NCBI GenBank assembly: GCA_944388175.1 | Contig: CALXHR010000005.1 | Coordinates: forward strand, 1-64,000 | Reading direction: 5' to 3' | From: an uncultured Gemmiger sp. | Lineage (GTDB): Bacteria > Bacillota > Clostridia > Oscillospirales > Ruminococcaceae | Length of the DNA: 64,000 bases | Part shown: positions 1 to 64,000 of the stretch, piece by piece | How the letters are laid out: each line of letters opens with the position of its first letter | Position numbering within the stretch: position 1 is the first letter of the stretch | The notes under the pieces: model-generated | Told to the model about the DNA's origin: nothing | Database searches by the model: none | What the model saw: only the letters and a program-made list of their open reading frames with translations | Program-made: the position numbers and the translations under genes

Positions 1-573
1 TGTAGGGCGGGGCCTTGGCCCCGCCGCACATTGAAAAATTTTAAAAATTCATCGGTGCGGCGGGCGTGAACGCCCGCTACAATGCAAGGCACACGCCATG
101 CAAACCGTGAACGAACGTGGCGGTGTATGGCAGACACCCGCGTTGCCCATTGCCCGGCGTTCCCGGGCGGTTTGTAGGGGCCGCATATATGCGGCCCGGC
201 AGGGGTGCGCCCCGCGCGGGGTTTGCGGGCACACTGCCCGTTTCCGCCGGTTTGTAGGGCGGGGCCTTGGCCCCGCCGCACATTGAAAAATTTTAAAAAT
301 TCATCGGTGCGGCGGGCGTGAACGCCCGCCCTACAATGCAAGGCACACGCCATGCAAACCATACACGGCCAATACCTGCATCGTGCGGCGGGCGGCATAT
401 ATGCCGCCCCTACGCATGGACCGAACGCGGTCACAACCAAAAAATGGTATTGTAAGGCAACCGCCCACGGGCCGCATACATGCGGCCCCTACAGACCGAA
501 TGAAGCAGCAGGCAAACCGGGCAAGGCCGTGTTTACCGCGAACGCCCACGGCGGGGTCAAGACCCCGCCCTAC
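1..573. repeat. Cluster of modular palindromic intergenic repeats downstream of argF
   Basis: No gene is visible here. An 83-bp unit at 253-335 starts TGTAGGGCGGGG, has an AT-rich middle and ends CCCGCCCTACA. A second copy at 1-81 has lost two bases near its end. A shorter palindrome based on GGGCCGCATATATGCGGCCC lies near 171-200. A two-palindrome unit covers 386-493 (GGCGGCATATATGCCGCC, a spacer, then GGGCCGCATACATGCGGCCC). A lone GGCGGGGTCAAGACCCCGCC hairpin ends at 573. The same modules recur in most long gaps of the window. Short open frames across them translate the repeat and are not genes. Confidence 0.9.
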
Positions 574-623
574 AATGCAAGGCACACACCATGCAAACCG
601 CGAAGGACCACGGCGGGCGCATT

Positions 624-1535
624 TTATCGCCCCGCCAGCAGCACGCCCAGCACGGCTTTGCCCACGTGCAGGCGGTTTTCGGCTTCGTCAAAAATTTCGG
701 CGGCATGCTGTTCCAGCACGTCGGGGGCGATCTCCTCACCGCGGTGGGCGGGCAGCGGGTGCTGCACCATGCAGTCCGGCTTCGCCAGCGCCAGGCGCGC
801 GGCGTTCAGCGTGTAACCGGCAAAATCGCGGCGGCGGCGCTCGGCTTCGCGCTCCATGCCCATGCTGACCCACACGTCGGTAAACAGCACGTCGGCGCCG
901 CGGGCGGCCTCGTCGGGGTCGTCGGTCAGGCGGAAGGCTGCGCCGTACCCCGCGGCCCGGCGCAGCACGTCGGCGGCCGGGCGGTAACCGGACGGGCAGG
1001 CCACCGTCAGCGTCATGCCCATGGCCAGGCACCCGGCGATCAGGCTGTTGCAGACGTTGCACCCGTCGCCGATGAACCCGGCGCGCAGCCCCGCCAGGCG
1101 GCCCTTGTATTCGCGCACCGTCATCAGGTCGGCCAGCGCCTGCAGCGGGTGGGCGTAGTCCGTCATGCCGGAGACAACCGGCACCCCGCTGACCTGCGCC
1201 AGCAGTTCCAAATCGGCCTGCTTGCAGGTGCGGCAGACGATGGCGTCATAGTACCGCCCCAGCACGCGGGCGGTGTCCCGCAGCGGCTCGCCGCGGGCGG
1301 CCTGCAGGTCGCGCGCGCTCAAATACGCGCCCAGCCCGCCCAGGTGGTAGATGCCGGCTTCCAGGCTGGCGCGCGTGCGGGTGGAATGCTGCGCAAACAG
1401 CAGCGCCACCGTCTTGCCCTGCAGGTCTTTGGGGTCGGCCCCGGCCTTGTGCAGGCGTTTGTACTCGCCGGCGGTATCCAAAATATGCAGCATCTCGGGC
1501 GGCGTCAGCGCGCCCAGCGTAAGCAGGTGTTTCAT
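624..1535 (-). CDS. argF: Ornithine carbamoyltransferase with atypical HPLP active-site motif
   Basis: Cytosolic enzyme expected to make citrulline from ornithine and carbamoyl phosphate; 303 residues, normal for the family. The carbamoyl-phosphate motif STRTR is at residues 51-55, followed by a HPLQALAD block and the ornithine-type loop DVWVSMG. The usual HCLP motif, whose cysteine contacts ornithine, reads HPLP (codon CCG), so a conserved active-site cysteine is absent. The ATG at 1535 overlaps the argD stop by 4 bp (ATGA), indicating translational coupling; longer upstream extensions run through argD and are rejected. It is the last gene of argJ-argB-argD-argF. The SMG loop favours ornithine over aspartate as substrate, but activity is less certain than for its neighbours. 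Confidence 0.88.
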   Translation of the reverse strand: MKHLLTLGALTPPEMLHILDTAGEYKRLHKAGADPKDLQGKTVALLFAQHSTRTRASLEAGIYHLGGLGAYLSARDLQAARGEPLRDTARVLGRYYDAIVCRTCKQADLELLAQVSGVPVVSGMTDYAHPLQALADLMTVREYKGRLAGLRAGFIGDGCNVCNSLIAGCLAMGMTLTVACPSGYRPAADVLRRAAGYGAAFRLTDDPDEAARGADVLFTDVWVSMGMEREAERRRRDFAGYTLNAARLALAKPDCMVQHPLPAHRGEEIAPDVLEQHAAEIFDEAENRLHVGKAVLGVLLAGR

Positions 1536-2713
1536 GGCATGCCCTCCCCCGCGGCGCGCAAAACGGCCAGCGCTTCGTCGACATGCTGCGCCGTCAGCGT
1601 CAGCGGCGGCAGCAGGCGCAGGCGGTCCTTGGCGGTCAGCACCAGCAGGCCGCGGGCTTCGCACGCGGCGCGTAGTTTAGCGGCCGAAACGCCGCCCCGC
1701 AGCGCCACGCCCGCCATCAGCCCCAGGCCGGTGACCTGCTCCGCAAAGGGCAGCGCGGCCAGCCCGGCGCGCAGCTGCGCGGCGCGGTCGCGCACGTTTT
1801 GCAAAAGCGTTTCGTCCAGCGTGTCCAGCACGGCCAGCGCCCCGGCGCAGGCGACGGGGTTGCCGCCGAACGTCGACCCGTGGCTGCCGGGGCCCATGTG
1901 CTCGGCCACTTTGCGCGTCATCAGCACCGCGCCGATGGGCAGCCCGCCGCCCAGGCCCTTGGCCAGCGTCACAATATCGGGCTGCAAGCCGTACTGCTCA
2001 CACGCCAAAAACGTGCCGGTGCGGCCGACGCCGGTCTGCACCTCGTCGACGAGCAGCAGGATATCGCGCTCTTTGCACAGCTGCGCCACCCGCGCCACGT
2101 AGTCTTTTTCCAGCGCGACGACGCCGCCTTCGCCCTGCACGAGTTCCAGCAGCACGGCGCAGGTGTCGGGCGCGGCGGCCGCCTGCAGCGCGGCAAAGTC
2201 GCCGGCCGGCACGTAGGCGAATTTTTCGGGGAACGGCCCGAAATCCCGGTGGAACACGTCCTGCCCGGTGGCCGTCAGCGTCGCCAGCGTGCGCCCGTGG
2301 AAGGAGTTGACGAGCGTCAGCACGCGGTCGCGCCCGGGGCCGTAGGTGTCGGCGCTGTATTTGCGCGCGGCCTTGATGGCCCCCTCGTTGGCTTCGGCGC
2401 CCGAATTGCCAAAAAACACGGCGTCCAGCCCGGTACGGCGGCACAGCGCTTCGGCCAGCGCGCCGCAGGGCGCGGTGTAGTATAAGTTGGAGGTGTGCTG
2501 CAGCTGCCCGGCCTGCGCCGCGACGGCCCGCACCCAGGCCGGGTGGCAGTACCCCAACGCGTTGACGCCGATGCCGGAGGTAAAGTCGAGATACCGCCTG
2601 CCCTCGGCGTCGTAGGCGTACAGCCCCTCGCCGCGCACCAGCGCCAGCGGGCTGCGCGCGTAGGTGTGCAGCACGTGCGCGTCGTCACGCGCGATGATCG
2701 CTTTGCTGTCCAT
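1532..2713 (-). CDS. argD: Acetylornithine aminotransferase
   Basis: PLP-dependent class III aminotransferase (393 residues) that converts N-acetylglutamate semialdehyde to N-acetylornithine in the cytosol. Visible motifs are SGAEANEGAIK near residues 104-114, the cofactor-binding block DEVQTGVGRTG at 223-233, and the Schiff-base lysine K252 in TLAKGLGGGLPIGA. Length is typical. It sits 15 bp after argB and overlaps argF by 4 bp, so the genes are one transcription unit. ArgD proteins often also act on succinyl-diaminopimelate; nothing here excludes that. Confidence 0.96.
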   Translation of the reverse strand: MDSKAIIARDDAHVLHTYARSPLALVRGEGLYAYDAEGRRYLDFTSGIGVNALGYCHPAWVRAVAAQAGQLQHTSNLYYTAPCGALAEALCRRTGLDAVFFGNSGAEANEGAIKAARKYSADTYGPGRDRVLTLVNSFHGRTLATLTATGQDVFHRDFGPFPEKFAYVPAGDFAALQAAAAPDTCAVLLELVQGEGGVVALEKDYVARVAQLCKERDILLLVDEVQTGVGRTGTFLACEQYGLQPDIVTLAKGLGGGLPIGAVLMTRKVAEHMGPGSHGSTFGGNPVACAGALAVLDTLDETLLQNVRDRAAQLRAGLAALPFAEQVTGLGLMAGVALRGGVSAAKLRAACEARGLLVLTAKDRLRLLPPLTLTAQHVDEALAVLRAAGEGMP

Positions 2714-2728
2714 ACAAAACGCCCCCTT

Positions 2729-3583
2729 TTACCGGTTGCCGCGGCGGTAGAACATCGTGCCCGCCCCGCGGTCGGAGAACATCTCCAGCAAAATGGAATG
2801 CGGCACCCGCCCGTCGATGATGACGGCCTCGTGCACGCCCTGGTAGATGGCGTCGGCCATGCCCTCGATCTTGGGCAGCATGCCGCCCGCGATGACGCCC
2901 GCGGCCTTGTACCCCTCGATCTCGGAGACTTCCACCTCGGGGATCAGCGTCGATTCGTCGTTTTTGTCCTGCAGCAGCCCGACGATATCGGTCATGCTGA
3001 CGAGTTTTTCGGCCTTGAGGGCGATGGCGATCTCGGCCGCGGCGGTGTCGGCGTTGATGTTGTAGGGCACGCCGTTGCCGTCCATGCCGACGGTGGCGAT
3101 GACCGGGATGAAACTGTCGGCCAGCAGATGTTCGATCAGCGTGGTGTCGACGCGCTCGATCTCGCCCACATAGCCAAGGTCGACGTCGCTTTTGCGCGCG
3201 CAGGTCAGCATATGGCCGTCCATGCCGCACAGCCCGACGCCGCGCCCCTTGAGCAGCGCCACCAGATCCTTGTTGACCTGCCCGGCCAGCACCTGCTGCA
3301 CAATGCCCATCGTCTCTTTGTCGGTATAGCGCAGCCCGCCGACGAACCGGGACTGCTTGCCCACGCGGGCCAGCATCTCGTTGATGGCGGGGCCGCCGCC
3401 GTGCACCAGCACGACGCGCACGCCCAGCAGCGTCAGCGTGACAAGGTCGTTCATGACGGCCAGCTTGAGGTCGTCGTTGACCATGGCGTTGCCGCCGTAT
3501 TTGATGACCAGCGTTTTGCCGTGGTATTTCTGGATATAGGGCGTTGCTTCGCTGAACAGCAGCGCCATCTCTTCGTTTTTCAT
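2729..3583 (-). CDS. argB: Acetylglutamate kinase
   Basis: Phosphorylates N-acetylglutamate, the second step of the acetylated arginine route. The amino-acid-kinase fold shows the phosphate-binding KYGGNAM near residue 30, VLVHGGGPAINEML, and a C-terminal segment IAGGMLPKIEGMADAI typical of the family. It is 284 residues long. The short helix before the first strand (SEATPYIQKYHGK) is the kind of N-terminal extension associated with arginine-feedback-sensitive NAGK, so end-product inhibition is plausible. It lies between argJ and argD in the same operon. Confidence 0.96.
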   Translation of the reverse strand: MKNEEMALLFSEATPYIQKYHGKTLVIKYGGNAMVNDDLKLAVMNDLVTLTLLGVRVVLVHGGGPAINEMLARVGKQSRFVGGLRYTDKETMGIVQQVLAGQVNKDLVALLKGRGVGLCGMDGHMLTCARKSDVDLGYVGEIERVDTTLIEHLLADSFIPVIATVGMDGNGVPYNINADTAAAEIAIALKAEKLVSMTDIVGLLQDKNDESTLIPEVEVSEIEGYKAAGVIAGGMLPKIEGMADAIYQGVHEAVIIDGRVPHSILLEMFSDRGAGTMFYRRGNR

Positions 3584-3614
3584 GGCCGTCTCTCCCCCTT
3601 TATATGGCCCCGGT

Positions 3615-4847
3615 TCAGGTGCGGTAGTCGCCGTTGATCTTGACGTAGTCGTAGGTCAAATCGCACCCCCACGCCTTGGCGGCGGCGCTGCCGCAGCCCA
3701 GGTCGACGAGGATGTCGATCTCGTCCTCGGCCAGGACCTTGGCGGCTTCCTCCTCGCTGTAGGGGCGGTGGGCGGCGTTCTCGCACACGAACACCTCGCC
3801 CGCCCGGCTGCGCAGCCGCACCGAAGTCTTGTCGATGGAAAAATCCCCCGGCGTGTAGCCGATGGCGCACAGCACGCGGCCCCAGTTGGCGTCGGCGCCG
3901 AACATTGCGGCCTTGAACAGCGTCGAGTGCACGACGCTGCGGGCCACGGCGCGGGCCGTAAGCACGTCGGGCGCGCCGGTTACCGTGCATTCCAGCAACT
4001 TGGTCGCGCCCTCGCCGTCGGCGGCGAGTTCCCGGCTGAGGTGTTCGGCCACCTGGGTCAGCGCGGCCACAAACGTCCGGTAGGCGTCGCCGTCGGGGCC
4101 TACCGGCGCGCCCGCCAGGCCGGAGGCCAGCAGCAGCACCGTGTCGTTGGTGGAGGTATCGCCGTCCACCGTGATCTGGTTGAACGTCGCGGGCACGACC
4201 TCGGCCAGCGCCTTGCGCAGCACGGCCGGCTCGGCCTGAACGTCGGTGGTCATGAACAGCAGCATGGTGGCCATGTTGGGGTGGATCATGCCGGACCCCT
4301 TGGCGATGGCCCCGATGCGGCAGGGCTTGCCGCCCAGCGTAAACTCCACCGCGTACTCTTTGGGGTGGGTGTCGGTGGTCATGATGGCGGTGGCGGCGGC
4401 GTGGCTGCCGGCGGCGCTGGCTTCCAGCTTGGCGGCCGCGGCGGGGATGCCGGCGGCGAACGGTTCCAGGCTCATGGCCTGGCCGATGACCCCGGTCGAG
4501 GACGGCAGCACGTCGGCCGCCGCGACGCCCAGCGCCTGCGCGGCCAGCGCACAGGTGGCGCGCGCCAGCTCGACGCCGCCCGGCGCGCAGGTGTTGGCGT
4601 TGCCGCTGTTGACCAAAATGGCCTGGGCGTAGCCGTCGGCCAGGTGCTCGCGGTCCACCGTGATGGGCGCGCCGTACACCTTGTTGGTGGTGTAGCAGCC
4701 CGCGCCCGCGCAGCGCACGTCAGCCTTGATGAGCGCCAGGTCGGGTTTTGCGTGGTTGCGCCGGATGCCGCAGTGCACCCCCGCCGCCGCAAAGCCCTTG
4801 GCGGCGCAGACGCCGCCCGCCACCGGCTGAAATTTTGTACTTTCCAT
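3615..4847 (-). CDS. argJ: Bifunctional glutamate N-acetyltransferase / amino-acid acetyltransferase
   Basis: Transfers acetyl groups from N-acetylornithine to glutamate (acetyl cycle) and may also use acetyl-CoA. The 410-residue precursor has the family self-cleavage site in KGSGMIHPNMATML, where cleavage before the Thr releases two chains and makes that Thr the nucleophile. I start at the ATG at 4847 because a GGAGAGG ribosome site sits just upstream and family similarity begins there; a 28-residue upstream extension does not resemble ArgJ. First gene of argJ-argB-argD-argF, with a repeat cluster between it and argC. No separate argA or argE is in the window, consistent with a cyclic ArgJ pathway. 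Confidence 0.95.
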   Translation of the reverse strand: MESTKFQPVAGGVCAAKGFAAAGVHCGIRRNHAKPDLALIKADVRCAGAGCYTTNKVYGAPITVDREHLADGYAQAILVNSGNANTCAPGGVELARATCALAAQALGVAAADVLPSSTGVIGQAMSLEPFAAGIPAAAAKLEASAAGSHAAATAIMTTDTHPKEYAVEFTLGGKPCRIGAIAKGSGMIHPNMATMLLFMTTDVQAEPAVLRKALAEVVPATFNQITVDGDTSTNDTVLLLASGLAGAPVGPDGDAYRTFVAALTQVAEHLSRELAADGEGATKLLECTVTGAPDVLTARAVARSVVHSTLFKAAMFGADANWGRVLCAIGYTPGDFSIDKTSVRLRSRAGEVFVCENAAHRPYSEEEAAKVLAEDEIDILVDLGCGSAAAKAWGCDLTYDYVKINGDYRT

Positions 4848-4969
4848 CGTGATGCCCCTCTCCAAAAATTTCGTTCTGTTTGATTCATCTGAAACCCCGC
4901 CCGCGTTCGCAGGCGGGCTGGTCTGCGGCAAACGTCTGCTTTACCCATTCACCTGCCATTTCCGGTAGG

Positions 4970-5370
4970 TTTGTAGGGGCCGCATGCATGCGGCCCGTGC
5001 GTGTTTGCGGTGCTGCCGGGTTCCCGGCTCGTGTACATGTTTACCTTATTTGTAGGGGCGGCATACATGCCGCCCGGCAGGGGTGTGCCCTACGCGGGGT
5101 TCGCGGGAAACCATCCGTTTCCATCGCTCTGTAGGGCGGGGTCTTGACCCCGCCGCACATTATAAAAATTTTAAAAATCATCGGTTCGGCGGGCGAAATC
5201 GCCCGCCCTACATTGCAAACCAAACGTCATACAACCCATAAACGCCCAATGCCCGCACCGTTTCGCGGGCGGCATCTATGCCGCCCCTACGCATAGACCC
5301 AACACCATCGCGGTACAAAAACGGTATCGTAAGGCGACCGCCCGTGGGCCGCATACATGCGGCCCCTACA
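4970..5370. repeat. Modular palindromic repeat cluster inside the arginine gene run
   Basis: It fills the gap between argC and argJ. Units are a GGCCGCATGCATGCGGCC palindrome near 4978, a GGCGGCATACATGCCGCC palindrome near 5056, the 83-bp unit at 5130-5212 (second hairpin GGCGGGCGAAATCGCCCGCC), and a two-palindrome unit at about 5265-5370. The stretch 4970-5205 is nearly identical to 9595-9830. Bases 5371-5490 add a partial half-unit and no gene. Confidence 0.9.
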
Positions 5371-5490
5371 GACCGAGATTCACAGCAAACGACCCGTGCA
5401 AGGGCAATGCCGCCTAGTTTGCGGCAGACGAAATCGCCCGCCCTGCAAACCGGTGGGAACATGCAATCCGCCGGAAACGGCTCCACCCCT

Positions 5491-6432
5491 TCACACATTC
5501 AACCCCGCGTACTCATCCAGGCCCAGCATCAGGCTCATGCACTGCACCGCCGCGCCCGACGACCCCTTGCCGAGGTTGTCGAACCGGCTGACGAGCTGCA
5601 TCTGCGCCCCGTCGGGGCTGGCCAGGCAGAAAATTTCCAGCCCATCGGCCCCGGCCAGGGCGTTGGACGCCAAAAAACCGCCGTCGGTGCCTTCGCCCAG
5701 CGGGTGGACGGTCACGGCGCGCTCGCCCGCATAGTAGGCGGCCAGCGCGTCGGCCACCTGCTGCGGCGTCAGGCCCAGGCCCGCCAGGTCCAGCGGCACC
5801 ATCGTGACCATACCGGCGTAGTAGTCGGCCACGATGGGCACAAAGTTGGGCGGCGCGTCCAGCCCGGCGACGGCGCGCATCTCGGGCAGGTGCTTGTGGT
5901 GCAGCGCCAGGGCGTAGGGCCGCGGCGCGTCCAGCGCGGGGTTCTGGCGCGGGGCTTCGTAGTCGGCGATCATCGCCTTGCCCCCGCCGGAATACCCGGT
6001 CAGGCTGTAGCAGCACAGGCGCGCGGTTTTGGGCAGCAACCCGCTTTGCACCAGCGGCGCCACCGGGGCGATGAACCCCGTGGCGTGGCACCCCGGCACC
6101 GCCACGCGGGTAGCCGTTTGCAGCGCCGCGCGCGTGCCGTGCAGTTCCGGCAGGCCGTAGACCCAGCCGGGGGCCGTGCGGTGCGCGGTGGAGGTATCCA
6201 GCACGCGCACGTCGGGCCGCAGCAGCGGCACAATCTCGCGCGCGGCAGCGTCCGGCAGGCATAAAAACGCCAGGTCGCTGCCGTTGATAGCCGCGGCGCG
6301 CGCCGCGGGGTCTTTGCGCTGCGCTTCGGGCAGCGTCAGCTGCACGAACTCCGGCCGGGCGGCCAGACGCTCGGCAATGCGCAGGCCGGTGGTGCCGGCG
6401 GAACCGTCGACGAAAATTTTGTATTTTGCCAC
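5491..6432 (-). CDS. argC: N-acetyl-gamma-glutamyl-phosphate reductase (short type)
   Basis: NADPH-dependent reductase that makes N-acetylglutamate semialdehyde. At 313 residues it belongs to the shorter ArgC class. The nucleotide-binding start is VDGSAGTTGLRIAERL, and the catalytic cysteine is C115 in AVPGCHATGF. It ends before a repeat cluster and starts 89 bp after argH, in the same direction, so it can be read through from the argG promoter. No promoter of its own was recognised in that 89-bp gap. Confidence 0.95.
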   Translation of the reverse strand: MAKYKIFVDGSAGTTGLRIAERLAARPEFVQLTLPEAQRKDPAARAAAINGSDLAFLCLPDAAAREIVPLLRPDVRVLDTSTAHRTAPGWVYGLPELHGTRAALQTATRVAVPGCHATGFIAPVAPLVQSGLLPKTARLCCYSLTGYSGGGKAMIADYEAPRQNPALDAPRPYALALHHKHLPEMRAVAGLDAPPNFVPIVADYYAGMVTMVPLDLAGLGLTPQQVADALAAYYAGERAVTVHPLGEGTDGGFLASNALAGADGLEIFCLASPDGAQMQLVSRFDNLGKGSSGAAVQCMSLMLGLDEYAGLNV

Positions 6433-6521
6433 AAAACCACCTATCTCTTTGCCAAGTTGTGAAAATCATCCCCGCCGGCGGATATCTCCGGCCTAAGGGG
6501 TGCCGACACGCGCCTGCGGTG

Positions 6522-7919
<1,398 letters not shown>

Positions 7920-7943
7920 GGTCTTTGTCCCCTCCCGGACTGT

Positions 7944-7990
7944 CAAAGAATAACAAAGCCCGCCGTGGGCGGGCGAACGCCCACGGCGGC
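7944..7990 (-). terminator. Hairpin followed by T-rich tract between argG and argH
   Basis: The 11-bp arms CCGCCGTGGGC (7960-7970) and GCCCACGGCGG (7979-7989) pair with an 8-nt loop. On the minus strand a T-rich stretch (CTTTGTTATTCTTTG) follows. This could be a partial terminator or an RNA stability/processing element that sets argG above argH expression. Confidence 0.55.
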
Positions 7991-8005
7991 GGTGTGTTGG
8001 CGGAA

Positions 8006-9241
8006 TTACTGCTGCGGCCACTTTTTGGCCAGCTTGGCGCGCTCGGCAATGGGCAGGCCGAACAGGTTGATGAACCCGGCGGAATCGGCCTGGTCGTAGT
8101 CGTCGTCCTCGCCAAACGAGGCGGTCTGCTCGTCGTACAGCGTGTAGGGGCTGGTGACGCCGGCGTTGATCATGTTGCCCTTGTAGAGCTTGAGGGTCAC
8201 GTCGCCGGTCACGGTCTTTTGCAGCTCGTCGGTGAACGCGCTCAACGCTTCGCGCAGCGGGGTGAACCACTGGCCGTTGTAGACGAGTTCGCCCATCTTC
8301 TGGGCGACGATCTCCTTAAAGTGGAAGCTCTCTTTGTCGATGGTGATGGTCTCCAGCACGTTATGCGCCTTGTACAGGATACTGCCGCCCGGGGTCTCGT
8401 AGACGCCGCGGCTCTTCATGCCGACCAGGCGGTTTTCCACAATGTCCAGCAGGCCGATGCCGTTGGCGCCGCCGACCTTGTTCAGGTACTCGATCAGCGC
8501 CACGCCGTCCATCTCTTTGCCGTCGACGGCGGTGGGGATGCCTTTTTCAAAGTGGATGGTCACATAGGTCGGGGTGTCGGGCGCCTGCTCGGGGGAGACG
8601 CCCAGTTCCAGAAAGCCGGGCTTGTTGTAGGTCGGCTCGTTCTTGGGGTCCTCGAGGTCGAGCCCCTCGTGCGAGAGGTGCCAGAGGTTTTTGTCCTTGG
8701 AGTAGTTGGTCTCGCGGTTGATGCGCAGCGGGATGTTGTGCGCTTCGGCGTAGTCGATCTCCTCGTCGCGGCTCTTGATATCCCACTCGCGCCAGGGGGC
8801 GATGATGGCCATGTCGGGGGCCAGCGCCTTGAGGGTCAGCTCAAAACGCACCTGGTCGTTGCCCTTGCCGGTGCAGCCGTGGCAGATGGCGTCGGCGCCC
8901 TCCTGGATGGCGATCTCAGCCAGGCCCTTGGCGATGCAGGGGCGGGCGTGGCTGGTGCCCAGCAGGTAATCCTCGTACTTGGCGTCAGCTTTCAGGCAGG
9001 GCCAGATGTAGTTTTCGACGTAGTCTTTTTTGAGGTCCAGCACATACAGCTTGGACGCGCCGGTCTTTTTGGCTTTCTCCTCCAGGCCGTCAAGCTCGGT
9101 GCCCTGGCCGACGTCGCCCGAAACCGCGATGACCTCGCAGTTATTATAGTTTTCTTTCAGCCAGGGGATGATGATGGAGGTATCCAGCCCGCCGGAGTAG
9201 GCCAGCACGACTTTTTTAATGTCTTTCTTTGCTTTTTTCAT
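8006..9241 (-). CDS. argG: Argininosuccinate synthase
   Basis: ATP-dependent ligase that joins citrulline and aspartate. It is 411 residues long; the PP-loop AYSGGLDTS is near residue 14, and family blocks include [17 protein letters not shown] and the substrate-binding [15 protein letters not shown]. First gene of the arginine run on the minus strand, 85 bp downstream of an ARG box. An AGAAAGAGGAACGGATC leader precedes the ATG. Confidence 0.97.
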
Positions 9242-9325
9242 GATCCGTTCCTCTTTCTTTGGGTTTTGGTATGGGGTCCGGGCCGGCCCGTTTGGGCGGC
9301 GGCGCGGCGGCCGCCCGGCGCCCGG

Positions 9326-9343
9326 TTTGAATATTTATTCATT
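9326..9343. promoter_or_regulatory. ARG box (ArgR/AhrC operator) upstream of argG
   Basis: TTTGAATATTTATTCATT fits the ArgR/AhrC consensus (TGAAT, four A/T, ATTCA) in both half-sites. It lies just downstream of the -10 element of the argG promoter, over about +5 to +22, so a bound arginine repressor would block transcription. The match is read from sequence; the repressor gene itself is not in the window. Confidence 0.85.
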
Positions 9344-9345
9344 TG

Positions 9346-9382
9346 ATGTTGTATATTATACAACATATTTTCCAAAAGGCAA
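9346..9382 (-). promoter_or_regulatory. Sigma-A promoter of the argG operon with overlapping palindrome
   Basis: On the minus strand, -35 TTGCCT (9377-9382), a 16-nt spacer and -10 TATAAT (9355-9360). The -10 is embedded in a perfect inverted repeat at 9346-9366 with 10-bp arms (ATGTTGTATA / TATACAACAT) and a single central base. The palindrome may be a second operator or may assist melting. Confidence 0.8.
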
Positions 9383-9514
9383 GGGGTAAAGCGCACAAAG
9401 GCGGCGACAATTTTGCGGGATTTTTGGGGATTCTGACCGGGCACCCGGCCGCGGGGGCGTGTTCTTGCATGAATATGCAGGTTTTGCGGGGGGTGCGGGA
9501 CGTTTTCCCCGTTC

Positions 9515-9993
9515 TGTAGGGCGGGCGTTTACGCCCGCCGTGGACGCTTATAGCCGATGCCGCCTTACCCCATTCACCTGCCGTCCCCGGTTGGTTTGTA
9601 GGGGCCGCATGCATGCGGCCCGTGCGTGTTTGCGGTGCTACCGGGTTCCCGGCTCGTGTACATGTTTACCTTATTTGTAGGGGCGGCATACAGGCCGCCC
9701 GGCAGGGGTGTGCCCTACGCGGGGTTCGCGGGAAACCATCCGTTTCCATCGCTCTGTAGGGCGGGGTCTTGACCCCGCCGCACATTATAAAAATTTTAAA
9801 AATCATCGGTTCGGCGGGCGTGAACGCCCGCCCTACAATGCGGGGTAAACATCATACAAACCGGCAACGGGCTGTAACGCACCGTTTCGCGGGCGGCATG
9901 TATGCCGCCCCTACGCATGGACCGAACGCGGTCACAACGCAAAAACGGCACATAAGGCGACCGGCCGCGGGCCGCATGCATGCGGCCCCTACA
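9515..9993. repeat. Modular palindromic repeat cluster between the argG promoter and the glycan operon tail
   Basis: Units are a GGCGGGCGTTTACGCCCGCC hairpin at about 9515, GGCCGCATGCATGCGGCC near 9603, a GGCGGCATACAGGCCGCC near 9680 with one arm mutated, the 83-bp unit at 9755-9837, and a two-palindrome unit at about 9888-9993. The stretch 9595-9830 is almost the same as 4970-5205. No gene is seen from 9383 to 10083. Confidence 0.9.
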
Positions 9994-10083
9994 ACGCAAG
10001 GCAAACACCCTACCAACCATGAACGGGCGGCACAGGGCGGTTGCCGGCGGGCGCGGCGTCACCCTTTTCCGGTGTGCCTTTTA

Positions 10084-10986
10084 TCAATGTTCATTCTGCT
10101 CCCGCAGCACCGCCGCCACCTCGGCTGCATCCAGGCGCAGGCGCACGGGGGCGGGCGGGTCGGCGGGCGGGTTGAGCGCACAGGCCCAGTACCCCAGGTC
10201 CAGCCAGCGGCCGAACTTGTAACCGCTGTTTTTTTCGACGCCGTAGCGCGCAAACCCCAGCGCTTTGTGGAACGCTTCGCTCTGCGGGTTGGGGCGGGTG
10301 ATGAGCGCGATGGCATTGACATACCCCTGGCGGCGCAGCAATTCCAGCAGCGCCGTGTACAGCCTGCGCCCCACGCCCTGGCCCAGGCAGTCCGGCGCGC
10401 AGTACACCGTCGTCTCGACGTCCCACGCAAAGGCGCGGCGGGTCTGCCACGGGTGGGCGCAGGCGTACCCGGCCAGGCGGCCGTCGGCCGTGTACGCCAC
10501 CAGAAACGGCGCGGCGCACAGCACCCCGGCAATGTTCTGGCGGTATTCCTCCTCCGTCGCCGGTTGGTACTGGAAAGTCTGGGTGCCGCGGGTGACATAC
10601 CCGTTGTACAGCGCGGCCACGGCCGGCGCGTCGTCGGGCGTCGCCATGCGCAGCGTCAAGCGGCTGCGATCGGCCCAGGCGGCGGCCAGGCGCTCTTTTT
10701 CGGCCTTGGGCAGCTTTTTCAGCGCCGCTTCGCGCCGCAGCGCGGCCGGTTTGTCGGCGCAGCGCTCGGCATAGGCCAGCCGCACGGCAGCTTTGCCGTG
10801 GCTTTGGGTGTATTTGGCGCCGCCCGCGCCGCTGCGGTGGGCGCGCAGGCGGCGGGTCAGGTCGTTGGTCCAGCCCGCGTACAAGCTGCCGTCGGCGCAG
10901 CGCAGCAGGTAGACCCAGGCCGCCGGAGCTTCCGGCTCGCGGTCGGCGGCCGTGCTGGCGGCGGGGCCGTACAGCGCGGCGCTCAT
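10084..10986 (-). CDS. GIY-YIG nuclease-like domain fused to a GNAT acetyltransferase
   Basis: Two-domain protein of 300 residues. Residues about 20-105 form a UPF0213-type GIY-YIG domain (WVYLLRCADGSLYAGWTNDL, then KYTQSHGKAAV and a basic helix ALRREAALKKLPKAEK). Residues about 112-285 form a GNAT domain of the phosphinothricin-acetyltransferase type (LRMATPDDAPAVAALYN, acetyl-CoA loop GQGVGRRLY, and FHKALGF). UPF0213 and GNAT proteins normally occur separately. There is no frameshift and the frame is open through the join, so the fusion looks genuine. Its start overlaps the stop of the MYG1-like gene by 4 bp, and it is the last gene of the long glycan operon. Substrate unknown. Confidence 0.82.
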   Translation of the reverse strand: MSAALYGPAASTAADREPEAPAAWVYLLRCADGSLYAGWTNDLTRRLRAHRSGAGGAKYTQSHGKAAVRLAYAERCADKPAALRREAALKKLPKAEKERLAAAWADRSRLTLRMATPDDAPAVAALYNGYVTRGTQTFQYQPATEEEYRQNIAGVLCAAPFLVAYTADGRLAGYACAHPWQTRRAFAWDVETTVYCAPDCLGQGVGRRLYTALLELLRRQGYVNAIALITRPNPQSEAFHKALGFARYGVEKNSGYKFGRWLDLGYWACALNPPADPPAPVRLRLDAAEVAAVLREQNEH

Positions 10987-11816
10987 TCGCCCACCGGGCG
11001 GCCCGCGGCGCGCAGCGCGCGGCGGCAGGCCTCAATGGCCGCGGCCTTGTCGTCGGCCGTAATCAAAAACCGGCTGGGGTGGCAAAAGCGCAGCCCCAGG
11101 CCGCTGACCTGGCGCAGTTCCTCCTCCGGTTTGCCGGCCCACGCGGGCGGGAACGGCACCTTGCTGCGCTTGGTGCGGTGGTCGGTGACGCACTGGGCGC
11201 TGTACCCGCCGCGCTGGCTGGGGTAGACGACGAACAGCGCGTCGGTCTTGTACAGGCCGTTTTTCCACGGCATGTAGGCCGGCAGCACCACAATGCCGTC
11301 GCGCATGTTGGCGTAGGCGCGGCGCACCGTCTCGTCGGCGCGGTTGACGGCGTTGGCGGCGGCGATCTCATTTTCCAAAATCTGCCTGGCCACCGGCACC
11401 GCGCGCCAGAAGCAGGCGTCGGGGTCGTCCTTGCTGTCCCACAGCGGGTTGTAGCTGCCAATGGCGTCGGCCAGCGAGTTCTGCTCGCCGGTGTTATCGT
11501 TCAAATCCAGCGGCTGCACGAAATTTTCGTCCAGCAGGCGGGCCTGGTGCGCGCCCACCAGCTGGGGGCCCAGCACGCGCCACAGCAGCCCGAACGCCGC
11601 GTAGGGCACGCCGTTGGGGCGGGTCTCGCGCGGTTCGCTGTGGTGGTCGAACATGCCGCCGCCGATGTCATAGACGATGCCGTCGAAATCCTCGGGCACC
11701 GTAAAACCGCGGGTGATCTGGATGTCGGGCCGCACGATCTGCAGCAGCGCCGTCGAGAACACGTCGTCGGCGTGGAACTTGCCGCCGTGGGTAAAGCCGT
11801 TTGCGGGTATCTTCAT
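10983..11816 (-). CDS. MYG1-family (UPF0160) metal-dependent hydrolase
   Basis: 277 residues. The start MKIPANGFTHGGKFHADDVFS carries the family HxxxxHADD-like metal motif, and VYDIGGGMFDHHSE supplies the DHH-like block; eukaryotic MYG1 members are 3'-5' RNA exonucleases. I chose the ATG at 11816 because the conserved N-terminus begins there with an AAAGGACC ribosome site; the upstream extension overlaps the HAD gene. It follows the HAD gene by 34 bp and overlaps the next gene by 4 bp. A nucleic-acid or nucleotide role is more likely than a sugar role, despite its place in the glycan operon. Confidence 0.85.
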   Translation of the reverse strand: MKIPANGFTHGGKFHADDVFSTALLQIVRPDIQITRGFTVPEDFDGIVYDIGGGMFDHHSEPRETRPNGVPYAAFGLLWRVLGPQLVGAHQARLLDENFVQPLDLNDNTGEQNSLADAIGSYNPLWDSKDDPDACFWRAVPVARQILENEIAAANAVNRADETVRRAYANMRDGIVVLPAYMPWKNGLYKTDALFVVYPSQRGGYSAQCVTDHRTKRSKVPFPPAWAGKPEEELRQVSGLGLRFCHPSRFLITADDKAAAIEACRRALRAAGRPVGE

Positions 11817-11850
11817 AACAGGGGTCCTTTCCATAAAAAGGCGGTCTGCC

Positions 11851-12408
11851 TTAAAACGCTTCGACGCGGAACACCGCCGCCCCGCTGGCCTGCGCGGCGG
11901 CCAGCCCGGGGCCGGAATCCTCAAAGATCATGGTCTGGGCGGGCGCCACGCCAAAATGTGCCATCGCGGCCCGGTAGCCCTCGGGGTCGGGCTTGTTGCG
12001 GGTCACGTCCTCGCTGGTCAGCACCAGGTCGAACCAGTCCAGGCAGCCGGCGTGCGCCAGCGCCTCGGTGGCGTTGCGGCGGCTGCCGGTCGTCACACAG
12101 GCCAGCTTGTGCCCGGCCGCGCGCATACCTTGCAGCAGCGCCAGCAGCGCCGTATTGGGGCGCACGCGGTCCAAAAAATCGCCGTACAGCGCTTTTTTGC
12201 GGTCATGCACGCGCTCAACGTCGGCGGGGTCGGGGTCGCCGCCCATCAGCGGGCGCAAAAAGTCTTTGTAGTAGCCGCCGTTGCAGTGCGCGGCGTAGTA
12301 TTCGTCGCTGACGGTAAAGCCCAGTTCCTCCAGCGCGGCGCGGTAGGACGCGCCGTTGGCGGGCACGGTGTCCAGCAGCGTACCGTCCAAATCGACACAG
12401 ATCAGCAT
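11851..12408 (-). CDS. HAD-superfamily phosphatase, phosphoglycolate-phosphatase-like
   Basis: 185 residues. The four HAD motifs are visible: VDLDGTLLDT (nucleophile D5 region), TTGSRR (motif II), KPDPEGY (motif III) and IFEDSGPGLAAA (motif IV). A small alpha-helical cap follows motif I. It overlaps the preceding flippase/kinase fusion gene by 7 bp, so the two are translationally coupled. HAD enzymes in polysaccharide clusters often dephosphorylate sugar-phosphate intermediates, but the substrate cannot be named from the sequence. Confidence 0.85.
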   Translation of the reverse strand: MLICVDLDGTLLDTVPANGASYRAALEELGFTVSDEYYAAHCNGGYYKDFLRPLMGGDPDPADVERVHDRKKALYGDFLDRVRPNTALLALLQGMRAAGHKLACVTTGSRRNATEALAHAGCLDWFDLVLTSEDVTRNKPDPEGYRAAMAHFGVAPAQTMIFEDSGPGLAAAQASGAAVFRVEAF

Positions 12409-14345
12409 GGGTTCTCCTTTCCGCGCACGGCGTGGGCGGCGGCGTCGTTGGCCACCATCACCAGCCCGGCGTAGAACATCGGCGCGCGCTTGCGGTCGCG
12501 CGCAAGTTTGTAGGGCATCAGCCGCAGCCAGTGCACAACCTCGTGCATCAGGATGCTGTCCACCTGCTCCGGCGCATAGCGGCGGCCCAGTTCGGCCATC
12601 AGGTCGGCCAGCAGCGCGTCGTAGGCGGCCGAGCGCGTCAGCGCAAAGTCGATGTGGTCGCCCTGCACGCTCACGCGCGGGGTCATCATCATAAACTCAT
12701 ACCCGCCGTGCAGGCTTTGCAGCAGTTTGCCGTAGTCCAAAAACGGGCTTTCGTGCAGGTTGCCGGTGTTGGGGTCGATGAGATACCAGCTGCCGTCGTT
12801 GCGGCAGATGATGTTCTCGATGGTCAAATCACCGTGGATGGTCCCCACCGGGTCGCGGGCAAACAATGTGCGCAGGCGGTCGTGGTCGAACAGCCAGGCC
12901 AGCTGGTGCAGGTTCTGGTACTGCGTGCCGTTGATCCACAGCGTGGGGGCGGCCAGCAGCTCATGCAGGCTGCGCGCGTCGCGCAGCTTTTGCAGGTTGG
13001 CGTCCACTTTTTGGGCAATGTACCGCTCGACCGCGTCGGGGGCGGCGGGCAGGGCCGTGGGGCGGTAGAGGTTTTGTTCCAGCGTGTCCAGCACGGCGTG
13101 CAGCACGGCGGCGCTTTGCTCCACCGGGTGGGAGTGCAGGTACCGGAACATGCCCACGGCCTGCGGGTCGTAGGTCATATCGTACCAGCAGCAGGCGTCG
13201 TCCTCGCCGGTGCGCAAAATTTCGCACAGCGGCAGGCGGGCCTGCTGCGCGCGCAGCCAGTGCAGCTGCTCGGCCAGTTTCCGGCCGTCGGCGCCAAAGG
13301 CGTATTTGCGGTAGAACGTCGTGTTTTTGTCCATGCACAGCATGGTGGTGGCGTTGGACCCGGCCGAAAAATCCTGCAAAATGGTGATGCCCTGGTTCAT
13401 CTGCAAAAAGCGGTCGACCCAGGTCTTGTTCTGCAGCCCGAAATACTGGCTCAAAAACGCCGCGCGGTCCTGCGGGTCGGCCTGGGGCAGCAGGTTGAGG
13501 TAGCTTTCGCCCGCCGGGGCGGCCGCCGTGACCTGGTTGACGGCCCCGCGCACCTGCGCGGGCAGCAGCGTGACCAGCCACATGACCAGGATGGGCGCCA
13601 GAAACCACGCCAGCAGCACGGCATACGCCGCCGCGGGCGCGCCGTCCAGCACGCCGCCGGGCAGCAGCGCGCGCAGGTCGCCGGCCGTGCGGCCAAACAG
13701 CAGGTCGAACACATCCACCAGCGCCATCGGCCGGCCGGCGCCGGTCAGCGCGGCGGCCAGCGCCGCGTAGGAGCCCAGGTACGCCGCCCACATGACGGCG
13801 GTGTTCGCTGCCAGCCGCGCCAAATTGACGCGGCGCAGGTCCTTGAAGGTGTTGATGAGGCTCCAGCAAAAGACCATGCCGTCGAGCTTGAGCGTCTCGT
13901 TAAAAATGCCGCAGACGGCCAGGCAGGCGCGCTTGATGGCGTCGCGCAGCGCGACGACGACGGCCAGCGCCACAGCCAGCGCCACGGCGAACGCCAGGTA
14001 CAGCGCCGCCGCGGCGTGCACGTTCGCCCCGCCCTGGCCCAGCAGCGCAAACGCCGCAAAGCCCAGCGCCACAAACCAGACGTCCAGAAACCGGTCCATG
14101 ATGACGGTGGCCAGCGCAAAGCCGACGCCGGTTTTCATGCGGCGGCCCACGTAGACGGCGCGCAGCACGTCGCCCAGGTGCAGCGGCAGCAGCGTGTTGA
14201 CGGCGTAGCCGCCGGCCATGCCGCGCAGCATGATGCCGCGCAGCGGGCGCTCATAGATGCGCACGAACTGCTCCCACCGCAGCAGGCGGAACGCATGCCC
14301 CGCCAGCACCAGCAGGATCGCCAGCAGCAGATACCCCAGCGTCAC
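12402..14345 (-). CDS. Flippase-like membrane domain (LPG_synthase_TM type) fused to a phosphotransferase/kinase-like domain
   Basis: 647 residues. The N-terminal half (about 1-290) has multiple membrane segments and the conserved block LPLHLGDVLRAVYVGRR of the lysylphosphatidylglycerol-synthase/AglD transmembrane family. The C-terminal part (about 330-640) is soluble and resembles aminoglycoside/choline kinase-like enzymes: the catalytic loop IHGDLTIEN is at about residues 504-511 and is followed by YLIDPN, matching the HxDxxxxN...D pattern. Its ATG overlaps the stop of the upstream membrane protein. A nucleotidyltransferase lies two genes upstream, a common partner of kinase-like proteins in surface-polymer clusters. 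The likely role is membrane-linked phosphorylation and/or transport of a glycan precursor; this is inferred. Confidence 0.75.
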   Translation of the reverse strand: MTLGYLLLAILLVLAGHAFRLLRWEQFVRIYERPLRGIMLRGMAGGYAVNTLLPLHLGDVLRAVYVGRRMKTGVGFALATVIMDRFLDVWFVALGFAAFALLGQGGANVHAAAALYLAFAVALAVALAVVVALRDAIKRACLAVCGIFNETLKLDGMVFCWSLINTFKDLRRVNLARLAANTAVMWAAYLGSYAALAAALTGAGRPMALVDVFDLLFGRTAGDLRALLPGGVLDGAPAAAYAVLLAWFLAPILVMWLVTLLPAQVRGAVNQVTAAAPAGESYLNLLPQADPQDRAAFLSQYFGLQNKTWVDRFLQMNQGITILQDFSAGSNATTMLCMDKNTTFYRKYAFGADGRKLAEQLHWLRAQQARLPLCEILRTGEDDACCWYDMTYDPQAVGMFRYLHSHPVEQSAAVLHAVLDTLEQNLYRPTALPAAPDAVERYIAQKVDANLQKLRDARSLHELLAAPTLWINGTQYQNLHQLAWLFDHDRLRTLFARDPVGTIHGDLTIENIICRNDGSWYLIDPNTGNLHESPFLDYGKLLQSLHGGYEFMMMTPRVSVQGDHIDFALTRSAAYDALLADLMAELGRRYAPEQVDSILMHEVVHWLRLMPYKLARDRKRAPMFYAGLVMVANDAAAHAVRGKENPC

Positions 14346-16003
14346 GCGCGGTCCCCTCTTTCTTGCCTATGTTTTATATGCCGCAAAACAGCGTACACCA
14401 CGCCCGCCGCCGCCAGCGCATACCCGGCCATATACGGCGTGAGGTAGTACATAAAGTAGGTGTCGGGCGCGGTCAAAAACACCAGCGGGATGCGCGCCGC
14501 CAGCGCGCCGGCGGCAAAAAACAGCATCCACTGCCGGCGCCCCCCCAGCACCACAAGGGCCGCGAACAGCAGCGCAAAGGCGGGCAGCATCCACCAGGTG
14601 GGCAGCAGCGCCCCGCCCAGGAACGCTGTATCATACGAAAGCGCCATAATAAAATCTTCGCGCAGCTGCACATCCAGCGGCCAGGCGCCCGGGCTGGCGG
14701 TCAAAAAGTCCAGGCGGTCCGCCCGTGCGCCGTCCAGCGGGTCAGTATACAGCAGCGTGGTGGAGGCAAACACCAGTTTCTGGTTGGAATCCGTCTGCCC
14801 CTGCACAACCGTATTGCGGAACACGCCCAGGCGTTCCCGCAGCAGCGAACCGGGGTATTTCAGCGCCAGCTGCACAAAGCCCTTTTTGCAGGCGTCCCAG
14901 TCGGCTTCGGTCAGGCCGGTCTCGCTGCGGGTGATGCGGCTGCGCAGCTCCGCCCCGTGCAGGTTGGAATAGTCGCGGCAGGCCTGCACATCAAAGATGC
15001 GGTCGATGCCCGCCAGCGCTTCGGCGTCGGCTTCGGGGTCGGCGTCCTGCACCAATGCGGCCGTCTGGTAGCACAGCGCCACGCGCTGGTACACCCAGGC
15101 GTTCGCCCCCATCAGGCGGTTGTTGGCGCGGCTGCACAGCAGCGTGCCCGCAACAATGACGCCCGCGCACAGCGCCGCCGCGGCCGGCCGCAGCAGCTTT
15201 TTGTGCGCCAGAAACGCCAGCAGCACCGGCAGCGCCGCCAGATAGTAGAGGTTCTCGCCCCGCCAGGCCGCCGTCAGCACGCCCAGCAGCGCAAACAGCG
15301 CCCACTGCTTTTTGCTCAGCGGTTCCCCGCGCAGGTACCACCACACGGCCAGAAACACCGTGAGCAGTTCGCACCAGGTGGCCCATGTGGTGCGGAACGG
15401 CTGCATGTCGTGCAAAAGCACCGGCGGCAGCAAAAACGGCAGGTACAAAAGGGCAAACCACCCGCGCGCCGGGGGCCTGCGCAGCCGCTGCACCGCCAGC
15501 GTTTCGGCCGCCGCCAAAAAGCAGCCCACAATGCCGGCGATGAGCAGCGTCTGCACCAGCACCACGCCGCCGGGCAGCGGCACAAACATCAGGCAGAGGA
15601 TAAACGCCGCGCTCGTCAAAAAGTGCTGCCAGGCCGAGGGTTCCAGCGTGCGGGCGCGCATCAGCACATCGAGGTCGTCGCTGCCCCAGCACCCCGGCCA
15701 CACAAGGGCCAGCACCACCAGCGTCACCGCCAGGTAGGGCAGCGCCCACCGCAGCCAGCACAGCGCAAACAAATCGCGCCGGCGCACTTTTTGCACCAGC
15801 GTGACGGCGCCGTGCACCACGGCCAGCGCCGCCAGAAAGAACAGCGCCTTGTACGCAAAAAAGGCGGGCGTGCGCCAGTCATAGCGGAAAAACAGCCGGT
15901 CGGTGGCCAGCGTCAGCGCGCACCACAGCGCGGCGGCCGCGGCTTCCCACGGCAGGCGGTATCGGTTCAGCGTTTCCATGCGGTGTCCTTCCCGGCGGTT
16001 CAT
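14342..16003 (-). CDS. Polytopic membrane protein, GT-C-type glycosyltransferase candidate
   Basis: About 553 residues with roughly ten to twelve hydrophobic helices. The first large loop contains WPGCWGSDDLDVLMRAR; acidic pairs in this position are characteristic of GT-C enzymes that use polyprenyl-linked sugars. No family can be named with confidence, and a Wzy-like polymerase is an alternative. Two starts are possible: the ATG at 16003, which overlaps the previous stop, or the ATG at 15979, which has an AAGGA site 8 bp upstream. It overlaps the flippase/kinase fusion gene by 4 bp. Confidence 0.6.
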   Translation of the reverse strand: MNRREGHRMETLNRYRLPWEAAAAALWCALTLATDRLFFRYDWRTPAFFAYKALFFLAALAVVHGAVTLVQKVRRRDLFALCWLRWALPYLAVTLVVLALVWPGCWGSDDLDVLMRARTLEPSAWQHFLTSAAFILCLMFVPLPGGVVLVQTLLIAGIVGCFLAAAETLAVQRLRRPPARGWFALLYLPFLLPPVLLHDMQPFRTTWATWCELLTVFLAVWWYLRGEPLSKKQWALFALLGVLTAAWRGENLYYLAALPVLLAFLAHKKLLRPAAAALCAGVIVAGTLLCSRANNRLMGANAWVYQRVALCYQTAALVQDADPEADAEALAGIDRIFDVQACRDYSNLHGAELRSRITRSETGLTEADWDACKKGFVQLALKYPGSLLRERLGVFRNTVVQGQTDSNQKLVFASTTLLYTDPLDGARADRLDFLTASPGAWPLDVQLREDFIMALSYDTAFLGGALLPTWWMLPAFALLFAALVVLGGRRQWMLFFAAGALAARIPLVFLTAPDTYFMYYLTPYMAGYALAAAGVVYAVLRHIKHRQERGDRA

Positions 16004-16752
16004 TCCAGCGCCGCAAAGGCGGCGTCGTTTTGGGGGGCTTCGGCGGCGCGGTACTCGTCCGGCGTGCCAAAGGGCAGGTGCAAATCGGTGGCAAAGCCGC
16101 GCACCGCCGCGCCGTGCTGCGCCAGCACGTTGTAAATGCCCGAGACAAAAAACTCTTTGTACTCGCAGGCGTGCAGGTATTCCGCGCAGGCGGCGGCGTA
16201 GGTCTCTTTGTCTTTAAAATAGTACGCGCCGCAGATGGCATCGCGGCTGACGACCTGTTTTTCCACCGTGCGGCAGACGTTGCCGTCGGCCCCGTATTGC
16301 AGGTAGCTGTACGCCGGCGAATCGCTGGCAAAGGTCAGCAGCGCGCCGGCAGGGCCGTCCGCAAACGCCCCCGCCGCGCAAAACTCGTTGAACGCGCGGC
16401 ACAAAAACAGGTGGTCGCAGTCGTTGAACAGCAGTGGCTCGCCGCCGGGCAGCCCCTCGGCCCCTTTCAGCGCCGTGACGGCGGCCCCGGCCGTGACTTC
16501 CGGCAGGGCGACGATGCGCGCCGCCGGCCAGTAGGCGCGGATCTTTTGGTCGATGGCAAACTCCCGGATATGCTCCTCGAGCACGACAAAGGTCACGTCG
16601 GCGCAGTCGACGAACTTCTCGACGCTGCGCGCCGCCCAGTAGAAAAACGGTTTGCCGTGGATTTCGATCAGCGGTTTGGGGCAGACGAAGCCGTTTTCAA
16701 AAAAGCGGCTGCCGCGCCCGGCCATGGGCAGGATCAGGTGCAGTTTGGGCAT
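16000..16752 (-). CDS. Sugar-phosphate nucleotidyltransferase-like protein
   Basis: 250 residues, single Rossmann-like NTP-transferase domain. The nucleotide-binding start LPMAGRGSRFFENGFVCPKPLIEI contains the G-x-G-x-R-F...K-P signature of this fold, and LLFNDCDHLF supplies the metal-binding aspartates. Such proteins activate a phosphorylated sugar or other head group as an NDP derivative. Its position close to a kinase-like domain suggests a kinase then nucleotidyltransferase pair. The product cannot be predicted. It starts 27 bp after the SDR epimerase gene and overlaps the next gene by 4 bp. Confidence 0.82.
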   Translation of the reverse strand: MPKLHLILPMAGRGSRFFENGFVCPKPLIEIHGKPFFYWAARSVEKFVDCADVTFVVLEEHIREFAIDQKIRAYWPAARIVALPEVTAGAAVTALKGAEGLPGGEPLLFNDCDHLFLCRAFNEFCAAGAFADGPAGALLTFASDSPAYSYLQYGADGNVCRTVEKQVVSRDAICGAYYFKDKETYAAACAEYLHACEYKEFFVSGIYNVLAQHGAAVRGFATDLHLPFGTPDEYRAAEAPQNDAAFAALE

Positions 16753-16779
16753 AAGGCGGCTCCTTTCTGCGGGGGCGGT

Positions 16780-17808
16780 TCAGGCGCGGTCGCGCGCGGC
16801 CAGCATCCTGCATTCGGCTTCGATCACGCGGGCCAGCCCGGTCTCGATATCCACCTGCGGCGTCCAGCCGTAGACCTCGCGCGCGTGGGCGTTGTCGCAC
16901 AGGCTGAACTTGTTGACCTCGTGGTCGAGAATTTCCGGTTTGATGCCGTAGGCCCCGCCGTAGAGTTCGGGGTATTTGGCCCAGTAGTGGCTGGGCGGGC
17001 AGTACTTCGCTTCAATTTCCTTGCCCATCAGGCGGCTGGCCGTGGCGTACAGTTCCCGCACCGAGTAGCTCTGGTTGCTGGAAACATTGACCGCGTCAAA
17101 GCCTTTCTGCGGGCGGTCGACGACGCGCAGCGCCAGCGCGATGAGGTCGTCGACGTAGATGTAATCCCGCCGCTGCTTCCCGTCGGAGTGGAACTCCGGC
17201 ACGCGGTCATAGTACAGCTCGCGGATCATGTACCCCACAAACGGCGGCTGCTTGCGCAGGCAGTCGATGTGCGGGCCGTAGACGTTGGCGAACCGCAGGC
17301 AGGTCACCGTCATGCCGTAGGTGTCGGCAAAACTCTGGCAGAAGCGCTCGCCGCAGTATTTGGTGTTGGGGTAGATCAGCGTCGGCGGGGCAAATTTGCC
17401 CTCCACGGTGGGGAACTCGGTCTCGTTCTCATACATCGCGTTGGTAGACGCCTGCACGAGCTGTTTGACGCCGGTGCGGCGCGCGCATTCCAGCAGGTGC
17501 ACCAGGCCCAGCGTGTTGACCTCGACGGCCTGCACGGGGTCGCTCTGGCAGTCGGGCAGCGGGGCGATGCCGGCAATATTGTAGACGACGTCGAACTTTT
17601 CTTGCTCAAACAGCGCCGGGATGGCCTGCCGGTCGCGGATGTCGATGCGGCGCACCTCGCCGCCGAAATCATGGTCGTCGAATTTCAGGTTGTCGAGGTT
17701 GCCGTAAGAGAAGTTGTCGATGCCCACGACGTCGTCGCCGCGCCGCCACAGCGCGTGCCACAGCTGGCCGCCGATGAACCCGGCGGCGCCCGTTACCAGA
17801 ACTTTCAT
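16780..17808 (-). CDS. NAD-dependent epimerase/dehydratase (extended SDR) for nucleotide sugars
   Basis: 342 residues. The NAD-binding TGAAGFIGGQL is at residue 6, the ASTNAMY and YPNTKYCGE segments supply the S/T and Y-x-x-x-K catalytic residues, and RRDYIYVDDLIALAL is typical of UDP-sugar epimerases. The ATG at 17808 directly precedes the Rossmann strand and has a GGAGGGTCTGGCA leader; the longer frame overlaps the GT2 gene. It likely makes a nucleotide-sugar donor (for example by 4-epimerisation) for the glycosyltransferases in the cluster, but the exact reaction is not determined. Confidence 0.88.
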   Translation of the reverse strand: MKVLVTGAAGFIGGQLWHALWRRGDDVVGIDNFSYGNLDNLKFDDHDFGGEVRRIDIRDRQAIPALFEQEKFDVVYNIAGIAPLPDCQSDPVQAVEVNTLGLVHLLECARRTGVKQLVQASTNAMYENETEFPTVEGKFAPPTLIYPNTKYCGERFCQSFADTYGMTVTCLRFANVYGPHIDCLRKQPPFVGYMIRELYYDRVPEFHSDGKQRRDYIYVDDLIALALRVVDRPQKGFDAVNVSSNQSYSVRELYATASRLMGKEIEAKYCPPSHYWAKYPELYGGAYGIKPEILDHEVNKFSLCDNAHAREVYGWTPQVDIETGLARVIEAECRMLAARDRA

Positions 17809-17821
17809 TGCCAGACCCTCC

Positions 17822-18616
17822 TTATTGTTGCGCGGGGATTTCGGTGTAGGTGTATTCCTCAATGATCTTATCGCGCCATTCGCGCGCCACAAACGCCCGC
17901 GGGCTGCGCAGGTACCGCCCGCAGAGTTTGAGCAAACTGACGCCGAAGCTGGTCAGCTTGTTGTTGCTGACCTGGTCCTCCTCCCGCCAGCTGATGGGGA
18001 AAAACAGGATTTTCTGCTTGAGCTGGCACAGCGCCAAAATCATGCAGTCGTTAAAATACAGCGTGTCGGGGAACTTTTTATAGTAGCCGTTTTGCAGCGG
18101 AGCCACGGCATAGAGGTTGAGCCCGCTGCCCAGGTCGGTGATTTTGCGGCGCGCCACCACGCTGAACAGCGCGTTGAACCCGTAGTTGCCCACGGTGCGC
18201 AGCGCGCTGTACCCCTGGATGCGGCTGCCTTTCATAAAGCGGGAACCCAGGCAGCAGTCGTATTGTTGGTAGACGCCGTTTTCCAGGATCGGCAAAAGGT
18301 CCGCAATGGCGCCCTGGTCGTCGCCATGCAGCACGACCAGATGCGCAAAGCCGTGCGCCGCGGCGTAGCCGAACGCCACCTTGTGGCTGCCGCCGAGGCC
18401 GTAGTTCTGGTCGTTGCGCAACAGATGCACCGGGGCCTCGGGGTGGCGGGCGCGCCAGGCCTGCACGGCGGCCTCGGTGCCGTCGGTGGAACGGTTGTTG
18501 ACGACGATGCACGCGCCCACCCACGGCGCGACGCGGGCGTCCAGCAGCTGGTCCAGCACGCGGGGGACCTGTTTTTCGCAGTTATACGCCGGGATGAACA
18601 CCAGCAGTTTTTCCAT
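17822..18616 (-). CDS. GT2 glycosyltransferase, dolichyl-phosphate-mannosyltransferase-like
   Basis: 264 residues, GT-A fold. Residues 1-10 are MEKLLVFIPA; NNRSTDGTEAAV and the metal motif in VLHGDDQGAI follow, then GSRFMKGSRIQGYSALRTVGN, which resembles polyprenyl-phosphate glycosyltransferases. There is no clear C-terminal membrane helix. It could charge a lipid-phosphate sugar for the GT-C-like membrane proteins next to it. The ATG at 18616 carries GGAGCCGACT upstream. It is separated from the preceding gene by 229 bp with a repeat. Confidence 0.82.
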   Translation of the reverse strand: MEKLLVFIPAYNCEKQVPRVLDQLLDARVAPWVGACIVVNNRSTDGTEAAVQAWRARHPEAPVHLLRNDQNYGLGGSHKVAFGYAAAHGFAHLVVLHGDDQGAIADLLPILENGVYQQYDCCLGSRFMKGSRIQGYSALRTVGNYGFNALFSVVARRKITDLGSGLNLYAVAPLQNGYYKKFPDTLYFNDCMILALCQLKQKILFFPISWREEDQVSNNKLTSFGVSLLKLCGRYLRSPRAFVAREWRDKIIEEYTYTEIPAQQ

Positions 18617-18738
18617 AGTCGGCTCCTTTGCCCGGGGGGATGCCGGGCCGTATTTTTCCGTATCCACTATAGCACAAAACCGCCGCGGCCGCAACGGCGC
18701 GGCGGCCTGTTCCCGTTTGGCCGCGAATTGCCACGATT

Positions 18739-18823
18739 TTGTAGGGCGGGGTCTCGACCCCGCCGGGAAACGTTGCGTTTGGCCGCACCCTGCCCCGGCG
18801 GGCGTGAGCGCCCGCCCTGTAGA
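18739..18823. repeat. Variant palindromic repeat inside the glycan operon
   Basis: TGTAGGGCGGGG with a GTCTCGACCCCGCC hairpin, a non-standard middle, then GGCGGGCGTGAGCGCCCGCC. It is the only repeat seen within the 20-kb glycan run and sits in its largest internal gap (18617-18845). The hairpins could influence mRNA stability at this point. Confidence 0.75.
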
Positions 18824-18845
18824 CCCCACCGGAACCCCGCGGCTG

Positions 18846-20618
18846 TTACCTCCCGGCCGGTTCCCCGGCCCAGCCATCGACGACGAGCACCTGCAAGCTG
18901 GCGGTGCCGTGGGTCACGGTGTAACGGTCGGTTATGGCAAAGTGTTCCTCAATCCAGGCGTGGAATTCCGCCATGTCGCGCACCTCGGCGTCGTTGTACA
19001 GCACGACGTCGGGCAATTTGCCCGGCACGTCGGTGTAATATTGTTCATACCGCGGGTCGCTGTCGGTGCCCGAAATCACCGACGCCTGCGCGACCTCCAG
19101 CGTGCCGTCGTCCATCAGCCAGGCAAGGCCGTGCGGCTCGCCGATGGCCTGCAGCACCTTTTGCCCGGCGTAGGGGGCCAGCGCTTCATACAGGCATTGC
19201 TGCATGTCGGCGGCGGTCTCGTCGGCCCAGACGCCTTGGGCCGGGCCGTCCCCGATGCGCACCAGCGCCGTGTCCCCCGGCGTGCCGGCCCGCCAGCCGG
19301 TCATCTGCACCAGCCACAGCCGCGCCGCCGCCGGGCAGAGCAGCAGCACTGCCAGCACCGCCAGCACCCCGGTGTGCACGCGCGGCGCGCGGCGGCGCAG
19401 CGCCAGCGCCGCCGCGCCGCACCACGCCGGCCAGAACAGATACATAAAGGTGGTGGGCAGGGCGATGAGCGTCGAGCGCAGGATCATCAGGTAGGCGGCC
19501 ACCCCCGGCAGCCACCCCAGCCAGAACAGTACGGCGCGCGCCGCGCCGCCCTGCGCGCAGCGGCGGTCCAGCCAAAAGGTGCAGCCGCCGGCCACCGTCG
19601 CCGCCAGGTAGAGGTGGCGGCAGTCCAGCGCGGCGTCCGCCAGCGCAAACTGCGCGCAGCGCACGCTCATGCAGGCGGTGAACAGCCACAACAGCGCTTC
19701 CACCGCGCGCGGCACCCCGGAGCGGCGGCGCCACAGCCACACCGCCCACAACGCCAGCGCCGCCAGCAGCGGCCAGAACGCGAATCGGGCCGCCGTCAGC
19801 GCCTGGCCCGCCAGCACCGCCAGCCGCTGGGCGGCGGTAAAATTGTACTGCGGGTCGTGCAATACCAGGGCGATGCGCGCCGCCAGCGCCGGCAGGTCAA
19901 ACCCCATGCCCGCGCACACCCACAGCAAAAACGCGCCGCCGCACACAGCGCAGCCGCCCGCAAACGCCAGCGCGCCGCGCGGCAGCGGGCCCACGCGAGC
20001 TTCGCCCCCGCGGCGCCCCAGCAGGACCATGCCCAGCCACAGCACCGGCGCGGCCGCCACGCTTTGCGGGTAGGCCAAAAAGCTCAGGCAGGCGCACACC
20101 GCCCCCGCCGCCACGCGCCACAGCCCGCGGTACTGGCGCGCCCCGGGCGCATAGTAGCCGTACCAGCACAAAAACGCCGCCAGCGTGTAGTGGAACTGCT
20201 GGCTGGTATAATCCGGCCCCAAAAACCACTTGGGCGTGAACAAAAACACCCCCAACGCCGCCAGATACGCGGCGGGGCGGCCCAGCGCCCCGCGCAGGCT
20301 GCGGTAACACCAGACGCCCAGCCCCGCCTTGGCCGCCAGCGTCACGCCGCGCACAAACAGCAGCACGCCGGTGGTGCCGCCCGAAAGCGCCCTAAACAGC
20401 GCGATGAGCGGCGCGGTGGTCAGCGCGCTGAGCTGGTGCGGCTCCCACATCTGGGCAAACAGGCGGTCGCCGCTTACCAGCCGGTACCCCAGCGACAGCG
20501 CGTATTGTTCGTCGATCTCCAGCCCGGTGTACAGCGTGCGCGCCATGGCCGCGGCGGCCGCCAGCGCCAGCACGGCCGCCAACGCGTACCCGGCAGCGGT
20601 TTTGTGTTTGCGGTTCAA
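18846..20618 (-). CDS. Large polytopic membrane protein, GT-C glycosyltransferase-like
   Basis: 590 residues with about eleven to thirteen membrane helices and a soluble C-terminal tail of about 120 residues. The first extracellular loop reads YTGLEIDEQYALSLGYRL and continues with WEPHQLSA, an acidic pair plus downstream His pattern as in GT39-like enzymes. I place the start at TTG 20618 (TTGA overlap with the upstream stop) because a GGGAAGGGGG ribosome site precedes it and no in-frame ATG gives the first membrane helix. A sugar transferase using a polyprenyl-phosphate donor is likely; a polymerase is possible. Confidence 0.68.
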   Translation of the reverse strand: MNRKHKTAAGYALAAVLALAAAAAMARTLYTGLEIDEQYALSLGYRLVSGDRLFAQMWEPHQLSALTTAPLIALFRALSGGTTGVLLFVRGVTLAAKAGLGVWCYRSLRGALGRPAAYLAALGVFLFTPKWFLGPDYTSQQFHYTLAAFLCWYGYYAPGARQYRGLWRVAAGAVCACLSFLAYPQSVAAAPVLWLGMVLLGRRGGEARVGPLPRGALAFAGGCAVCGGAFLLWVCAGMGFDLPALAARIALVLHDPQYNFTAAQRLAVLAGQALTAARFAFWPLLAALALWAVWLWRRRSGVPRAVEALLWLFTACMSVRCAQFALADAALDCRHLYLAATVAGGCTFWLDRRCAQGGAARAVLFWLGWLPGVAAYLMILRSTLIALPTTFMYLFWPAWCGAAALALRRRAPRVHTGVLAVLAVLLLCPAAARLWLVQMTGWRAGTPGDTALVRIGDGPAQGVWADETAADMQQCLYEALAPYAGQKVLQAIGEPHGLAWLMDDGTLEVAQASVISGTDSDPRYEQYYTDVPGKLPDVVLYNDAEVRDMAEFHAWIEEHFAITDRYTVTHGTASLQVLVVDGWAGEPAGR

Positions 20619-21481
20619 CGGGCGGCCCCCTTCCCGGCATGCTGCGGCGGGTCCACCCGGCGGCGCAGCAGCGCGTCGCGCGCACGCCACAGGTAGGGCA
20701 GCCAGTTCAGGCAAAAGGCTTCCCACTTGCGCTGCAGCCAGGTCTGGGGTTTTGCCGCCCCCCTGACGGCCGCAACGTCGATGTACCGCGCCTTTTGCAC
20801 CACGCGGATCGCTTCGTGCCCGGTGGGCGTTTCCTCCGGCGTGCAGTAGTCCGGCCCCAGGATGCGGAACCGCTGCGGGCATTCGGCTACCAGCCGGTTG
20901 AGCTGGCTCTCGTCATGGAACCGCGCAATCACCCCGCGGGCCAGGTCCTCGTTGGTGCGGGCTTTGAGCTCCCGGCACAGGGCCAGGTAGGCCGCCGCCG
21001 TGCCGCCGTTGAGCCCGCCCGCCACGTAATACCGCCCGCAGTTGTACGGGATGCCGGCGCGGCTCTGGCGGCGGCGCTCATAGGGGTGAAACAGCGGGTC
21101 TTTGCCGTAGTAGGGCAGGTGGCACACCGCCACCAATTCCTGGCCGGCGGCGGGGTCGGGCAGCAGCTCGGCCGCCGGGATATCCCGCATACAGCGCAGG
21201 TTGGCGTTGGCAAAAAACAGGTAGTCGTACCCGGCCAGCCGGTCCGCCTGGCCCAAAAACGCGTCAAAGCGCTGCATTGTGCTGTAGGGCCAGGGCAGCG
21301 CGGTCTGCGGGATGCGCACAACGTCGGGCGCGTCCTCATAGTCGATGCGTTCGGCGTCGGTGAACACAAAGAACGTCCGCGCGCAGTCCGGCAGGAAATG
21401 CGCTTTGAAATTGGGGTAAAAGTCGTGCCAAAAGACCCGGTAAGCCCCTGTGCACAGGTACAGCACCGCAACGGTAGGCAT
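20615..21481 (-). CDS. GT6-family glycosyltransferase (ABO blood-group transferase-like)
   Basis: 288 residues, retaining GT-A enzyme. The family core is FVFTDAERI, then LPWPYSTMQRFDAFL and YDYLFFANANLR at residues 86-96. In bacterial GT6 members the metal-binding DxD of the animal enzymes is replaced by NxN; here it is NAN at 92-94. GGLNGGTAAAYLALC and HDESQLNRL are further family-specific blocks. Known GT6 enzymes add alpha-1,3-linked Gal or GalNAc, often to a fucosylated galactose. A GT11 gene lies four genes upstream in the same operon. Donor (Gal or GalNAc) cannot be told from sequence. Confidence 0.88.
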   Translation of the reverse strand: MPTVAVLYLCTGAYRVFWHDFYPNFKAHFLPDCARTFFVFTDAERIDYEDAPDVVRIPQTALPWPYSTMQRFDAFLGQADRLAGYDYLFFANANLRCMRDIPAAELLPDPAAGQELVAVCHLPYYGKDPLFHPYERRRQSRAGIPYNCGRYYVAGGLNGGTAAAYLALCRELKARTNEDLARGVIARFHDESQLNRLVAECPQRFRILGPDYCTPEETPTGHEAIRVVQKARYIDVAAVRGAAKPQTWLQRKWEAFCLNWLPYLWRARDALLRRRVDPPQHAGKGAAR

Positions 21482-21482
21482 T

Positions 21483-23015
21483 TTACGCGCTCCTTTTGTG
21501 TGTAAGTTTGCGCCAGACCCCGGCCGCGTACTGCCGCAGGTAGGCGGCGTCGCCGCCCCAGCCGTAGACGGCCAGGTTGAGGGCGTTGGGCACCACCAGC
21601 ACCAGCACGGCGCGCGGGGCCAGCCCCAGCCAGCCGCCCAGCGGCACCAGCGCGCAGGCCGCGTAGGTCAGCCCCAGGCAGGCCGCCAGCGTGACCAGGT
21701 GCAGCGCCTGCACGCGCAGGTAATGCCCCAGGCTGCCCTGCATATACTGCCGGAACACCACCCGGATGCGCCCCGCCCACATGATGCCGTGGGCGATGAC
21801 GGTGGCCGCCAGCGCGCCGGTGATATCCCACAGCGGGAACAGCGCAAAACTCAGCGCCAGGTTGACGGCGGCCGACGCCACCATGAACCACTGGTCCTGC
21901 TCAAAATGGCCCAGCACCGCGCGGTAGGACCCCAGCATGCGGTGGTTCCAGCCGATGTATTCGTTCAAACAGAACACCAGCACAAAGCTCATGGGCAGCA
22001 GCCACTGCTCGCCCATCCAGGCCGCCATAAAGGGCTGGAACAGGCAGAAATACGCCGTGGCCACAAAGCTGGCGAACAGGTAGCTGAACAGGTCCATGCC
22101 CCAGAACACCTGCTTGTCGTGGGCGTTGGCGGCGGCCGTTTTGTCGTAGACGATGTTGCCGATGGCCGCGGCAAAGCTGTCCATGATTTTGTTGCCGAGG
22201 TCGGTGGCACTGGTGGAGATGTTGGTGTAGTTGCCCAGGTGCGTCGTCTGGACCGAGCCGCCCATGCGCGCCGTGACGATGGTGTCGGACGAGCCGTAGA
22301 TTGTGTTGGACAGCCGGTGTACAAGGTAATACCGCAGGTCGTGGAAGATGCCCAGCTCTTTAAAATCGCGCAGCGTGACCTTGACGTCCTTAACATAGGG
22401 GAAATCTTTGTTGAACCGCCGCGCAATGACGAGGTTGGCGCAGACGTTGCAGACGATGGCGGTGCTGAAATACAGCACATAGTTGGGCCACCACAGCGAG
22501 ACGGCGATTTTGGCCAGCGAGGTGAGGACGTTGAAGCAGAAATCGATGCGCGTGCACAGGTACCCCTGCTGGGTGCAGGTGTACATCAGCCGCCGGGTGA
22601 CCAGAAAGTAGCTGCACAGCGTCGAAACAACGTTGAGCGCGTACACCGTGTACGCCGTGGCCGCCGGCACGTCGGGCATGATCCACGGCAGGGCGGCCGC
22701 GCCCAGCAGCGCCAGCACGGCGATGGCCAGGCCCACGGCGCGGTAGGCCCACTTGTACATCGACATGTATTTGCTGATTTTTTCTTCATTTTGGGCGGCG
22801 ATCTGCGCGTAGAGACGGTAGCTGATGACGCTGCCGACGCCGAACTCGGCAATGGAGAAAAAGTTGAACAGCTGGGTGACGACCTGCGACGCCGTGCTGA
22901 TCTGCGCGCCGAAATTGTAGACGAGCAGACGCCGGGTGACCAGCCCCAGCAGCAACAGCAGCAGGCTGGACCCCAGCGCGTAGGCCATATTCAACAACGT
23001 ACGTTTGGTTCGCAA
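21483..23015 (-). CDS. Wzx-type oligosaccharide flippase (MOP superfamily)
   Basis: 510 residues with about 12 to 14 membrane helices; the start RTKRTLLNMAYALGSSLLLLLLGLVTRRLL is typical of polysaccharide-export flippases. It should move the undecaprenyl-PP-linked repeat unit across the membrane. The best start is TTG at 23015, with AAGGA 8 bases upstream in the end of the GT2 gene; the next ATG at 22987 would remove the conserved basic start. Three residues before the stop come LTHKRSA. It is followed after 1 bp by the GT6 gene. Confidence 0.88.
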   Translation of the reverse strand: MRTKRTLLNMAYALGSSLLLLLLGLVTRRLLVYNFGAQISTASQVVTQLFNFFSIAEFGVGSVISYRLYAQIAAQNEEKISKYMSMYKWAYRAVGLAIAVLALLGAAALPWIMPDVPAATAYTVYALNVVSTLCSYFLVTRRLMYTCTQQGYLCTRIDFCFNVLTSLAKIAVSLWWPNYVLYFSTAIVCNVCANLVIARRFNKDFPYVKDVKVTLRDFKELGIFHDLRYYLVHRLSNTIYGSSDTIVTARMGGSVQTTHLGNYTNISTSATDLGNKIMDSFAAAIGNIVYDKTAAANAHDKQVFWGMDLFSYLFASFVATAYFCLFQPFMAAWMGEQWLLPMSFVLVFCLNEYIGWNHRMLGSYRAVLGHFEQDQWFMVASAAVNLALSFALFPLWDITGALAATVIAHGIMWAGRIRVVFRQYMQGSLGHYLRVQALHLVTLAACLGLTYAACALVPLGGWLGLAPRAVLVLVVPNALNLAVYGWGGDAAYLRQYAAGVWRKLTHKRSA

Positions 23016-23020
23016 AATGG

Positions 23021-24019
23021 TTATCCTTTCTTGCAGGCGGCGGCCAGCCACAGCGTCAGCCGCGGCCCCAGCAGGCGCATCATCGCCTGGAAAGCCCGCC
23101 AGTCGCGGCGGGTGCGCACTTGCGTCCCGCGGGCGTACAGCGGGCGCAGCTGCCGCAGGTACGGCAGGCAGGCGCGGCGCACCGTGGCGTCGCGCACGGC
23201 GGCCGTGCGCGCCTGCGGCCAAAACACATCGGCGGCGGCGTCCTGCATGGCGGTGTAGGCAGCCGCATCAGCCCCGCCGCTGGCGGCCAGCGCGGCCAGC
23301 CGCCGCTGGGCGGCCACCAGCGCCGCAAAGCGCCGGGGCAGGTTTTGGGCGTCGGTCAGCAAGCTGCCGGGGCGCCCCACACGGTAGTGGATGAACACGA
23401 CGTCCAAAAAGTACAGCCGCTCGCAGCAGGTCAGCGCCCACAGGTCAAAGGGCCAGTCCTCGGCCCAGCGCACGTCGGTCCAAAAGCGCAGCCGGTTTTG
23501 CCGCAGCCAGGCGCGGCGCATACAGTATTTCCATACCGACCAGTGCCCCGCCGTGTACAAAGCGCGCAGCCGCGCGGCGTAGTCGGCGCTGGCAAAGGGG
23601 CCGGGGCGCAGCGCCAGGCCGGGGTGTTCGGCCAGCGTGCCGTCGGGCTGCCACTCTAAATGTCTGCCAATGTACCAGTCGTACCCCGGGTGGGCGGCCA
23701 GTTCCCGCCGCAGCGCCGCCAGCAGCCCGGGGGCCATGGCGTCGTCGCTGTCCAGAAACAGCACCCAGTCGCCGGCGGCGGCTTTCAGGCCGGTGTTGCG
23801 CGCGGCGGCCAGCCCGCCGTTTTTGCGGTGGATCACCTGAAAACCGGGGATTTCGGCCGCAAAGGCGTCGCACAGCTGCGGGCTGGCGTCGGTGGAACCG
23901 TCGTCGACGAGGATACACTCCCAGTCTTTGGGGCCGGGCTGCTCGGCCACGCTCTTGACGCAGGCCGCCAGGTAGTTCTGCACATTGTACACCGGCACGA
24001 TGATGGAAAACATCGGCAT
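23021..24019 (-). CDS. GT2 family glycosyltransferase
   Basis: 332 residues. GT-A motifs are FSIIVPVYNVQNYL at the start, LVDDGSTDASPQLCDAF, NGGLAAARNTGL, and the DxD-type LFLDSDDAM. The C-terminal half (AEDWPFDLWALTCCERLYFLD) matches the WcaA-like group of exopolysaccharide transferases. An AAAGGAGG site precedes the ATG at 24019. It likely adds one sugar of the repeat unit on the cytoplasmic side. Confidence 0.88.
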   Translation of the reverse strand: MPMFSIIVPVYNVQNYLAACVKSVAEQPGPKDWECILVDDGSTDASPQLCDAFAAEIPGFQVIHRKNGGLAAARNTGLKAAAGDWVLFLDSDDAMAPGLLAALRRELAAHPGYDWYIGRHLEWQPDGTLAEHPGLALRPGPFASADYAARLRALYTAGHWSVWKYCMRRAWLRQNRLRFWTDVRWAEDWPFDLWALTCCERLYFLDVVFIHYRVGRPGSLLTDAQNLPRRFAALVAAQRRLAALAASGGADAAAYTAMQDAAADVFWPQARTAAVRDATVRRACLPYLRQLRPLYARGTQVRTRRDWRAFQAMMRLLGPRLTLWLAAACKKG

Positions 24020-24041
24020 GGCGGGGCCTCCTTTCGGCGTT

Positions 24042-24959
24042 TTACTTCGTTTCCACCAGCTGCCAGTGCGGCTGGTACAGCGCCGTGTGCTTGGTGTGGG
24101 CGTACCAGCGGTCGGGCGCCCACACGGCATCGGCCGCCGGGGCCAGGTACTGCGCCCACCAGCTGTAGGTGGAGTTGCTCAGGATAAACCCGCGGCAGCG
24201 CTGCATCAGCGCCAGGTCGGCCACGGCGTCGCCGCGCGGCACAAACTGCGCGGGCAGGCCGGCGGTGTCCAGGTTGGCGCGCGCCCAGTCCACATCGTCA
24301 GAGAACACGAACACCGTTGCGTCGGGCCGCGCGGCCTTGACCGCCGCCGCCGCGCGCGCGTAGTACGCCGGCGTGCACACCTGTAAAATCTCGTTTTCGG
24401 GCTTGGCATAGTCGCCGCGGCGCAGGTGCAGCGCCACCGGCCACGCCGCGGCGTCGATGGCCGCCGCCCACGGCCCCGCGGGCGGCTGTTTGGCGCGCAG
24501 TTCGCGCCGGATGGTACCGGCACAGTCGGCAAAATACCCTTCTGCCTGGAAATACCCCCACGCCAGAAAATCCCGCGCGGGGCCGCGGCGCGCCGGGGTG
24601 TAGCCGTCGGTGGCAAAGTGCAGCCCCAGCAGGTTCAGCACAGGGGCGCAGCGCGCTTCCCACCCGTGCCAGTCCCGCGCCAGCAGGCCGCGGCGCTGCT
24701 CGTACTTAATCATCAGCGCCTTGGCGGCGTTCTGCCGCGGCAGGTGCCGTTTGGCAAAGCCCGGCTCGGCCAGAATGCGCACCTCCGGCGCAAGGTTCAG
24801 CGCGCCCAGCGCGCAGACGGTGTGGGCGGGCGCGCCGTCGCGCCAGTCCTGCCGGTCCAGCAGGGTGACGCCCTCGCCGCAGCGCAGGCCCAGCGCCCGC
24901 GCAAAGGCGTAGATAAACATCTGGTTGCCCAGGCCCCCGGCCAGTTCGGCGTAGATCAT
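24042..24959 (-). CDS. GT11 alpha-1,2-fucosyltransferase-like protein
   Basis: 305 residues. GT11 hallmarks are the start ELAGGLGNQMFIYAFARAL, motif HLRRGDY at 178-184 (HxRRxDY, GDP-fucose binding), VFSDDVDWAR, and FILSNSTYSWWAQYL. Family members transfer L-fucose to the 2-position of galactose, giving H-antigen-like ends. The gene overlaps the upstream GT4 by 4 bp. No GDP-fucose biosynthesis gene (gmd, fcl or fkp) is in the window, so the donor must be made elsewhere or the donor differs. Confidence 0.88.
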   Translation of the reverse strand: MIYAELAGGLGNQMFIYAFARALGLRCGEGVTLLDRQDWRDGAPAHTVCALGALNLAPEVRILAEPGFAKRHLPRQNAAKALMIKYEQRRGLLARDWHGWEARCAPVLNLLGLHFATDGYTPARRGPARDFLAWGYFQAEGYFADCAGTIRRELRAKQPPAGPWAAAIDAAAWPVALHLRRGDYAKPENEILQVCTPAYYARAAAAVKAARPDATVFVFSDDVDWARANLDTAGLPAQFVPRGDAVADLALMQRCRGFILSNSTYSWWAQYLAPAADAVWAPDRWYAHTKHTALYQPHWQLVETK

Positions 24960-26062
24960 CGCGCGCCCCCCAGTTCGTCGTACAGCTGTTCCATGCGGCG
25001 GGCAGCCGCGCCCAGCTCATACCCGGCAGCGGCCAGCTGCGCCCAGTGGTCGGCGTGGGCTCCCTGCCCCGCAATGCGCTGCGCCGTGGCGGCCCACACG
25101 GCCAGCGGGGCGTCCAGCGGCAGAAAATGCACCAGCTCGGTCACCGCGCCGTCGTCTGGCACATTGGCCGAGGCCAGGCACGGCACGCCGCAGCCCTGGG
25201 CTTCCACCAGCGTGACGGGGCTGCCCTCAAAGTTGCTGGGCAGCAAAAACACATCGAACGCGTTCATAAACGCCGGCACGTCGTCCTGCACGCCGGCAAA
25301 CAGCACGCGGTCCTGCAGCCCCTGCGCCTGCACGGCGGCGCGCACCTCGGCTTCCATCTCGCCGGTGCCCACCAGCAGCAGTTTCCACGCCGGGTCCTGC
25401 GCGGCCAGCGCCGCAAAGACATCCAACAGGAACAGCGGGTTTTTCTGGTGGTTGATGCGCCCCACAAACCCGGCCAGGCGGTCGGTTTCGGCCACGCCGT
25501 ACCGCGCGCGCACGGCGGCGCGGGCTGCCGCGTCGGGGTGGAAGCGGCTCTGGTCCACGGCGTTGCAGGCCACGGCAAAATTGGGTTTCTGGTCGATGTG
25601 CGCGCCAAACACAAAGCGCCCGGCCGCCACACCGCACCCCAGGAAATAATCGGCAAAGCACTGGTAGACCAGATGCGCGGCGTGCCAGGCCAGCGTCAGG
25701 GGTGGGTAGACGATGTGGCTGTGCACGATGATTTTGGCGTGCGGGCACAGCGCGCGCATCATGCCGCACACCGGCGCGCCGATTTTGCTGGCGGTGTGGT
25801 AGTGGATGATATCGTAGTCCTTGTGGGCGCGCAGGTGGGCCCACAGCGCGCGGATGCGGTCCTTTTTATGGTCGGGCACCGCAAGGATCTGCACGCCCGC
25901 GGCCTGCAGCGCGGGGGCGGTGCTGGCCTGGTCCGGCGGGCACTGCCCCACGAACAGGTCGACCTGGTAGCGCACCAGGTCCAGGTGCAGCAGCAGGTTT
26001 TGCACATAGCGCTGCACGCCGCTTTGCACGCCCAAATGGTTGCTAATCATCAAAATGCGCAT
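24956..26062 (-). CDS. GT4 family glycosyltransferase
   Basis: 368 residues, GT-B fold. The N-terminal domain starts MRILMISNHLGVQSGVQRYV; the C-terminal domain has GFVGRINHQKNPLFLLDVF and the EX7E-type donor motif EGSPVTLVEAQGCGVPCLAS. It is close to the group of capsular transferases that includes EpsF-like proteins. The ATG at 26062 has GAAAGGGCCCC upstream; a longer frame overlaps the previous gene. It overlaps the GT11 gene by 4 bp. Confidence 0.88.
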   Translation of the reverse strand: MRILMISNHLGVQSGVQRYVQNLLLHLDLVRYQVDLFVGQCPPDQASTAPALQAAGVQILAVPDHKKDRIRALWAHLRAHKDYDIIHYHTASKIGAPVCGMMRALCPHAKIIVHSHIVYPPLTLAWHAAHLVYQCFADYFLGCGVAAGRFVFGAHIDQKPNFAVACNAVDQSRFHPDAAARAAVRARYGVAETDRLAGFVGRINHQKNPLFLLDVFAALAAQDPAWKLLLVGTGEMEAEVRAAVQAQGLQDRVLFAGVQDDVPAFMNAFDVFLLPSNFEGSPVTLVEAQGCGVPCLASANVPDDGAVTELVHFLPLDAPLAVWAATAQRIAGQGAHADHWAQLAAAGYELGAAARRMEQLYDELGGAR

Positions 26063-26085
26063 AGCCGGGGCCCTTTCTCTGTGGT

Positions 26086-26988
26086 TTACCAGTAGCTGCC
26101 GCCCTCGACGGCTTCGCGGTGGGCGACGCCCTCGCTCTCGGCGGGGCGCACCCAGGCGTCGTTGTACAGTTTGCTGATGACGGGGTGGTCGTCCCACCGT
26201 TTGCCCCGTATGCCGAACAGCAGCTGCGTCGCGCCGCTCATCTGCACGGCCACGTGGCCGGTGTCCCGCGCGTGGGCAGCCAGCGGCAGGCCGTAGGCCC
26301 CCGCGCCGATGATGGCCACCTCGTAGTCGGCCGCGTCCATCTGGCGCTGCATGGCCGCCAGCGCGTCGAACCAGCTGGCGTAGCCGGTCTCCTGCCCGGC
26401 CAGGCCCTGCACGGCGGGCACGACCGTCAGCGACGCGAACGCCGGCAGGATATCCCGCCCGGGGAAAAGCTGTTCCCGCCGGGCGTACTGGCGCAGGATC
26501 GTCTCGCGGAAGGGGTGCACCACCAGCACTTTTTTGCCCGCCATCGCCGCGCTCCAGGGCTGTGCATGGTAGTAGGGTTCCAGCGCGCGCAGCCGGGTGA
26601 ACTGCGTGCCGCGGCAGCCGCGGATGACCTCGCGCTCGGCCCCGACGTCCCACAGCGCCAGCAGGTCGGCGCTGTGCGCGCAGTCGACATACAGCCGGCA
26701 AAAGCGCGCCAGCGTATCGTCGTCAGTGGGGAACACGCCGGACAGCGTGCGGATGTCCTGCCGCGTTTTTTCGGCAAAGGTGCCGCCGCGCAGCCAGTCG
26801 GCCACGGTGCGCATCTCGGTCGCGCCGCAGCGGCCGAACAGGTACGGCCCACCCCGCAGCACGGCGCGGCGTACCAGGTCGTTGCCGGCGGCGGCGTCCA
26901 GCACCGGCACGCCGCGGTATTTCCAGCCAAAGCGCGCGCCTTTGTACAGGTTGCGCGCCGCTTCCAGCAGGGCGTTGTCGTTATCCAT
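26086..26988 (-). CDS. GT-D-like (DUF1792-like) glycosyltransferase candidate
   Basis: 300 residues. The block PYLFGRCGATEMRTV resembles the nucleotide/metal motif RFGDGE of GT-D enzymes, with the acidic residue kept; the C-terminal VAIIGAGAYGLPLAAHARDTGHVAVQMSG resembles the end of that family. Similarity is distant, so the family call is tentative. The ATG at 26988 overlaps the previous stop by 8 bp and has AAGGGGGCCGC upstream. Its place between two GT4 genes supports a sugar-transfer role. Confidence 0.55.
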   Translation of the reverse strand: MDNDNALLEAARNLYKGARFGWKYRGVPVLDAAAGNDLVRRAVLRGGPYLFGRCGATEMRTVADWLRGGTFAEKTRQDIRTLSGVFPTDDDTLARFCRLYVDCAHSADLLALWDVGAEREVIRGCRGTQFTRLRALEPYYHAQPWSAAMAGKKVLVVHPFRETILRQYARREQLFPGRDILPAFASLTVVPAVQGLAGQETGYASWFDALAAMQRQMDAADYEVAIIGAGAYGLPLAAHARDTGHVAVQMSGATQLLFGIRGKRWDDHPVISKLYNDAWVRPAESEGVAHREAVEGGSYW

Positions 26989-28093
26989 GCGCGGCCCCCT
27001 TGCCTTGCAGCAGCGCCAGCGCGGTCTCGGCGCTGTTCTGCCACAGAAAATGCTCATTGATGCGTTTTTGCGCCGCCGCGCCCATGGCGTCGTCGACGCG
27101 GTCCAGCGCGGCGGCCATCTGCGCGACGGTATCGCACAAAAAGCCGCTGACGCCGTCCTCTATAATCAGGTCCGGCCCCGGCGCGTGGCGCGCCACCGGC
27201 GGGCAGCCGGCGTACATCGCTTCCAGCAAACTCATGCCGAAAATCTCGCCGTCGTTTAAGTTGACGAAGGCGTCGCAGGCGTGGTAGTAGGCGTGCACGG
27301 CCTGGTTGGCCAGCTGCGGGATCAACCGGCAGCGCCCCAGCAGGCCGTTTTGCGCCAGCGCGGCGCGCAGCGCAGCGCCTTGCGCGCCCTGCCCGATGAC
27401 GACGGCCTGCCACCCCGGCGCGGCCTGCAGCAGCGGCACGAGGTCCAGCGGGCGCTTGTAGGCGTCCAGCCGGCCCACAAAGGCGAAGATTTTGGCCTGC
27501 GGGTCCAGCCCCAGCGCGCCGCGCAGCTGCGCGCGCCCGGCGGGGAGATCGGGGATGATGGCGGTGTCCAGCCCCACGGGCATCAGCCCGGCGCACCGCA
27601 CGCCCAGGGCTTGCAGCTCGGCCGCGGCGGCCGGCGTTTTGGCGTAGGTGGGCGTTTTTTGGTAGACCGCCAGGTTGCGCCGCAGCAAAAGGTCCATGAC
27701 GGCGCGCACCGCCGCGCGCGGCGACGTGCTTTTGAGCGCGCCGACCTGGCTGTAAAACAGGATGCCGTGCCGCCGGCAAAAGCGGTACAACCCCGGCACG
27801 CCGGGGGAATTATCGCCCATGACGTGCACGGCGTCGACGTGTTCGGCCCGCAGCACCTGCCAGCTTTTGTAAAATGCCTGCGACCCCAGCGCCCACGCCG
27901 GCAGCGTGTAGATGCGCACGTTGGGTTCGGGGTCCTCGACCACAGGGGCGGCGGCGCCCGGCGCCGGGTACAGCACGACGGCGCGCGCGCCCAGCGCGGC
28001 GAACGCTCGCGCCAGGCCCACCTCCTGCCGGTTATACATCCCCTTTTGGCCGGACGGTCCGCAGTAAAACTGCGGGATCGCAATGGTTTTCAT
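26981..28093 (-). CDS. GT4 family glycosyltransferase
   Basis: 370 residues. GT-B organisation: KGMYNRQEVGLARAF near the start, then FAFVGRLDAYKRPLDLVPLL and the EX7E-type motif DGEIFGMSLLEAMYAGCPPVA. Donor and acceptor unknown. It lies 21 bp after the beta-propeller gene, and its end overlaps the GT-D-like gene. Confidence 0.87.
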   Translation of the reverse strand: MKTIAIPQFYCGPSGQKGMYNRQEVGLARAFAALGARAVVLYPAPGAAAPVVEDPEPNVRIYTLPAWALGSQAFYKSWQVLRAEHVDAVHVMGDNSPGVPGLYRFCRRHGILFYSQVGALKSTSPRAAVRAVMDLLLRRNLAVYQKTPTYAKTPAAAAELQALGVRCAGLMPVGLDTAIIPDLPAGRAQLRGALGLDPQAKIFAFVGRLDAYKRPLDLVPLLQAAPGWQAVVIGQGAQGAALRAALAQNGLLGRCRLIPQLANQAVHAYYHACDAFVNLNDGEIFGMSLLEAMYAGCPPVARHAPGPDLIIEDGVSGFLCDTVAQMAAALDRVDDAMGAAAQKRINEHFLWQNSAETALALLQGKGAAHG

Positions 28094-28114
28094 GCATGCC
28101 CCCTGTGGTTTTGC

Positions 28115-29110
28115 TTATCCTTGCTGCCCGCCGGGCGCGGCGGGCGTTTTGGGCAGTTTGGTCAGGTACCGCGCGTCGATGACTTCCAGCACGTCGTCGC
28201 GGCAGTAGGTGTGCACGCCGACGATATCTTTTTCGTCCAGCCCCGCAATGCACAGGTGCTGCGGCATCGCCGCGCAAAGCGGCACTTCCGAGTGGCCGCG
28301 CTGCGCCAGAAATTGCAGGTAGACGCCGTAGTCCACCGTGGTGCTGACCTGCGTGGGGTGCACGGTCTGCCCGCCCAGCGCAAACAGCGCCCCGGCGTTG
28401 CGGCTGGTCAAATCAAACGCACGGTGCTGCAGGTTGAACGCTTCGTCAGGCAGCAGTTCAAACGGCCCTTCGGGCGGCGGCGGTTCGGTGCCGGGCAGCG
28501 GCGCGGCCGCGGCGGCGCGGCGCAGCGTATAGCGCCGCCAGCGCACGTACAGCTGGTTTTGGGGGCGCGTCTCGCTGCCCAGCAGCGTCAGCGTGCCGGG
28601 GGTTTGGTCCAGCAGGATGGTATCGCACAGTTCGGCCCCCACGTCAAACCGCTGCGCCAGTTCCCATTCCCCGGGAAACGCCCGGCAGCGGTACAGCCGC
28701 AGGCTGTGGTCGGCCCCGCTCTCAGGGATCATCCAGGTTTCGCCGTCCCAGTCGAACACCAGCGGGAACGAGAGGTGGAAATCTTCCTCCAGCACCGGCT
28801 GCCACGGCCCGGCCGTGCCGTCGTCGTACAGTTCGCACGCTTCAATATGGCCTTTGCCGGCAGCAAGGTCCATCGCTTCGGCAAACAGCCAGCGCGCGCC
28901 GCCGCGGCGGTAGAGCATCGGGTCGGCAAACCAGGCCCCGGCCCGCCCCGGCAGCTGCGTGTAGGGCGCGGCGCCCAGCGCGGGCAGCGGCGCGGCGCCC
29001 TCCGCCGGCGGGATGCGCCGCACGGCGATGGTATAGACTTCTTTTTCGCCCGTCAGTTTGCGCAGCAGCCGCCCGGGCGGCATGTGCAGGGCGCGGTACA
29101 GTTGGTTCAT
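28115..29110 (-). CDS. Beta-propeller protein of the GINT1 N-terminal-domain type
   Basis: 331 residues. Repeated blades carry the FADPMLYRRGGARWLFAE, KGHIEACELYDDG, FHLSFPLVFDWDGETWMIPES and LYRCRAFPGEWEL pattern found in the N-terminal domain of glucosamine inositolphosphorylceramide transferase-like proteins and in some bacterial formyltransferase-linked proteins. These look like glycan-handling five-bladed propellers, close in fold to GH32/43/68. No catalytic glycosidase triad can be asserted. The gene overlaps the GT4 at 29107 by 4 bp. It could be a transferase or an accessory domain. Confidence 0.65.
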   Translation of the reverse strand: MNQLYRALHMPPGRLLRKLTGEKEVYTIAVRRIPPAEGAAPLPALGAAPYTQLPGRAGAWFADPMLYRRGGARWLFAEAMDLAAGKGHIEACELYDDGTAGPWQPVLEEDFHLSFPLVFDWDGETWMIPESGADHSLRLYRCRAFPGEWELAQRFDVGAELCDTILLDQTPGTLTLLGSETRPQNQLYVRWRRYTLRRAAAAAPLPGTEPPPPEGPFELLPDEAFNLQHRAFDLTSRNAGALFALGGQTVHPTQVSTTVDYGVYLQFLAQRGHSEVPLCAAMPQHLCIAGLDEKDIVGVHTYCRDDVLEVIDARYLTKLPKTPAAPGGQQG

Positions 29111-30270
29111 GGCGTTTCCCCGGTATACAGGCGCAGCAAGGCGCGGTAGTTTTCTTCTTCGGTATAGGTGCGGCGCGCGGCGGCGGCAATGGCCGCGCAG
29201 TCAAAGGCCATGGCTTCCAGCGCGCGCACGGCTCCGGCCAGCGCGGCGGCGTTGCCGGGGGCAAAGCGCAGCCCGTCGATGCCGGGGCGCACGGCCGCGC
29301 CCACGTTGCCCAGGTCGCTGGCCAGCACCGGCGTGCCCAGCATGTGGGCTTCGGCCGGGGTCAGGGCAAAACTCTCGTAACACAGGCTGGCGGCCACCAC
29401 GGCGCGGCTTTCGGCCATCAGGCGGTGCAGTTGTGCCGGCGGCAGCTGGCCCAGAAACCGCACGTTCGGCCCGGCGTGCTGCCGCGCCCAGGGCCCCAGC
29501 GGGCCGTCGCCCGCCACCAGCAGCAGCGGGGCGTCGGGGCCCAGCAGCGCCCAGGCTTCCAGCACGGTGCGCAGGCCCTTGAGTTCCTCCAGCCGGGCGG
29601 CGAACACAAACTGGCGTTTGCGCTCCTGCCAGGGCGTCGCCGGGGCGGCCGGTACGGCCACCGGGTTGGGTTTGACGACAAGGCGCGCGGCGTCGAACAT
29701 CGGCCGCAGCGCGTTGAACGCCAGCAGTTTCTGGCGGTCAAATTCCGTCGGGGCGGTCAGCGTGACGCCGCGCCAGGTGCCCAGGCGGCGGTGCAGCGCG
29801 TAGGCCAGCGCCACCACGGCGGTCTGCGCCAGGCTGCCGCGGTAGCAGCGGTGGCGCACGGCGCACCACAGCCCGCGGCGGGGGCAGTCCTCGCAGACGG
29901 TCTGGCCGCGCAGCAAAATGCCGTTGGGGCAGAACAGCCGGAAATTGTGCAGCGTCTGCACCACCGGCACGCCGCTTTGTTTGGCGGCGCGCACCACTGC
30001 GGGGCTGAGCAGCAGCAGCGTGTTGTGGATGTGCACGGCTTCGACGCCCTCGCGCATAATAAGCGCGCGCACCTCGCGCGCGGCGCGGCGGTTCCACACG
30101 GCGTGCAGCGGCAGCAGCAGCCTGGCAAGGCCGTGGGCGGCTTCCTCGTTGCTGCGCTCATAGGTCAGCACGGTGTGGCCGTGGCGCTGCAGCAGCGCGC
30201 GCTCGGCGGCAAAGACGGCGTCCTCGCCGCCGGGCAGGCGGTAATGGCAATGGATCAGCAGGATCTTCAA
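29107..30270 (-). CDS. GT4 family glycosyltransferase, first gene of the glycan operon
   Basis: 387 residues. The start MKILLIHCHYRLPGGEDAVF is typical of exopolysaccharide GT4 enzymes; VQTLHNFRLFCPNG, then a cysteine-rich insert (CEDCPRRGLWCAVRHRCYRG), a FAARLEELKG block and the EX7E motif ESFALTPAEAHMLGTPVLAS follow. The cysteines could bind zinc, as in other members with this insert. An AAGGAGG site precedes the ATG, 43 bp below the promoter -10. Confidence 0.87.
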   Translation of the reverse strand: MKILLIHCHYRLPGGEDAVFAAERALLQRHGHTVLTYERSNEEAAHGLARLLLPLHAVWNRRAAREVRALIMREGVEAVHIHNTLLLLSPAVVRAAKQSGVPVVQTLHNFRLFCPNGILLRGQTVCEDCPRRGLWCAVRHRCYRGSLAQTAVVALAYALHRRLGTWRGVTLTAPTEFDRQKLLAFNALRPMFDAARLVVKPNPVAVPAAPATPWQERKRQFVFAARLEELKGLRTVLEAWALLGPDAPLLLVAGDGPLGPWARQHAGPNVRFLGQLPPAQLHRLMAESRAVVAASLCYESFALTPAEAHMLGTPVLASDLGNVGAAVRPGIDGLRFAPGNAAALAGAVRALEAMAFDCAAIAAAARRTYTEEENYRALLRLYTGETP

Positions 30271-30313
30271 CGCCCGTCCCCCCTCCTTTTTGCTGCACTT
30301 TCCCTATTTTGCT

Positions 30314-30342
30314 ATTATACCCGTTTTGCCGCCCCCGCGCAA
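30314..30342 (-). promoter_or_regulatory. Sigma-A promoter of the glycan operon
   Basis: On the minus strand, -35 TTGCGC (30337-30342), 17-nt spacer, -10 TATAAT (30314-30319). It is the only strong promoter seen for the genes from 30270 down to 10084. It lies just past the terminator of the ROK kinase operon. Confidence 0.82.
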
Positions 30343-30358
30343 GGCGTGCCCGCGGCAG

Positions 30359-30391
30359 AAAAACAGGGCCGCCCCCGCGGGGGCGGCCCTG
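30359..30391 (-). terminator. Intrinsic terminator after the GH20-GH3-ROK operon
   Basis: Perfect 28-bp palindrome at 30364-30391 (arms of 14 bp, CAGGGCCGCCCCCG) followed on the minus strand by TTTTT. It ends the transcript about 30 bp after the ROK kinase stop and insulates the glycan promoter. Confidence 0.9.
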
Positions 30392-30420
30392 TGCCGCAGC
30401 GGCAGGTGCAGCGGCCGGCT

Positions 30421-31365
30421 TTACGCCTGGCGCGCCAGCAGCGCCGCGCCGATGACCCCGGCGCGGTAGCCCAGCGTGCAGGTCGTCAGCGTCGTATGTT
30501 TTTGCGCAAACGCATGGCCGAACACCATCGGCTCGACCTCGGCGCGCAGCGGGGCCAGCAGTGCTTCGCCCTGGTTGGCGACGCCGCCCGAAAGCCCCAC
30601 CACCTGCGGGAAGAAAATGTTGACGAGGTTCGCCACGCCGACGGCCAGCCAGTGGATGTATTCTTTGACGACGGCCGCTGCCACGGCGTCGCCGGCGTCG
30701 CGCGCGTCAAACACCGTGCGGCCCACGACGGTTTCCGGCGTGGCCAGCTGCCACAGCGCGCTTTCGGGGTGGGCGGCCATGGCTTCTTTGGTCATGCGGA
30801 TCAGCGCCGTGGCGCTGGCGTAGGCTTCCAGGCAGCCGCGGCGGCCGCAGGTGCACAGCGGCGCGTCGGGCGCGTCGTGGATGACCATATGCCCCGGTTC
30901 GGCCGCCGCGCCGGTGTAACCGGTCAGCAGCTTGCCGCCCAGCACGACGCCGCCGCCCACGCCGGTGCCTAAGGTAATGATGACGGCGCTGTCGGCGCCT
31001 TTGGCGCAGCCGGTCAGCGCTTCGCCCAGCGCGGCGGCGTTGGCGTCGTTGGCCAGGCGCACCGGCAGGCCGGTACGCCGGGTCAGGTAGGGGCCCATGG
31101 CAAAGTTGGACCAAGCCAGATTGTTGGAATACAGCACCAGGCCGGTGGCGTCATCCACCGTGCCGGGGCAGCCAACGCCGATGCCCACGACGTCGTCGCG
31201 GCCGGCCGTCAGCTCGCGGCACAAGTCGGCGATATCGTCGCACACCGCTTCGGCCGGGCGGGGCAGGTTGGTGGGGCGGCTGCCCTCCTGCAAAATGGCG
31301 CCGGTTTCGTCCACCAGGGCGACCTTGATGTTGGTGCCGCCCAGGTCTACACCCAATGTAACCAT
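30421..31365 (-). CDS. ROK-family sugar kinase (glucokinase-like)
   Basis: 314 residues. The ATP/sugar start GVDLGGTNIKVAL is at residue 5, NDANAAALGEAL and GTGVGGGVVLGGKLL follow, and the zinc motif CTCGRRGCLE with the preceding EPGHM His is intact, so a catalytic kinase is likely. Candidate substrates are glucose, N-acetylglucosamine or N-acetylmannosamine; the GH20/GH38 context makes an amino sugar or mannose plausible, but ROK sequence alone does not decide. AAGGAGG is 8 bp before the ATG at 31365. It is the last gene of GH20-GH3-ROK. Confidence 0.87.
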   Translation of the reverse strand: MVTLGVDLGGTNIKVALVDETGAILQEGSRPTNLPRPAEAVCDDIADLCRELTAGRDDVVGIGVGCPGTVDDATGLVLYSNNLAWSNFAMGPYLTRRTGLPVRLANDANAAALGEALTGCAKGADSAVIITLGTGVGGGVVLGGKLLTGYTGAAAEPGHMVIHDAPDAPLCTCGRRGCLEAYASATALIRMTKEAMAAHPESALWQLATPETVVGRTVFDARDAGDAVAAAVVKEYIHWLAVGVANLVNIFFPQVVGLSGGVANQGEALLAPLRAEVEPMVFGHAFAQKHTTLTTCTLGYRAGVIGAALLARQA

Positions 31366-31394
31366 GGTCAAATCCTCCTTGTTTGCATGTTGTG

Positions 31395-34001
31395 TTACGG
31401 GGTTACGGTCAAATCGGCCGTCAGCAGAATGTTCTCGGCGTTGTCGCCCAGTTCCAGCACGAACCGGCCCGGCTCGACGCGCCAGATATAGTCCGCGCCG
31501 AGCGTGCGCAGCGCGCGCGTGCCGACGGGGAACGATACCGTCTTGCTTTCGCCGGGGGCCAGCTCCACGCGGGCAAAGCCCGCCAGCTGGCGCAGCGGCT
31601 TGACGACCGAGCTGACCAGGTCGTGCACATACAGCTGCGGCACCGCCACGCCGGGGCGCGCGCCGGTGTTTTGCACCGTGACGCGGGCCGTGACCTGCCC
31701 GTCGGGGGCGATGGTATCGGCGTCCAGCGCAAAGTCGCGGTAGGCAAAACTCGTATAGCTCAACCCGTAGCCGAAGGGATACAGCGGCAGCCAGTCCATC
31801 TCGACATATTTTTTGCCGCCGCCGGGCCGCCGGGCGTAGTGGCAGGGCACCTGGCCGACGCTGCGCGGGAAGGTGATGGGCAGCCGGCCGCCGGGGGCGT
31901 TGTCGCCAAACAGCGTTTCGGCCACCGCCGTGCCGCCCTGCTCGCCGGGGAACCACGCTTCCAGGATGGCGGGGATGTGGTCGTTTTCCCAGTTGGCAGA
32001 GACCGGCCGCCCGCTTTGCAGCACCAGCACGGTGGGCGTGCCGGTGGCCCAGACGGCCTTGGCCAGTTCCAGCTGGCGGCCGGGCAGGTCCAGCGTGGTG
32101 CGGTCGAAGTTCTCGCCGCTGGTCTCCTCGTTATCGCCCAGGCACAGGATGGCGACGTCGCTCTCGGCGGCGAGGGCCGCCGCGCCCTCGATGTCCTCGC
32201 GCCCTTCGCTGTAGCCGAAGAGGACGCGCGCGCCGCGGCCGTCGTTGACGAACTCGATGCGCACCCGGTAGGCGCGGCCCGCTTCAAAGTGGAAGGGAAC
32301 GGCCTGGTCGGCGCTCTTGCCGGGGCCCCAGCCGTCGACGAGCAGCTGGCCGTCGACGTACAGCCGCATGCTGTCCTGCGTCGAAAGGCCGAGGTAGCCG
32401 TCAAAGCTGCGGGGCATCGTGAGGGTGCCGGTCCACGCCGCGCTGAAGCAGTTGGCGTTGAGGTTGGAGTCCGGCAGGGCGAAAATCCAGTTGAAGTGGA
32501 TGGTGCGGTCGGTGCGCGTCAGCACCGGCTCGCCCGCGGGCATGGGGCCGTTATAGTACCGGCCGGTCAGGCCCATGTTGCCGTCCTCATCGGTGAGCAT
32601 CGACTGGTGGACGGGGTGCAGCTCCTGCCCGAGGATGTTGCAGCCGCGGGCGTAGCGCACCTGGGTTTGGGGCCCGACGGCAGCGCGGATGCCGTCCAAA
32701 ATCGACACCGTGCCGGTGCGGCCGCGCGTCTCGGTATAATCGCCCAGCACGGCCTTGGCCGCGCCGGGGCCGATGACCGCCACGCTGCCGATATCCTTGC
32801 AAAGCGGCAGCAGGCCGCCCTCGTTTTTGAGCAGCACGATGGATTCGCGCGCGATCTGTTTGGCCAGCGCCAGGTGTTCGGGGCAGCGCAGCAGGGTTTC
32901 GGCGCGGTGCTCGTCGGTGTAGGGGTTTTCAAACAGGCCCAGCATAAACTTGACGCGCAGCACGCGGCGGCAGGCTTCGTCCAACACGGCTTCGTCCATC
33001 TCGCCGGAAGCGATGAGCTCCGCAATGCTGTTCTGCCATACCTCGTGCGGGAAATCGTTGAGCTGCATATCGACGCCGGCCGAAAGCCCCATGCGCACGG
33101 CGTCCTTGGGTGTCTCAGCCACAAAGTGCCAGTCGTACAGGCGGGACACCGCCGTCATGTCGGCGCGCACCAGGCCCGGCATGCCAAACTGGCCGCGCAG
33201 CACGTCGGTGAGCAGTTCGTGGTCCATCGAGACCGGCACGCCGTCGATGGCGTTGTAGCTGCACATGGCGTCGACGGCGCCGCCCGCAGCAAAGGCCTGC
33301 TCAAACACCGGCAGGCAGTCGCTGAACACCTCATGCCGGCCCATGGCCGTGGGCGCGCAGTTCAGCCCGCCCACCGGCATGCCGTAGCCGACATAGTGCT
33401 TGGGCTCGGCCGCGACGGCGTCGGGCGCGGTCAAATCGTCGCCCTGCATGCCGCGCACCACCTCGCGGGCGAACTCGCCGCAGAGGTAGGTATCCTCGCC
33501 GTAGCTCTCCTCGCCGCGGCCGTAGCGCGGGTCGCGGATGAGGTCCATGACGGGGCTGTAAGTCTCGTGGATGCCGTTGGCGCGGGTCTCGGCCGCGATG
33601 GCGTGGCCCATCCTGCGCCCCAGCGCGGGGTCAAAGCTGGCGGCCAGGCCGATCTGCTGCGGGAAACTGGTGGCCTTGGCGTTGTACAGCCCGTGCAGCG
33701 CTTCCTCGCTGAACAAAAACGGGATGCCCAGGCGGGTGGTTTCCACCGCGTAGCGCTGCACTTCATTGGCCTGGGCGGCCGTCATGCTGCGCAGCTGCAC
33801 GCAGCCGGCGCTGTGCCCGCGCAGCAGCGCGGCCAGCTTGCCGACGTCCATGCCGTCGACGACGCCGTCCTTGTCATGGGTGCAGAAATCGGTCGAGGAA
33901 TACAGGTCGGTCTGCAAAATTTTTTCCTCGGTGGTCATGCGCGCCATCAAATCGTCCAGACGCTCTTCCACCGGGCGGGCGGGGTCCTGGTAGGGGTACA
34001 T
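31395..34001 (-). CDS. Glycoside hydrolase family 3 with inserted PA14 domain
   Basis: 868 residues, no signal peptide, so cytoplasmic. Domain 1 has RDPRYGRGEESYGED, the KH pair at 201-202 and nucleophile D281 in LVRADMTAV. Domain 2 follows, with a PA14 insert at about 430-570 (GRYYNGPMPAG...), and the C-terminus is fibronectin-III-like. This architecture is typical of beta-glucosidases and related exo-enzymes, where the PA14 domain shapes the active-site entrance. Specificity is open. It lies 34 bp after GH20 with a strong AAGGAGGG site and 29 bp before the ROK kinase. Confidence 0.93.
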   Translation of the reverse strand: MYPYQDPARPVEERLDDLMARMTTEEKILQTDLYSSTDFCTHDKDGVVDGMDVGKLAALLRGHSAGCVQLRSMTAAQANEVQRYAVETTRLGIPFLFSEEALHGLYNAKATSFPQQIGLAASFDPALGRRMGHAIAAETRANGIHETYSPVMDLIRDPRYGRGEESYGEDTYLCGEFAREVVRGMQGDDLTAPDAVAAEPKHYVGYGMPVGGLNCAPTAMGRHEVFSDCLPVFEQAFAAGGAVDAMCSYNAIDGVPVSMDHELLTDVLRGQFGMPGLVRADMTAVSRLYDWHFVAETPKDAVRMGLSAGVDMQLNDFPHEVWQNSIAELIASGEMDEAVLDEACRRVLRVKFMLGLFENPYTDEHRAETLLRCPEHLALAKQIARESIVLLKNEGGLLPLCKDIGSVAVIGPGAAKAVLGDYTETRGRTGTVSILDGIRAAVGPQTQVRYARGCNILGQELHPVHQSMLTDEDGNMGLTGRYYNGPMPAGEPVLTRTDRTIHFNWIFALPDSNLNANCFSAAWTGTLTMPRSFDGYLGLSTQDSMRLYVDGQLLVDGWGPGKSADQAVPFHFEAGRAYRVRIEFVNDGRGARVLFGYSEGREDIEGAAALAAESDVAILCLGDNEETSGENFDRTTLDLPGRQLELAKAVWATGTPTVLVLQSGRPVSANWENDHIPAILEAWFPGEQGGTAVAETLFGDNAPGGRLPITFPRSVGQVPCHYARRPGGGKKYVEMDWLPLYPFGYGLSYTSFAYRDFALDADTIAPDGQVTARVTVQNTGARPGVAVPQLYVHDLVSSVVKPLRQLAGFARVELAPGESKTVSFPVGTRALRTLGADYIWRVEPGRFVLELGDNAENILLTADLTVTP

Positions 34002-34035
34002 AGGCGTTGCCCTCCTTCTTATGGTATGGGGCGGC

Positions 34036-35895
34036 TCAGCCGCGCAGGCCGGGGGCGGCCACGCTGCCGTAGGCGCGGCCGCGCAGGCAGTCGGCCCAGT
34101 CGCAGATCAGGCGGATCAGGTTCGGCGTGGCCGAAACGCGGCTGGTCTTGTCCCACTCAAGCCGGTAGCGGTAGAACCACTGTTCCAGCCGGGCGGCCAG
34201 CGCCGTGCCGGCCGCGTCGCCGGGGGCGTGGTCCCCGCCCAGGTAGGCGCCGATATCGTTCCAGATCGTGATGCCCTCGGCCACGACGCAGACCAGCTGC
34301 ACGATATCCTTGCGGCCGGCGGGCAGGCTGCGGGCGGCGGCCAGCGCCTTTTGGCAGGCGGCGGCCACGGCGGCGTTGGCGGCGGGGATTTTTCCAAAGT
34401 CGACGTCGGCCAGCACCTCGGCGCGGCGCGCGGGCACGGCTTCGATCCAGTTGACGGCGTGCGGCCAGTCAAAGATTTCGTGCTGGTCAGCCAGTTCGGC
34501 CATGGCGGCGACCAGCGTGCCCGAAGCGTCGCCGTATTCCAGCCGGCTGACGGCCTCGTTGATCTCGGCAAAAGGCACTTCGTCGGCGTTCCAGGCAAAG
34601 GCCGCGCCGTACAGCACGCCCGGCACGCTCAAGCGCGGGTCGTTGACGTGGGCGTAGTCGCCCCAGTCGGTGTTCAGGATGCCGACGGCGTGGTATTTGC
34701 GCGCATGGCGACCCATGACGCGGTTGTTGCGGTAGGCGTAGTCCAGCAGCGGCATCCAGCGGTTCCACGTGCAGCAGCCGGGGCAGGCGTACTGCGTGAT
34801 GCCGCTGGCCGCAATGTCGCGGATCTCGTTCTCGCGCTGGTCGGGCAGGTAGCCCCAGTTCAGGCAGATGGTCTCTTTGGGCAGTTCCCTGCAGCTTTCG
34901 GGGAAACGCCACATGATGTCGCCCCAGAACTGCGGTATGCCGCCCTGCGCGACGATATGCTCGCACAGGGCCTTGACGTGGCGCACATAGAGCCCGCGCC
35001 CGCCGTCGGCTGCGGCGGCCGCGCTGCTGCGCCCTTTGCCGAGGTCGAAGGTCTCGTCGTCGCAGAGGTTGAACTTGTTGGTGCGGAACAGCGGCCGGTA
35101 CTCGTCGATGAGCCGCTTGACGAACGCGAGCGCGTCGGGGTCCGACGCGTTGAGGGTATGGTGCGCGGCGGCGTAGGTGTAGCGGAAGGGGATTTTCTCG
35201 GAATCCTCCAGCTCGCAGAGGTCGCAGCAGGTCTTGGTGGACAGGATTTTGTACATATGCCCGAACGTCGACAGCGAGGGCACCAGCTCGATGTGGCGCG
35301 CGGCGCAGTAGGCGTCCAGTTCCAAAATCTCCTGCGCGGAAAGCGGCGTGTCGTCGCGCCATGCTTCCGAAAGGTCGCGGAAGAGATAGGTGTGCTCGAT
35401 ATACAGCTGCCACTGGTTGACCTTGTAGCGGCACAGGCGGTCGGCCACCTGCTTTAAGTAGTCCAGTTTCGGCACCCGCCCGCGCGAGCAGTCAAAGTAG
35501 TAGCCGCGGGTGGCCATGTCCGGCCAGTCGGTGATGGTCTGGGCCGGCAGCACCGCGCCGTTTGTGTCGATGATCTGGCGCAGCGTCTGCACGCCGTTGC
35601 ACAGCGCTTCGTCGTCGCCGGCGGCCACCGCCACGCCGCCGGGCGCGACGTCCAGGCGGTAGTGCCCGGCCGCCAGCGCGTCGTCCAGCGTCAGCAGCAG
35701 GTCGCCGGGCCGCGCTGCGCCGCGCAGGATATCCGGCCGCAGGCCGGCCTGCTCGGCAAAGGTTTGCTGCAGCATCTGGGCGTACAGCAGCGCGCCGGGC
35801 GCGGTGTTGGCGGCCAGCACGATGCGGCTGTGGACAGTGGGGGTGTACGCGCCGTCGGCAAAGGCGCGCTGTTTGGGTTTTGGCAGCAAATCCAT
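34036..35895 (-). CDS. GH20-like beta-N-acetylhexosaminidase
   Basis: 619 residues, no signal peptide. A GH20b-like N-terminal domain (about 1-125) is followed by a TIM barrel: GYYFDCSRGRVPKLDYLKQVADRL opens the barrel and the catalytic Asp-Glu pair is D280-E281 in FNLCDDETFDLGKGRS. GH20 uses the acetamido group of the substrate as nucleophile. It should remove terminal GlcNAc (or GalNAc) from imported glycan fragments. The ATG at 35895 has GGGAGGG upstream; the longer frame is repeat sequence. It is the first gene of the GH20-GH3-ROK unit. Confidence 0.82.
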   Translation of the reverse strand: MDLLPKPKQRAFADGAYTPTVHSRIVLAANTAPGALLYAQMLQQTFAEQAGLRPDILRGAARPGDLLLTLDDALAAGHYRLDVAPGGVAVAAGDDEALCNGVQTLRQIIDTNGAVLPAQTITDWPDMATRGYYFDCSRGRVPKLDYLKQVADRLCRYKVNQWQLYIEHTYLFRDLSEAWRDDTPLSAQEILELDAYCAARHIELVPSLSTFGHMYKILSTKTCCDLCELEDSEKIPFRYTYAAAHHTLNASDPDALAFVKRLIDEYRPLFRTNKFNLCDDETFDLGKGRSSAAAAADGGRGLYVRHVKALCEHIVAQGGIPQFWGDIMWRFPESCRELPKETICLNWGYLPDQRENEIRDIAASGITQYACPGCCTWNRWMPLLDYAYRNNRVMGRHARKYHAVGILNTDWGDYAHVNDPRLSVPGVLYGAAFAWNADEVPFAEINEAVSRLEYGDASGTLVAAMAELADQHEIFDWPHAVNWIEAVPARRAEVLADVDFGKIPAANAAVAAACQKALAAARSLPAGRKDIVQLVCVVAEGITIWNDIGAYLGGDHAPGDAAGTALAARLEQWFYRYRLEWDKTSRVSATPNLIRLICDWADCLRGRAYGSVAAPGLRG

Positions 35896-35920
35896 GATGA
35901 TTCCCTCCCGGCAGCGCAAA

Positions 35921-35948
35921 CGGGACCGGGAAAAACTTCCCGATCCCG
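35921..35948. promoter_or_regulatory. Hairpin in the leader of the GH20 gene
   Basis: Arms CGGGACCGGGAA (35921-35932) and TTCCCGATCCCG (35937-35948), one G-T wobble, lie 26 bp before the GH20 start. There is no long T-run on either strand, so a 5'-leader stability or attenuation element is more likely than a terminator. No convincing promoter was found above it. Confidence 0.4.
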
Positions 35949-36062
35949 TGCGGTTGCCTTGGTGTATTCTGTTTTGGGTTGTTGGGTTGTTGGGTCGCGG
36001 TGGTTGGGGTTGCCGGGCGGGCGTTCCCGCGGGGTTACGGTTGGTTGCCTGTTTCCCTCGCT

Positions 36063-36546
36063 CTGTAGGGCGGGCGTTCACGTCCGCCGCGGGCGGCTCG
36101 CGGCAAACACCTGCCTTGCCCGTTCACCTGCTATTTCCGGCCGGTTTGTAGGGGCGGCATACATGCCGCCCGGCAGGGGTTTGCCCTATGCGGGGTTCCC
36201 GGTTCGTTGCCCGTTTGCCCCACTCTGTAGGGCGGGGTCTTGACCCCGCCGCACATTATAAAAATTATTTTTAAAATGATCGGTTCGGCGGGCGTGAACG
36301 CCCGCCCTACAAGGCAAGGCAAACACCAGGCCGACCCGGCAACGGATGATGCCCACAACGTTCCCCGGGCGGCATCTATGCCGCCCCTACGCATGGACCA
36401 AACGTTGTCACAACACAGAAACAATGTCGTGGGGTGCACGCCCGCGGGCCGCATGCATGCGGCCCCTACAAGGCAAGGCAAACAGCCGGTAAACCGTGTA
36501 CGGGTGGCAGGGCAGGGTTTGCGGCGGGGCCAAGGCCCCGCCCTAC
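36063..36546. repeat. Modular palindromic repeat cluster between GH38 and GH20
   Basis: It contains a GGCGGGCGTTCACGTCCGCC hairpin, GGCGGCATACATGCCGCC, an 86-bp form of the main unit at 36226-36311 with a longer AT middle, a two-palindrome unit at about 36370-36470 and a GGCGGGGCCAAGGCCCCGCC hairpin near 36520. The gap 35949-36062 holds short direct repeats of GGGTTGTT and no gene. Confidence 0.88.
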
Positions 36547-36567
36547 AAACCAAGGCGGCCCCATCTC

Positions 36568-39500
36568 TCAGCGGATGCGGATGGTCTTGACCTCGTACGG
36601 CTTAATGGTAAACCGCACCTGGTTGCCGGCCACTTCGACCTCGCCGGTCTTTTCCTCAATGCAGTTGTCGGCTTCGGCAGAAGCAATGGCTCCGTTCCAG
36701 GTCAGCGTGACCGGGGTTCTGGCATTCTCGCACTCGTACAAACGCAGGATGACGCCGTCGCCGTCCTCGGCGCGCTTGACGGTCTCGAGCACGACGTTGG
36801 GCGCGTCGACGCTCGCCAGGCTGACGCCGGCATCCGCGCTGCCACCGGCCACCGCCAGCGCCGGCTGGTTGAGGAAATATGCCTGCCGGACGGTACCGCC
36901 GGCCTGCCAGCCCTCCTGGTGGGGCAGCAGCGCGTAGGTGAACACGTGCTGCTCCTGGTCGGTGACGGGGTTGGGCTCAATGCCGGACTTAATCAGCGTC
37001 AGGCCAATGCAGCCGTCCTTGACCGAGTGGCCGTACTTGCAATCGTTGAGCACGCTGACGCCGTAGTGGCCTTCCGACACATCGCACCATTTCTGGCCGC
37101 AGCTCTCAAAGCGGGCAACGTCCCAGCTGGTGTTGCTGTGGGTCTTGCGGGTCAGGTTGCCGTACTGCACTTCAAAGGTCGCCTCGTCGGTGTGCACGTC
37201 GGCGGGGAAGAAGGCTTTCAGCAGGCTCTGGTGCTCGTGCCAGTCGACGTGGGTGACAAAGTCGACGCGGCGCACGTTGGCGTAGAAGTGGATATCCTGG
37301 GAAATGGTCGAGTGGCTGAAACTGCGCTCAATGTGCAGCGTCGCGCGCACGGGGCCGTTCTCGGTCCAGGTGAAGTCCTTAACGTCGGTGACGTCCCAGA
37401 ACTTCTCGGTGTACCAGTTGTCGATATCCCAGTTATCGTAGTAGATGGGCTTGTCCTCAAACACGCGCAGTGCGTTGCCGGGCTGGCCCTCCTTGAACAC
37501 CTCGCGGCGGGCGTCCTTGTCGAACATCGCGGCGATCTGGCCGTGCTCGTCAAAGCGCACGGTGTAGAACGGCGTCTCCAGCGTATGCCCGTCGGCCGAG
37601 AGGGTGAACGGGGTTCCCACCGCCACGGCGGCCGCTTTGGCAAAGCCCTTGCGGCCCTTGGCGGGCAGGTTTTCGAGGTAGACCACGGCGCCGCCGTCGG
37701 CGGTTTTCTGCACGGGGTAGACGCAGCCGGTCTCGTCGGCCAGGGCCTCGGCCGTGGCGTCGGGCAGGGTGACCACGTCGCCGCGCACAAAGCCGGTGGT
37801 GTTGAACACCGTCACGCCGTCGCCTTCGGGGGTCAGCGCAGCCAGGCGCTCGGCCGTCAGCGCGGCCAGCTTTTCGGCCACGGCGGCGTACTCCTCGCGG
37901 GTGACCTCGTACACTTCATGGATGGCCGAGCCGGGCAGGATATCGTGGAACTGGTTGATGAGGATGACGCGCCACAGCTTGTCCATCTCCTGCTGCGGGT
38001 AGGCGAGCTTGTCGGCCGCCAGCACGCTGAGCAGTTCCAGGTCCATCATGGCCAGCTCGCTCTTGCGGTTGCTGCGCTTGTTGCGGGCCATACTGGTCAG
38101 GGTGCCGCGGTGGTACTCAAAGTAGAGTTCGCCCTCCCAGGTGGGCAGGCGGCGGTTGCCGGAAACGCGCTGGTCCAGCTCCTCAAAGAACTGGCGGGCA
38201 AAGACCTGGCGCACCTGCGGGATGCCCTCGACGCCCTTCTCCATACGGATCGAGGTCTCCAGCATATCGCGGGTGGGGCCGCCGCCGCCGTCGCCGTAGC
38301 CGTAGCTGATCAGGATATCGTTGTTGATATCCTTTTGCTGGTAGCGCTGCCAGCCGCCCATGATGGCGTCGGGGTGCAGCTGGCCGTTGTAAGTGGTAAA
38401 GAAGTTCTTGGTGGGGTCCTGGCCAAGGTCCAGCGTGGTGACCAGGTGGGTCAGCACCTCGGTGCCGTCGATGCCGCGCCACAGAAAGGTGTCGTAGGGG
38501 ATTTTGTTGACCTGGTTCCAGGCCAGCTTGGTGGTCATAAAGTAGTCGATGCCGCACTGTTTCATGATCTGCGGCAGCGCGCCGGAGTAACCGAACACGT
38601 CGGGCAGCCACAAAATGCGGTTGTCGACGCCGAACTCCTTTTTAAAGAAGCGCTTGCCGTAGATAAACTGGCGCACCAGGCTTTCGCCGCTGGTCAGGTT
38701 GCAGTCGGCCTCAACCCACATGCCGCCCTCGGGCTCCCAGCGGCCTTCGGCCACGCGGGCTTTGATCTGCGCAAACAGCTCGGGGTAGCGCGCTTTCAGG
38801 AAGGCGTACAGCTGCGGCTGGCTGGACATGAACTTGTAGTTGGGGTACTGCTCCATCAGGCGCAGCACGGTCGCAAAGCTGCGGCAGGTCTTTTCCTCGG
38901 TCTGGGCGACGGTCCACCACCAGGCCACGTCGATGTGGGTGTGGCCGATGCAGCTGGCAATGACCTCGTCATGGCCGGCCAGGTCGGTGTACAGCGCCTT
39001 GGCCAGGTAGGCGCGGGTGGCGGCCACGCTGGCGTAGAAGCTTTCGTCGTAAGGCGTGCGCAGGTCGAGCCTGTTGACGGCCTCGTTGAGCACGCGCTCA
39101 AGGTCGTGGCGGGGCTTGCCGTCGGGCTCCAGGCGGCCGAACGCGCGCAGCGGCACGGCCATGTCGTAGTAAAGGCCCTCGATCTCGGGGTCGATCTCGC
39201 GCAGGTCGCACAGCAGGTTGAGCTCGGCGTGCAGAATGCCGGTGTAGGCCTGCAGGTCCAGGCGGTAGGTGCGGCCGGCTTCCGCTTTGCGGGCCAGCAG
39301 CACGTCGCGGTGGTTCATGTCGGCGCCCTGGGTGACGACGCCGTCCACAAACACCAGAAACTGCGGGTTCTTGGCGTCGTCCCATTCCTCGATCTGGGAC
39401 TGGATGTGCAGCCACAGGCTTTTGCCGGCAAAGCTCTCGGGCACGGTGACCTCGGTGCGGAACCAGTAGTGGCGGTCAGGGCCATACCAGTGCGAAATCT

Positions 39501-39729
39501 TGCTGTTGACGGCGCTGTCGTCCTCGTACCCGCCGCGCAGGTAGCGCTGCAGGTCGTAGGTTTCCTGGTGGCCGAACTCGGCGTAGGGCGCTTCGGCGGC
39601 GTCGGCTTCGGCCGGCGTCAGGTAGTTGCCGGGCTTGATCTGCCAGGTGGTGATGGGCACCTTCTGCTTGACGCTCAGCTTCTGCAATTCATCGCAGATG
39701 ACGCCGATGCGCTTGTCCACAAAAAACAT
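36568..39729 (-). CDS. GH38 alpha-mannosidase
   Basis: 1053 residues, cytoplasmic. An N-terminal beta domain (about 1-250) precedes the catalytic barrel. Zinc and catalytic residues are in GHTHIDVAWWWT (H263, H265, D267) and LWLPDVFGYSGALPQ (nucleophile candidate D377); QPQLYAF and WEPEGGMWVEADCN are further GH38 blocks. The all-beta C-terminal domains are present to the end. Length matches bacterial GH38 enzymes that trim alpha-mannose from N-glycan fragments. It follows GH130 by 122 bp. Confidence 0.95.
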   Translation of the reverse strand: MFFVDKRIGVICDELQKLSVKQKVPITTWQIKPGNYLTPAEADAAEAPYAEFGHQETYDLQRYLRGGYEDDSAVNSKISHWYGPDRHYWFRTEVTVPESFAGKSLWLHIQSQIEEWDDAKNPQFLVFVDGVVTQGADMNHRDVLLARKAEAGRTYRLDLQAYTGILHAELNLLCDLREIDPEIEGLYYDMAVPLRAFGRLEPDGKPRHDLERVLNEAVNRLDLRTPYDESFYASVAATRAYLAKALYTDLAGHDEVIASCIGHTHIDVAWWWTVAQTEEKTCRSFATVLRLMEQYPNYKFMSSQPQLYAFLKARYPELFAQIKARVAEGRWEPEGGMWVEADCNLTSGESLVRQFIYGKRFFKKEFGVDNRILWLPDVFGYSGALPQIMKQCGIDYFMTTKLAWNQVNKIPYDTFLWRGIDGTEVLTHLVTTLDLGQDPTKNFFTTYNGQLHPDAIMGGWQRYQQKDINNDILISYGYGDGGGGPTRDMLETSIRMEKGVEGIPQVRQVFARQFFEELDQRVSGNRRLPTWEGELYFEYHRGTLTSMARNKRSNRKSELAMMDLELLSVLAADKLAYPQQEMDKLWRVILINQFHDILPGSAIHEVYEVTREEYAAVAEKLAALTAERLAALTPEGDGVTVFNTTGFVRGDVVTLPDATAEALADETGCVYPVQKTADGGAVVYLENLPAKGRKGFAKAAAVAVGTPFTLSADGHTLETPFYTVRFDEHGQIAAMFDKDARREVFKEGQPGNALRVFEDKPIYYDNWDIDNWYTEKFWDVTDVKDFTWTENGPVRATLHIERSFSHSTISQDIHFYANVRRVDFVTHVDWHEHQSLLKAFFPADVHTDEATFEVQYGNLTRKTHSNTSWDVARFESCGQKWCDVSEGHYGVSVLNDCKYGHSVKDGCIGLTLIKSGIEPNPVTDQEQHVFTYALLPHQEGWQAGGTVRQAYFLNQPALAVAGGSADAGVSLASVDAPNVVLETVKRAEDGDGVILRLYECENARTPVTLTWNGAIASAEADNCIEEKTGEVEVAGNQVRFTIKPYEVKTIRIR

Positions 39730-39851
39730 AGCGATTTCCCTTTCTGCCGCGGCCGCGCCGCGGTCTTTCCCCAAAAATGAATCCCTTTATTGTGTATTGT
39801 TTCCGCAACGCGGCAGGGCGGCGCGCGCCGCCCTGCGCTGCGGCAAAACCG

Positions 39852-40841
39852 TTAGAACGAGTTGGCCTTGATGTAATCGAGCACCTTGTCGACGGTGGTG
39901 AACGCCAGGCCGGTGACGGTGTCGGCGCAGCCGTAGTAGACGGCGATGCGCCCGGTGGCGGCGTCGGCCAGCGCCGCACAGGGGAAGGTGACGTTGGGCA
40001 CGTCGCCCATGCACTCATACGGCATATGCGGGGCCAGGATGTAGTCCTTGCCGCGGGCCTTGACTTTCCACGGCTCGTCGAGGTCCAGCAGCGCCGCGCC
40101 CATGCGGTAGACGTAGCCGTTGCAGGTCATGATGACGCCGTGGTAGATCAGCAGCCAGCCCTCGTCGGTTTCGATGGGGATGGGCCCCGGGCCGATTTTC
40201 AGGCTCTGCCAGGCGCTCTCGTCGCCCTTGACCGCGCCCATCATGTAGCGGTGGCGGCCCCAGTAGATGAGGTCCTCGCTCTGGCTGACGAAGATATCGC
40301 CAAACGGGGTGTGGCCGGTGTCGGACGGGCGGCTCATCATCATGTAGCGGCCCTGGATTTTGCGCGGGAACAGCACGCCGTTGCGGTTGTAGGGCAAAAA
40401 GGCGTTTTCCAGCTGGTGGAAGGTCTTGAAATCCTCGGTCCAGGCCAGGCCGATGGTGGGGCCGTGGTAGCCGTTGCACCAGGACACATAGTATTTGCCG
40501 TCGATTTCGCACACGCGCGGGTCATAGCGGTATTCGCGGTTGGTGATCTCGGGGTCGTCGCCCACCAGGTGGATGGGCTCGTCGTCGATCTGCCAGTGGA
40601 TGCCGTCTTTGCTGAACCCGGCAAAGATGTCCATGCTGATGGAAAGGCTGTCGCAGCGGAACACGCCCGCAAAGCCGTCGCCAAAGGGCACCACGGCGCT
40701 GTTGAACACGCTGTTGGAGCGCTTGTTGCCGTCGCGGCCGATGATGGGGTTGCCGTCATAGCGCCACAGCGGCGTGCGGGTGACGGCAGGCGGGTCCTGC
40801 CAGGGGATGTTCGGCAGCGGTTTGCCGATGATCTTGGCCAT
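39852..40841 (-). CDS. GH130 beta-mannoside phosphorylase
   Basis: 329 residues, five-bladed propeller, cytoplasmic. Family blocks include [50 protein letters not shown] and [22 protein letters not shown]130 enzymes phosphorolyse beta-mannosides such as Man-beta-1,4-GlcNAc or mannooligosaccharides to mannose-1-phosphate. Next to GH38 and GH20, the N-glycan core disaccharide is a good candidate substrate, but mannooligosaccharide use is not excluded. An AAAAGGAGG site precedes the ATG, and a strong promoter lies about 175 bp upstream. Confidence 0.92.
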
Positions 40842-40962
40842 AGGAAGGTACCTCCTTTTCAGGTGGGAAGGTTCGGATATAGATATAGATAGAGGGAAGA
40901 AGAAACAAGGAAAGTGCGGTGGAAAGCCGGTTTTTGCAGCGCGTTGGCGCAGGGTGTTTTAC

Positions 40963-41174
40963 AGTACCGTTATTGGTACTTTTGCACCCGCCCGGCGCGC
41001 CGGTTTTTTAGCATGCCCCATAGGTATAGCACGCCGGTTTGCCCGCGTCAAGGGGGTCTGCCAAAGAAATTTTTGTGAAGCCTGCGTCGCGCACGGCGGC
41101 AAGGCATTTTGCACGGTGCAGCGTGCAGTTTTGGTCCCGCGCCGGGTGAAATCCAACATTGCACAAATGTGCAA
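40963..41174 (-). promoter_or_regulatory. Promoter and possible operators of the GH130-GH38 operon
   Basis: On the minus strand, -35 TTGACG (41046-41051), 17-nt spacer, -10 TATACC (41023-41028). Two inverted repeats flank it: AGTACC/GGTACT (40963-40980, about 40 bp after the start point) and TTGCACA/TGTGCAA (41159-41174, upstream). They differ from the GTTAAC sites at the importer operon, so a different regulator is possible. No gene is seen in 40842-41252. Confidence 0.7.
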
Positions 41175-41252
41175 TTTGTGTCCGGTTTTTGCGTATTCCG
41201 CCCGTGTTGCGGCAGGTGCCTGCTTTGCCCATTCACCTGACGTTTCCAGCTG

Positions 41253-41896
41253 GTTTGTAGGGGCCGCATGTATGCGGCCCGGCAGGGGGTTGCGCCACGC
41301 GGGGTTTGCGGGTAAACCGACCGTTTACGCCGCTCTGTAGGGCGGGGTCTTGACCCCGCCGTGGGCGTTCTGCGGTAGACGCCCGCTCTGCCCATGTACC
41401 TGCCGTTTCCGGCCGGTTCGTAGGGGCCGCATGTATGCGGCCCGTGGGCGTTTGTCCTATGGTGATGTTTTTGGGTTTGTGTACGCGGTACTCTTATTTG
41501 TAGGGGCGGCATATATGCCGCCCGGCAGGGGTTTGCCACCACGCGGGGTTTATGGGAAATATGGCCGTTTACCCTGTTCTGTAGGGCAAACACCATACAA
41601 CCCGTGAACGGGCAACGCCGCGGCGTTTTTGCGGGCGGCATGTATGCCGCCCCTACGCATGGACCAAACGCGGTCACGGCGCAAAAACGGTACATAAGGC
41701 AACCGGCCGCGGGCCGCATGCATGCGGCCCCTACAATGCAAGGCATACACCATACAACCCGTGAACGGGCAACGCCGCGGCGTTTTGCGGGCGGCATGTA
41801 TGCCGCCCCTACGCATGGACCAAACGCGGTCGCAACGCAAAAACGGTACATAAGGCAACCGACCGCGGGCCGCATACATGCGGCCCCTACAAACCG
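41253..41896. repeat. Modular repeat cluster with a 157-bp tandem duplication
   Basis: Palindromes occur at about 41260, 41336, 41420 and 41500. The stretch 41591-41747 is then repeated at 41748-41896 with few differences (period 157 bp); each copy holds GGCGGCATGTATGCCGCC, a conserved spacer with CGCGGTC and AAAAACGG, and GGGCCGCATRCATGCGGCCC. No gene. Confidence 0.88.
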
Positions 41897-41990
41897 GGAC
41901 AACCACCATACACCCCATACCCGGGCGGCGTTTTGCAACGGGTCACGGCCCACCCGCCTTTCCGGTTCGTTGCTTTTTTAACAACGTCCC

Positions 41991-42216
41991 CCACAGCAAC
42001 AGCCGCCGCTTGGCGGGGCGCCGGGGCGGCCGGATCACTGCGATCCCCGGCGAAGTGGGCTTCGCCGGTGGGGCGGCGGTATTGGCGCCGCCCCGGCATT
42101 TCCCCTGCCCGCACAAAGCGGCGGCTGCAGTTAGGGTCTACGTACTGTTGGCAAGGCGCACCCCCGCAAGGGTCGGCCCTTCGGGTGCTGCGTCCCTGGC
42201 CACGCCTGGCAGCGGC
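41991..42216 (-). other. Strongly structured non-coding element 3' of the binding-protein gene
   Basis: No open frame fits. A 12-bp outer stem pairs 42000-42011 with 42116-42127 (CAGCCGCCGCTT). Inside are an 11-bp stem 42020-42030/42087-42097, hairpins at 42032-42046 and 42047-42068, and a 9-bp hairpin 42070-42078/42086-42094 that competes with the 11-bp stem. A further nested hairpin covers about 42155-42195 (AAGGG/CCCTT core). It begins right after the binding-protein stop and does not share modules with the TGTAGGG repeats. It could be a 3'-UTR element, a separate RNA or a repeat family of its own. I do not recognise it as a known RNA class. Confidence 0.6.
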
Positions 42217-43743
42217 TTATTCCGCAGTTTCCGCGGTAGCGCCGCCGTTGCTGGCCATGAACTCATCCACCTGGCGCTGCGCCTCGGCGATGACTTCCTG
42301 GAAGCCGGCGCCATTGAGTTCTTCGACCATCTGCGGGACCATCACGTCGGGGTCGGCGGTGCCGGTCAGCAGCTCGCTCTTATAACGCTCGGCGATGGAG
42401 ATGCACTGGTTGATCTCGGTGGCGACGGGGCTGGTGTCCATGCTGAAGCCCAGCAGGACGGAAGGCTCGGCGTTGGCGTTGAGTTCCTCAACTTCGTCAT
42501 ACTGGTTGAAGTCGAAGTCGTCGGTCGGGGTGACGGTGAAGAAGCTGCCCTGGGTGTAGCCGGCCATGGACCAGTCCGCATTGTTCTTGTGGACCCATTC
42601 CTTGGTGTCGTCGGTGTAATCCCAGTTGTCGCCCTGGACGCCGTAGTACAGCAGGTCGCGGACGTAGGTATCGGTGTTGACCAGTTCCAGGAACTGCAGA
42701 GCCTTCTCGGGGTTCTGGCAGTTGGCGCTGATGCAGTTCAGAGAGCCACGGACGGAGTCGTTGGAGACGATCGTCGGGCCCCACTGATACGCCACGGCCT
42801 CGACGCCCATGTTCGGGCCCCAGGTGGTGACAGCGGCGCTGGGCCAGCCCTGCGCGATGGCGGCGGGCTTGTAAGCGTTTTCTTCAGAAGCGGTGGCGGC
42901 GTCAGCATTGATGATGCCGGCGTTGTACCACTCGTGGAACAGGCGCAGGTACTCCATCATGTCGTCCTGCTCCCAGATGGAGACGACTTTCGCTTCGGGG
43001 TCGTCATACTTGACGCCCATGGCGATCAGGCCGGCGCCCATCGTGTCGTAGGTGAAGCTCAGGTAGGTAGCGCCGGAGCTGGACAGCGGCCACGCCACGG
43101 AACCCTGGCTGGTCACATACTCCTGGAAATCCGGGTTGGACAGGGGCTCGGTCAGGTCGGTCAGGTCGGTCATGGTGGAGCCGTCGTACCCGGCAGCGTC
43201 CATGGCGGCCTTATCCCAGACCACGTAGTTGGAGATGGAGGAGTCTTTCATGGTGGGCACGGCGTAGATCTGGCCGCCCACACGGCAGGCATCCCAGTAA
43301 TCGGCGGGGATGGACGCGTACAGATCGGGGGTGACGGTCTCGATCATGTCGGTGATGTCCAGGAACGCGCCGACGCCGACGTCGTTGGTGTAGGTGTTGA
43401 CGTTGGTGAACAGGATGTCGTACTCACCGGCGGTGTTGACGATGACGTTGCGGCGGTTGTCCCAGTCGCCCCAGCCAACGACCTCAACGTCAATGTTGAC
43501 GCCGATCTTCTCTTCCAGGTAGGGGTTGATCTGCTCCAGCCACGCGTCGTAGTTGGCGGGCTGGCCGTTGCCGACCATGACCCACTTCAGGGTAACGACT
43601 TCGCCGCTGTCGGTGGCGGCGGCATCGCCGCTGGCCGCCGTGCTGCCGCTGGCGGCAGAATCAGCGCCGCCGCCGCAGGCTGCCAGGCTCAGCGCCATGG
43701 CGCCGGCCAGACCGAGAGCGAGCACTTTTTTCAACTTTTTCAT
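42217..43743 (-). CDS. ABC-importer carbohydrate-binding lipoprotein
   Basis: 508 residues. A lipoprotein signal (MKKLKKVLALGLAGAMALSLAAC, lipobox LAAC) is followed by a Ser/Ala/Gly linker and a family-1 solute-binding fold; the C-terminal VATEINQCISIAERYKSELLTG region matches the DUF3502 type that pairs with LplB/LplC-like permeases. It captures a sugar outside the membrane. The importer genes precede it on the same strand, with 86 bp and a GGGGG/CCCCC hairpin in between that may stabilise its message. No ATP-binding subunit is present, so a shared MsmK-like ATPase elsewhere is expected. Confidence 0.93.
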   Translation of the reverse strand: MKKLKKVLALGLAGAMALSLAACGGGADSAASGSTAASGDAAATDSGEVVTLKWVMVGNGQPANYDAWLEQINPYLEEKIGVNIDVEVVGWGDWDNRRNVIVNTAGEYDILFTNVNTYTNDVGVGAFLDITDMIETVTPDLYASIPADYWDACRVGGQIYAVPTMKDSSISNYVVWDKAAMDAAGYDGSTMTDLTDLTEPLSNPDFQEYVTSQGSVAWPLSSSGATYLSFTYDTMGAGLIAMGVKYDDPEAKVVSIWEQDDMMEYLRLFHEWYNAGIINADAATASEENAYKPAAIAQGWPSAAVTTWGPNMGVEAVAYQWGPTIVSNDSVRGSLNCISANCQNPEKALQFLELVNTDTYVRDLLYYGVQGDNWDYTDDTKEWVHKNNADWSMAGYTQGSFFTVTPTDDFDFNQYDEVEELNANAEPSVLLGFSMDTSPVATEINQCISIAERYKSELLTGTADPDVMVPQMVEELNGAGFQEVIAEAQRQVDEFMASNGGATAETAE

Positions 43744-43829
43744 GCTGTTTCTCCTTTTGTTGTTGAAAAGTGGTGTTTACTATCAGGCGGGGGCCCACCC
43801 CCGCTGAAAGTCAGGGAAAAAACGGGGTA

Positions 43830-44798
43830 TCAGCCCTTGACGGCGCCGACCGTCAGACCGGAAATAAAGTATTTCTGGAAGAACGGGTACGCGCACGCGA
43901 TGGGGATGACGATGACGGCCGCAATGGCCATGCGCACCGACTCCGAAGGCATCGAAGCGCGGTACTGCTGCAGGCTCAGGCCGGCGGTGGGGTTGTTGGC
44001 CAGGTAGGTCAGCTGGCCCATCATGGTGTTCAACAGCGGCTGCAGCGCGCGCAGGCTGTCTTTGGTGATGTACAGCGAAGCCTGGAGCCAGTCGTTCCAG
44101 TAACCGAAGGTCAGGAACAGCGCGACGGTGGCGAACACGGGCTTGGAGATGGGCACCACGATGCGGCTGAAGATCGTCAGCTGCGAAGCGCCGTCGATCT
44201 TGGCCGACTCGATGATGGAATCGGGGATGGTCTGGCGGAAGAACGTTTTGCTGATTGTGACGTTCCAGCTCGAGACGGCCAGCGGCAGCGTCAGGCACCA
44301 GATCGTATCGCTGAGGTGCAGCATGTTGGCGATGACGACGTAGTTGGCCACCATACCGCCGGTGAAGATCATGGGGATGAACACGACCCACTGCAGGAAC
44401 CCGCGCAGCTTGAACTGCGGGCGGGAGAGCACGTAGCCCATCATGGTGGTGAGCAGCACGCCGATGACGGTGCCCAGCACCGTGACGCCGATGGAGACCA
44501 GCAGCGACTGGAAGATCATGTCGCGCTCGTTCCACAGGAACTGGTAGGCGGCCAGAGAGAACTCTGACGGCAGCAGCGAGTAACCGTTCATGCGGATGGA
44601 TTCCTCGGACGAGACCGAGATAATCAGCACGAAGAAGAACGGGAAAATGCAGATGAACGAGAGGATGGCGAACAGAACGTTGAAGCAGGCGTTGGTGACA
44701 GGCTTGATTTTATTCAGCTTAAACCCGGCTTCGGCTTCTTCGATCTCCAGGCGTTTTTCCGCCTTGCGGGCCGCGCGTTTTTCGGCAAAGGTTGACAT
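43830..44798 (-). CDS. ABC sugar permease, LplC/YtcP type
   Basis: 322 residues with six predicted membrane helices after a charged cytoplasmic start (EKRAARKAEKRLEIEEAEAG). The EAA loop ESAKIDGASQLTIFSRIVVPISKP, which docks the ATPase, is intact. It forms a heterodimer with the permease at 44962-45936. The 163-bp gap to that gene carries two overlapping hairpins. Confidence 0.94.
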   Translation of the reverse strand: MSTFAEKRAARKAEKRLEIEEAEAGFKLNKIKPVTNACFNVLFAILSFICIFPFFFVLIISVSSEESIRMNGYSLLPSEFSLAAYQFLWNERDMIFQSLLVSIGVTVLGTVIGVLLTTMMGYVLSRPQFKLRGFLQWVVFIPMIFTGGMVANYVVIANMLHLSDTIWCLTLPLAVSSWNVTISKTFFRQTIPDSIIESAKIDGASQLTIFSRIVVPISKPVFATVALFLTFGYWNDWLQASLYITKDSLRALQPLLNTMMGQLTYLANNPTAGLSLQQYRASMPSESVRMAIAAVIVIPIACAYPFFQKYFISGLTVGAVKG

Positions 44799-44837
44799 GG
44801 ATTTCCCTCCTATCAGGTATCGGGATGTCAGGGCTCA

Positions 44838-44886
44838 TTCTTCTGTGAGTGTGTCACAGAAGAAAAAAGGGACGTCCCTTTTTTCT
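44838..44886 (-). promoter_or_regulatory. Two overlapping, mutually exclusive hairpins between the permease genes
   Basis: Hairpin 1 is at 44838-44864 (11-bp arms TTCTTCTGTGA/TCACAGAAGAA, 5-nt loop). Hairpin 2 is a perfect palindrome at 44861-44886 (arm AGAAAAAAGGGAC). They share 44861-44864. In the transcript direction the second forms a GGGAC/GTCCC stem followed by TTTTTT, like an intrinsic terminator. It may set the ratio of the two permeases, or be a REP-like insertion. Confidence 0.6.
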
Positions 44887-44961
44887 GATTGAAACTTTTG
44901 TTCCGGTGCGCAGCGCCCTGGCAGTTCGTACAGGCCGCAGCGTCTGCGGCCGGGAACCTGC

Positions 44962-45936
44962 TCAGATGATGGCGCTGTCGGGGTCGATCTTGGACACGAT
45001 GGCGTTTGTGATCAACACCGTGATGCAGCAGCAGACCGACTGGAACAAGCCGGCCGCCGCCGTGCGCCCGATGGAGGCGTTGGACAACAGGGCCTGGTAG
45101 ATGTAGGTATCAAAGGTGCTGACCGTGTTGTACAGCGACGTGGGGATGCCGCGCGTGACCTGGTAGAACAGGCCGAAGTCCGAGTAGAAGATGTGGCCGA
45201 TGTTGAGGATGAACATCATGATAATCATGGGCCGGATGGTGGGGATGGTGATGTACCACGCCTGCTGCCACTTGGTGGCGCCGTCCAGGATGGCGGCTTC
45301 GTACAGGCTGGTGTCGATGCCGGTGATGGACGCAAGGTAGACGACCATGTTGTAGCCCATGCCTTTCCAGGTGGACATGAACACGATGATGAACGGCCAG
45401 TACTGCGGCTGCGAGTACCACATGACGCCTTCGCCGCCAAACGCTTCGATGATGAGGTTGGCCAGGCCGCCGGTGGGGTTCAGGAAGGCGTAGACGAAGT
45501 AGCTGACAACGACCCACGACATAAAGTAGGGGAAGAACATCAGCGTCTGGTAGCACTTGGACGCCATCTTGGAGTACAGCTGGTTGATGACGATGGCCAG
45601 CGCCACAGGGATGACGAGGTTGAGCACAATGAACACGAGGTTGTACAGCAGCGTGTTGCGCAGCAGCATGCTGAACGTGTTGCTGGTCAGGAAGAACTCA
45701 AAGTTCTCAAACCCGCACCAGTCGCTGGCAAACAGGCTGGCCAAAAAGCCTTTGCCGGGCTGCAGCCGGAAGTTCTTGAACGAGATAATCAGGCCGAACA
45801 TCGGCAGGTAGGCAAACACCGCAAACCAGATCGTTGCGGGCAAGCCCAGCAGCGCCAGTTCGGAGTCGTCGCGCGTCCAGGTAAACTTTTTGCGCTTTTT
45901 GACTTCCGTTGCCACTGCCGCAGTTTCGTTTTTCAT
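44962..45936 (-). CDS. ABC sugar permease, LplB/YteP type, first gene of the importer operon
   Basis: 324 residues, six predicted helices after a basic start (VKKRKKFTWTRDDSELALLGLPATIWF). The EAA loop is EAAILDGATKWQQAWYITIPTIRP. This subfamily imports oligosaccharides, including complex glycans. A GAAAGGAGAAG site precedes the ATG. It is transcribed divergently from the LacI-type regulator, with GTTAAC operators between. Confidence 0.94.
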   Translation of the reverse strand: MKNETAAVATEVKKRKKFTWTRDDSELALLGLPATIWFAVFAYLPMFGLIISFKNFRLQPGKGFLASLFASDWCGFENFEFFLTSNTFSMLLRNTLLYNLVFIVLNLVIPVALAIVINQLYSKMASKCYQTLMFFPYFMSWVVVSYFVYAFLNPTGGLANLIIEAFGGEGVMWYSQPQYWPFIIVFMSTWKGMGYNMVVYLASITGIDTSLYEAAILDGATKWQQAWYITIPTIRPMIIMMFILNIGHIFYSDFGLFYQVTRGIPTSLYNTVSTFDTYIYQALLSNASIGRTAAAGLFQSVCCCITVLITNAIVSKIDPDSAII

Positions 45937-45962
45937 AGGCTTCTCCTTTCTCTGCGGCGGAT

Positions 45963-46032
45963 GTTAACCTGTTTTGTTAACATGTTAACACGCACGACCG
46001 CCGCGTGCCAAAAATGTTAATTTTATATTAAC
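45963..46032. promoter_or_regulatory. GTTAAC operator cluster in the importer leader
   Basis: A perfect 16-bp palindrome TGTTAACATGTTAACA lies at 45975-45990, with another GTTAAC at 45963-45968. A looser inverted repeat, GTTAAT/ATTAAC (46016-46032), covers the -10 of the importer promoter. LacI-family proteins bind such palindromes; the adjacent divergent LacI gene is the obvious candidate. Confidence 0.75.
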
Positions 46033-46053
46033 TGGTCTCGATGTACTTGTCAA
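46025..46053 (-). promoter_or_regulatory. Sigma-A promoter of the sugar importer operon
   Basis: On the minus strand, -35 TTGACA (46048-46053), 17-nt spacer, -10 TAATAT (46025-46030). Operator-like GTTAAC sequences overlap the -10 and follow the start point, a layout expected for repression. Confidence 0.8.
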
Positions 46054-46194
46054 TCGTCAACCTGTACAAAAAGTGCAGCGATTTATTGTCTATTACAAAA
46101 CCTCCATTTTTTGACAAATCTTTTTGTGCAAACAGCCATCCCGCGTCCAATCGCGGGAAAACGCATGTTTCGTTATCAAATATTAACATTTTTC

Positions 46195-46223
46195 TTGCAT
46201 CTGGCGGCCGATTCCGGTATAAT
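46195..46223 (+). promoter_or_regulatory. Sigma-A promoter of the LacI-family regulator
   Basis: -35 TTGCAT (46195-46200), 17-nt spacer, -10 TATAAT (46218-46223), 65 bp before the ATG. An ATTAAC half-site occurs just upstream (about 46182), so autoregulation is possible. Confidence 0.8.
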
Positions 46224-46287
46224 AGCAGTAACAGCAACGGCAACCGGGCGCCGGGCGGCGCCCACAACATTTCAGGGAGGGTTCGCC

Positions 46288-47304
46288 ATGTCCAGACCCA
46301 CGATGCAACAGATCGCCGATGCGCTGGAAACCTCGCGCATTACGGTGTGGAAAGCGCTCAACAACCGCCCCGGCGTATCGGAAGCACTGCGCCGGCAGAT
46401 TTTGCAAAAAGCGCAGGAGTTCGGCTACAACAAGGGGGGCACCGCCGCGGTGCTGCAGGCCGCGCCGGCCGCCGCGCGCACGGTATCGGTGGTGGTGTCC
46501 CGGCCGGAGAGTTCGCTGTTCTGGATGCAGATTGTCCACCGCCTGGCGCGGGAGTTGACGGCCCAGGGCTGGAACCTGATGTACACCTACCTGCCCGCCT
46601 ACGGCGACGAGAGTTACACCCTGCCCCGCGCGCTGACCGACGGTTCGGTGGCGGGCATCATTGTGCTGAACATCTACTCCAAACCGCTGTTGCAGCTGCT
46701 GGCTGCGCTGCCGCTGCCCAAGGTGTTTCTGGACACAGTGCCCGGGTTTTTGCCCCCGGCGCTGGGCGGCGACCTGCTGCTGCTGGAAGGCCGCGCCGCC
46801 GTGCGGCAGATCACCGGCAAGCTGCTGGACGCCGGTTACACGCGGTTGGGTTTTATGGGCGACGTGGGCTATGCCCAGACCAACACCGACCGCTACGAGG
46901 GCTTTTTGGACGCCCACCGCGCGCGCGGCCTGACGCCCGACGAGCGCCTGTGCCTGACCGGGCCCTTTGGCCTGTACACCCATTATGAGGAGATCAGCGC
47001 CTTTTTGGACGGGCTGGACGCGCTGCCGGGCGGGTTTGTGTGCGCCAGCGACTACATGGCGCATTACATCCAGCAGTATTACGACGACCGCGCCCTGCCG
47101 CGCGCCGGCGTCGTGCCGCTGACCGGGTTTGACAACAACACCGAGTACGCCAACGTCGCCGACCGCATCACGACGGTGGACACCCAGACGCCGACGATCG
47201 GCGCGCGGCTGGCGATGCACATTTTGTTCCGCCTGGCCCACCCCGACGCCGCCTGCGAGGTGTGTTACCTGATTACCCGCGTCATCGACCGTACCGGCGG
47301 GTGA
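46288..47304 (+). CDS. LacI-family transcriptional regulator of the glycan importer
   Basis: 338 residues. The helix-turn-helix is TMQQIADALETSRITVWKALNNRPGVSEALRRQIL, with the usual VWKALN recognition helix in place of VSRVLN; the hinge helix and a periplasmic-binding-like effector domain follow (GIIVLN, LGFMGDVGYAQTNTDRYEGF, LTGFDNNTEYANVADRITTV). The ATG at 46288 has AGGGAGG 7 bp upstream. Divergent from the importer operon, it most likely represses it until a sugar ligand binds. Confidence 0.92.
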   Translation: MSRPTMQQIADALETSRITVWKALNNRPGVSEALRRQILQKAQEFGYNKGGTAAVLQAAPAAARTVSVVVSRPESSLFWMQIVHRLARELTAQGWNLMYTYLPAYGDESYTLPRALTDGSVAGIIVLNIYSKPLLQLLAALPLPKVFLDTVPGFLPPALGGDLLLLEGRAAVRQITGKLLDAGYTRLGFMGDVGYAQTNTDRYEGFLDAHRARGLTPDERLCLTGPFGLYTHYEEISAFLDGLDALPGGFVCASDYMAHYIQQYYDDRALPRAGVVPLTGFDNNTEYANVADRITTVDTQTPTIGARLAMHILFRLAHPDAACEVCYLITRVIDRTGG

Positions 47305-47349
47305 GCGGAGGGCAATTGGTTGCGGGAAAATTGCCCGTTTGCCCCGCTC

Positions 47350-47933
47350 TGTAGGGCGGGGTCTTGACCCCGCCGCACATTATAAAATTTTTAAAAATCA
47401 TCGGTTCGGCGGGCGTGAACGCCCGCCCTACAAATGGGTGTAAACAGGCAACCAACCGTAAACCCCACGTGGGAATCACCCCTACCGGGCCGCATATATG
47501 CGGCCCGTGGGCGTTTGCGGTGCTATCCGGTTCCCGGCTCGTGTACGCGGTACTCTTATTTGTATGGGCGTGTCCCCTACGCGGGGTTCCCGGTTGGTTG
47601 CACGTTTCCGCCGCTCTGTAGGGCGGGCGTTCACGCCCGCCGAACCAATGATTTTTTTAATTTTATAATGTGCGGCGGGGCCAAGACCCCGCCCTACAAC
47701 GCGTGATATACGCCGGGCCAACCCGGCAACGCCCAACGCCCGCACCGTTTCGCGGGCGGCATCTATGCCGCTCCTACGCATAGACCCAACGCGGTCACGA
47801 CCCAAAAACGGGTTTGTTGTGTGTACGGCCGCGGGCCGCATGCATGCGGCCCCTACAGACCGAGATTCACAACAGACGCCCCATGCAGAGTCAACGCCGC
47901 ACAGTTTGCGGCGGGCGTGAACGCCCGCCCTAC
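47350..47933. repeat. Modular repeat cluster with the main unit in both orientations
   Basis: The 83-bp unit occurs forward at 47350-47432 and inverted at 47617-47698. Palindromes GGCCGCATATATGCGGCC (about 47488), a two-palindrome unit (about 47752-47857) and a GGCGGGCGTGAACGCCCGCC hairpin (about 47909) complete it. Bases 47934-48041 hold only the leader of the next gene. Confidence 0.88.
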
Positions 47934-48041
47934 AACCCCCCCGGGAACGGCCGACCAACCGGCAAAGCAAACATCCGCCGCAGACCGTCCCCGCCCGTGC
48001 GCCAACCTTATTGTACTTTATTTATATAAAGGAGGTCCCCC

Positions 48042-50441
48042 ATGCCGCACACCATCCGCACGCTGTACGTCGTGCACCACTCCCACACCGATATCGGCTA
48101 CACCGACCTGCAGGAGCGCGTCGTGCAGGCCCAGGCCGACTACATCCGCAGCGCGCTGCGCATTTTGGCCGAGCCGCAAAACGCCGCCTTCCGCTGGAAC
48201 TGCGAGACCTGGTTCTGCGTCGAACAGTTTCTGCAAACCGCCGCCCCCGCCGAGGCCGAGGCCCTGTTCGCCGCCATGCGGGCAGGGCGCGTCGGGTTTT
48301 CGGCCAACTACCTCAATTTCTGCGACCTGGCTGACGCCGGCGTCTACGCCCGCCGCCTGGGCGAAGCCTGCGCGCTGCTGCGCGCCCACGGCATTGCGCC
48401 CAAAACCGCCATGTGCGCCGATATCAACGGCATCTCGATGGGCCTGCGCGACGCGATGCTCGAAAACGGCATCGAGTTTTTGTACACCAACATCCACTGC
48501 CACCACGGCATGTACCCGCTGCGCCAAAACCAGACCGCCTACTGGTGGCAGAACGCCGCCGGGCAGCGCCTGCTGGTGTGGAACGGCGAACATTATAACC
48601 TGGGCAATGTGCTGGGCTTAAAACCCAACGCCGTCAACAGCTTTATGGCGCAGAACTTTTTTGGCGACGAACCGGTGCCCACCGACCCCGTCGCGGCGCT
48701 GGAACGCAACCTGGACCGCTACCTGACCGAGTGCGAACAGAACGGCTACCCGTACGATTTTATCATTGCCAGCGTGTCCGGCGTGTTCAGCGACAACGCC
48801 CCGCCGGAACCGGAAATCCTGCGCGTCATCGAAGGCTATACCGCCCGCAACCCCGGCGGCGTCGCCCTCCGCATGGTCAGCCTGCAGGAACTGTACGACG
48901 CCATCGCCCCCAAACTGCAAAACAGCCCCGTCTACCACGGCGACCTGACCGACTGGTGGGCCGACGGCGCCGGCTCGACGCCGTATGCCGTCAAGCATTA
49001 CCGCGCCGCGCAGCACCGCTACGCGCTGGCCCGCCGCCTGGACCCCGCCGCGCCGCAGAAATGGCCCGACCTCTGCCGCCGGGCCGAGGACAACCTGCTG
49101 CTCTACGCTGAGCACACCTGGGGCCATTCCTCCACCGTCACCGACCCCTACGACACGATGGTGCTGGACCTCGACATGCGCAAAAACGGCTATGCCAGCG
49201 CCGCGCACGAAGCTGCCAGCCGCCTGCTGGGGGCCATCGGCGCCGAAAAAGGCGACACGCTGTGCTACTATAACACCGCCGGCCGCCTGAAAGTCTGCGC
49301 CCCGGGCGCGGCGCCCGGCCCGCAGCCGGTGGAAATTTACGTCGAAAGCCCCCACCTGGCCCGCGCGCGCATCACGCGCAGCGACGGCGTCGAGCTGCCC
49401 TGCCAGGTATCGCCCCACCCGCGCGGGCGGCGCATCACCTTTTTGGACGACTTTACCGCCAAGCGGGAGGAAACCTATACCTTCGCCCCGCTGCCCGCGC
49501 TGCCCGACACCCTCAACAGCCGGCAGTGCTATGTGGGGGCCGAGCGCGTGCGCGATATCGTCAACGACTACGACCCCGTCACCTTCCGCCTGCCCTACGG
49601 GTACGAGAACCGCTGGTTCCGGCTGGACTGCCGCGCCGGCGACGGCGTGACGGCCCTCCTCGACAAGCGCAGCGGCCACAACCTGCTGGCCGCCGGGGCC
49701 GCGCCGTTTTTGACGCCGCTGCATGAGGTCACCCCCCTGACCGACGCCGACCGCGCCACCCCCTGCCCGGCCGAGCACGCCCGCCGCATGCTGGGGCGCA
49801 ACATCCGCGGCCCGCACGCCGTGCTGACGGCCGGCGTTTTGCAGGAGGTCCGCTGCGAGGAACACGGCCCCGTGTTCACGACGCTGCGGCTGCGCTACGC
49901 GCTGCCCGGCACGGTCAAGGCCGACGTCGTCGTCAAGCTGTACGAGGGCGCGCCCCGGCTTGATTTTACGCTGCAGCTGGGCAAAACGCTGTCGGACGAC
50001 GTCGAGAGCGTCTTTTTGCCGCTGACGCTGGACCTGGGCGGCCCCCAGGAACTGTGGCTGCAAAAGGGCAGCGAGCCGTTCCGCCCCGGGCTGGACCAGC
50101 TGCCCGGCACCTGTATGGAATTTTCGATGACCGACGCCGGGCTGGCCTTTGTGGGGCCGCAGGGCAGCGCGCTGGTCGCCACGCCCGACGTGCCGCTGTG
50201 CTATTTTGGCGAAATGCGCCACCACCCCATCCGCCTGTGCGAAAACGACCCCGCCGACAACCGCCGCCCCGTCTACAGCTGGGTGATGAACAACCTGTGG
50301 GAGACGAATTTCAAGCTGGATCTTTCCGGCTTTGGCGAGTACCGGTACACGCTGTGGCTCACCCCCGAGACCGACCCGCACAAAGCCATGGCCGAACTGG
50401 CCGAGCGCAGCTTTACCCCCTGGGCCGTCATCACCGGCTGA
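48042..50441 (+). CDS. GH38-like glycosidase (second mannosidase-type enzyme)
   Basis: 799 residues, cytoplasmic. The metal site is VVHHSHTDIGYTD (H13, H15, D17), AMCADINGI carries a candidate nucleophile near residue 127, and GEHYNLGN and HTWGHSSTVTDPYDT follow; the second half is all-beta. It matches the subgroup of short GH38-like proteins (DUF5054-type) more than the 1053-residue enzyme at 36568-39729. AAAGGAGG is 7 bp before the ATG. It stands alone on the plus strand but beside the importer and its regulator. Exact substrate unknown. Confidence 0.85.
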   Translation: MPHTIRTLYVVHHSHTDIGYTDLQERVVQAQADYIRSALRILAEPQNAAFRWNCETWFCVEQFLQTAAPAEAEALFAAMRAGRVGFSANYLNFCDLADAGVYARRLGEACALLRAHGIAPKTAMCADINGISMGLRDAMLENGIEFLYTNIHCHHGMYPLRQNQTAYWWQNAAGQRLLVWNGEHYNLGNVLGLKPNAVNSFMAQNFFGDEPVPTDPVAALERNLDRYLTECEQNGYPYDFIIASVSGVFSDNAPPEPEILRVIEGYTARNPGGVALRMVSLQELYDAIAPKLQNSPVYHGDLTDWWADGAGSTPYAVKHYRAAQHRYALARRLDPAAPQKWPDLCRRAEDNLLLYAEHTWGHSSTVTDPYDTMVLDLDMRKNGYASAAHEAASRLLGAIGAEKGDTLCYYNTAGRLKVCAPGAAPGPQPVEIYVESPHLARARITRSDGVELPCQVSPHPRGRRITFLDDFTAKREETYTFAPLPALPDTLNSRQCYVGAERVRDIVNDYDPVTFRLPYGYENRWFRLDCRAGDGVTALLDKRSGHNLLAAGAAPFLTPLHEVTPLTDADRATPCPAEHARRMLGRNIRGPHAVLTAGVLQEVRCEEHGPVFTTLRLRYALPGTVKADVVVKLYEGAPRLDFTLQLGKTLSDDVESVFLPLTLDLGGPQELWLQKGSEPFRPGLDQLPGTCMEFSMTDAGLAFVGPQGSALVATPDVPLCYFGEMRHHPIRLCENDPADNRRPVYSWVMNNLWETNFKLDLSGFGEYRYTLWLTPETDPHKAMAELAERSFTPWAVITG

Positions 50442-50458
50442 CCCCTTACACGCAAACG

Positions 50459-50506
50459 CCCCGGCCCGGGCGGTCTTGGGACCGCCCGGGCCGGGGGCTT
50501 GTTTTG
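50459..50506 (+). terminator. Strong intrinsic terminator after GH38-like gene
   Basis: 17-bp perfect arms (50459-50475 and 50480-50496, GGCCCGGGCGGTC core) with a TTGG loop and a following CTTGTTTT. It also lies at the end of the convergent hypothetical gene. Confidence 0.9.
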
Positions 50507-50518
50507 CCGCGCGCCGCC

Positions 50519-50938
50519 TTACGGCAGCAGCGGCGCGTCGCCGTTTTGCAGCGCTTCGGCGCGGCGGCGCACCGCCGCGGCGTCGGGCAGGTCGTCCAGC
50601 GTCTGCGGGGCCTGCCCGCACTGGGCCAGCGCCAGAAAATACAGGCGTTCCTGCCGGGTATAGCGCTGCAGCAGCTGGCTTTGCAGCCACGTCTGCAGGC
50701 GTTCGCGCTGTTCGGCGGGTTCTTCGTCCTCCTGCCGGTACAGGCAGTCCCGGGCCTGCACCAGCTGGTAAAGCAGGTCCTCGTCCTGCGCGCGGGTCGT
50801 CACCAGCGCGCGCAGCAGGCGCAATTCGGCTTCGCGCTGCGGCGCGCCCAGGGGGAACAGCCTGCGGCGGAGTTTTTCCTCCCGCCGCGCGCGCTCTTTT
50901 TTGCTGGCCATATCCAGCCAGGGGATTTTGCGGCCCAT
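50519..50938 (-). CDS. Hypothetical charged helical protein
   Basis: 139 residues, no signal or membrane segment. The N-terminus is very basic (ASKKERARREEKLRRRLFPLG) and the rest is rich in Arg, Gln, Leu and Glu, predicted helical. AAGGAGAGGG precedes the ATG, and its own promoter lies upstream. I do not recognise a family. Confidence 0.75.
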   Translation of the reverse strand: MGRKIPWLDMASKKERARREEKLRRRLFPLGAPQREAELRLLRALVTTRAQDEDLLYQLVQARDCLYRQEDEEPAEQRERLQTWLQSQLLQRYTRQERLYFLALAQCGQAPQTLDDLPDAAAVRRRAEALQNGDAPLLP

Positions 50939-50970
50939 GTCGCCCTCTCCTTTTTAAAATAGTTGGCTCC

Positions 50971-50999
50971 ATTATACCCGCCGGGCTCCGCCCTGGCAA
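50971..50999 (-). promoter_or_regulatory. Promoter of the hypothetical gene
   Basis: On the minus strand, -35 TTGCCA (50994-50999), 17-nt spacer, -10 TATAAT (50971-50976), 33 bp before the start. Confidence 0.8.
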
Positions 51000-51070
51000 G
51001 CCGCCCGCCGGTGCGTGCGCCGCAGATCGCACATTTTTTTACAAACATGCTGTCCAAACCAGAACGGGTG

Positions 51071-51079
51071 TGGTATAAT
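51071..51079 (+). promoter_or_regulatory. Extended -10 promoter of the oadG-oadB operon
   Basis: TGGTATAAT gives a TGn extended -10 (TATAAT at 51074-51079), 62 bp before oadG. The -35 region (about 51051, TGTCCA) is poor, which the extended -10 may offset. Confidence 0.7.
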
Positions 51080-51140
51080 ACAATCAAATACTGTTTGTGC
51101 AAATCTGCACGCGCACCCATACAAAAGGAGGAACCCTGCT

Positions 51141-51563
51141 ATGCCTGATCTTGCGCTGCTGGCGCTGGATGCCTACGACGGCGCCGTCGTGGTCACCAGC
51201 ATTGTGCTGGTATTCGTAATGCTGATCGTGCTTTGCCTGATTATTACCCTGGAGGGCAAGGCGTTCGACCGCGCAAACCGCAAACCCACCGACCCCGCCG
51301 AACCCCCGGCCCCGCCCAAAGCGGCGCGCAAAGCGCCGCCGAAGCACGCCAACAAACCGGCCCCGGCGCCTGCGCCGGCCGCACCGGCCCCGGGCGGCAT
51401 CCCGGGCGAGGTCATTGCCGCCATCTCGGCCGCCGTCGCCGCCGTGCTGGGCGAGGGCGCTGTGGTGCACAGCGTGCGCCGCGTCCAGGCCCCGGGCCGT
51501 GCGTCCCGCCGTGGCGCGTGGGGCGACGCCGGCGTGCGCGAACAGACCACGCCGTTTGTGTAA
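51141..51563 (+). CDS. oadG: Sodium-pumping decarboxylase gamma subunit (OadG-like)
   Basis: 140 residues. One N-terminal membrane helix (VVVTSIVLVFVMLIVLCLII) is followed by a Pro/Ala/Lys-rich linker (about 50-95) and a small C-terminal domain (GEVIAAISAAVAAVLGEGAVVHSVRRV). This is the standard OadG layout: the helix anchors the complex and the tail contacts the carboxyltransferase. AAAGGAGG precedes the ATG. It lies 12 bp before the beta subunit; no alpha or biotin-carrier gene follows. Confidence 0.87.
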   Translation: MPDLALLALDAYDGAVVVTSIVLVFVMLIVLCLIITLEGKAFDRANRKPTDPAEPPAPPKAARKAPPKHANKPAPAPAPAAPAPGGIPGEVIAAISAAVAAVLGEGAVVHSVRRVQAPGRASRRGAWGDAGVREQTTPFV

Positions 51564-51575
51564 GGAGGGCTGAAC

Positions 51576-52766
51576 ATGGGCGAACTTTGGACCAACCTGG
51601 CCGAGATTTTGGGGAAATCCGGCTGGGCGCAGATTTTTCTGGTAGAGGGCGGCTGGAAATACGCCGTCATGCTGGCGGTGGCCTGCGTGCTGCTGTACCT
51701 GGCCATCGTCAAGCAGTTTGAGCCGCTGCTGCTGCTGCCCATCGGCTTTGGCATGCTGATGACCAACCTGCCGCTGGACGGCATTTTCCACATCGAAATC
51801 TTTTTGAACGAGACCAACCACATCAACTGGGAGCTGCTGGGCAACTCCGGCGGGTTGGCCGACTACATTTACCTCGGCGTCAAGCTGGGCATCTACCCGC
51901 CGCTGATCTTCCTGGGCATCGGCACCATGACCGACTTTACGCCGCTGATCGCCCGGCCGTCCAGCCTGCTGCTGGGCGCGGCCGCGCAGCTGGGCATCTT
52001 CTTTACCTATGTCGGCGCGCGCATCCTGGGCTTTACCCCGCAGGAAGCCGGGTCCATCGGCATCATTGGCGGCGCGGACGGCCCCACGGCCATCTTTACC
52101 ACCACCCGCCTGGCCCCGCACCTGCTGGGTTCCATTGCGGTGGCGGCCTACTGTTATATGGCGCTGGTGCCGGTCATCCAACCGCCGATCATGCGGTTCC
52201 TGACGACGGATAAAGAGCGCATGATCGTCATGGACACCCCGCGCGCCGTCACCAAGACCGAGAAGATTCTGTTCCCCATCATGGTCACCATCATTGTCTC
52301 GCTGACGCTGCCGGACGCGGCCATCCTCGTCGGCTGCCTGATGCTGGGCAACCTGATGAAAGAATCCGGCGTGGTCGAGCGCATCACCAAGACCGCCGGC
52401 AACGAGCTGATGAACATCATCACGATCTTCCTGGGCTTCAGCGTCGGCTGCACGACCAACGCGTCCACCTTCCTGACGCTGCAGACGGTCGAGATCATCG
52501 TCCTGGGCGTTGTGGCGTTCGGCGTCGGCACCGCGGGCGGCGTGCTGCTGGGCAAGCTGATGTGCGCCGTCACCCACGGCAAGATCAACCCGCTGATCGG
52601 CTCCGCCGGCGTCTCGGCCGTGCCGATGGCGGCCCGCGTCAGCCAGAAAGTCGGGCAGGAGTACAACCCCCGCAACTACCTGCTGATGCACGCCATGGGC
52701 CCCAACGTGGCCGGCGTCATCGGTTCCGCAGTCGCGGCCGGCATCCTCATCAACATGCTGGGCTAA
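51576..52766 (+). CDS. oadB: Sodium ion-translocating decarboxylase beta subunit
   Basis: 396 residues, highly hydrophobic. The key block GSIGIIGGADGPTAIFTT carries the Asp that takes part in carboxybiotin decarboxylation and Na+ transport, and GFSVGCTTNASTFLTLQT is the second conserved block. It couples decarboxylation of a carboxybiotin to Na+ export. The parent decarboxylase (oxaloacetate, methylmalonyl-CoA or glutaconyl-CoA) cannot be decided here since the substrate-specific subunit is absent. Confidence 0.95.
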   Translation: MGELWTNLAEILGKSGWAQIFLVEGGWKYAVMLAVACVLLYLAIVKQFEPLLLLPIGFGMLMTNLPLDGIFHIEIFLNETNHINWELLGNSGGLADYIYLGVKLGIYPPLIFLGIGTMTDFTPLIARPSSLLLGAAAQLGIFFTYVGARILGFTPQEAGSIGIIGGADGPTAIFTTTRLAPHLLGSIAVAAYCYMALVPVIQPPIMRFLTTDKERMIVMDTPRAVTKTEKILFPIMVTIIVSLTLPDAAILVGCLMLGNLMKESGVVERITKTAGNELMNIITIFLGFSVGCTTNASTFLTLQTVEIIVLGVVAFGVGTAGGVLLGKLMCAVTHGKINPLIGSAGVSAVPMAARVSQKVGQEYNPRNYLLMHAMGPNVAGVIGSAVAAGILINMLG

Positions 52767-52790
52767 GCGGTTTGCATCCTACGCATACTC

Positions 52791-52827
52791 CCCCGGGCAG
52801 GGTCCCCCTGCCCGGGGTTTTGTTTTG
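52791..52827 (+). terminator. Intrinsic terminator after oadB
   Basis: 12-bp perfect arms (52791-52802 CCCCGGGCAGGG and 52806-52817) with a 3-nt loop, followed by TTTTGTTTT. Confidence 0.92.
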
Positions 52828-52903
52828 CCGAATGGATTGCCGCGTGCAGGGCGCAACCCTGCCCGTTTTTTTGCTGCAAGGGGGTTGCCCGTTTCCGCCG
52901 CTC

Positions 52904-52985
52904 TGTAGGGCGGGCCTTACCCCCGCCGCACATTATGAAATTTTAAAAAATGATCGGTTCGGCGTGCGAAACCGCCCGCCCTACA
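52904..52985. repeat. Single palindromic repeat unit
   Basis: TGTAGGGCGGGCCTTACCCCCGCC start, AT-rich middle, and a CCCGCCCTACA end, with one arm mutated (GGCGTGCGAAACCGCCCGCC). Confidence 0.88.
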
Positions 52986-53151
52986 ATGCAAAATAAACGT
53001 CATACAAACCATGAACAGGCAACATCGCACCGTTGGCCCCGATTTTTTCAAGATTTGTCGCCGCAGGCGGCACCGCAATTTTGCATTTTCCCGGTTTTTA
53101 CCCCTCTCTCCATGCACACCTGTCTAATTTTACAAAAAGTTCATATCGGCA

Positions 53152-53226
53152 TCATAGTTTTTTCGCAGTTATCGGGTATCGTATAAGCACAGGGTCACGG
53201 AGCCGCAACCGCAGACTCTGGAACAT
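53152..53226 (-). CDS. Candidate tiny protein with strong ribosome site
   Basis: Open frame of 24 codons starting MFQSLRLRLRDPV and ending YPITAKKL. An AGGAGGAATC ribosome site lies directly before the ATG, which is unusually good for a chance frame. The peptide is basic with an amphipathic Leu/Arg start and has no signal sequence. Bases 53199-53210 repeat the loop of the terminator at 53259-53297 (GGTTGCGGCTCC). A conserved RNA rather than a protein is an alternative. No promoter was identified. Confidence 0.35.
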   Translation of the reverse strand: MFQSLRLRLRDPVLIRYPITAKKL

Positions 53227-53258
53227 GATTCCTCCTCACACCAAACCGATACCCCAAT

Positions 53259-53361
53259 GCCCCGCCCGGAGCCGCAACCGGGCGGGGCGCCTTTTTTGCC
53301 CGGCGCAACGCCAACGCCCCGCCAGCCCGTAACAAGGCCGGCGGGGCGCGTTGTGTTTTTT
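53259..53361 (+). terminator. Two successive terminator-like hairpins
   Basis: First: arms GCCCCGCCCGG (53259-53269) and CCGGGCGGGGC (53278-53288), followed by CCTTTTTT (to 53297). Second: GCCCCGCC (53316-53323) and GGCGGGGC (53340-53347), with GTGTTTTTT after. The T-runs are on the plus strand. What plus-strand transcript they end is unclear; oadB already has its own terminator. They also lie at the 3' end of the acylphosphatase gene. Confidence 0.7.
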
Positions 53362-53368
53362 CAGGCAG

Positions 53369-53659
53369 TCAGTCGCCGCTGCGCTCGGCAAACCCGTATT
53401 CGTGTTCGGCCAGGGGCAGGTTGTCCACCGTCATACCCTCGATGCGCGCCCAGCGGTTGCTGCGCTCGATCAGCGGCACCAGCTCGTCCAGCTGCGCGCG
53501 GGGGCCCTGGGCTTCCAGCGTGACGCTGCCGTCCCAGTTGTTGGCCACCCAGCCCGTCAGGCCGAGTTTTTGGGCGGCGCAGGCGGCAAAGTAGCGGAAC
53601 CCCACCCCCTGCACACGGCCGGTGAACCGCCAGCGGCGGCGCAAAATTTCATGGTTCAT
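53369..53659 (-). CDS. acyP: Acylphosphatase
   Basis: 96 residues. The active-site loop GRVQGVGFRYFA carries the catalytic Arg, and the Asn is in WVANNWDGSVTLEAQG. It hydrolyses small acyl phosphates. The ATG at 53659 has a GAGGAACGCC leader and overlaps the end of the P-type ATPase-like gene by 11 bp, so the two are coupled. Confidence 0.93.
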   Translation of the reverse strand: MNHEILRRRWRFTGRVQGVGFRYFAACAAQKLGLTGWVANNWDGSVTLEAQGPRAQLDELVPLIERSNRWARIEGMTVDNLPLAEHEYGFAERSGD

Positions 53660-55643
53660 GGCGTTCCTCCTCGGCGGGGTTGGGGCGCGGCGCATACAGG
53701 GCGGCGGCCGTGCACCCCGCCGCCAGCACCATAGCCAGCGCCGGGGGCAGCAGCCCGCCCAGCGCCAACACCAGCACGGCGGCCGCGGCGGCCGCTACCG
53801 CCACCAGCGCGCGGCGCGCAGCCTGTACGGCGGTGCGCGCCAGGGCGATGGCCGCCGGCAAAGCGGTCAGGTCGTTTTGCATCACCGCCAACCCGGCGTC
53901 CGGCGGCAGGGCGCGGCCTGCCGCCCCCACCGCCACGCCCAGGGTGGCGGCGCGCAGCGCGTCGGCGTCGGCTTCGCCGCTGCCGGCCAGCGCGGCCGGG
54001 CCGGTCTGCGCCTGCATCCGGCGCACGGCTTCGGCCTGCTGCGCGGGCGGCGTGCCGGGCACCGTGTGCGCGGCGTCCAGCCCGATGGCCGCGGCCAGGC
54101 GCTGCGCTTCGGCGGCGGTCTGCCCGGTCAGCAGGCGGACGTCCAACCCCAGCGCGCGCAGCTGCGCCACGGCGGGTGCGGCGGTGCGGGGCAGTACGTC
54201 CGACACGCCGACGATGCCGGCCGGGCTGCCGGCCAGCGAAAAATACAGCGGCGTGACGCCGTTTTGTTCCATCTCGCGCCCGGCCTGTTCCAGCGCGGGC
54301 GGCAGCGGGCAGCCGGCGCGGATAAACGCCGCATTGCCGCCCGCCAACACCTTGCCGGCCACCTTGCCGCGCAGGCCCTGCCCGGGCACGGCTTCGACGT
54401 CGGCGACGGCGGCGTACTGGATGCCGTCCTGCCCGGCGCGCTGCAAGATCGCGCGGGCCAGCGGGTGGTCGCTGCTGCGCGCCAGCCCTGCCGCCATGCT
54501 GAGCAGGAACTTTTCCGGCACGCGGCCGCTGCCCACAATGCGCACAACACCGGGTTCGGGGCAGGTCAGCACGCCCTCTTTGCCCAGCGCCACGGCGCGC
54601 AGGGCGTCGGCGTCCTGCAGGGCGTCGGCGTCGCGGAACCACAGCCCGCGGCGGGCGGCCGCACACAGGGCCCGGCCCAGCAGGGCCGGGGCGGCTCCGG
54701 CCGGCAGCGGGGCGACGCCCAACAGCAGCACCGCCACCCCCGTGCCCCGGGGCGCTCCCCCCAGCAGGCAGGCCAGGGCGGCGACGGCCAGCGCCCCCGC
54801 CGCCAGCCACCGGAGCAGCTGCGGCGGCAGGGCTGCGTCCGCCAGCAGCCGCGCGGTCTGCCGGGGCTGGGCCGCATGGGGCAGCGCGTCCGTCAGGCGC
54901 TGCGCGGCCCGGGCCAGCGTGGTATCGCTGCCGGTGCGCACCGCCTTGCCCACCAACGCGCCGCCGCCGTTGACGCTGCCGGCGCACAGCGGCGCGCCGG
55001 GGTATTTGTGCACGGGGGCGGCGGGGCCGGTCAGGGCCGATTCGTCGGCGGCCGAGACGCCCTCGGCCACTGTGCCGTCGGCGGGGATGGGTTCGCCGGG
55101 TTTGATCAGAAACAGTTCGCCAGGCCGGACGTCCTGCGCCGGGACGACGGCGGGTTTGCCGTCCCGCAGCACGCGGGCGGTGCGCGGCAGCGCCGCCGCG
55201 GCGGCCGCCAGCGGGGCGGCGTCGCGCTGCCGGTCCACCGCCTGCGCCCAGGCCAGCCCGGTGTGGGCCGCCGGCAGCGCGGCGGCGGCGTCCAGCAGCA
55301 AAGCGGACGTGGCGGGCAGCGCCCCGGCCGCCGCCAGCAACAGCCGCGCCGCGCCGTACAAAAGCGCCAGCGATGCGCCCAGCGCCGGCAGCAGCCCCAG
55401 CAGGGCCGCGCGCTGCAGCGGGCGGGTGCGCGCGGCCTGCCACGCCGCGGCGAACAGCCCGCGGTCCAGCCCGCAGACGCCCAGCGCCAGCGCCAGCTGC
55501 ACAAAACCCAGCGCCAGCGCGCCGGGCCCGGCCTGCAGCGCAGCGGGCAGCGGCAGCCCGGCGCCCAGGTACAACAGCGGCGCCAGCAGGCCCAGATTGG
55601 CCAAAAAGCGCGTGCGCAGACGCGCGGGGTCACAGCTTTGCAT
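53649..55643 (-). CDS. Catalytically degenerate P1B-type ATPase-like membrane protein
   Basis: 664 residues with an intact frame and the full layout of a metal P-type ATPase: N-terminal helices, actuator domain (PGEPIPADGTVAEGVSAADESALTG), P/N domains and C-terminal helices. The catalytic residues are gone. The phosphorylation motif DKTGT is GKEGV (354-358), the actuator TGE is TGP (205-207), the membrane CPC/SPC site is APLPAG (311-316), TGDN is TGQT (506-509), and GDGxND is GSGEADA (554-560). Only the nucleotide-pocket SDHPLARAI (391-399) is kept. It cannot form the aspartyl phosphate. AGGAG precedes the ATG at 55643. It is likely a pseudoenzyme with a new role, or an expressed relic. Confidence 0.85.
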   Translation of the reverse strand: MQSCDPARLRTRFLANLGLLAPLLYLGAGLPLPAALQAGPGALALGFVQLALALGVCGLDRGLFAAAWQAARTRPLQRAALLGLLPALGASLALLYGAARLLLAAAGALPATSALLLDAAAALPAAHTGLAWAQAVDRQRDAAPLAAAAAALPRTARVLRDGKPAVVPAQDVRPGELFLIKPGEPIPADGTVAEGVSAADESALTGPAAPVHKYPGAPLCAGSVNGGGALVGKAVRTGSDTTLARAAQRLTDALPHAAQPRQTARLLADAALPPQLLRWLAAGALAVAALACLLGGAPRGTGVAVLLLGVAPLPAGAAPALLGRALCAAARRGLWFRDADALQDADALRAVALGKEGVLTCPEPGVVRIVGSGRVPEKFLLSMAAGLARSSDHPLARAILQRAGQDGIQYAAVADVEAVPGQGLRGKVAGKVLAGGNAAFIRAGCPLPPALEQAGREMEQNGVTPLYFSLAGSPAGIVGVSDVLPRTAAPAVAQLRALGLDVRLLTGQTAAEAQRLAAAIGLDAAHTVPGTPPAQQAEAVRRMQAQTGPAALAGSGEADADALRAATLGVAVGAAGRALPPDAGLAVMQNDLTALPAAIALARTAVQAARRALVAVAAAAAAVLVLALGGLLPPALAMVLAAGCTAAALYAPRPNPAEEERHEP

Positions 55644-55769
55644 GGGCAGGCTCCTGAAAAATGAAAAATTGAGGTGGATTTGCGGCCATGCCGCGAGAAA
55701 ATGGGGGTTTGTGATGCCATAAAACGCGGCGGTTGCCCCGGGTATGGTTTGTATGGCGTTTGCCTTGCA

Positions 55770-55854
55770 TGGTAGGGCGGGCGTTTACGCCCGCCGAACA
55801 TTATTATTTTTTAAAATTTTATAATGTGCGGCGGGGTCAAGCCCCCGCCCTACA
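55770..55854. repeat. Single palindromic repeat unit, inverted orientation
   Basis: Starts GGTAGGGCGGGCGTTTACGC and ends CCCGCCCTACA, with the AT-rich middle reversed relative to most copies. No other feature is seen between 55644 and 55926. Confidence 0.87.
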
Positions 55855-55926
55855 GGACGGCCAGGAACGTCCGGCAAACGGGGCAGGGAAACACGTCTGC
55901 CGCAGGCCAACCCGCCGTTTCTTCTA

Positions 55927-56843
<917 letters not shown>

Positions 56844-56847
<4 letters not shown>

Positions 56848-58142
56848 GCCAGCGTATAGGCGCCGTCGGCCAGCGCGCGCAGGTGGACGCGGTAGAACGC
56901 CGCCACCGCGCGCACCATGGCGTTTATATCGGCCACAGCCGCCGTCTCGACAGCCGAATGCATCGCCAGCTGCGGCAGGCCGATGTCCGCCATGGGTACC
57001 GGCAGCGTGTGGCTTTGCAGGTTGCCCAGCGTGCTGCCGCCCGGCTCGTCGGCGCGGTTGGTGAACACCTGCACCGGCACGCCGGCCTGCCGGCAGATGG
57101 CGCGGAAAATGCCGCCGCTGAGCGCGTTGGTGGTGTATTTCTGGCTGGCATTGTACTTGAGCACGACGCCGCCGCCCAGCCGCACGGGGGCAGCCGGGTC
57201 GCTTTTTTGGGCAAAGTTGGGGTGGGTGGCGTGGCCGTTGTCGGCGCTGAGCAAAAAGCTGTTGGCCAGCGCGCGGTATTCCATCTGCGCGCTGTGGGGG
57301 ATGGACGCAAGGATGCGGTCCAGCACGTCGCGCAAAAAGCTGCTCTGCGCGCCCTGCCGGCTCGAGGAACCGACTTCCTCATGGTCCAGCATCGCCCACA
57401 CGGGGGCGCAGGCGCTGTCGGCTTCGGCCGCGGCGTCCAAAAAGCCCAGCAGCGTCGTGGCGGCGCAGGCCAGGTCGTCGATGCGCGGCGCCATGAAATA
57501 TTCGCCGTCAGGGCCCACCTGCACCGGGGCCTGCCGCACCACCAGCTGCAGGTCGCGGTCCAGAATGTCCTCCGCCTGCACGCCGAGTTCCTCGCACAGC
57601 AGATCGGTCAGCGTGCGGCTGCCCGCCGGGCCCCACAGCGGCTGCATGTCCAGCTGGGGGTTGTACTCGTGCCCTTTGTTGACGTCGCGCTGCATGTGGA
57701 TGGCCAGCGACGGGATCACCAGCAGATCGCGGTCGAGGTACACCAGCCGCGTCTCGACGCCGTCGTCGGTGCGCAGCAGCACGCGCCCGGCTACCGTCAG
57801 CGGGCGGTCCAGCCAGGTGGCCATGTTCATGCCGCCGTAGCCCTCGACGCTCAGGCGGCGGCAGCCGTCGTTTTCGACGGTGTCGGCCTTGATTTTCCAC
57901 CCCGGGGCGTCGCTGTGGCTGGCCGTGATGCGCCACCCGCCGATGGCGTGGTCCGGCACGCGCCAGGCCACGACGGCCGAGCCGCCGCGGACGAGATAAT
58001 ACCCGTGGCCGGGTTCCAGGTTCCAGTAATCGGCTTCCTCCAGCCGGGCAAAGCCGGCGGCGTCCAGCCAGGCGGCCGCCGTGGCCGCCGCGTGGCAGGG
58101 GGTCAGCCCCTCCTGTAAAAATTCAAACACGTCGTCAATCAT
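56844..58142 (-). CDS. M18-family aminopeptidase
   Basis: 432 residues. Metal ligands are seen in ITASHSDAPGWKIK, the catalytic region MLDHEEVGSSSRQGAQSS, SADNGHATHPNF, and the C-terminal LPQLAMHSAVETAA. It is a cytosolic dodecameric zinc aminopeptidase that prefers acidic or neutral N-termini in this group. Its promoter lies 36 bp upstream, back to back with that of the lipoprotein. Confidence 0.93.
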
Positions 58143-58177
58143 GTTTTATGCCTTTCTTTATGCGTATTTCCGCCCCT

Positions 58178-58206
58178 ATTGTACCGCAAACGACGGCGGC
58201 AGGCAA
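58178..58206 (-). promoter_or_regulatory. Promoter of the M18 aminopeptidase-gluQ operon
   Basis: On the minus strand, -35 TTGCCT (58201-58206), 17-nt spacer, -10 TACAAT (58178-58183). Confidence 0.8.
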
Positions 58207-58207
58207 G

Positions 58208-58236
58208 TTGCAAAAAAGGACGGCCGGTGGTAAAGT
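58208..58236 (+). promoter_or_regulatory. Putative promoter of the lipoprotein gene
   Basis: -35 TTGCAA (58208-58213), 17-nt spacer, -10 TAAAGT (58231-58236). Its -35 begins 2 bp from that of the opposite promoter, so the two could compete. Confidence 0.55.
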
Positions 58237-58295
58237 AGGGGATAGCACGCGGCAGATGCCGCGCGCATACCATAGACCAAAAGGAGGTACGCAGG

Positions 58296-58751
58296 ATGCG
58301 TAATTGGATCACTCTGCCGCTGTGCCTGCTGCTGGCGGGCTGCTCGGCCGTCGCGCCGGCCCAGAGCACCGCCCCGCAGCAAACTACACAGACGCTGGCC
58401 ACCGTGCTGGACAGCTGCATCGCCTTTGAGGCGGACAGCGCCGGCGGCAGCCTGAAAATAACGGTCGCAGCGTCGGACCTGGTGGTATTTTTGGCCGAAG
58501 AGCCCCCCGCCGACCTGCCGGGCGAGACGCAGGCCTGGCAGCAGGACCTGAGCGCGGACGAACAGCAGACGCTGGACGCCAACTGGCCGGCGGTCTACCG
58601 CTTCGCGCAGGACCTGTGCGCCGACCCCGCCGCCCAGCAGGAACAGCTGGACACCGCCGGCGTAACCACCGACTTGACGGCGCTGGACCTTGCCGGCGTA
58701 CCGCAGGCGCTGGACACCATCGACCAGACGCTGTACGGCACGCAGGGGTAA
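58296..58751 (+). CDS. Small hypothetical lipoprotein
   Basis: 151 residues. The signal sequence MRNWITLPLCLLLAGC has a lipobox LAGC (Cys 16). The mature part is acidic, Gln/Ala/Asp-rich and mostly helical, with two cysteines (DSCIAF and DLCAD). AAAAGGAGG precedes the ATG. No family recognised. It lies convergent with a lipoprotein L,D-transpeptidase. Confidence 0.83.
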   Translation: MRNWITLPLCLLLAGCSAVAPAQSTAPQQTTQTLATVLDSCIAFEADSAGGSLKITVAASDLVVFLAEEPPADLPGETQAWQQDLSADEQQTLDANWPAVYRFAQDLCADPAAQQEQLDTAGVTTDLTALDLAGVPQALDTIDQTLYGTQG

Positions 58752-58774
58752 CCGCGCCCCGGTAAAAACCAGAC

Positions 58775-58815
58775 CCGCCCCCGCCGCATGTTGCGGCGGG
58801 GGCGGTGTGTCGTTT
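58775..58815 (+). terminator. Bidirectional terminator hairpin
   Basis: 14-bp perfect arms (58775-58788 CCGCCCCCGCCGCA and 58792-58805), TGT loop. Weak T-rich stretches flank both sides, fitting its place between convergent genes. Confidence 0.75.
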
Positions 58816-58824
58816 CTAAGGGGG

Positions 58825-59772
58825 TCAGCCGCGGGTGCCGGCAATGCTGGAATCGGTGCTCCAGCCCTGCAAGTCGGTGGGGGTCAGGCTGGCCTGCCAG
58901 CTTTCGTGCTCGGCTTCCCACTGGTCCCACGCTTCTTGGCTGCGGATGGCCGTGCCGGTCAAATACGCGTCGTCCCAGGGGTTAGCGGGGTCGGGGTCGG
59001 TGGGGTCCCAGCCGCGCTTGGTCTCGTCGGCCGGGTCGGTGTAGATGGTGCCGGGCTTGCCCATGGGGCCGGGGTCGGCTTCGTCGTCATAAATCACGAC
59101 CGGCGTGCCGATGGGGCAGTTGTCGTAAATCCACTTGACGTCCACCACCGCCAGCCGGATGCAGCCCAGGCTGGCCGGGGTGCCCAGCTCGTTGAACTGG
59201 TCGTACTCGACGTCATCCTTGTGCTGGCTGTAGTACGGCACGCTGTGGAACAGGTACCCGCCGTAGATGCGCGTGGCGTACTGGCCGTAGCTGGGGCCCA
59301 GCAGCAGCCGCCAGTCGTAGCTGACGGGCGTCGTCCAGTAACCGGTGGGGGTGTCCGGCCCGCCGCTGCACACCATGGCCATAAACGGCACGGTATAGCG
59401 GCCGTCGGCGTCGGTGGTGTACACCGTCACGGTGGACGCCGCGCGGTTGACGGCCAGCAGGTAGGGGTAGCCCTCCTGCGCGGCCAGCGTCATGCCGTCG
59501 CCGGCAAACTGCTGTTCCAGGCGTTCCATCAGCGCCTTGCCAGCGTCGTCCCAGGTCGACGGGTCGGTGACCTGCGGGGGGTCCTTGGTGGCGTTGCTGG
59601 ACGCCGTAGCCAGCACCAGTTCGCTTTCCGGCGTGGGAGTGGGCGTGGGGCTGGGCGTCGGCGCCGGGGTGGGGCTGGGCGTCGGGGTCGGTTCCGGCGC
59701 GGGCGTCAGCGCCGCGCACCCGGCCAGCAAAGCGGCCGCCAGCAGCGGCAGGATACGGCGAAACAGTTGCAT
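58825..59772 (-). CDS. Lipoprotein L,D-transpeptidase (YkuD domain)
   Basis: 315 residues. The lipobox LLAGC (Cys 19) is followed by a Pro/Thr-repeat linker (PTPSPTPAPTPSPTPTPTP) that should span the wall, then the YkuD domain at about 90-235: LFHSVPYYSQ supplies the His and ASLGCIRLAVVD the catalytic Cys and Arg. Such enzymes form 3-3 crosslinks in peptidoglycan or attach proteins. I use the ATG at 59772 because AAGGA stands 8 bp before it; an ATG three codons upstream has no room for a ribosome site. A Trp/Asp-rich tail (about 245-315) has no known domain. Confidence 0.92.
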   Translation of the reverse strand: MQLFRRILPLLAAALLAGCAALTPAPEPTPTPSPTPAPTPSPTPTPTPESELVLATASSNATKDPPQVTDPSTWDDAGKALMERLEQQFAGDGMTLAAQEGYPYLLAVNRAASTVTVYTTDADGRYTVPFMAMVCSGGPDTPTGYWTTPVSYDWRLLLGPSYGQYATRIYGGYLFHSVPYYSQHKDDVEYDQFNELGTPASLGCIRLAVVDVKWIYDNCPIGTPVVIYDDEADPGPMGKPGTIYTDPADETKRGWDPTDPDPANPWDDAYLTGTAIRSQEAWDQWEAEHESWQASLTPTDLQGWSTDSSIAGTRG

Positions 59773-59893
59773 GGGGACCATCCTTTGTGAAAATGAAAAC
59801 TTGTGGTACCGCGCGGCGCGCGACGGGTTTTGAAATAGGGGGGGGCGGTGCGGCGTTGGGCGTTGCCGGGTTTGCCTGGCGTTTGCCTTGTTC

Positions 59894-59975
59894 TGTAGGG
59901 CGGGGGTTCACCCCCGCCGCACATTATAAAATTTTAAAAAATCATCGGTTCGGCGGGGTCAAGACCCCGCCCTAC
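59894..59975. repeat. Single palindromic repeat unit next to the aminotransferase stop
   Basis: TGTAGGGCGGGGGTTCACCCCCGCC start, AT middle, and GGCGGGGTCAAGACCCCGCCCTACA end, 5 bp from the aminotransferase stop codon. It may act as a terminator for that gene. Confidence 0.88.
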
Positions 59976-59980
59976 AGATT

Positions 59981-61183
59981 TCATTTTTCGTGAATTTGCA
60001 CGCCGTATTCTTCCCGCACAAAGCGTTCCAGCGCGGCGAAGCTGCGGCGGACTTTTTCGGTCTCGATGCAGTACGCCATGCGGAAATACCCCGGGCAGCC
60101 GAAGGTATCGCCGGGCACCAGCGCCAGGTCGTAGGCCATCGCTTTGCGGCAGAAGGCGTTGGCGTCGGCTTCCAGCGCCTGGGGGAAGATATAGAACGTG
60201 CCGTCGGGCTTTTGCACGGTAAAGCCCAGGCGTTTGAGTTCGGCGTAGATCAGTTCCATGTTGGTTTTGTACACCGAAAGGTCGCTGGTGTCGTCGAGGC
60301 AGCGGGCCACGGCGCGCTGGAACAGCCCCGACGGGCAGTTGTGGCCGGTCCCGCGCGAAATCTGCCCGCACATCGGCACAATGAGGTCGGCGTCCTCGCA
60401 CCGGGGGTTGGCGGCCAGGTAGCCGATGCGCTCGCCGGGGACGCTTAAACTTTTGGAGAAGGAATAGCAGGTCAGCGTGTCGTCATAAAATTGGGCGGGG
60501 TAGGGCACCGGGCTGCCGAACGCGATCTCACGGTAAGGCTCGTCCGAGATCAGGAAGATATGGTGGCCGTAGACCTGGCTGGCGGCCGCCAGCTTTTGGG
60601 CCAGGCGGGCCAGCGTCTCGGCGCTGTAGGCCACGCCGCTGGGGTTGTTGGGCGAGTTGATAAGCACGGCGGCGGTGTTTTCGTCCACCAGCGCGTCCAG
60701 CGCGTCGAGGTCGGGCTGGAAATCCGCCGTGCGCGGCGGCGCGACGCGCAAGGCAAGGCCCGCGCCCTCAGCATAGGGCTTATACTCGGGGAAAAACGGC
60801 GCAAAGGTCACGACGTTCTGCCCCGGCACGCCGACGCAGCGCAGCGCGTGGGCCAGCGCCCCCGCCGCGCCCGACGTCATAAAGATGTGCGCGGCGGTGT
60901 AGTCCATGCCGAAACGGCGGTTCAGGCTTTCGGCCACGGCGGCGCGCACCTCGGGCAGCGTCAGCGTGGGGGTGTAGCCGTGCAGCGTTACGGGGTCGGT
61001 GTGCTCCAGCAGGTCGCGGCAGGCCGCAGTAAAGGACGCCGGGCAGGGCACCGACGGGTTGCCCAGCGAGTAGTCGAACACGTTGTCGTAGCCGATCTCG
61101 GCCCCGCGGGCGGTGCTCCACTCGGAAATTTCGCGGATGACCGATTTGGCCCCCAGCATCTCTTTGTAAGCCTGTGCGATCAT
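59981..61183 (-). CDS. Class I/II PLP-dependent aminotransferase (aspartate-aminotransferase-like)
   Basis: 400 residues. Fold type I motifs are YSLGNPSVPCPASF, INSPNNPSGVAYS, LISDEPYREI and the PLP lysine in YSFSKSLSVPGERIGYLA. Close in layout to aminotransferases of the AspC/AlaT group acting on dicarboxylic or neutral amino acids; the exact amino donor is open. AAAGGAG precedes the ATG at 61183, and the longer upstream frame is repeat sequence. Confidence 0.9.
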   Translation of the reverse strand: MIAQAYKEMLGAKSVIREISEWSTARGAEIGYDNVFDYSLGNPSVPCPASFTAACRDLLEHTDPVTLHGYTPTLTLPEVRAAVAESLNRRFGMDYTAAHIFMTSGAAGALAHALRCVGVPGQNVVTFAPFFPEYKPYAEGAGLALRVAPPRTADFQPDLDALDALVDENTAAVLINSPNNPSGVAYSAETLARLAQKLAAASQVYGHHIFLISDEPYREIAFGSPVPYPAQFYDDTLTCYSFSKSLSVPGERIGYLAANPRCEDADLIVPMCGQISRGTGHNCPSGLFQRAVARCLDDTSDLSVYKTNMELIYAELKRLGFTVQKPDGTFYIFPQALEADANAFCRKAMAYDLALVPGDTFGCPGYFRMAYCIETEKVRRSFAALERFVREEYGVQIHEK

Positions 61184-61271
61184 GGTAGCAGCACTCCTTT
61201 GCGATTTTTGTGGAAAACAGGCGGGAGGTTCGTTTGCCGCTCTATGGGGGCATGCGGAATCCCGATTGGGT

Positions 61272-61905
61272 GTAGGGCGGGCCTTACCCCCGCCGTGTAG
61301 GTAGAGATTTGTTTGCAACCAAACGGGAACATGCGCTATTTCCGTCGGTTTGTAGGGGCCGCATGTATGCGGCCCGTGCGTGTTTGCGGTGCTACCAGGT
61401 TCCCGGCTCGTGTACATGTTTACCTTATTTGTAGGGGCGGCATACATGCCGCCCGGCAGGGGTGTGCCATCACGCAGGGTTTACGGGAAATATGGCCATT
61501 TGCCCCGATTTGTAGGGCGGGCGTTCACGCCCGCCGAACCTTGATTGTTTTTAAAATTTTCAATGTGCGGCGGGGTCAAGACCCCGCCCTACAAGGCAAG
61601 GCAAACGCCATACAAACCGTGAACAGGCAATCCCGCAATGTTTGCGGGCCGCATACATGCGGCCCCTACAAACCCGGGTAAACACGCAACAAACCATACC
61701 CCCCACAAAGAGCGAACGCCCACGGCGGGGTCAAGACCCCGCCCTACAGTATAAAGCAAACACCATGATAACCCGGCAACGGGCAGCGCCGCACCGTTTC
61801 GCGGGCGGCATGTATGCCGCCCCTACGCATGGACCGAACGTGGTCACAACGCAAAAACGGATTTGTTGGGTATACGGCCGCGGGCCGCAACCATGCGGCC
61901 CCTAC
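61272..61905. repeat. Modular palindromic repeat cluster
   Basis: It includes a TGTAGGGCGGGCCTTACCCC fragment, GGCCGCATGTATGCGGCC (about 61357), GGCGGCATACATGCCGCC (about 61436), an inverted 83-bp unit at 61511-61593, lone hairpins near 61650 and 61720, and a two-palindrome unit at about 61800-61905. The spacer at 61370-61430 nearly matches those at 4990-5050 and 9620-9675. No gene in 61184-61966. Confidence 0.88.
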
Positions 61906-61966
61906 AACGCAAGGCAAACGTCATACAACCCCTACCCGGGCAGCCGCTGCATTCTATCGCACCATT

Positions 61967-62629
61967 TCAATTTCCCAGGATCACCCGTTCCAGCGCGGCG
62001 GCGTCGGCGGCCAGGTACTCGGCCCCGGCGTCCTGCAGTTCCTGCCTGGTGCGGAACCCCCACAGCACGCCGCAGCAGGGCAGCCCGGCGTTGTGGGCCG
62101 TGGCGACGTCGACGTTGCTGTCGCCGACATACAGCACATCCCCCGCCGCCGGGTCGGCGCCCAGGGCCGCCAGCAGCGCGCGGGTGCCCTCGGGCGCGGG
62201 CTTGGTGGGCACACCGGGGCGCGCGCCGCGCACAAGGGCAAACAGCGCCGGGTCAAAATACCGCGCGACAACCTCGCCGGCAAATTCGTCCGCTTTGTTG
62301 GAGTAGACCGCCATGCGCACGCCGCGCGCGTGCAGCCGCGCCAGCAGCTGCGGCATGCCGGGGTAGGGGGCGGTTTTGTCAAACATATGCGCGCCGTACT
62401 GCGCGTCAAACTCGCGCAGGGTGGCCGCCAGCAGGGCGGGGGTGCGCGCCGTTTCGGGGCTGAACCGCTCGACCAGTTTGGGGATGCCGTTGCCCACAAA
62501 ATACCGGTACTGCGCCACCGAAAACTGCGGCCAGCCGTGCGCCGCGCAGACGCGGTTGGCCGAGTCGGCCAGGTCGTCGATGGTGTTGAGCAGCGTGCCG
62601 TCTAGATCGAACAATACCGTTGTGTACAT
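61967..62629 (-). CDS. HAD hydrolase, phosphoglycolate phosphatase-like
   Basis: 220 residues. Motifs are VLFDLDGTLLNT (nucleophile), YSNKADEF, KPAPEGTRALL and YVGDSNVDVATA. The helical cap is of the Gph type. The ATG at 62629 has a GGGGGGAAAACGCGCAC leader, so its ribosome site is modest, but a good promoter lies 43 bp above. It may remove phosphoglycolate or another small phosphate ester. Confidence 0.88.
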   Translation of the reverse strand: MYTTVLFDLDGTLLNTIDDLADSANRVCAAHGWPQFSVAQYRYFVGNGIPKLVERFSPETARTPALLAATLREFDAQYGAHMFDKTAPYPGMPQLLARLHARGVRMAVYSNKADEFAGEVVARYFDPALFALVRGARPGVPTKPAPEGTRALLAALGADPAAGDVLYVGDSNVDVATAHNAGLPCCGVLWGFRTRQELQDAGAEYLAADAAALERVILGN

Positions 62630-62671
62630 GTGCGCGTTTTCCCCCCGCTTTTGCTGTTTTGGATACTTTTT

Positions 62672-62700
62672 ATTATAGTAGCTGCGCCCCAAAACGGCAA
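62672..62700 (-). promoter_or_regulatory. Promoter of the HAD phosphatase gene
   Basis: On the minus strand, -35 TTGCCG (62695-62700), 17-nt spacer, -10 TATAAT (62672-62677). Confidence 0.8.
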
Positions 62701-62776
62701 GACCTTTTTGCCGCGGCGCGCGGCGCGCAAAACAGTTGTAAATTTATAAAAAAAGATACCCCACGCGCTGATTTTG

Positions 62777-62785
62777 TGGTATGAT
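62777..62785 (+). promoter_or_regulatory. Extended -10 promoter of uppP
   Basis: TGGTATGAT, -10 TATGAT at 62780-62785, 29 bp before the ATG. No good -35 is seen. Confidence 0.55.
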
Positions 62786-62814
62786 AGGAAAATGGAATAA
62801 GGAGGCTTGCCTGC

Positions 62815-63675
62815 ATGGAATTGTTGTTGGACCTGCTGCGCTCCGCCGTATACGGCGTGATTGAAGGCATTACCGAATGGCTGCCCATTTCCAGCACCGG
62901 CCACATGATCCTGGCCGAACAGGTGCTGAAATTCAGCTTTGACGACGCGTTCATGTCGATGTTCCGCGTCGTGATCCAGCTGGGCGCGATCTTGGCGGTG
63001 CTGGTATTGTACTGGAAAAAACTGTGGCCGTTTTGCGCCGACAACGGGCGCGATTCCGGCTTTGCCAAACATCTGCGCTGGCCGGTGGTGCGGCTGTGGT
63101 GCAAGATCGTGGTGGCCTGCGTGCCGGCGGCCGTGCTGGGCTTTTTGCTGGACGACTGGCTGGACGCCCACCTGTACAACAGCGTCGTCGTCGCCATTAT
63201 GCTGATCGTCTACGGCGCGGCGTTTATTTTGATTGAGCGCCGCCCCCGCGTGCCCGCCACCACCAAGCTCAACCGCATCACCTACAAGCAGGCGCTGCTG
63301 GTGGGCGCTTGGCAGGTACTGGCCATGATCCCCGGCACCTCGCGCAGCGGCGCCACCATCGTGGGCGGCCTGCTGTGCGGCATGAGCCGCCCCTGCGCGT
63401 CGCAATTCACCTTCTTTTTGGCGATCCCGGTCATGGCCGGCGCGTCGGGGCTCAAGGTCGTCAAATACCTGGCCGAGGGCAGCGTCTTTACGCTGGCCGA
63501 AGTGCTGGCCCTCGCCGTGGGCTGCGTGGTGGCGTTCCTCGTCTCGATGGCGGCCATCCGCTTCCTGATGAACTACGTCAAAAAGCACACCTTCACGGCC
63601 TTTGGCTGGTACCGCATCGCGCTGGGCGTGGTGGTGCTGGGCATCTGGGCGCTGCAGACCTACGTGCTGGTATAA
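62815..63675 (+). CDS. uppP: Undecaprenyl-diphosphatase
   Basis: 286 residues, integral membrane protein of the BacA family. Catalytic blocks are GVIEGITEWLPISSTGHMIL (about 15-35) and the PGTSRSGATIVGGLL repeat-half near 175. It regenerates undecaprenyl phosphate, the lipid carrier needed for peptidoglycan and for the surface glycan encoded at 10-30 kb, and can confer bacitracin tolerance. AAGGAGG precedes the ATG. Confidence 0.96.
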   Translation: MELLLDLLRSAVYGVIEGITEWLPISSTGHMILAEQVLKFSFDDAFMSMFRVVIQLGAILAVLVLYWKKLWPFCADNGRDSGFAKHLRWPVVRLWCKIVVACVPAAVLGFLLDDWLDAHLYNSVVVAIMLIVYGAAFILIERRPRVPATTKLNRITYKQALLVGAWQVLAMIPGTSRSGATIVGGLLCGMSRPCASQFTFFLAIPVMAGASGLKVVKYLAEGSVFTLAEVLALAVGCVVAFLVSMAAIRFLMNYVKKHTFTAFGWYRIALGVVVLGIWALQTYVLV

Positions 63676-63693
63676 GTTCTGCCAAACAAAATT

Positions 63694-63721
63694 CCCCCGC
63701 CGTGTACACGGCGGGGGTTTT
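63694..63721. terminator. Bidirectional intrinsic terminator between uppP and the oxidoreductase
   Basis: Perfect 24-bp palindrome at 63694-63717 (arm CCCCCGCCGTGT), followed on the plus strand by TTTTG; on the minus strand AATTTTGTTT follows. It serves both convergent genes. Confidence 0.9.
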
Positions 63722-63742
63722 GCGTTGGTATCGTTGGCGCAG

Positions 63743-64000
63743 TCACACCCGGGCGCGTTTTTGGGCGGCCAGGTACTCGACGGCCGAGAGCGCCGCCACG
63801 TTGCCCTGCCCCGCCGCCTTGACGTACTGGTACGGCAGGCCGGCCGCGTCGCCGCAGGCAAAGCAGCCCGGCAAATTGGTGCGCATCTGCGCGTCCACCG
63901 CCACGTGGCCGCCGTCGGCAGCCAGGCCCGGCACCAGCTGGGCGGGAGCCATGGCGTCGCGCAGCAAAAACACGCCGTCCACGGCCAGGTCGCCGCCGTC
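63743..64000 (-). CDS. Thioredoxin-reductase-like FAD oxidoreductase, C-terminal part
   Basis: Runs off the window; only the last 85 or so residues are seen. VDAQMRTNLPGCFACGDAAGLPYQYVKAAGQGNVAALSAVEYL matches the C-terminal FAD-binding block (GD...Q...AAGQG) of thioredoxin reductases and relatives. Whether the redox CxxC of the central domain is present cannot be judged. Confidence 0.85.
   Translation of the reverse strand, partial: DGGDLAVDGVFLLRDAMAPAQLVPGLAADGGHVAVDAQMRTNLPGCFACGDAAGLPYQYVKAAGQGNVAALSAVEYLAAQKRARV

Follow-up and report, generated by a model that had tools for sequence, protein, structure and literature searches.

The occurrence of a GT6 and a GT11 glycosyltransferase gene in one stretch of Gemmiger DNA raises the question whether a member of the Clostridia may provide a surface glycan with a blood-group-like end and, if so, of which type. 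The window (the whole stretch of 64,000 nucleotides that was analyzed) derives from the assembly of an uncultured Gemmiger that is 69% complete, and the initial annotation, made from the letters alone, had supposed a Gram-positive-type host, which is confirmed by its placement within the Bacillota (Clostridia).

Organization of the gene cluster

The two genes are part of a glycan cluster of 15 genes, all encoded on the same strand. In order of transcription, the cluster and the element upstream of it comprise:

30363..30392, minus strand: terminator-like hairpin upstream of the cluster (pattern scan; 13 pairs, 11 of them G-C, and a T run; consensus match only)
29107..30270, minus strand: GT4-like glycosyltransferase that opens the cluster (PF00534/PF13692; recognized at 26 of 32 other loci examined)
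28115..29110, minus strand: protein with a GINT1_N domain (PF24793, E 1.9e-19)
26981..28093, minus strand: GT4-like glycosyltransferase (PF00534, E 5.2e-24)
26086..26988, minus strand: weakly GT-D-like protein (PF22882, E 0.0057, under the cut-off)
24956..26062, minus strand: GT4-like glycosyltransferase (PF00534, E 1.2e-25)
24042..24959, minus strand: GT11 enzyme, predicted alpha-1,2-fucosyltransferase (PF01531, E 1.3e-25; HLRRGDY at 178-184; AlphaFold2 model)
23021..24019, minus strand: GT2 glycosyltransferase (PF00535, E 2.2e-36)
21483..23036, minus strand: polytopic membrane protein, flippase-like, start codon uncertain (directly before GT6 in related loci)
20615..21481, minus strand: GT6 enzyme, predicted ABO-type alpha-1,3-GalNAc transferase of the NXN class, predicted to be metal-independent
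18846..20618, minus strand: polytopic membrane protein, mostly co-exchanged with GT6 between some species (recognized at 19 of 32 other loci)
17822..18616, minus strand: GT2 glycosyltransferase, perhaps polyprenyl-phosphate dependent (PF00535, E 9.5e-13; PpgS match weak, at 26 bits versus 370)
16780..17808, minus strand: NAD-dependent sugar-nucleotide epimerase/dehydratase (PF01370, E 5.5e-51; GalE model 121 bits, below the cut-off of 262)
16000..16752, minus strand: nucleotidyltransferase (PF12804, E 1.2e-6)
14342..15979, minus strand: polytopic membrane protein without a Pfam match (recognized at 5 of 32 other loci)
12402..14345, minus strand: fusion of an LPG_synthase_TM and an APH kinase-like domain (PF03706, E 3.3e-16; PF01636, E 4e-6)

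The gaps between the genes are 27 nt or less, except for one of 229 nt, and each frame is ended by a single stop. Together with the use of one strand and the presence of syntenic orthologues, this rules out chance or mis-called reading frames. The two enzymes thus indeed share a cluster, but they are not four genes apart as had been annotated: two genes lie between them, encoding the GT2 enzyme and the flippase-like protein.

The latter protein (21483..23036) yielded no match in Pfam, NCBIfam and PDB profile searches; from its general appearance it is likely a Wzx-type flippase. For the membrane protein at 18846..20618 no usable Pfam or PDB match was obtained either. It contains a GT-C-like motif, but a polymerase or GT-C label is unsupported, as the PDB hits of the profile were antibody light chains (E 0.12 and worse), and PMT_2 was touched by only 1 of 17 family members (E 8.6). 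Neither a Wzy polymerase nor an initiating transferase was recognized among the part of the window's proteins that was scanned.

The GT6 enzyme and its donor signature

The assignment of the 288 aa protein to GT6 is borne out by its match to PF03414 (E 1.1e-17; 64.3 bits, with a gathering cut-off of 25), by BoGT6a (4ayj, E 3.8e-40) being its closest sequence match in the PDB and by the NAN motif, which was found at residues 92-94 as annotated. Its model agrees with BoGT6a to within 1.2 A rmsd across 230 residues, showing the GT-A fold of ABO and BoGT6a, and E191 aligns to the catalytic E192. The score for the Gltr_6 subfamily NF041524 of NCBIfam (222.6 bits, E 4.7e-66) stayed under the threshold of 250 and the protein was not placed there. 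The 14 genomes that served as controls in the searches gave no match to either PF03414 or PF01531.

A comparison of the donor pocket with that of BoGT6a had been suggested, and its outcome was divided. The contact residues of BoGT6a were taken as described in PMC3961637. The catalytic and donor residues are kept, with Y13, W66, R73, N95, N97, H122, A155-G156-G157, H190, D191 and E192 all retained and K231 present as K230, in an alignment that stops short of the diphosphate-binding R243. On the other hand, T134, W189 and N69 are replaced by Pro, Phe and Ser, respectively, which implies that the acceptor pocket differs from that of BoGT6a; among the best 120 of 1355 BoGT6a-like proteins, W189 is retained in 112 and T134 in 81.

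The window GT6 carries His at the site of BoGT6a residue 122. At positions 155-157 it reads Ala-Gly-Gly, a tripeptide of A transferases that is the commonest in the NXN class (75 of the best 120 of 1355 BoGT6a-like proteins). It has been reported that a human A transferase with Ala-Gly-Gly has full A and zero B activity, and that it also acquired some Forssman activity (PMC6351642). Given this tripeptide and the His122 site, the product is predicted to be A-like (GalNAc) rather than B-like (Gal), although the meaning of Ala-Gly-Gly is drawn from the human enzyme and the tripeptide may not discriminate between donors inside the NXN class. Neither the Gal-transferring WbnI nor BgtA, sought as controls for the choice of Gal or GalNAc, was named in the best 120 of 1355 proteins of the search seeded with BoGT6a. 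Of the Gal or GalNAc end that was originally envisaged, the signature therefore favors the A-like alternative.

The GT11 enzyme and the supply of GDP-fucose

The GT11 protein (305 aa) matched PF01531 with 90.7 bits (E 1.3e-25; gathering cut-off 23.9) and contains the annotated HLRRGDY at 178-184, HxRRxD being the GT11 motif. A PDB search by sequence gave no match, but the top structural matches of the AlphaFold2 model (pLDDT 92) were fucosyltransferases and the fold is GT-B of the fucosyltransferase type, so that the GT11 identity holds as well. The enzyme likely adds fucose in alpha-1,2 linkage, although HhFT2, also a GT11 enzyme, forms an alpha-1,3 linkage.

Outside the cluster, the window genome encodes gmd (517 bits, cut-off 415), fcl (482 bits, cut-off 500) and a manC-like gene (194 bits, cut-off 373), which makes it likely that GDP-fucose is produced. 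The cut-off of 500 bits for fcl was reached in none of the genomes. A strong fcl match was present in 27 of 30 GT11-bearing genomes (26 full, 1 partial) and in none of the 5 genomes that lack GT11 (Fisher p 1.7e-4), and gmd was above cut-off in 26 of the 30. In three GT11-bearing genomes (G298, G299 and G322; 93, 82 and 89% complete) a strong gmd or fcl match was not found, and two of the GT11-lacking genomes contain gmd above cut-off (G321) or a fragment of it (G320).

Distribution within the genus

Of 35 genomes of the genus, 29 contain GT6 and 30 contain GT11; among the 19 with a completeness of 90% or more and a contamination of 5% or less, each of the two was recovered in 18. Outside the genus they are rare, in family and class surveys that were even draws of 297 and 391 genomes, not every species. 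The five genomes without GT11 also lack GT6, the flippase-like gene and a strong fcl match, and in the sole genome with GT11 only (G307) the contig ends inside the flippase-like gene. The window shows the order GT11, flippase-like gene, GT6, as do 27 of 32 other loci; the remaining five represent truncated contigs, a second GT6 or a GT6 that has no such cluster around it.

As GT6 is genus-wide, a lone gene newly acquired by the window strain could be ruled out, and the tree does the same for import of a Bacteroides-type gene. In this tree, the 14 sampled Gemmiger locus rows form one group (SH-aLRT 97) beside the second GT6 of the genus and apart from the 23 sampled BoGT6a-like rows. The protein searches returned the best 120 of 206 for GT6 and the best 120 of 436 for GT11 (7998 candidates scored). 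The largest GT6 cluster among the best 120 of 206, which has the His/AGG form, comprises 4237 member sequences.

Exchange of GT6 forms at a single slot

The GT6 slot is occupied either by the His122/Ala-Gly-Gly form, as in the window, or by a Gln122/Ser-Gly-Gly form that shares only 51-57% of its residues with the window GT6; Gln is found in 15 of the 29 genomes with an in-cluster GT6, on which this count is based. Sister species with concordant upstream genes carry now one form, now the other, and trees and identity plots reveal an exchange between species of a block made up of the GT6 gene and the greater part of the adjoining membrane-protein gene (18846..20618). The cassette tree covers 28 of the 29 genomes (G317, with its cluster split over two contigs, was omitted), whereas the per-gene tests were narrower: the tree of the flippase-like protein kept only 12 rows and four downstream genes were run for G326, G318 and G220 only. 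That the exchange is only apparent, through mis-assembly or confusion of paralogues, seems very improbable. Many genomes are fragmented assemblies, G323 (3% contamination) appears to carry both types and the genus has a second, more distant GT6. Nevertheless, the block is seen with both flanks in the single-contig genomes G326 and G220, opposite types also meet in G303/G308, and the distant GT6 constitutes a separate clade.

The two forms presumably make different glycans and, as far as can be read from the sequences, the exchange is an ABO-like, serotype-like variation. No report of such a variation was found in the open-licence literature searched, which includes few subscription papers. A wider reading, which we put forward tentatively and hold to be slightly less probable than its opposite, is that Gemmiger has its own ABO-like system, in which a single chromosomal slot of the genus-wide cluster, with an A-type or alternative GT6, is recombined between species together with much of the neighbor gene, so that close commensals would confront the same host with differing blood-group-like antigens.

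Proposed pathway

We somewhat favor a scheme in which a surface glycan would receive a blood-group-A-like end through the successive action of GT11 and GT6, with GT6 forms exchanged between species. The GT4 and GT2 enzymes would first build the unit, carried on a polyprenyl, and GT11 may then fucosylate it, likely alpha-1,2 on galactose. GT6 would then cap or branch the unit, likely by metal-free transfer of GalNAc from UDP-GalNAc in alpha-1,3 linkage to the same galactose, and the flippase-like protein would move it outward.

Two other readings have to be weighed against this scheme. GT11 and GT6 could act on different sugars, yielding fucose and an alpha-1,3 GalNAc/Gal branch elsewhere in the repeat unit and no A antigen. 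We consider this unlikely, though clearly worth attention: the acceptor-side changes T134P and W189F are in line with it, HhFT2 offers a GT11 precedent for another linkage, and the Gln at position 122 in 15 of 29 genomes is shared in the alignment by the alpha-1,3-galactosyltransferase 2vxl, which is not known to need fucose. Against it speak the joint presence or absence of GT6 and GT11, bar the one contig-end case, and the fact that the window form has kept the His found in BoGT6a and human ABO, which act on the H acceptor. The use of UDP-Gal, giving a B-like end, is improbable, since 155-157 reads Ala-Gly-Gly and not Met-Gly-Ala or His-Ala-Ala and the nearest solved relative, BoGT6a, takes UDP-GalNAc; yet the cluster does encode an epimerase of the GalE superfamily, and the bacterial GT6 WbnI of E. 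coli O86 makes B according to PMC4202792. The successive action of GT11 and GT6 toward an A-like end is retained as the preferred scheme.

Relation to known systems

E. coli O86 and other Gram-negatives are often discussed as inducers of natural anti-A/B antibodies, and Helicobacter mustelae is a Gram-negative too. According to PMC4202792, E. coli O86 likewise combines a GT6 (WbnI) and a GT11 (WbwK) in one surface-glycan pathway with an H-based A/B-type end; it is, however, a Gram-negative with a B-type product, whereas Gemmiger belongs to the Clostridia and has an A-type donor signature, with no polymerase recognized among the scanned proteins. The same paper describes the bacterial GT6 BgtA of H. 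mustelae as making blood group A. BoGT6a of Bacteroides ovatus (PDB 4AYJ, 4CJ8; PMC3961637) has the GT6 family, NXN, catalytic Glu, His122 and Ala-Gly-Gly in common with the window enzyme at 37% identity over aligned residues, but the latter differs by T134P, W189F and N69S, by a C-terminal tail beyond the aligned region, by its Bacillota host and by the separate Gemmiger clade in the sampled tree. The human ABO transferases (GTA/GTB) use DXD and a metal where the window GT6 has NXN. In Gemmiger, moreover, the Gln/SGG forms have only 51-57% of their residues in common with the window enzyme, and the forms pass between species along with part of a neighbor gene.

As of 2014, bacterial GT6 enzymes came from Gram-negatives with a single exception, according to PMC3961637. 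Among the genomes examined here, most species of a gut genus of the Clostridia possess GT6 and GT11, usually with genes for GDP-fucose. As to a tie with ABO-dependent colonization, a term search of the text of a 2026 GWAS gave no mention of Gemmiger. Related species pairs with exchanged GT6 forms are expected to differ at a blood-group-like position, which would make ABO-dependent effects testable. Moreover, the GT6 of Gemmiger formicilis ATCC 27749, which we take to be the type strain, lies within the genus and is of the His/AGG form, so that direct tests with lectins and antibodies are feasible.

The glycan cluster and its proposed product

The initial annotation had placed a GT6 (ABO-family) glycosyltransferase and a GT11 (predicted alpha-1,2-fucosyltransferase) in the window. 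Both ORFs are real and have Pfam matches, and the motifs it named are present, NAN at residues 92-94 of GT6 and HLRRGDY at residues 178-184 of GT11. They had been described as lying four genes apart; in fact just two genes intervene.

30363-30392, terminator-like hairpin upstream of the cluster's first gene
24042-24959, minus strand, GT11 ORF (PF01531, E 1.3e-25)
23021-24019, GT2, between GT11 and GT6
21483-23036, polytopic membrane protein (flippase-like), between GT11 and GT6
20615-21481, minus strand, GT6 ORF (PF03414, E 1.1e-17)

The glycan cluster comprises 15 same-strand genes, from 30270 down to 12402, that overlap or lie at most 27 nt apart. The sole larger gap, of 229 nt, separates 18846 from 18616, and the cluster may therefore be split into two transcription units. 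Ahead of GT11 lie three GT4 genes, a GINT1_N gene and a weak GT-D-like one; GT2, the flippase-like gene and GT6 come next. After GT6 the cluster encodes a membrane protein, a further GT2, an epimerase and a nucleotidyltransferase, then one more membrane protein and an LPG_synthase_TM/APH fusion. By general resemblance the 21483-23036 protein is a putative flippase and the membrane protein after GT6 a putative GT-C enzyme; neither had a usable match in HMM or PDB profile searches.

The best reading is that GT11 and then GT6 build a predicted A-like end on a Gemmiger surface glycan: GT11 would fucosylate a galactose, to which GT6 would then add alpha-1,3 GalNAc, other species holding another GT6 form. 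The main rival explanation is that the fucose and the GT6-added sugar are placed on different residues.

Several further features were observed. At its end (12402-16752, minus strand) the cluster has the nucleotidyltransferase and an LPG_synthase_TM region that carries a fused APH kinase-like domain; these may add a phosphorylated decoration. Adjoining the cluster (30421-36081 and 43830-45936, minus strand), a ROK kinase, GH3, GH20 and two ABC permease genes suggest a locus for hexosaminide uptake and breakdown. At 10084-10986 (minus strand) a single frame joins a GIY-YIG domain to a GNAT acetyltransferase domain. The Gemmiger GT6 ends in a helical tail (20615-20750, minus strand) of around 40 residues beyond the region aligned with BoGT6a, the solved Bacteroides ovatus GT6; this tail possibly serves membrane association.

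Distribution and donor supply

Within Gemmiger (Clostridia, Oscillospiraceae), GT6 was found in 29 and GT11 in 30 of 35 genomes, and each in 18 of the 19 with completeness of 90% or more and contamination of 5% or less. GT11 but no GT6 was found in one genome (G307), whose contig breaks off inside the flippase-like gene. The five genomes lacking both, among them the 99% complete G309, also miss the flippase-like gene. Of 32 further loci, 27 share with the window the order GT11, flippase-like, GT6; the GT2 that stands ahead of the flippase-like gene is absent or relocated in G323 and G325. The region after GT6 is more variable, with the membrane protein recognised in 19 of the 32. In even draws, GT6 occurred in 6 of 297 family genomes (five Gemmiger, one other) and in 2 of 391 class genomes (the window's own and one other).

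The window's own genome (1.75 Mb, 14 contigs, 69% complete) contains adjoining gmd, fcl and manC-like genes, which score 517, 482 and 194 bits against cut-offs of 415, 500 and 373, respectively. Strong fcl matches occur in 27 genus genomes (26 full, one partial), that is in 27/30 with GT11 versus 0/5 without (Fisher p 1.7e-4, with genomes treated as independent, though the species are related). Similarly, gmd exceeds the cut-off in 27 of the 35, 26/30 with GT11 and 1/5 without (G321); G320, which lacks GT11, carries a gmd fragment. Three GT11-bearing genomes (93, 82 and 89% complete) gave no strong match to either gene.

Forms of GT6 and their exchange between species

GT6 forms were named by the residues at BoGT6a sites 122 and 155-157. 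The 29 in-cluster enzymes comprise 13 of His/AGG form (that of the window), 15 of Gln/SGG and one of Asp/EGG; the best 120 of 206 public relatives comprise 74, 42 and 3, respectively, and one incomplete. Gln122 occurs once among the best 120 of 1355 BoGT6a-like proteins, and the alpha-1,3-galactosyltransferase 2vxl aligns with Gln at this site too. The His/AGG enzymes fall into two subgroups, the window's with seven near relatives (72-94% identity) and five others at 54-56% identity to it, a distance like that of the Gln form (51-57%). The window GT6 is 94% identical to that of a Candidatus Gemmiger excrementipullorum contig, and 83% (An723) and 79% (ATCC 27749) to those of Gemmiger formicilis. 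In one assembly (G323; stretches L110, L111) the in-cluster GT6 is of His/AGG form and a different contig carries one of Gln/SGG form, for which the 3% contamination of this assembly could account.

Four cassette proteins from 28 genomes gave a tree in which opposite forms occur within the sister groups G303/G308 (SH-aLRT 100) and G326/[G318, G220] (97). The forms require seven changes, the minimum being three; since shuffled labels require 11.6 on average, descent also contributes to the pattern. The GT6 tree unites the His/AGG and Asp rows (100/99); a single grouping of the Gln rows was not established. With the GT6 data, clade status is rejected for both G303+G308 (p 9e-5) and G326+G318+G220 (p 2e-52); with the cassette data it is rejected for the eight-row His/AGG group (p 4e-111) and for a wider set that adds the other His/AGG subgroup and the Asp row (p 3e-4). 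These p-values are indicative, because the groups were named after the alignments had been viewed.

G303+G308 is backed by each of the four upstream proteins tested (96-100; 12 rows in the flippase-like tree). In the case of G326+G318+G220, GTD groups the three at 93, and neither GT4c (p 0.64) nor GT11 (p 0.34) rejects them; among four downstream proteins, one recovers the group at 93 and the other three fail to reject it (p 0.07-0.23). Both groups are rejected by the membrane protein that follows GT6. Between G326 and G220, DNA identity is 71-94% upstream, falls to 56-73% over GT6 with the greater part of the gene after it, and is 78-98% beyond, versus 91-100% throughout for the control pair of one form, G318/G220. 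The G303/G308 comparison covers the upstream flank only, as the downstream genes of G303 are located elsewhere. G297 and G323 combine a His/AGG GT6 with a membrane protein placed among those of Gln genomes; the two genes can thus separate.

Relation to known antigens and distant GT6 copies

A/B-like antigens made by bacterial GT6 enzymes have precedents in E. coli O86, H. mustelae and BoGT6a (PMC4202792, PMC3961637). As far as the open-licence literature searched shows, it is new that a Clostridia genus is the host, that GT6 is present in most species of this genus and that its slot undergoes exchange. A gut survey of bacterial alpha-1,3-galactosyltransferases placed the enzyme in family GT8 (PMC6970434). 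In the passages searched, a human GWAS with ABO associations does not mention Gemmiger (PMC12987725), and therefore no tie to host ABO type is claimed.

Some Gemmiger genomes carry a distant second GT6 elsewhere (L010, L016, L017, L018, L019, L021, L022, L023; 37-44% identity), with His122 and Cys-Gly-Gly in 8/8; near one such copy (L081) lie an ABC transporter ATPase and a TupA-like ATP-grasp protein. In another genus of the family (G242, L011), a GT6 match that contains two TGA codons in frame and has Phe-Gly-Ala at 155-157 adjoins a distant relative of the flippase-like protein.
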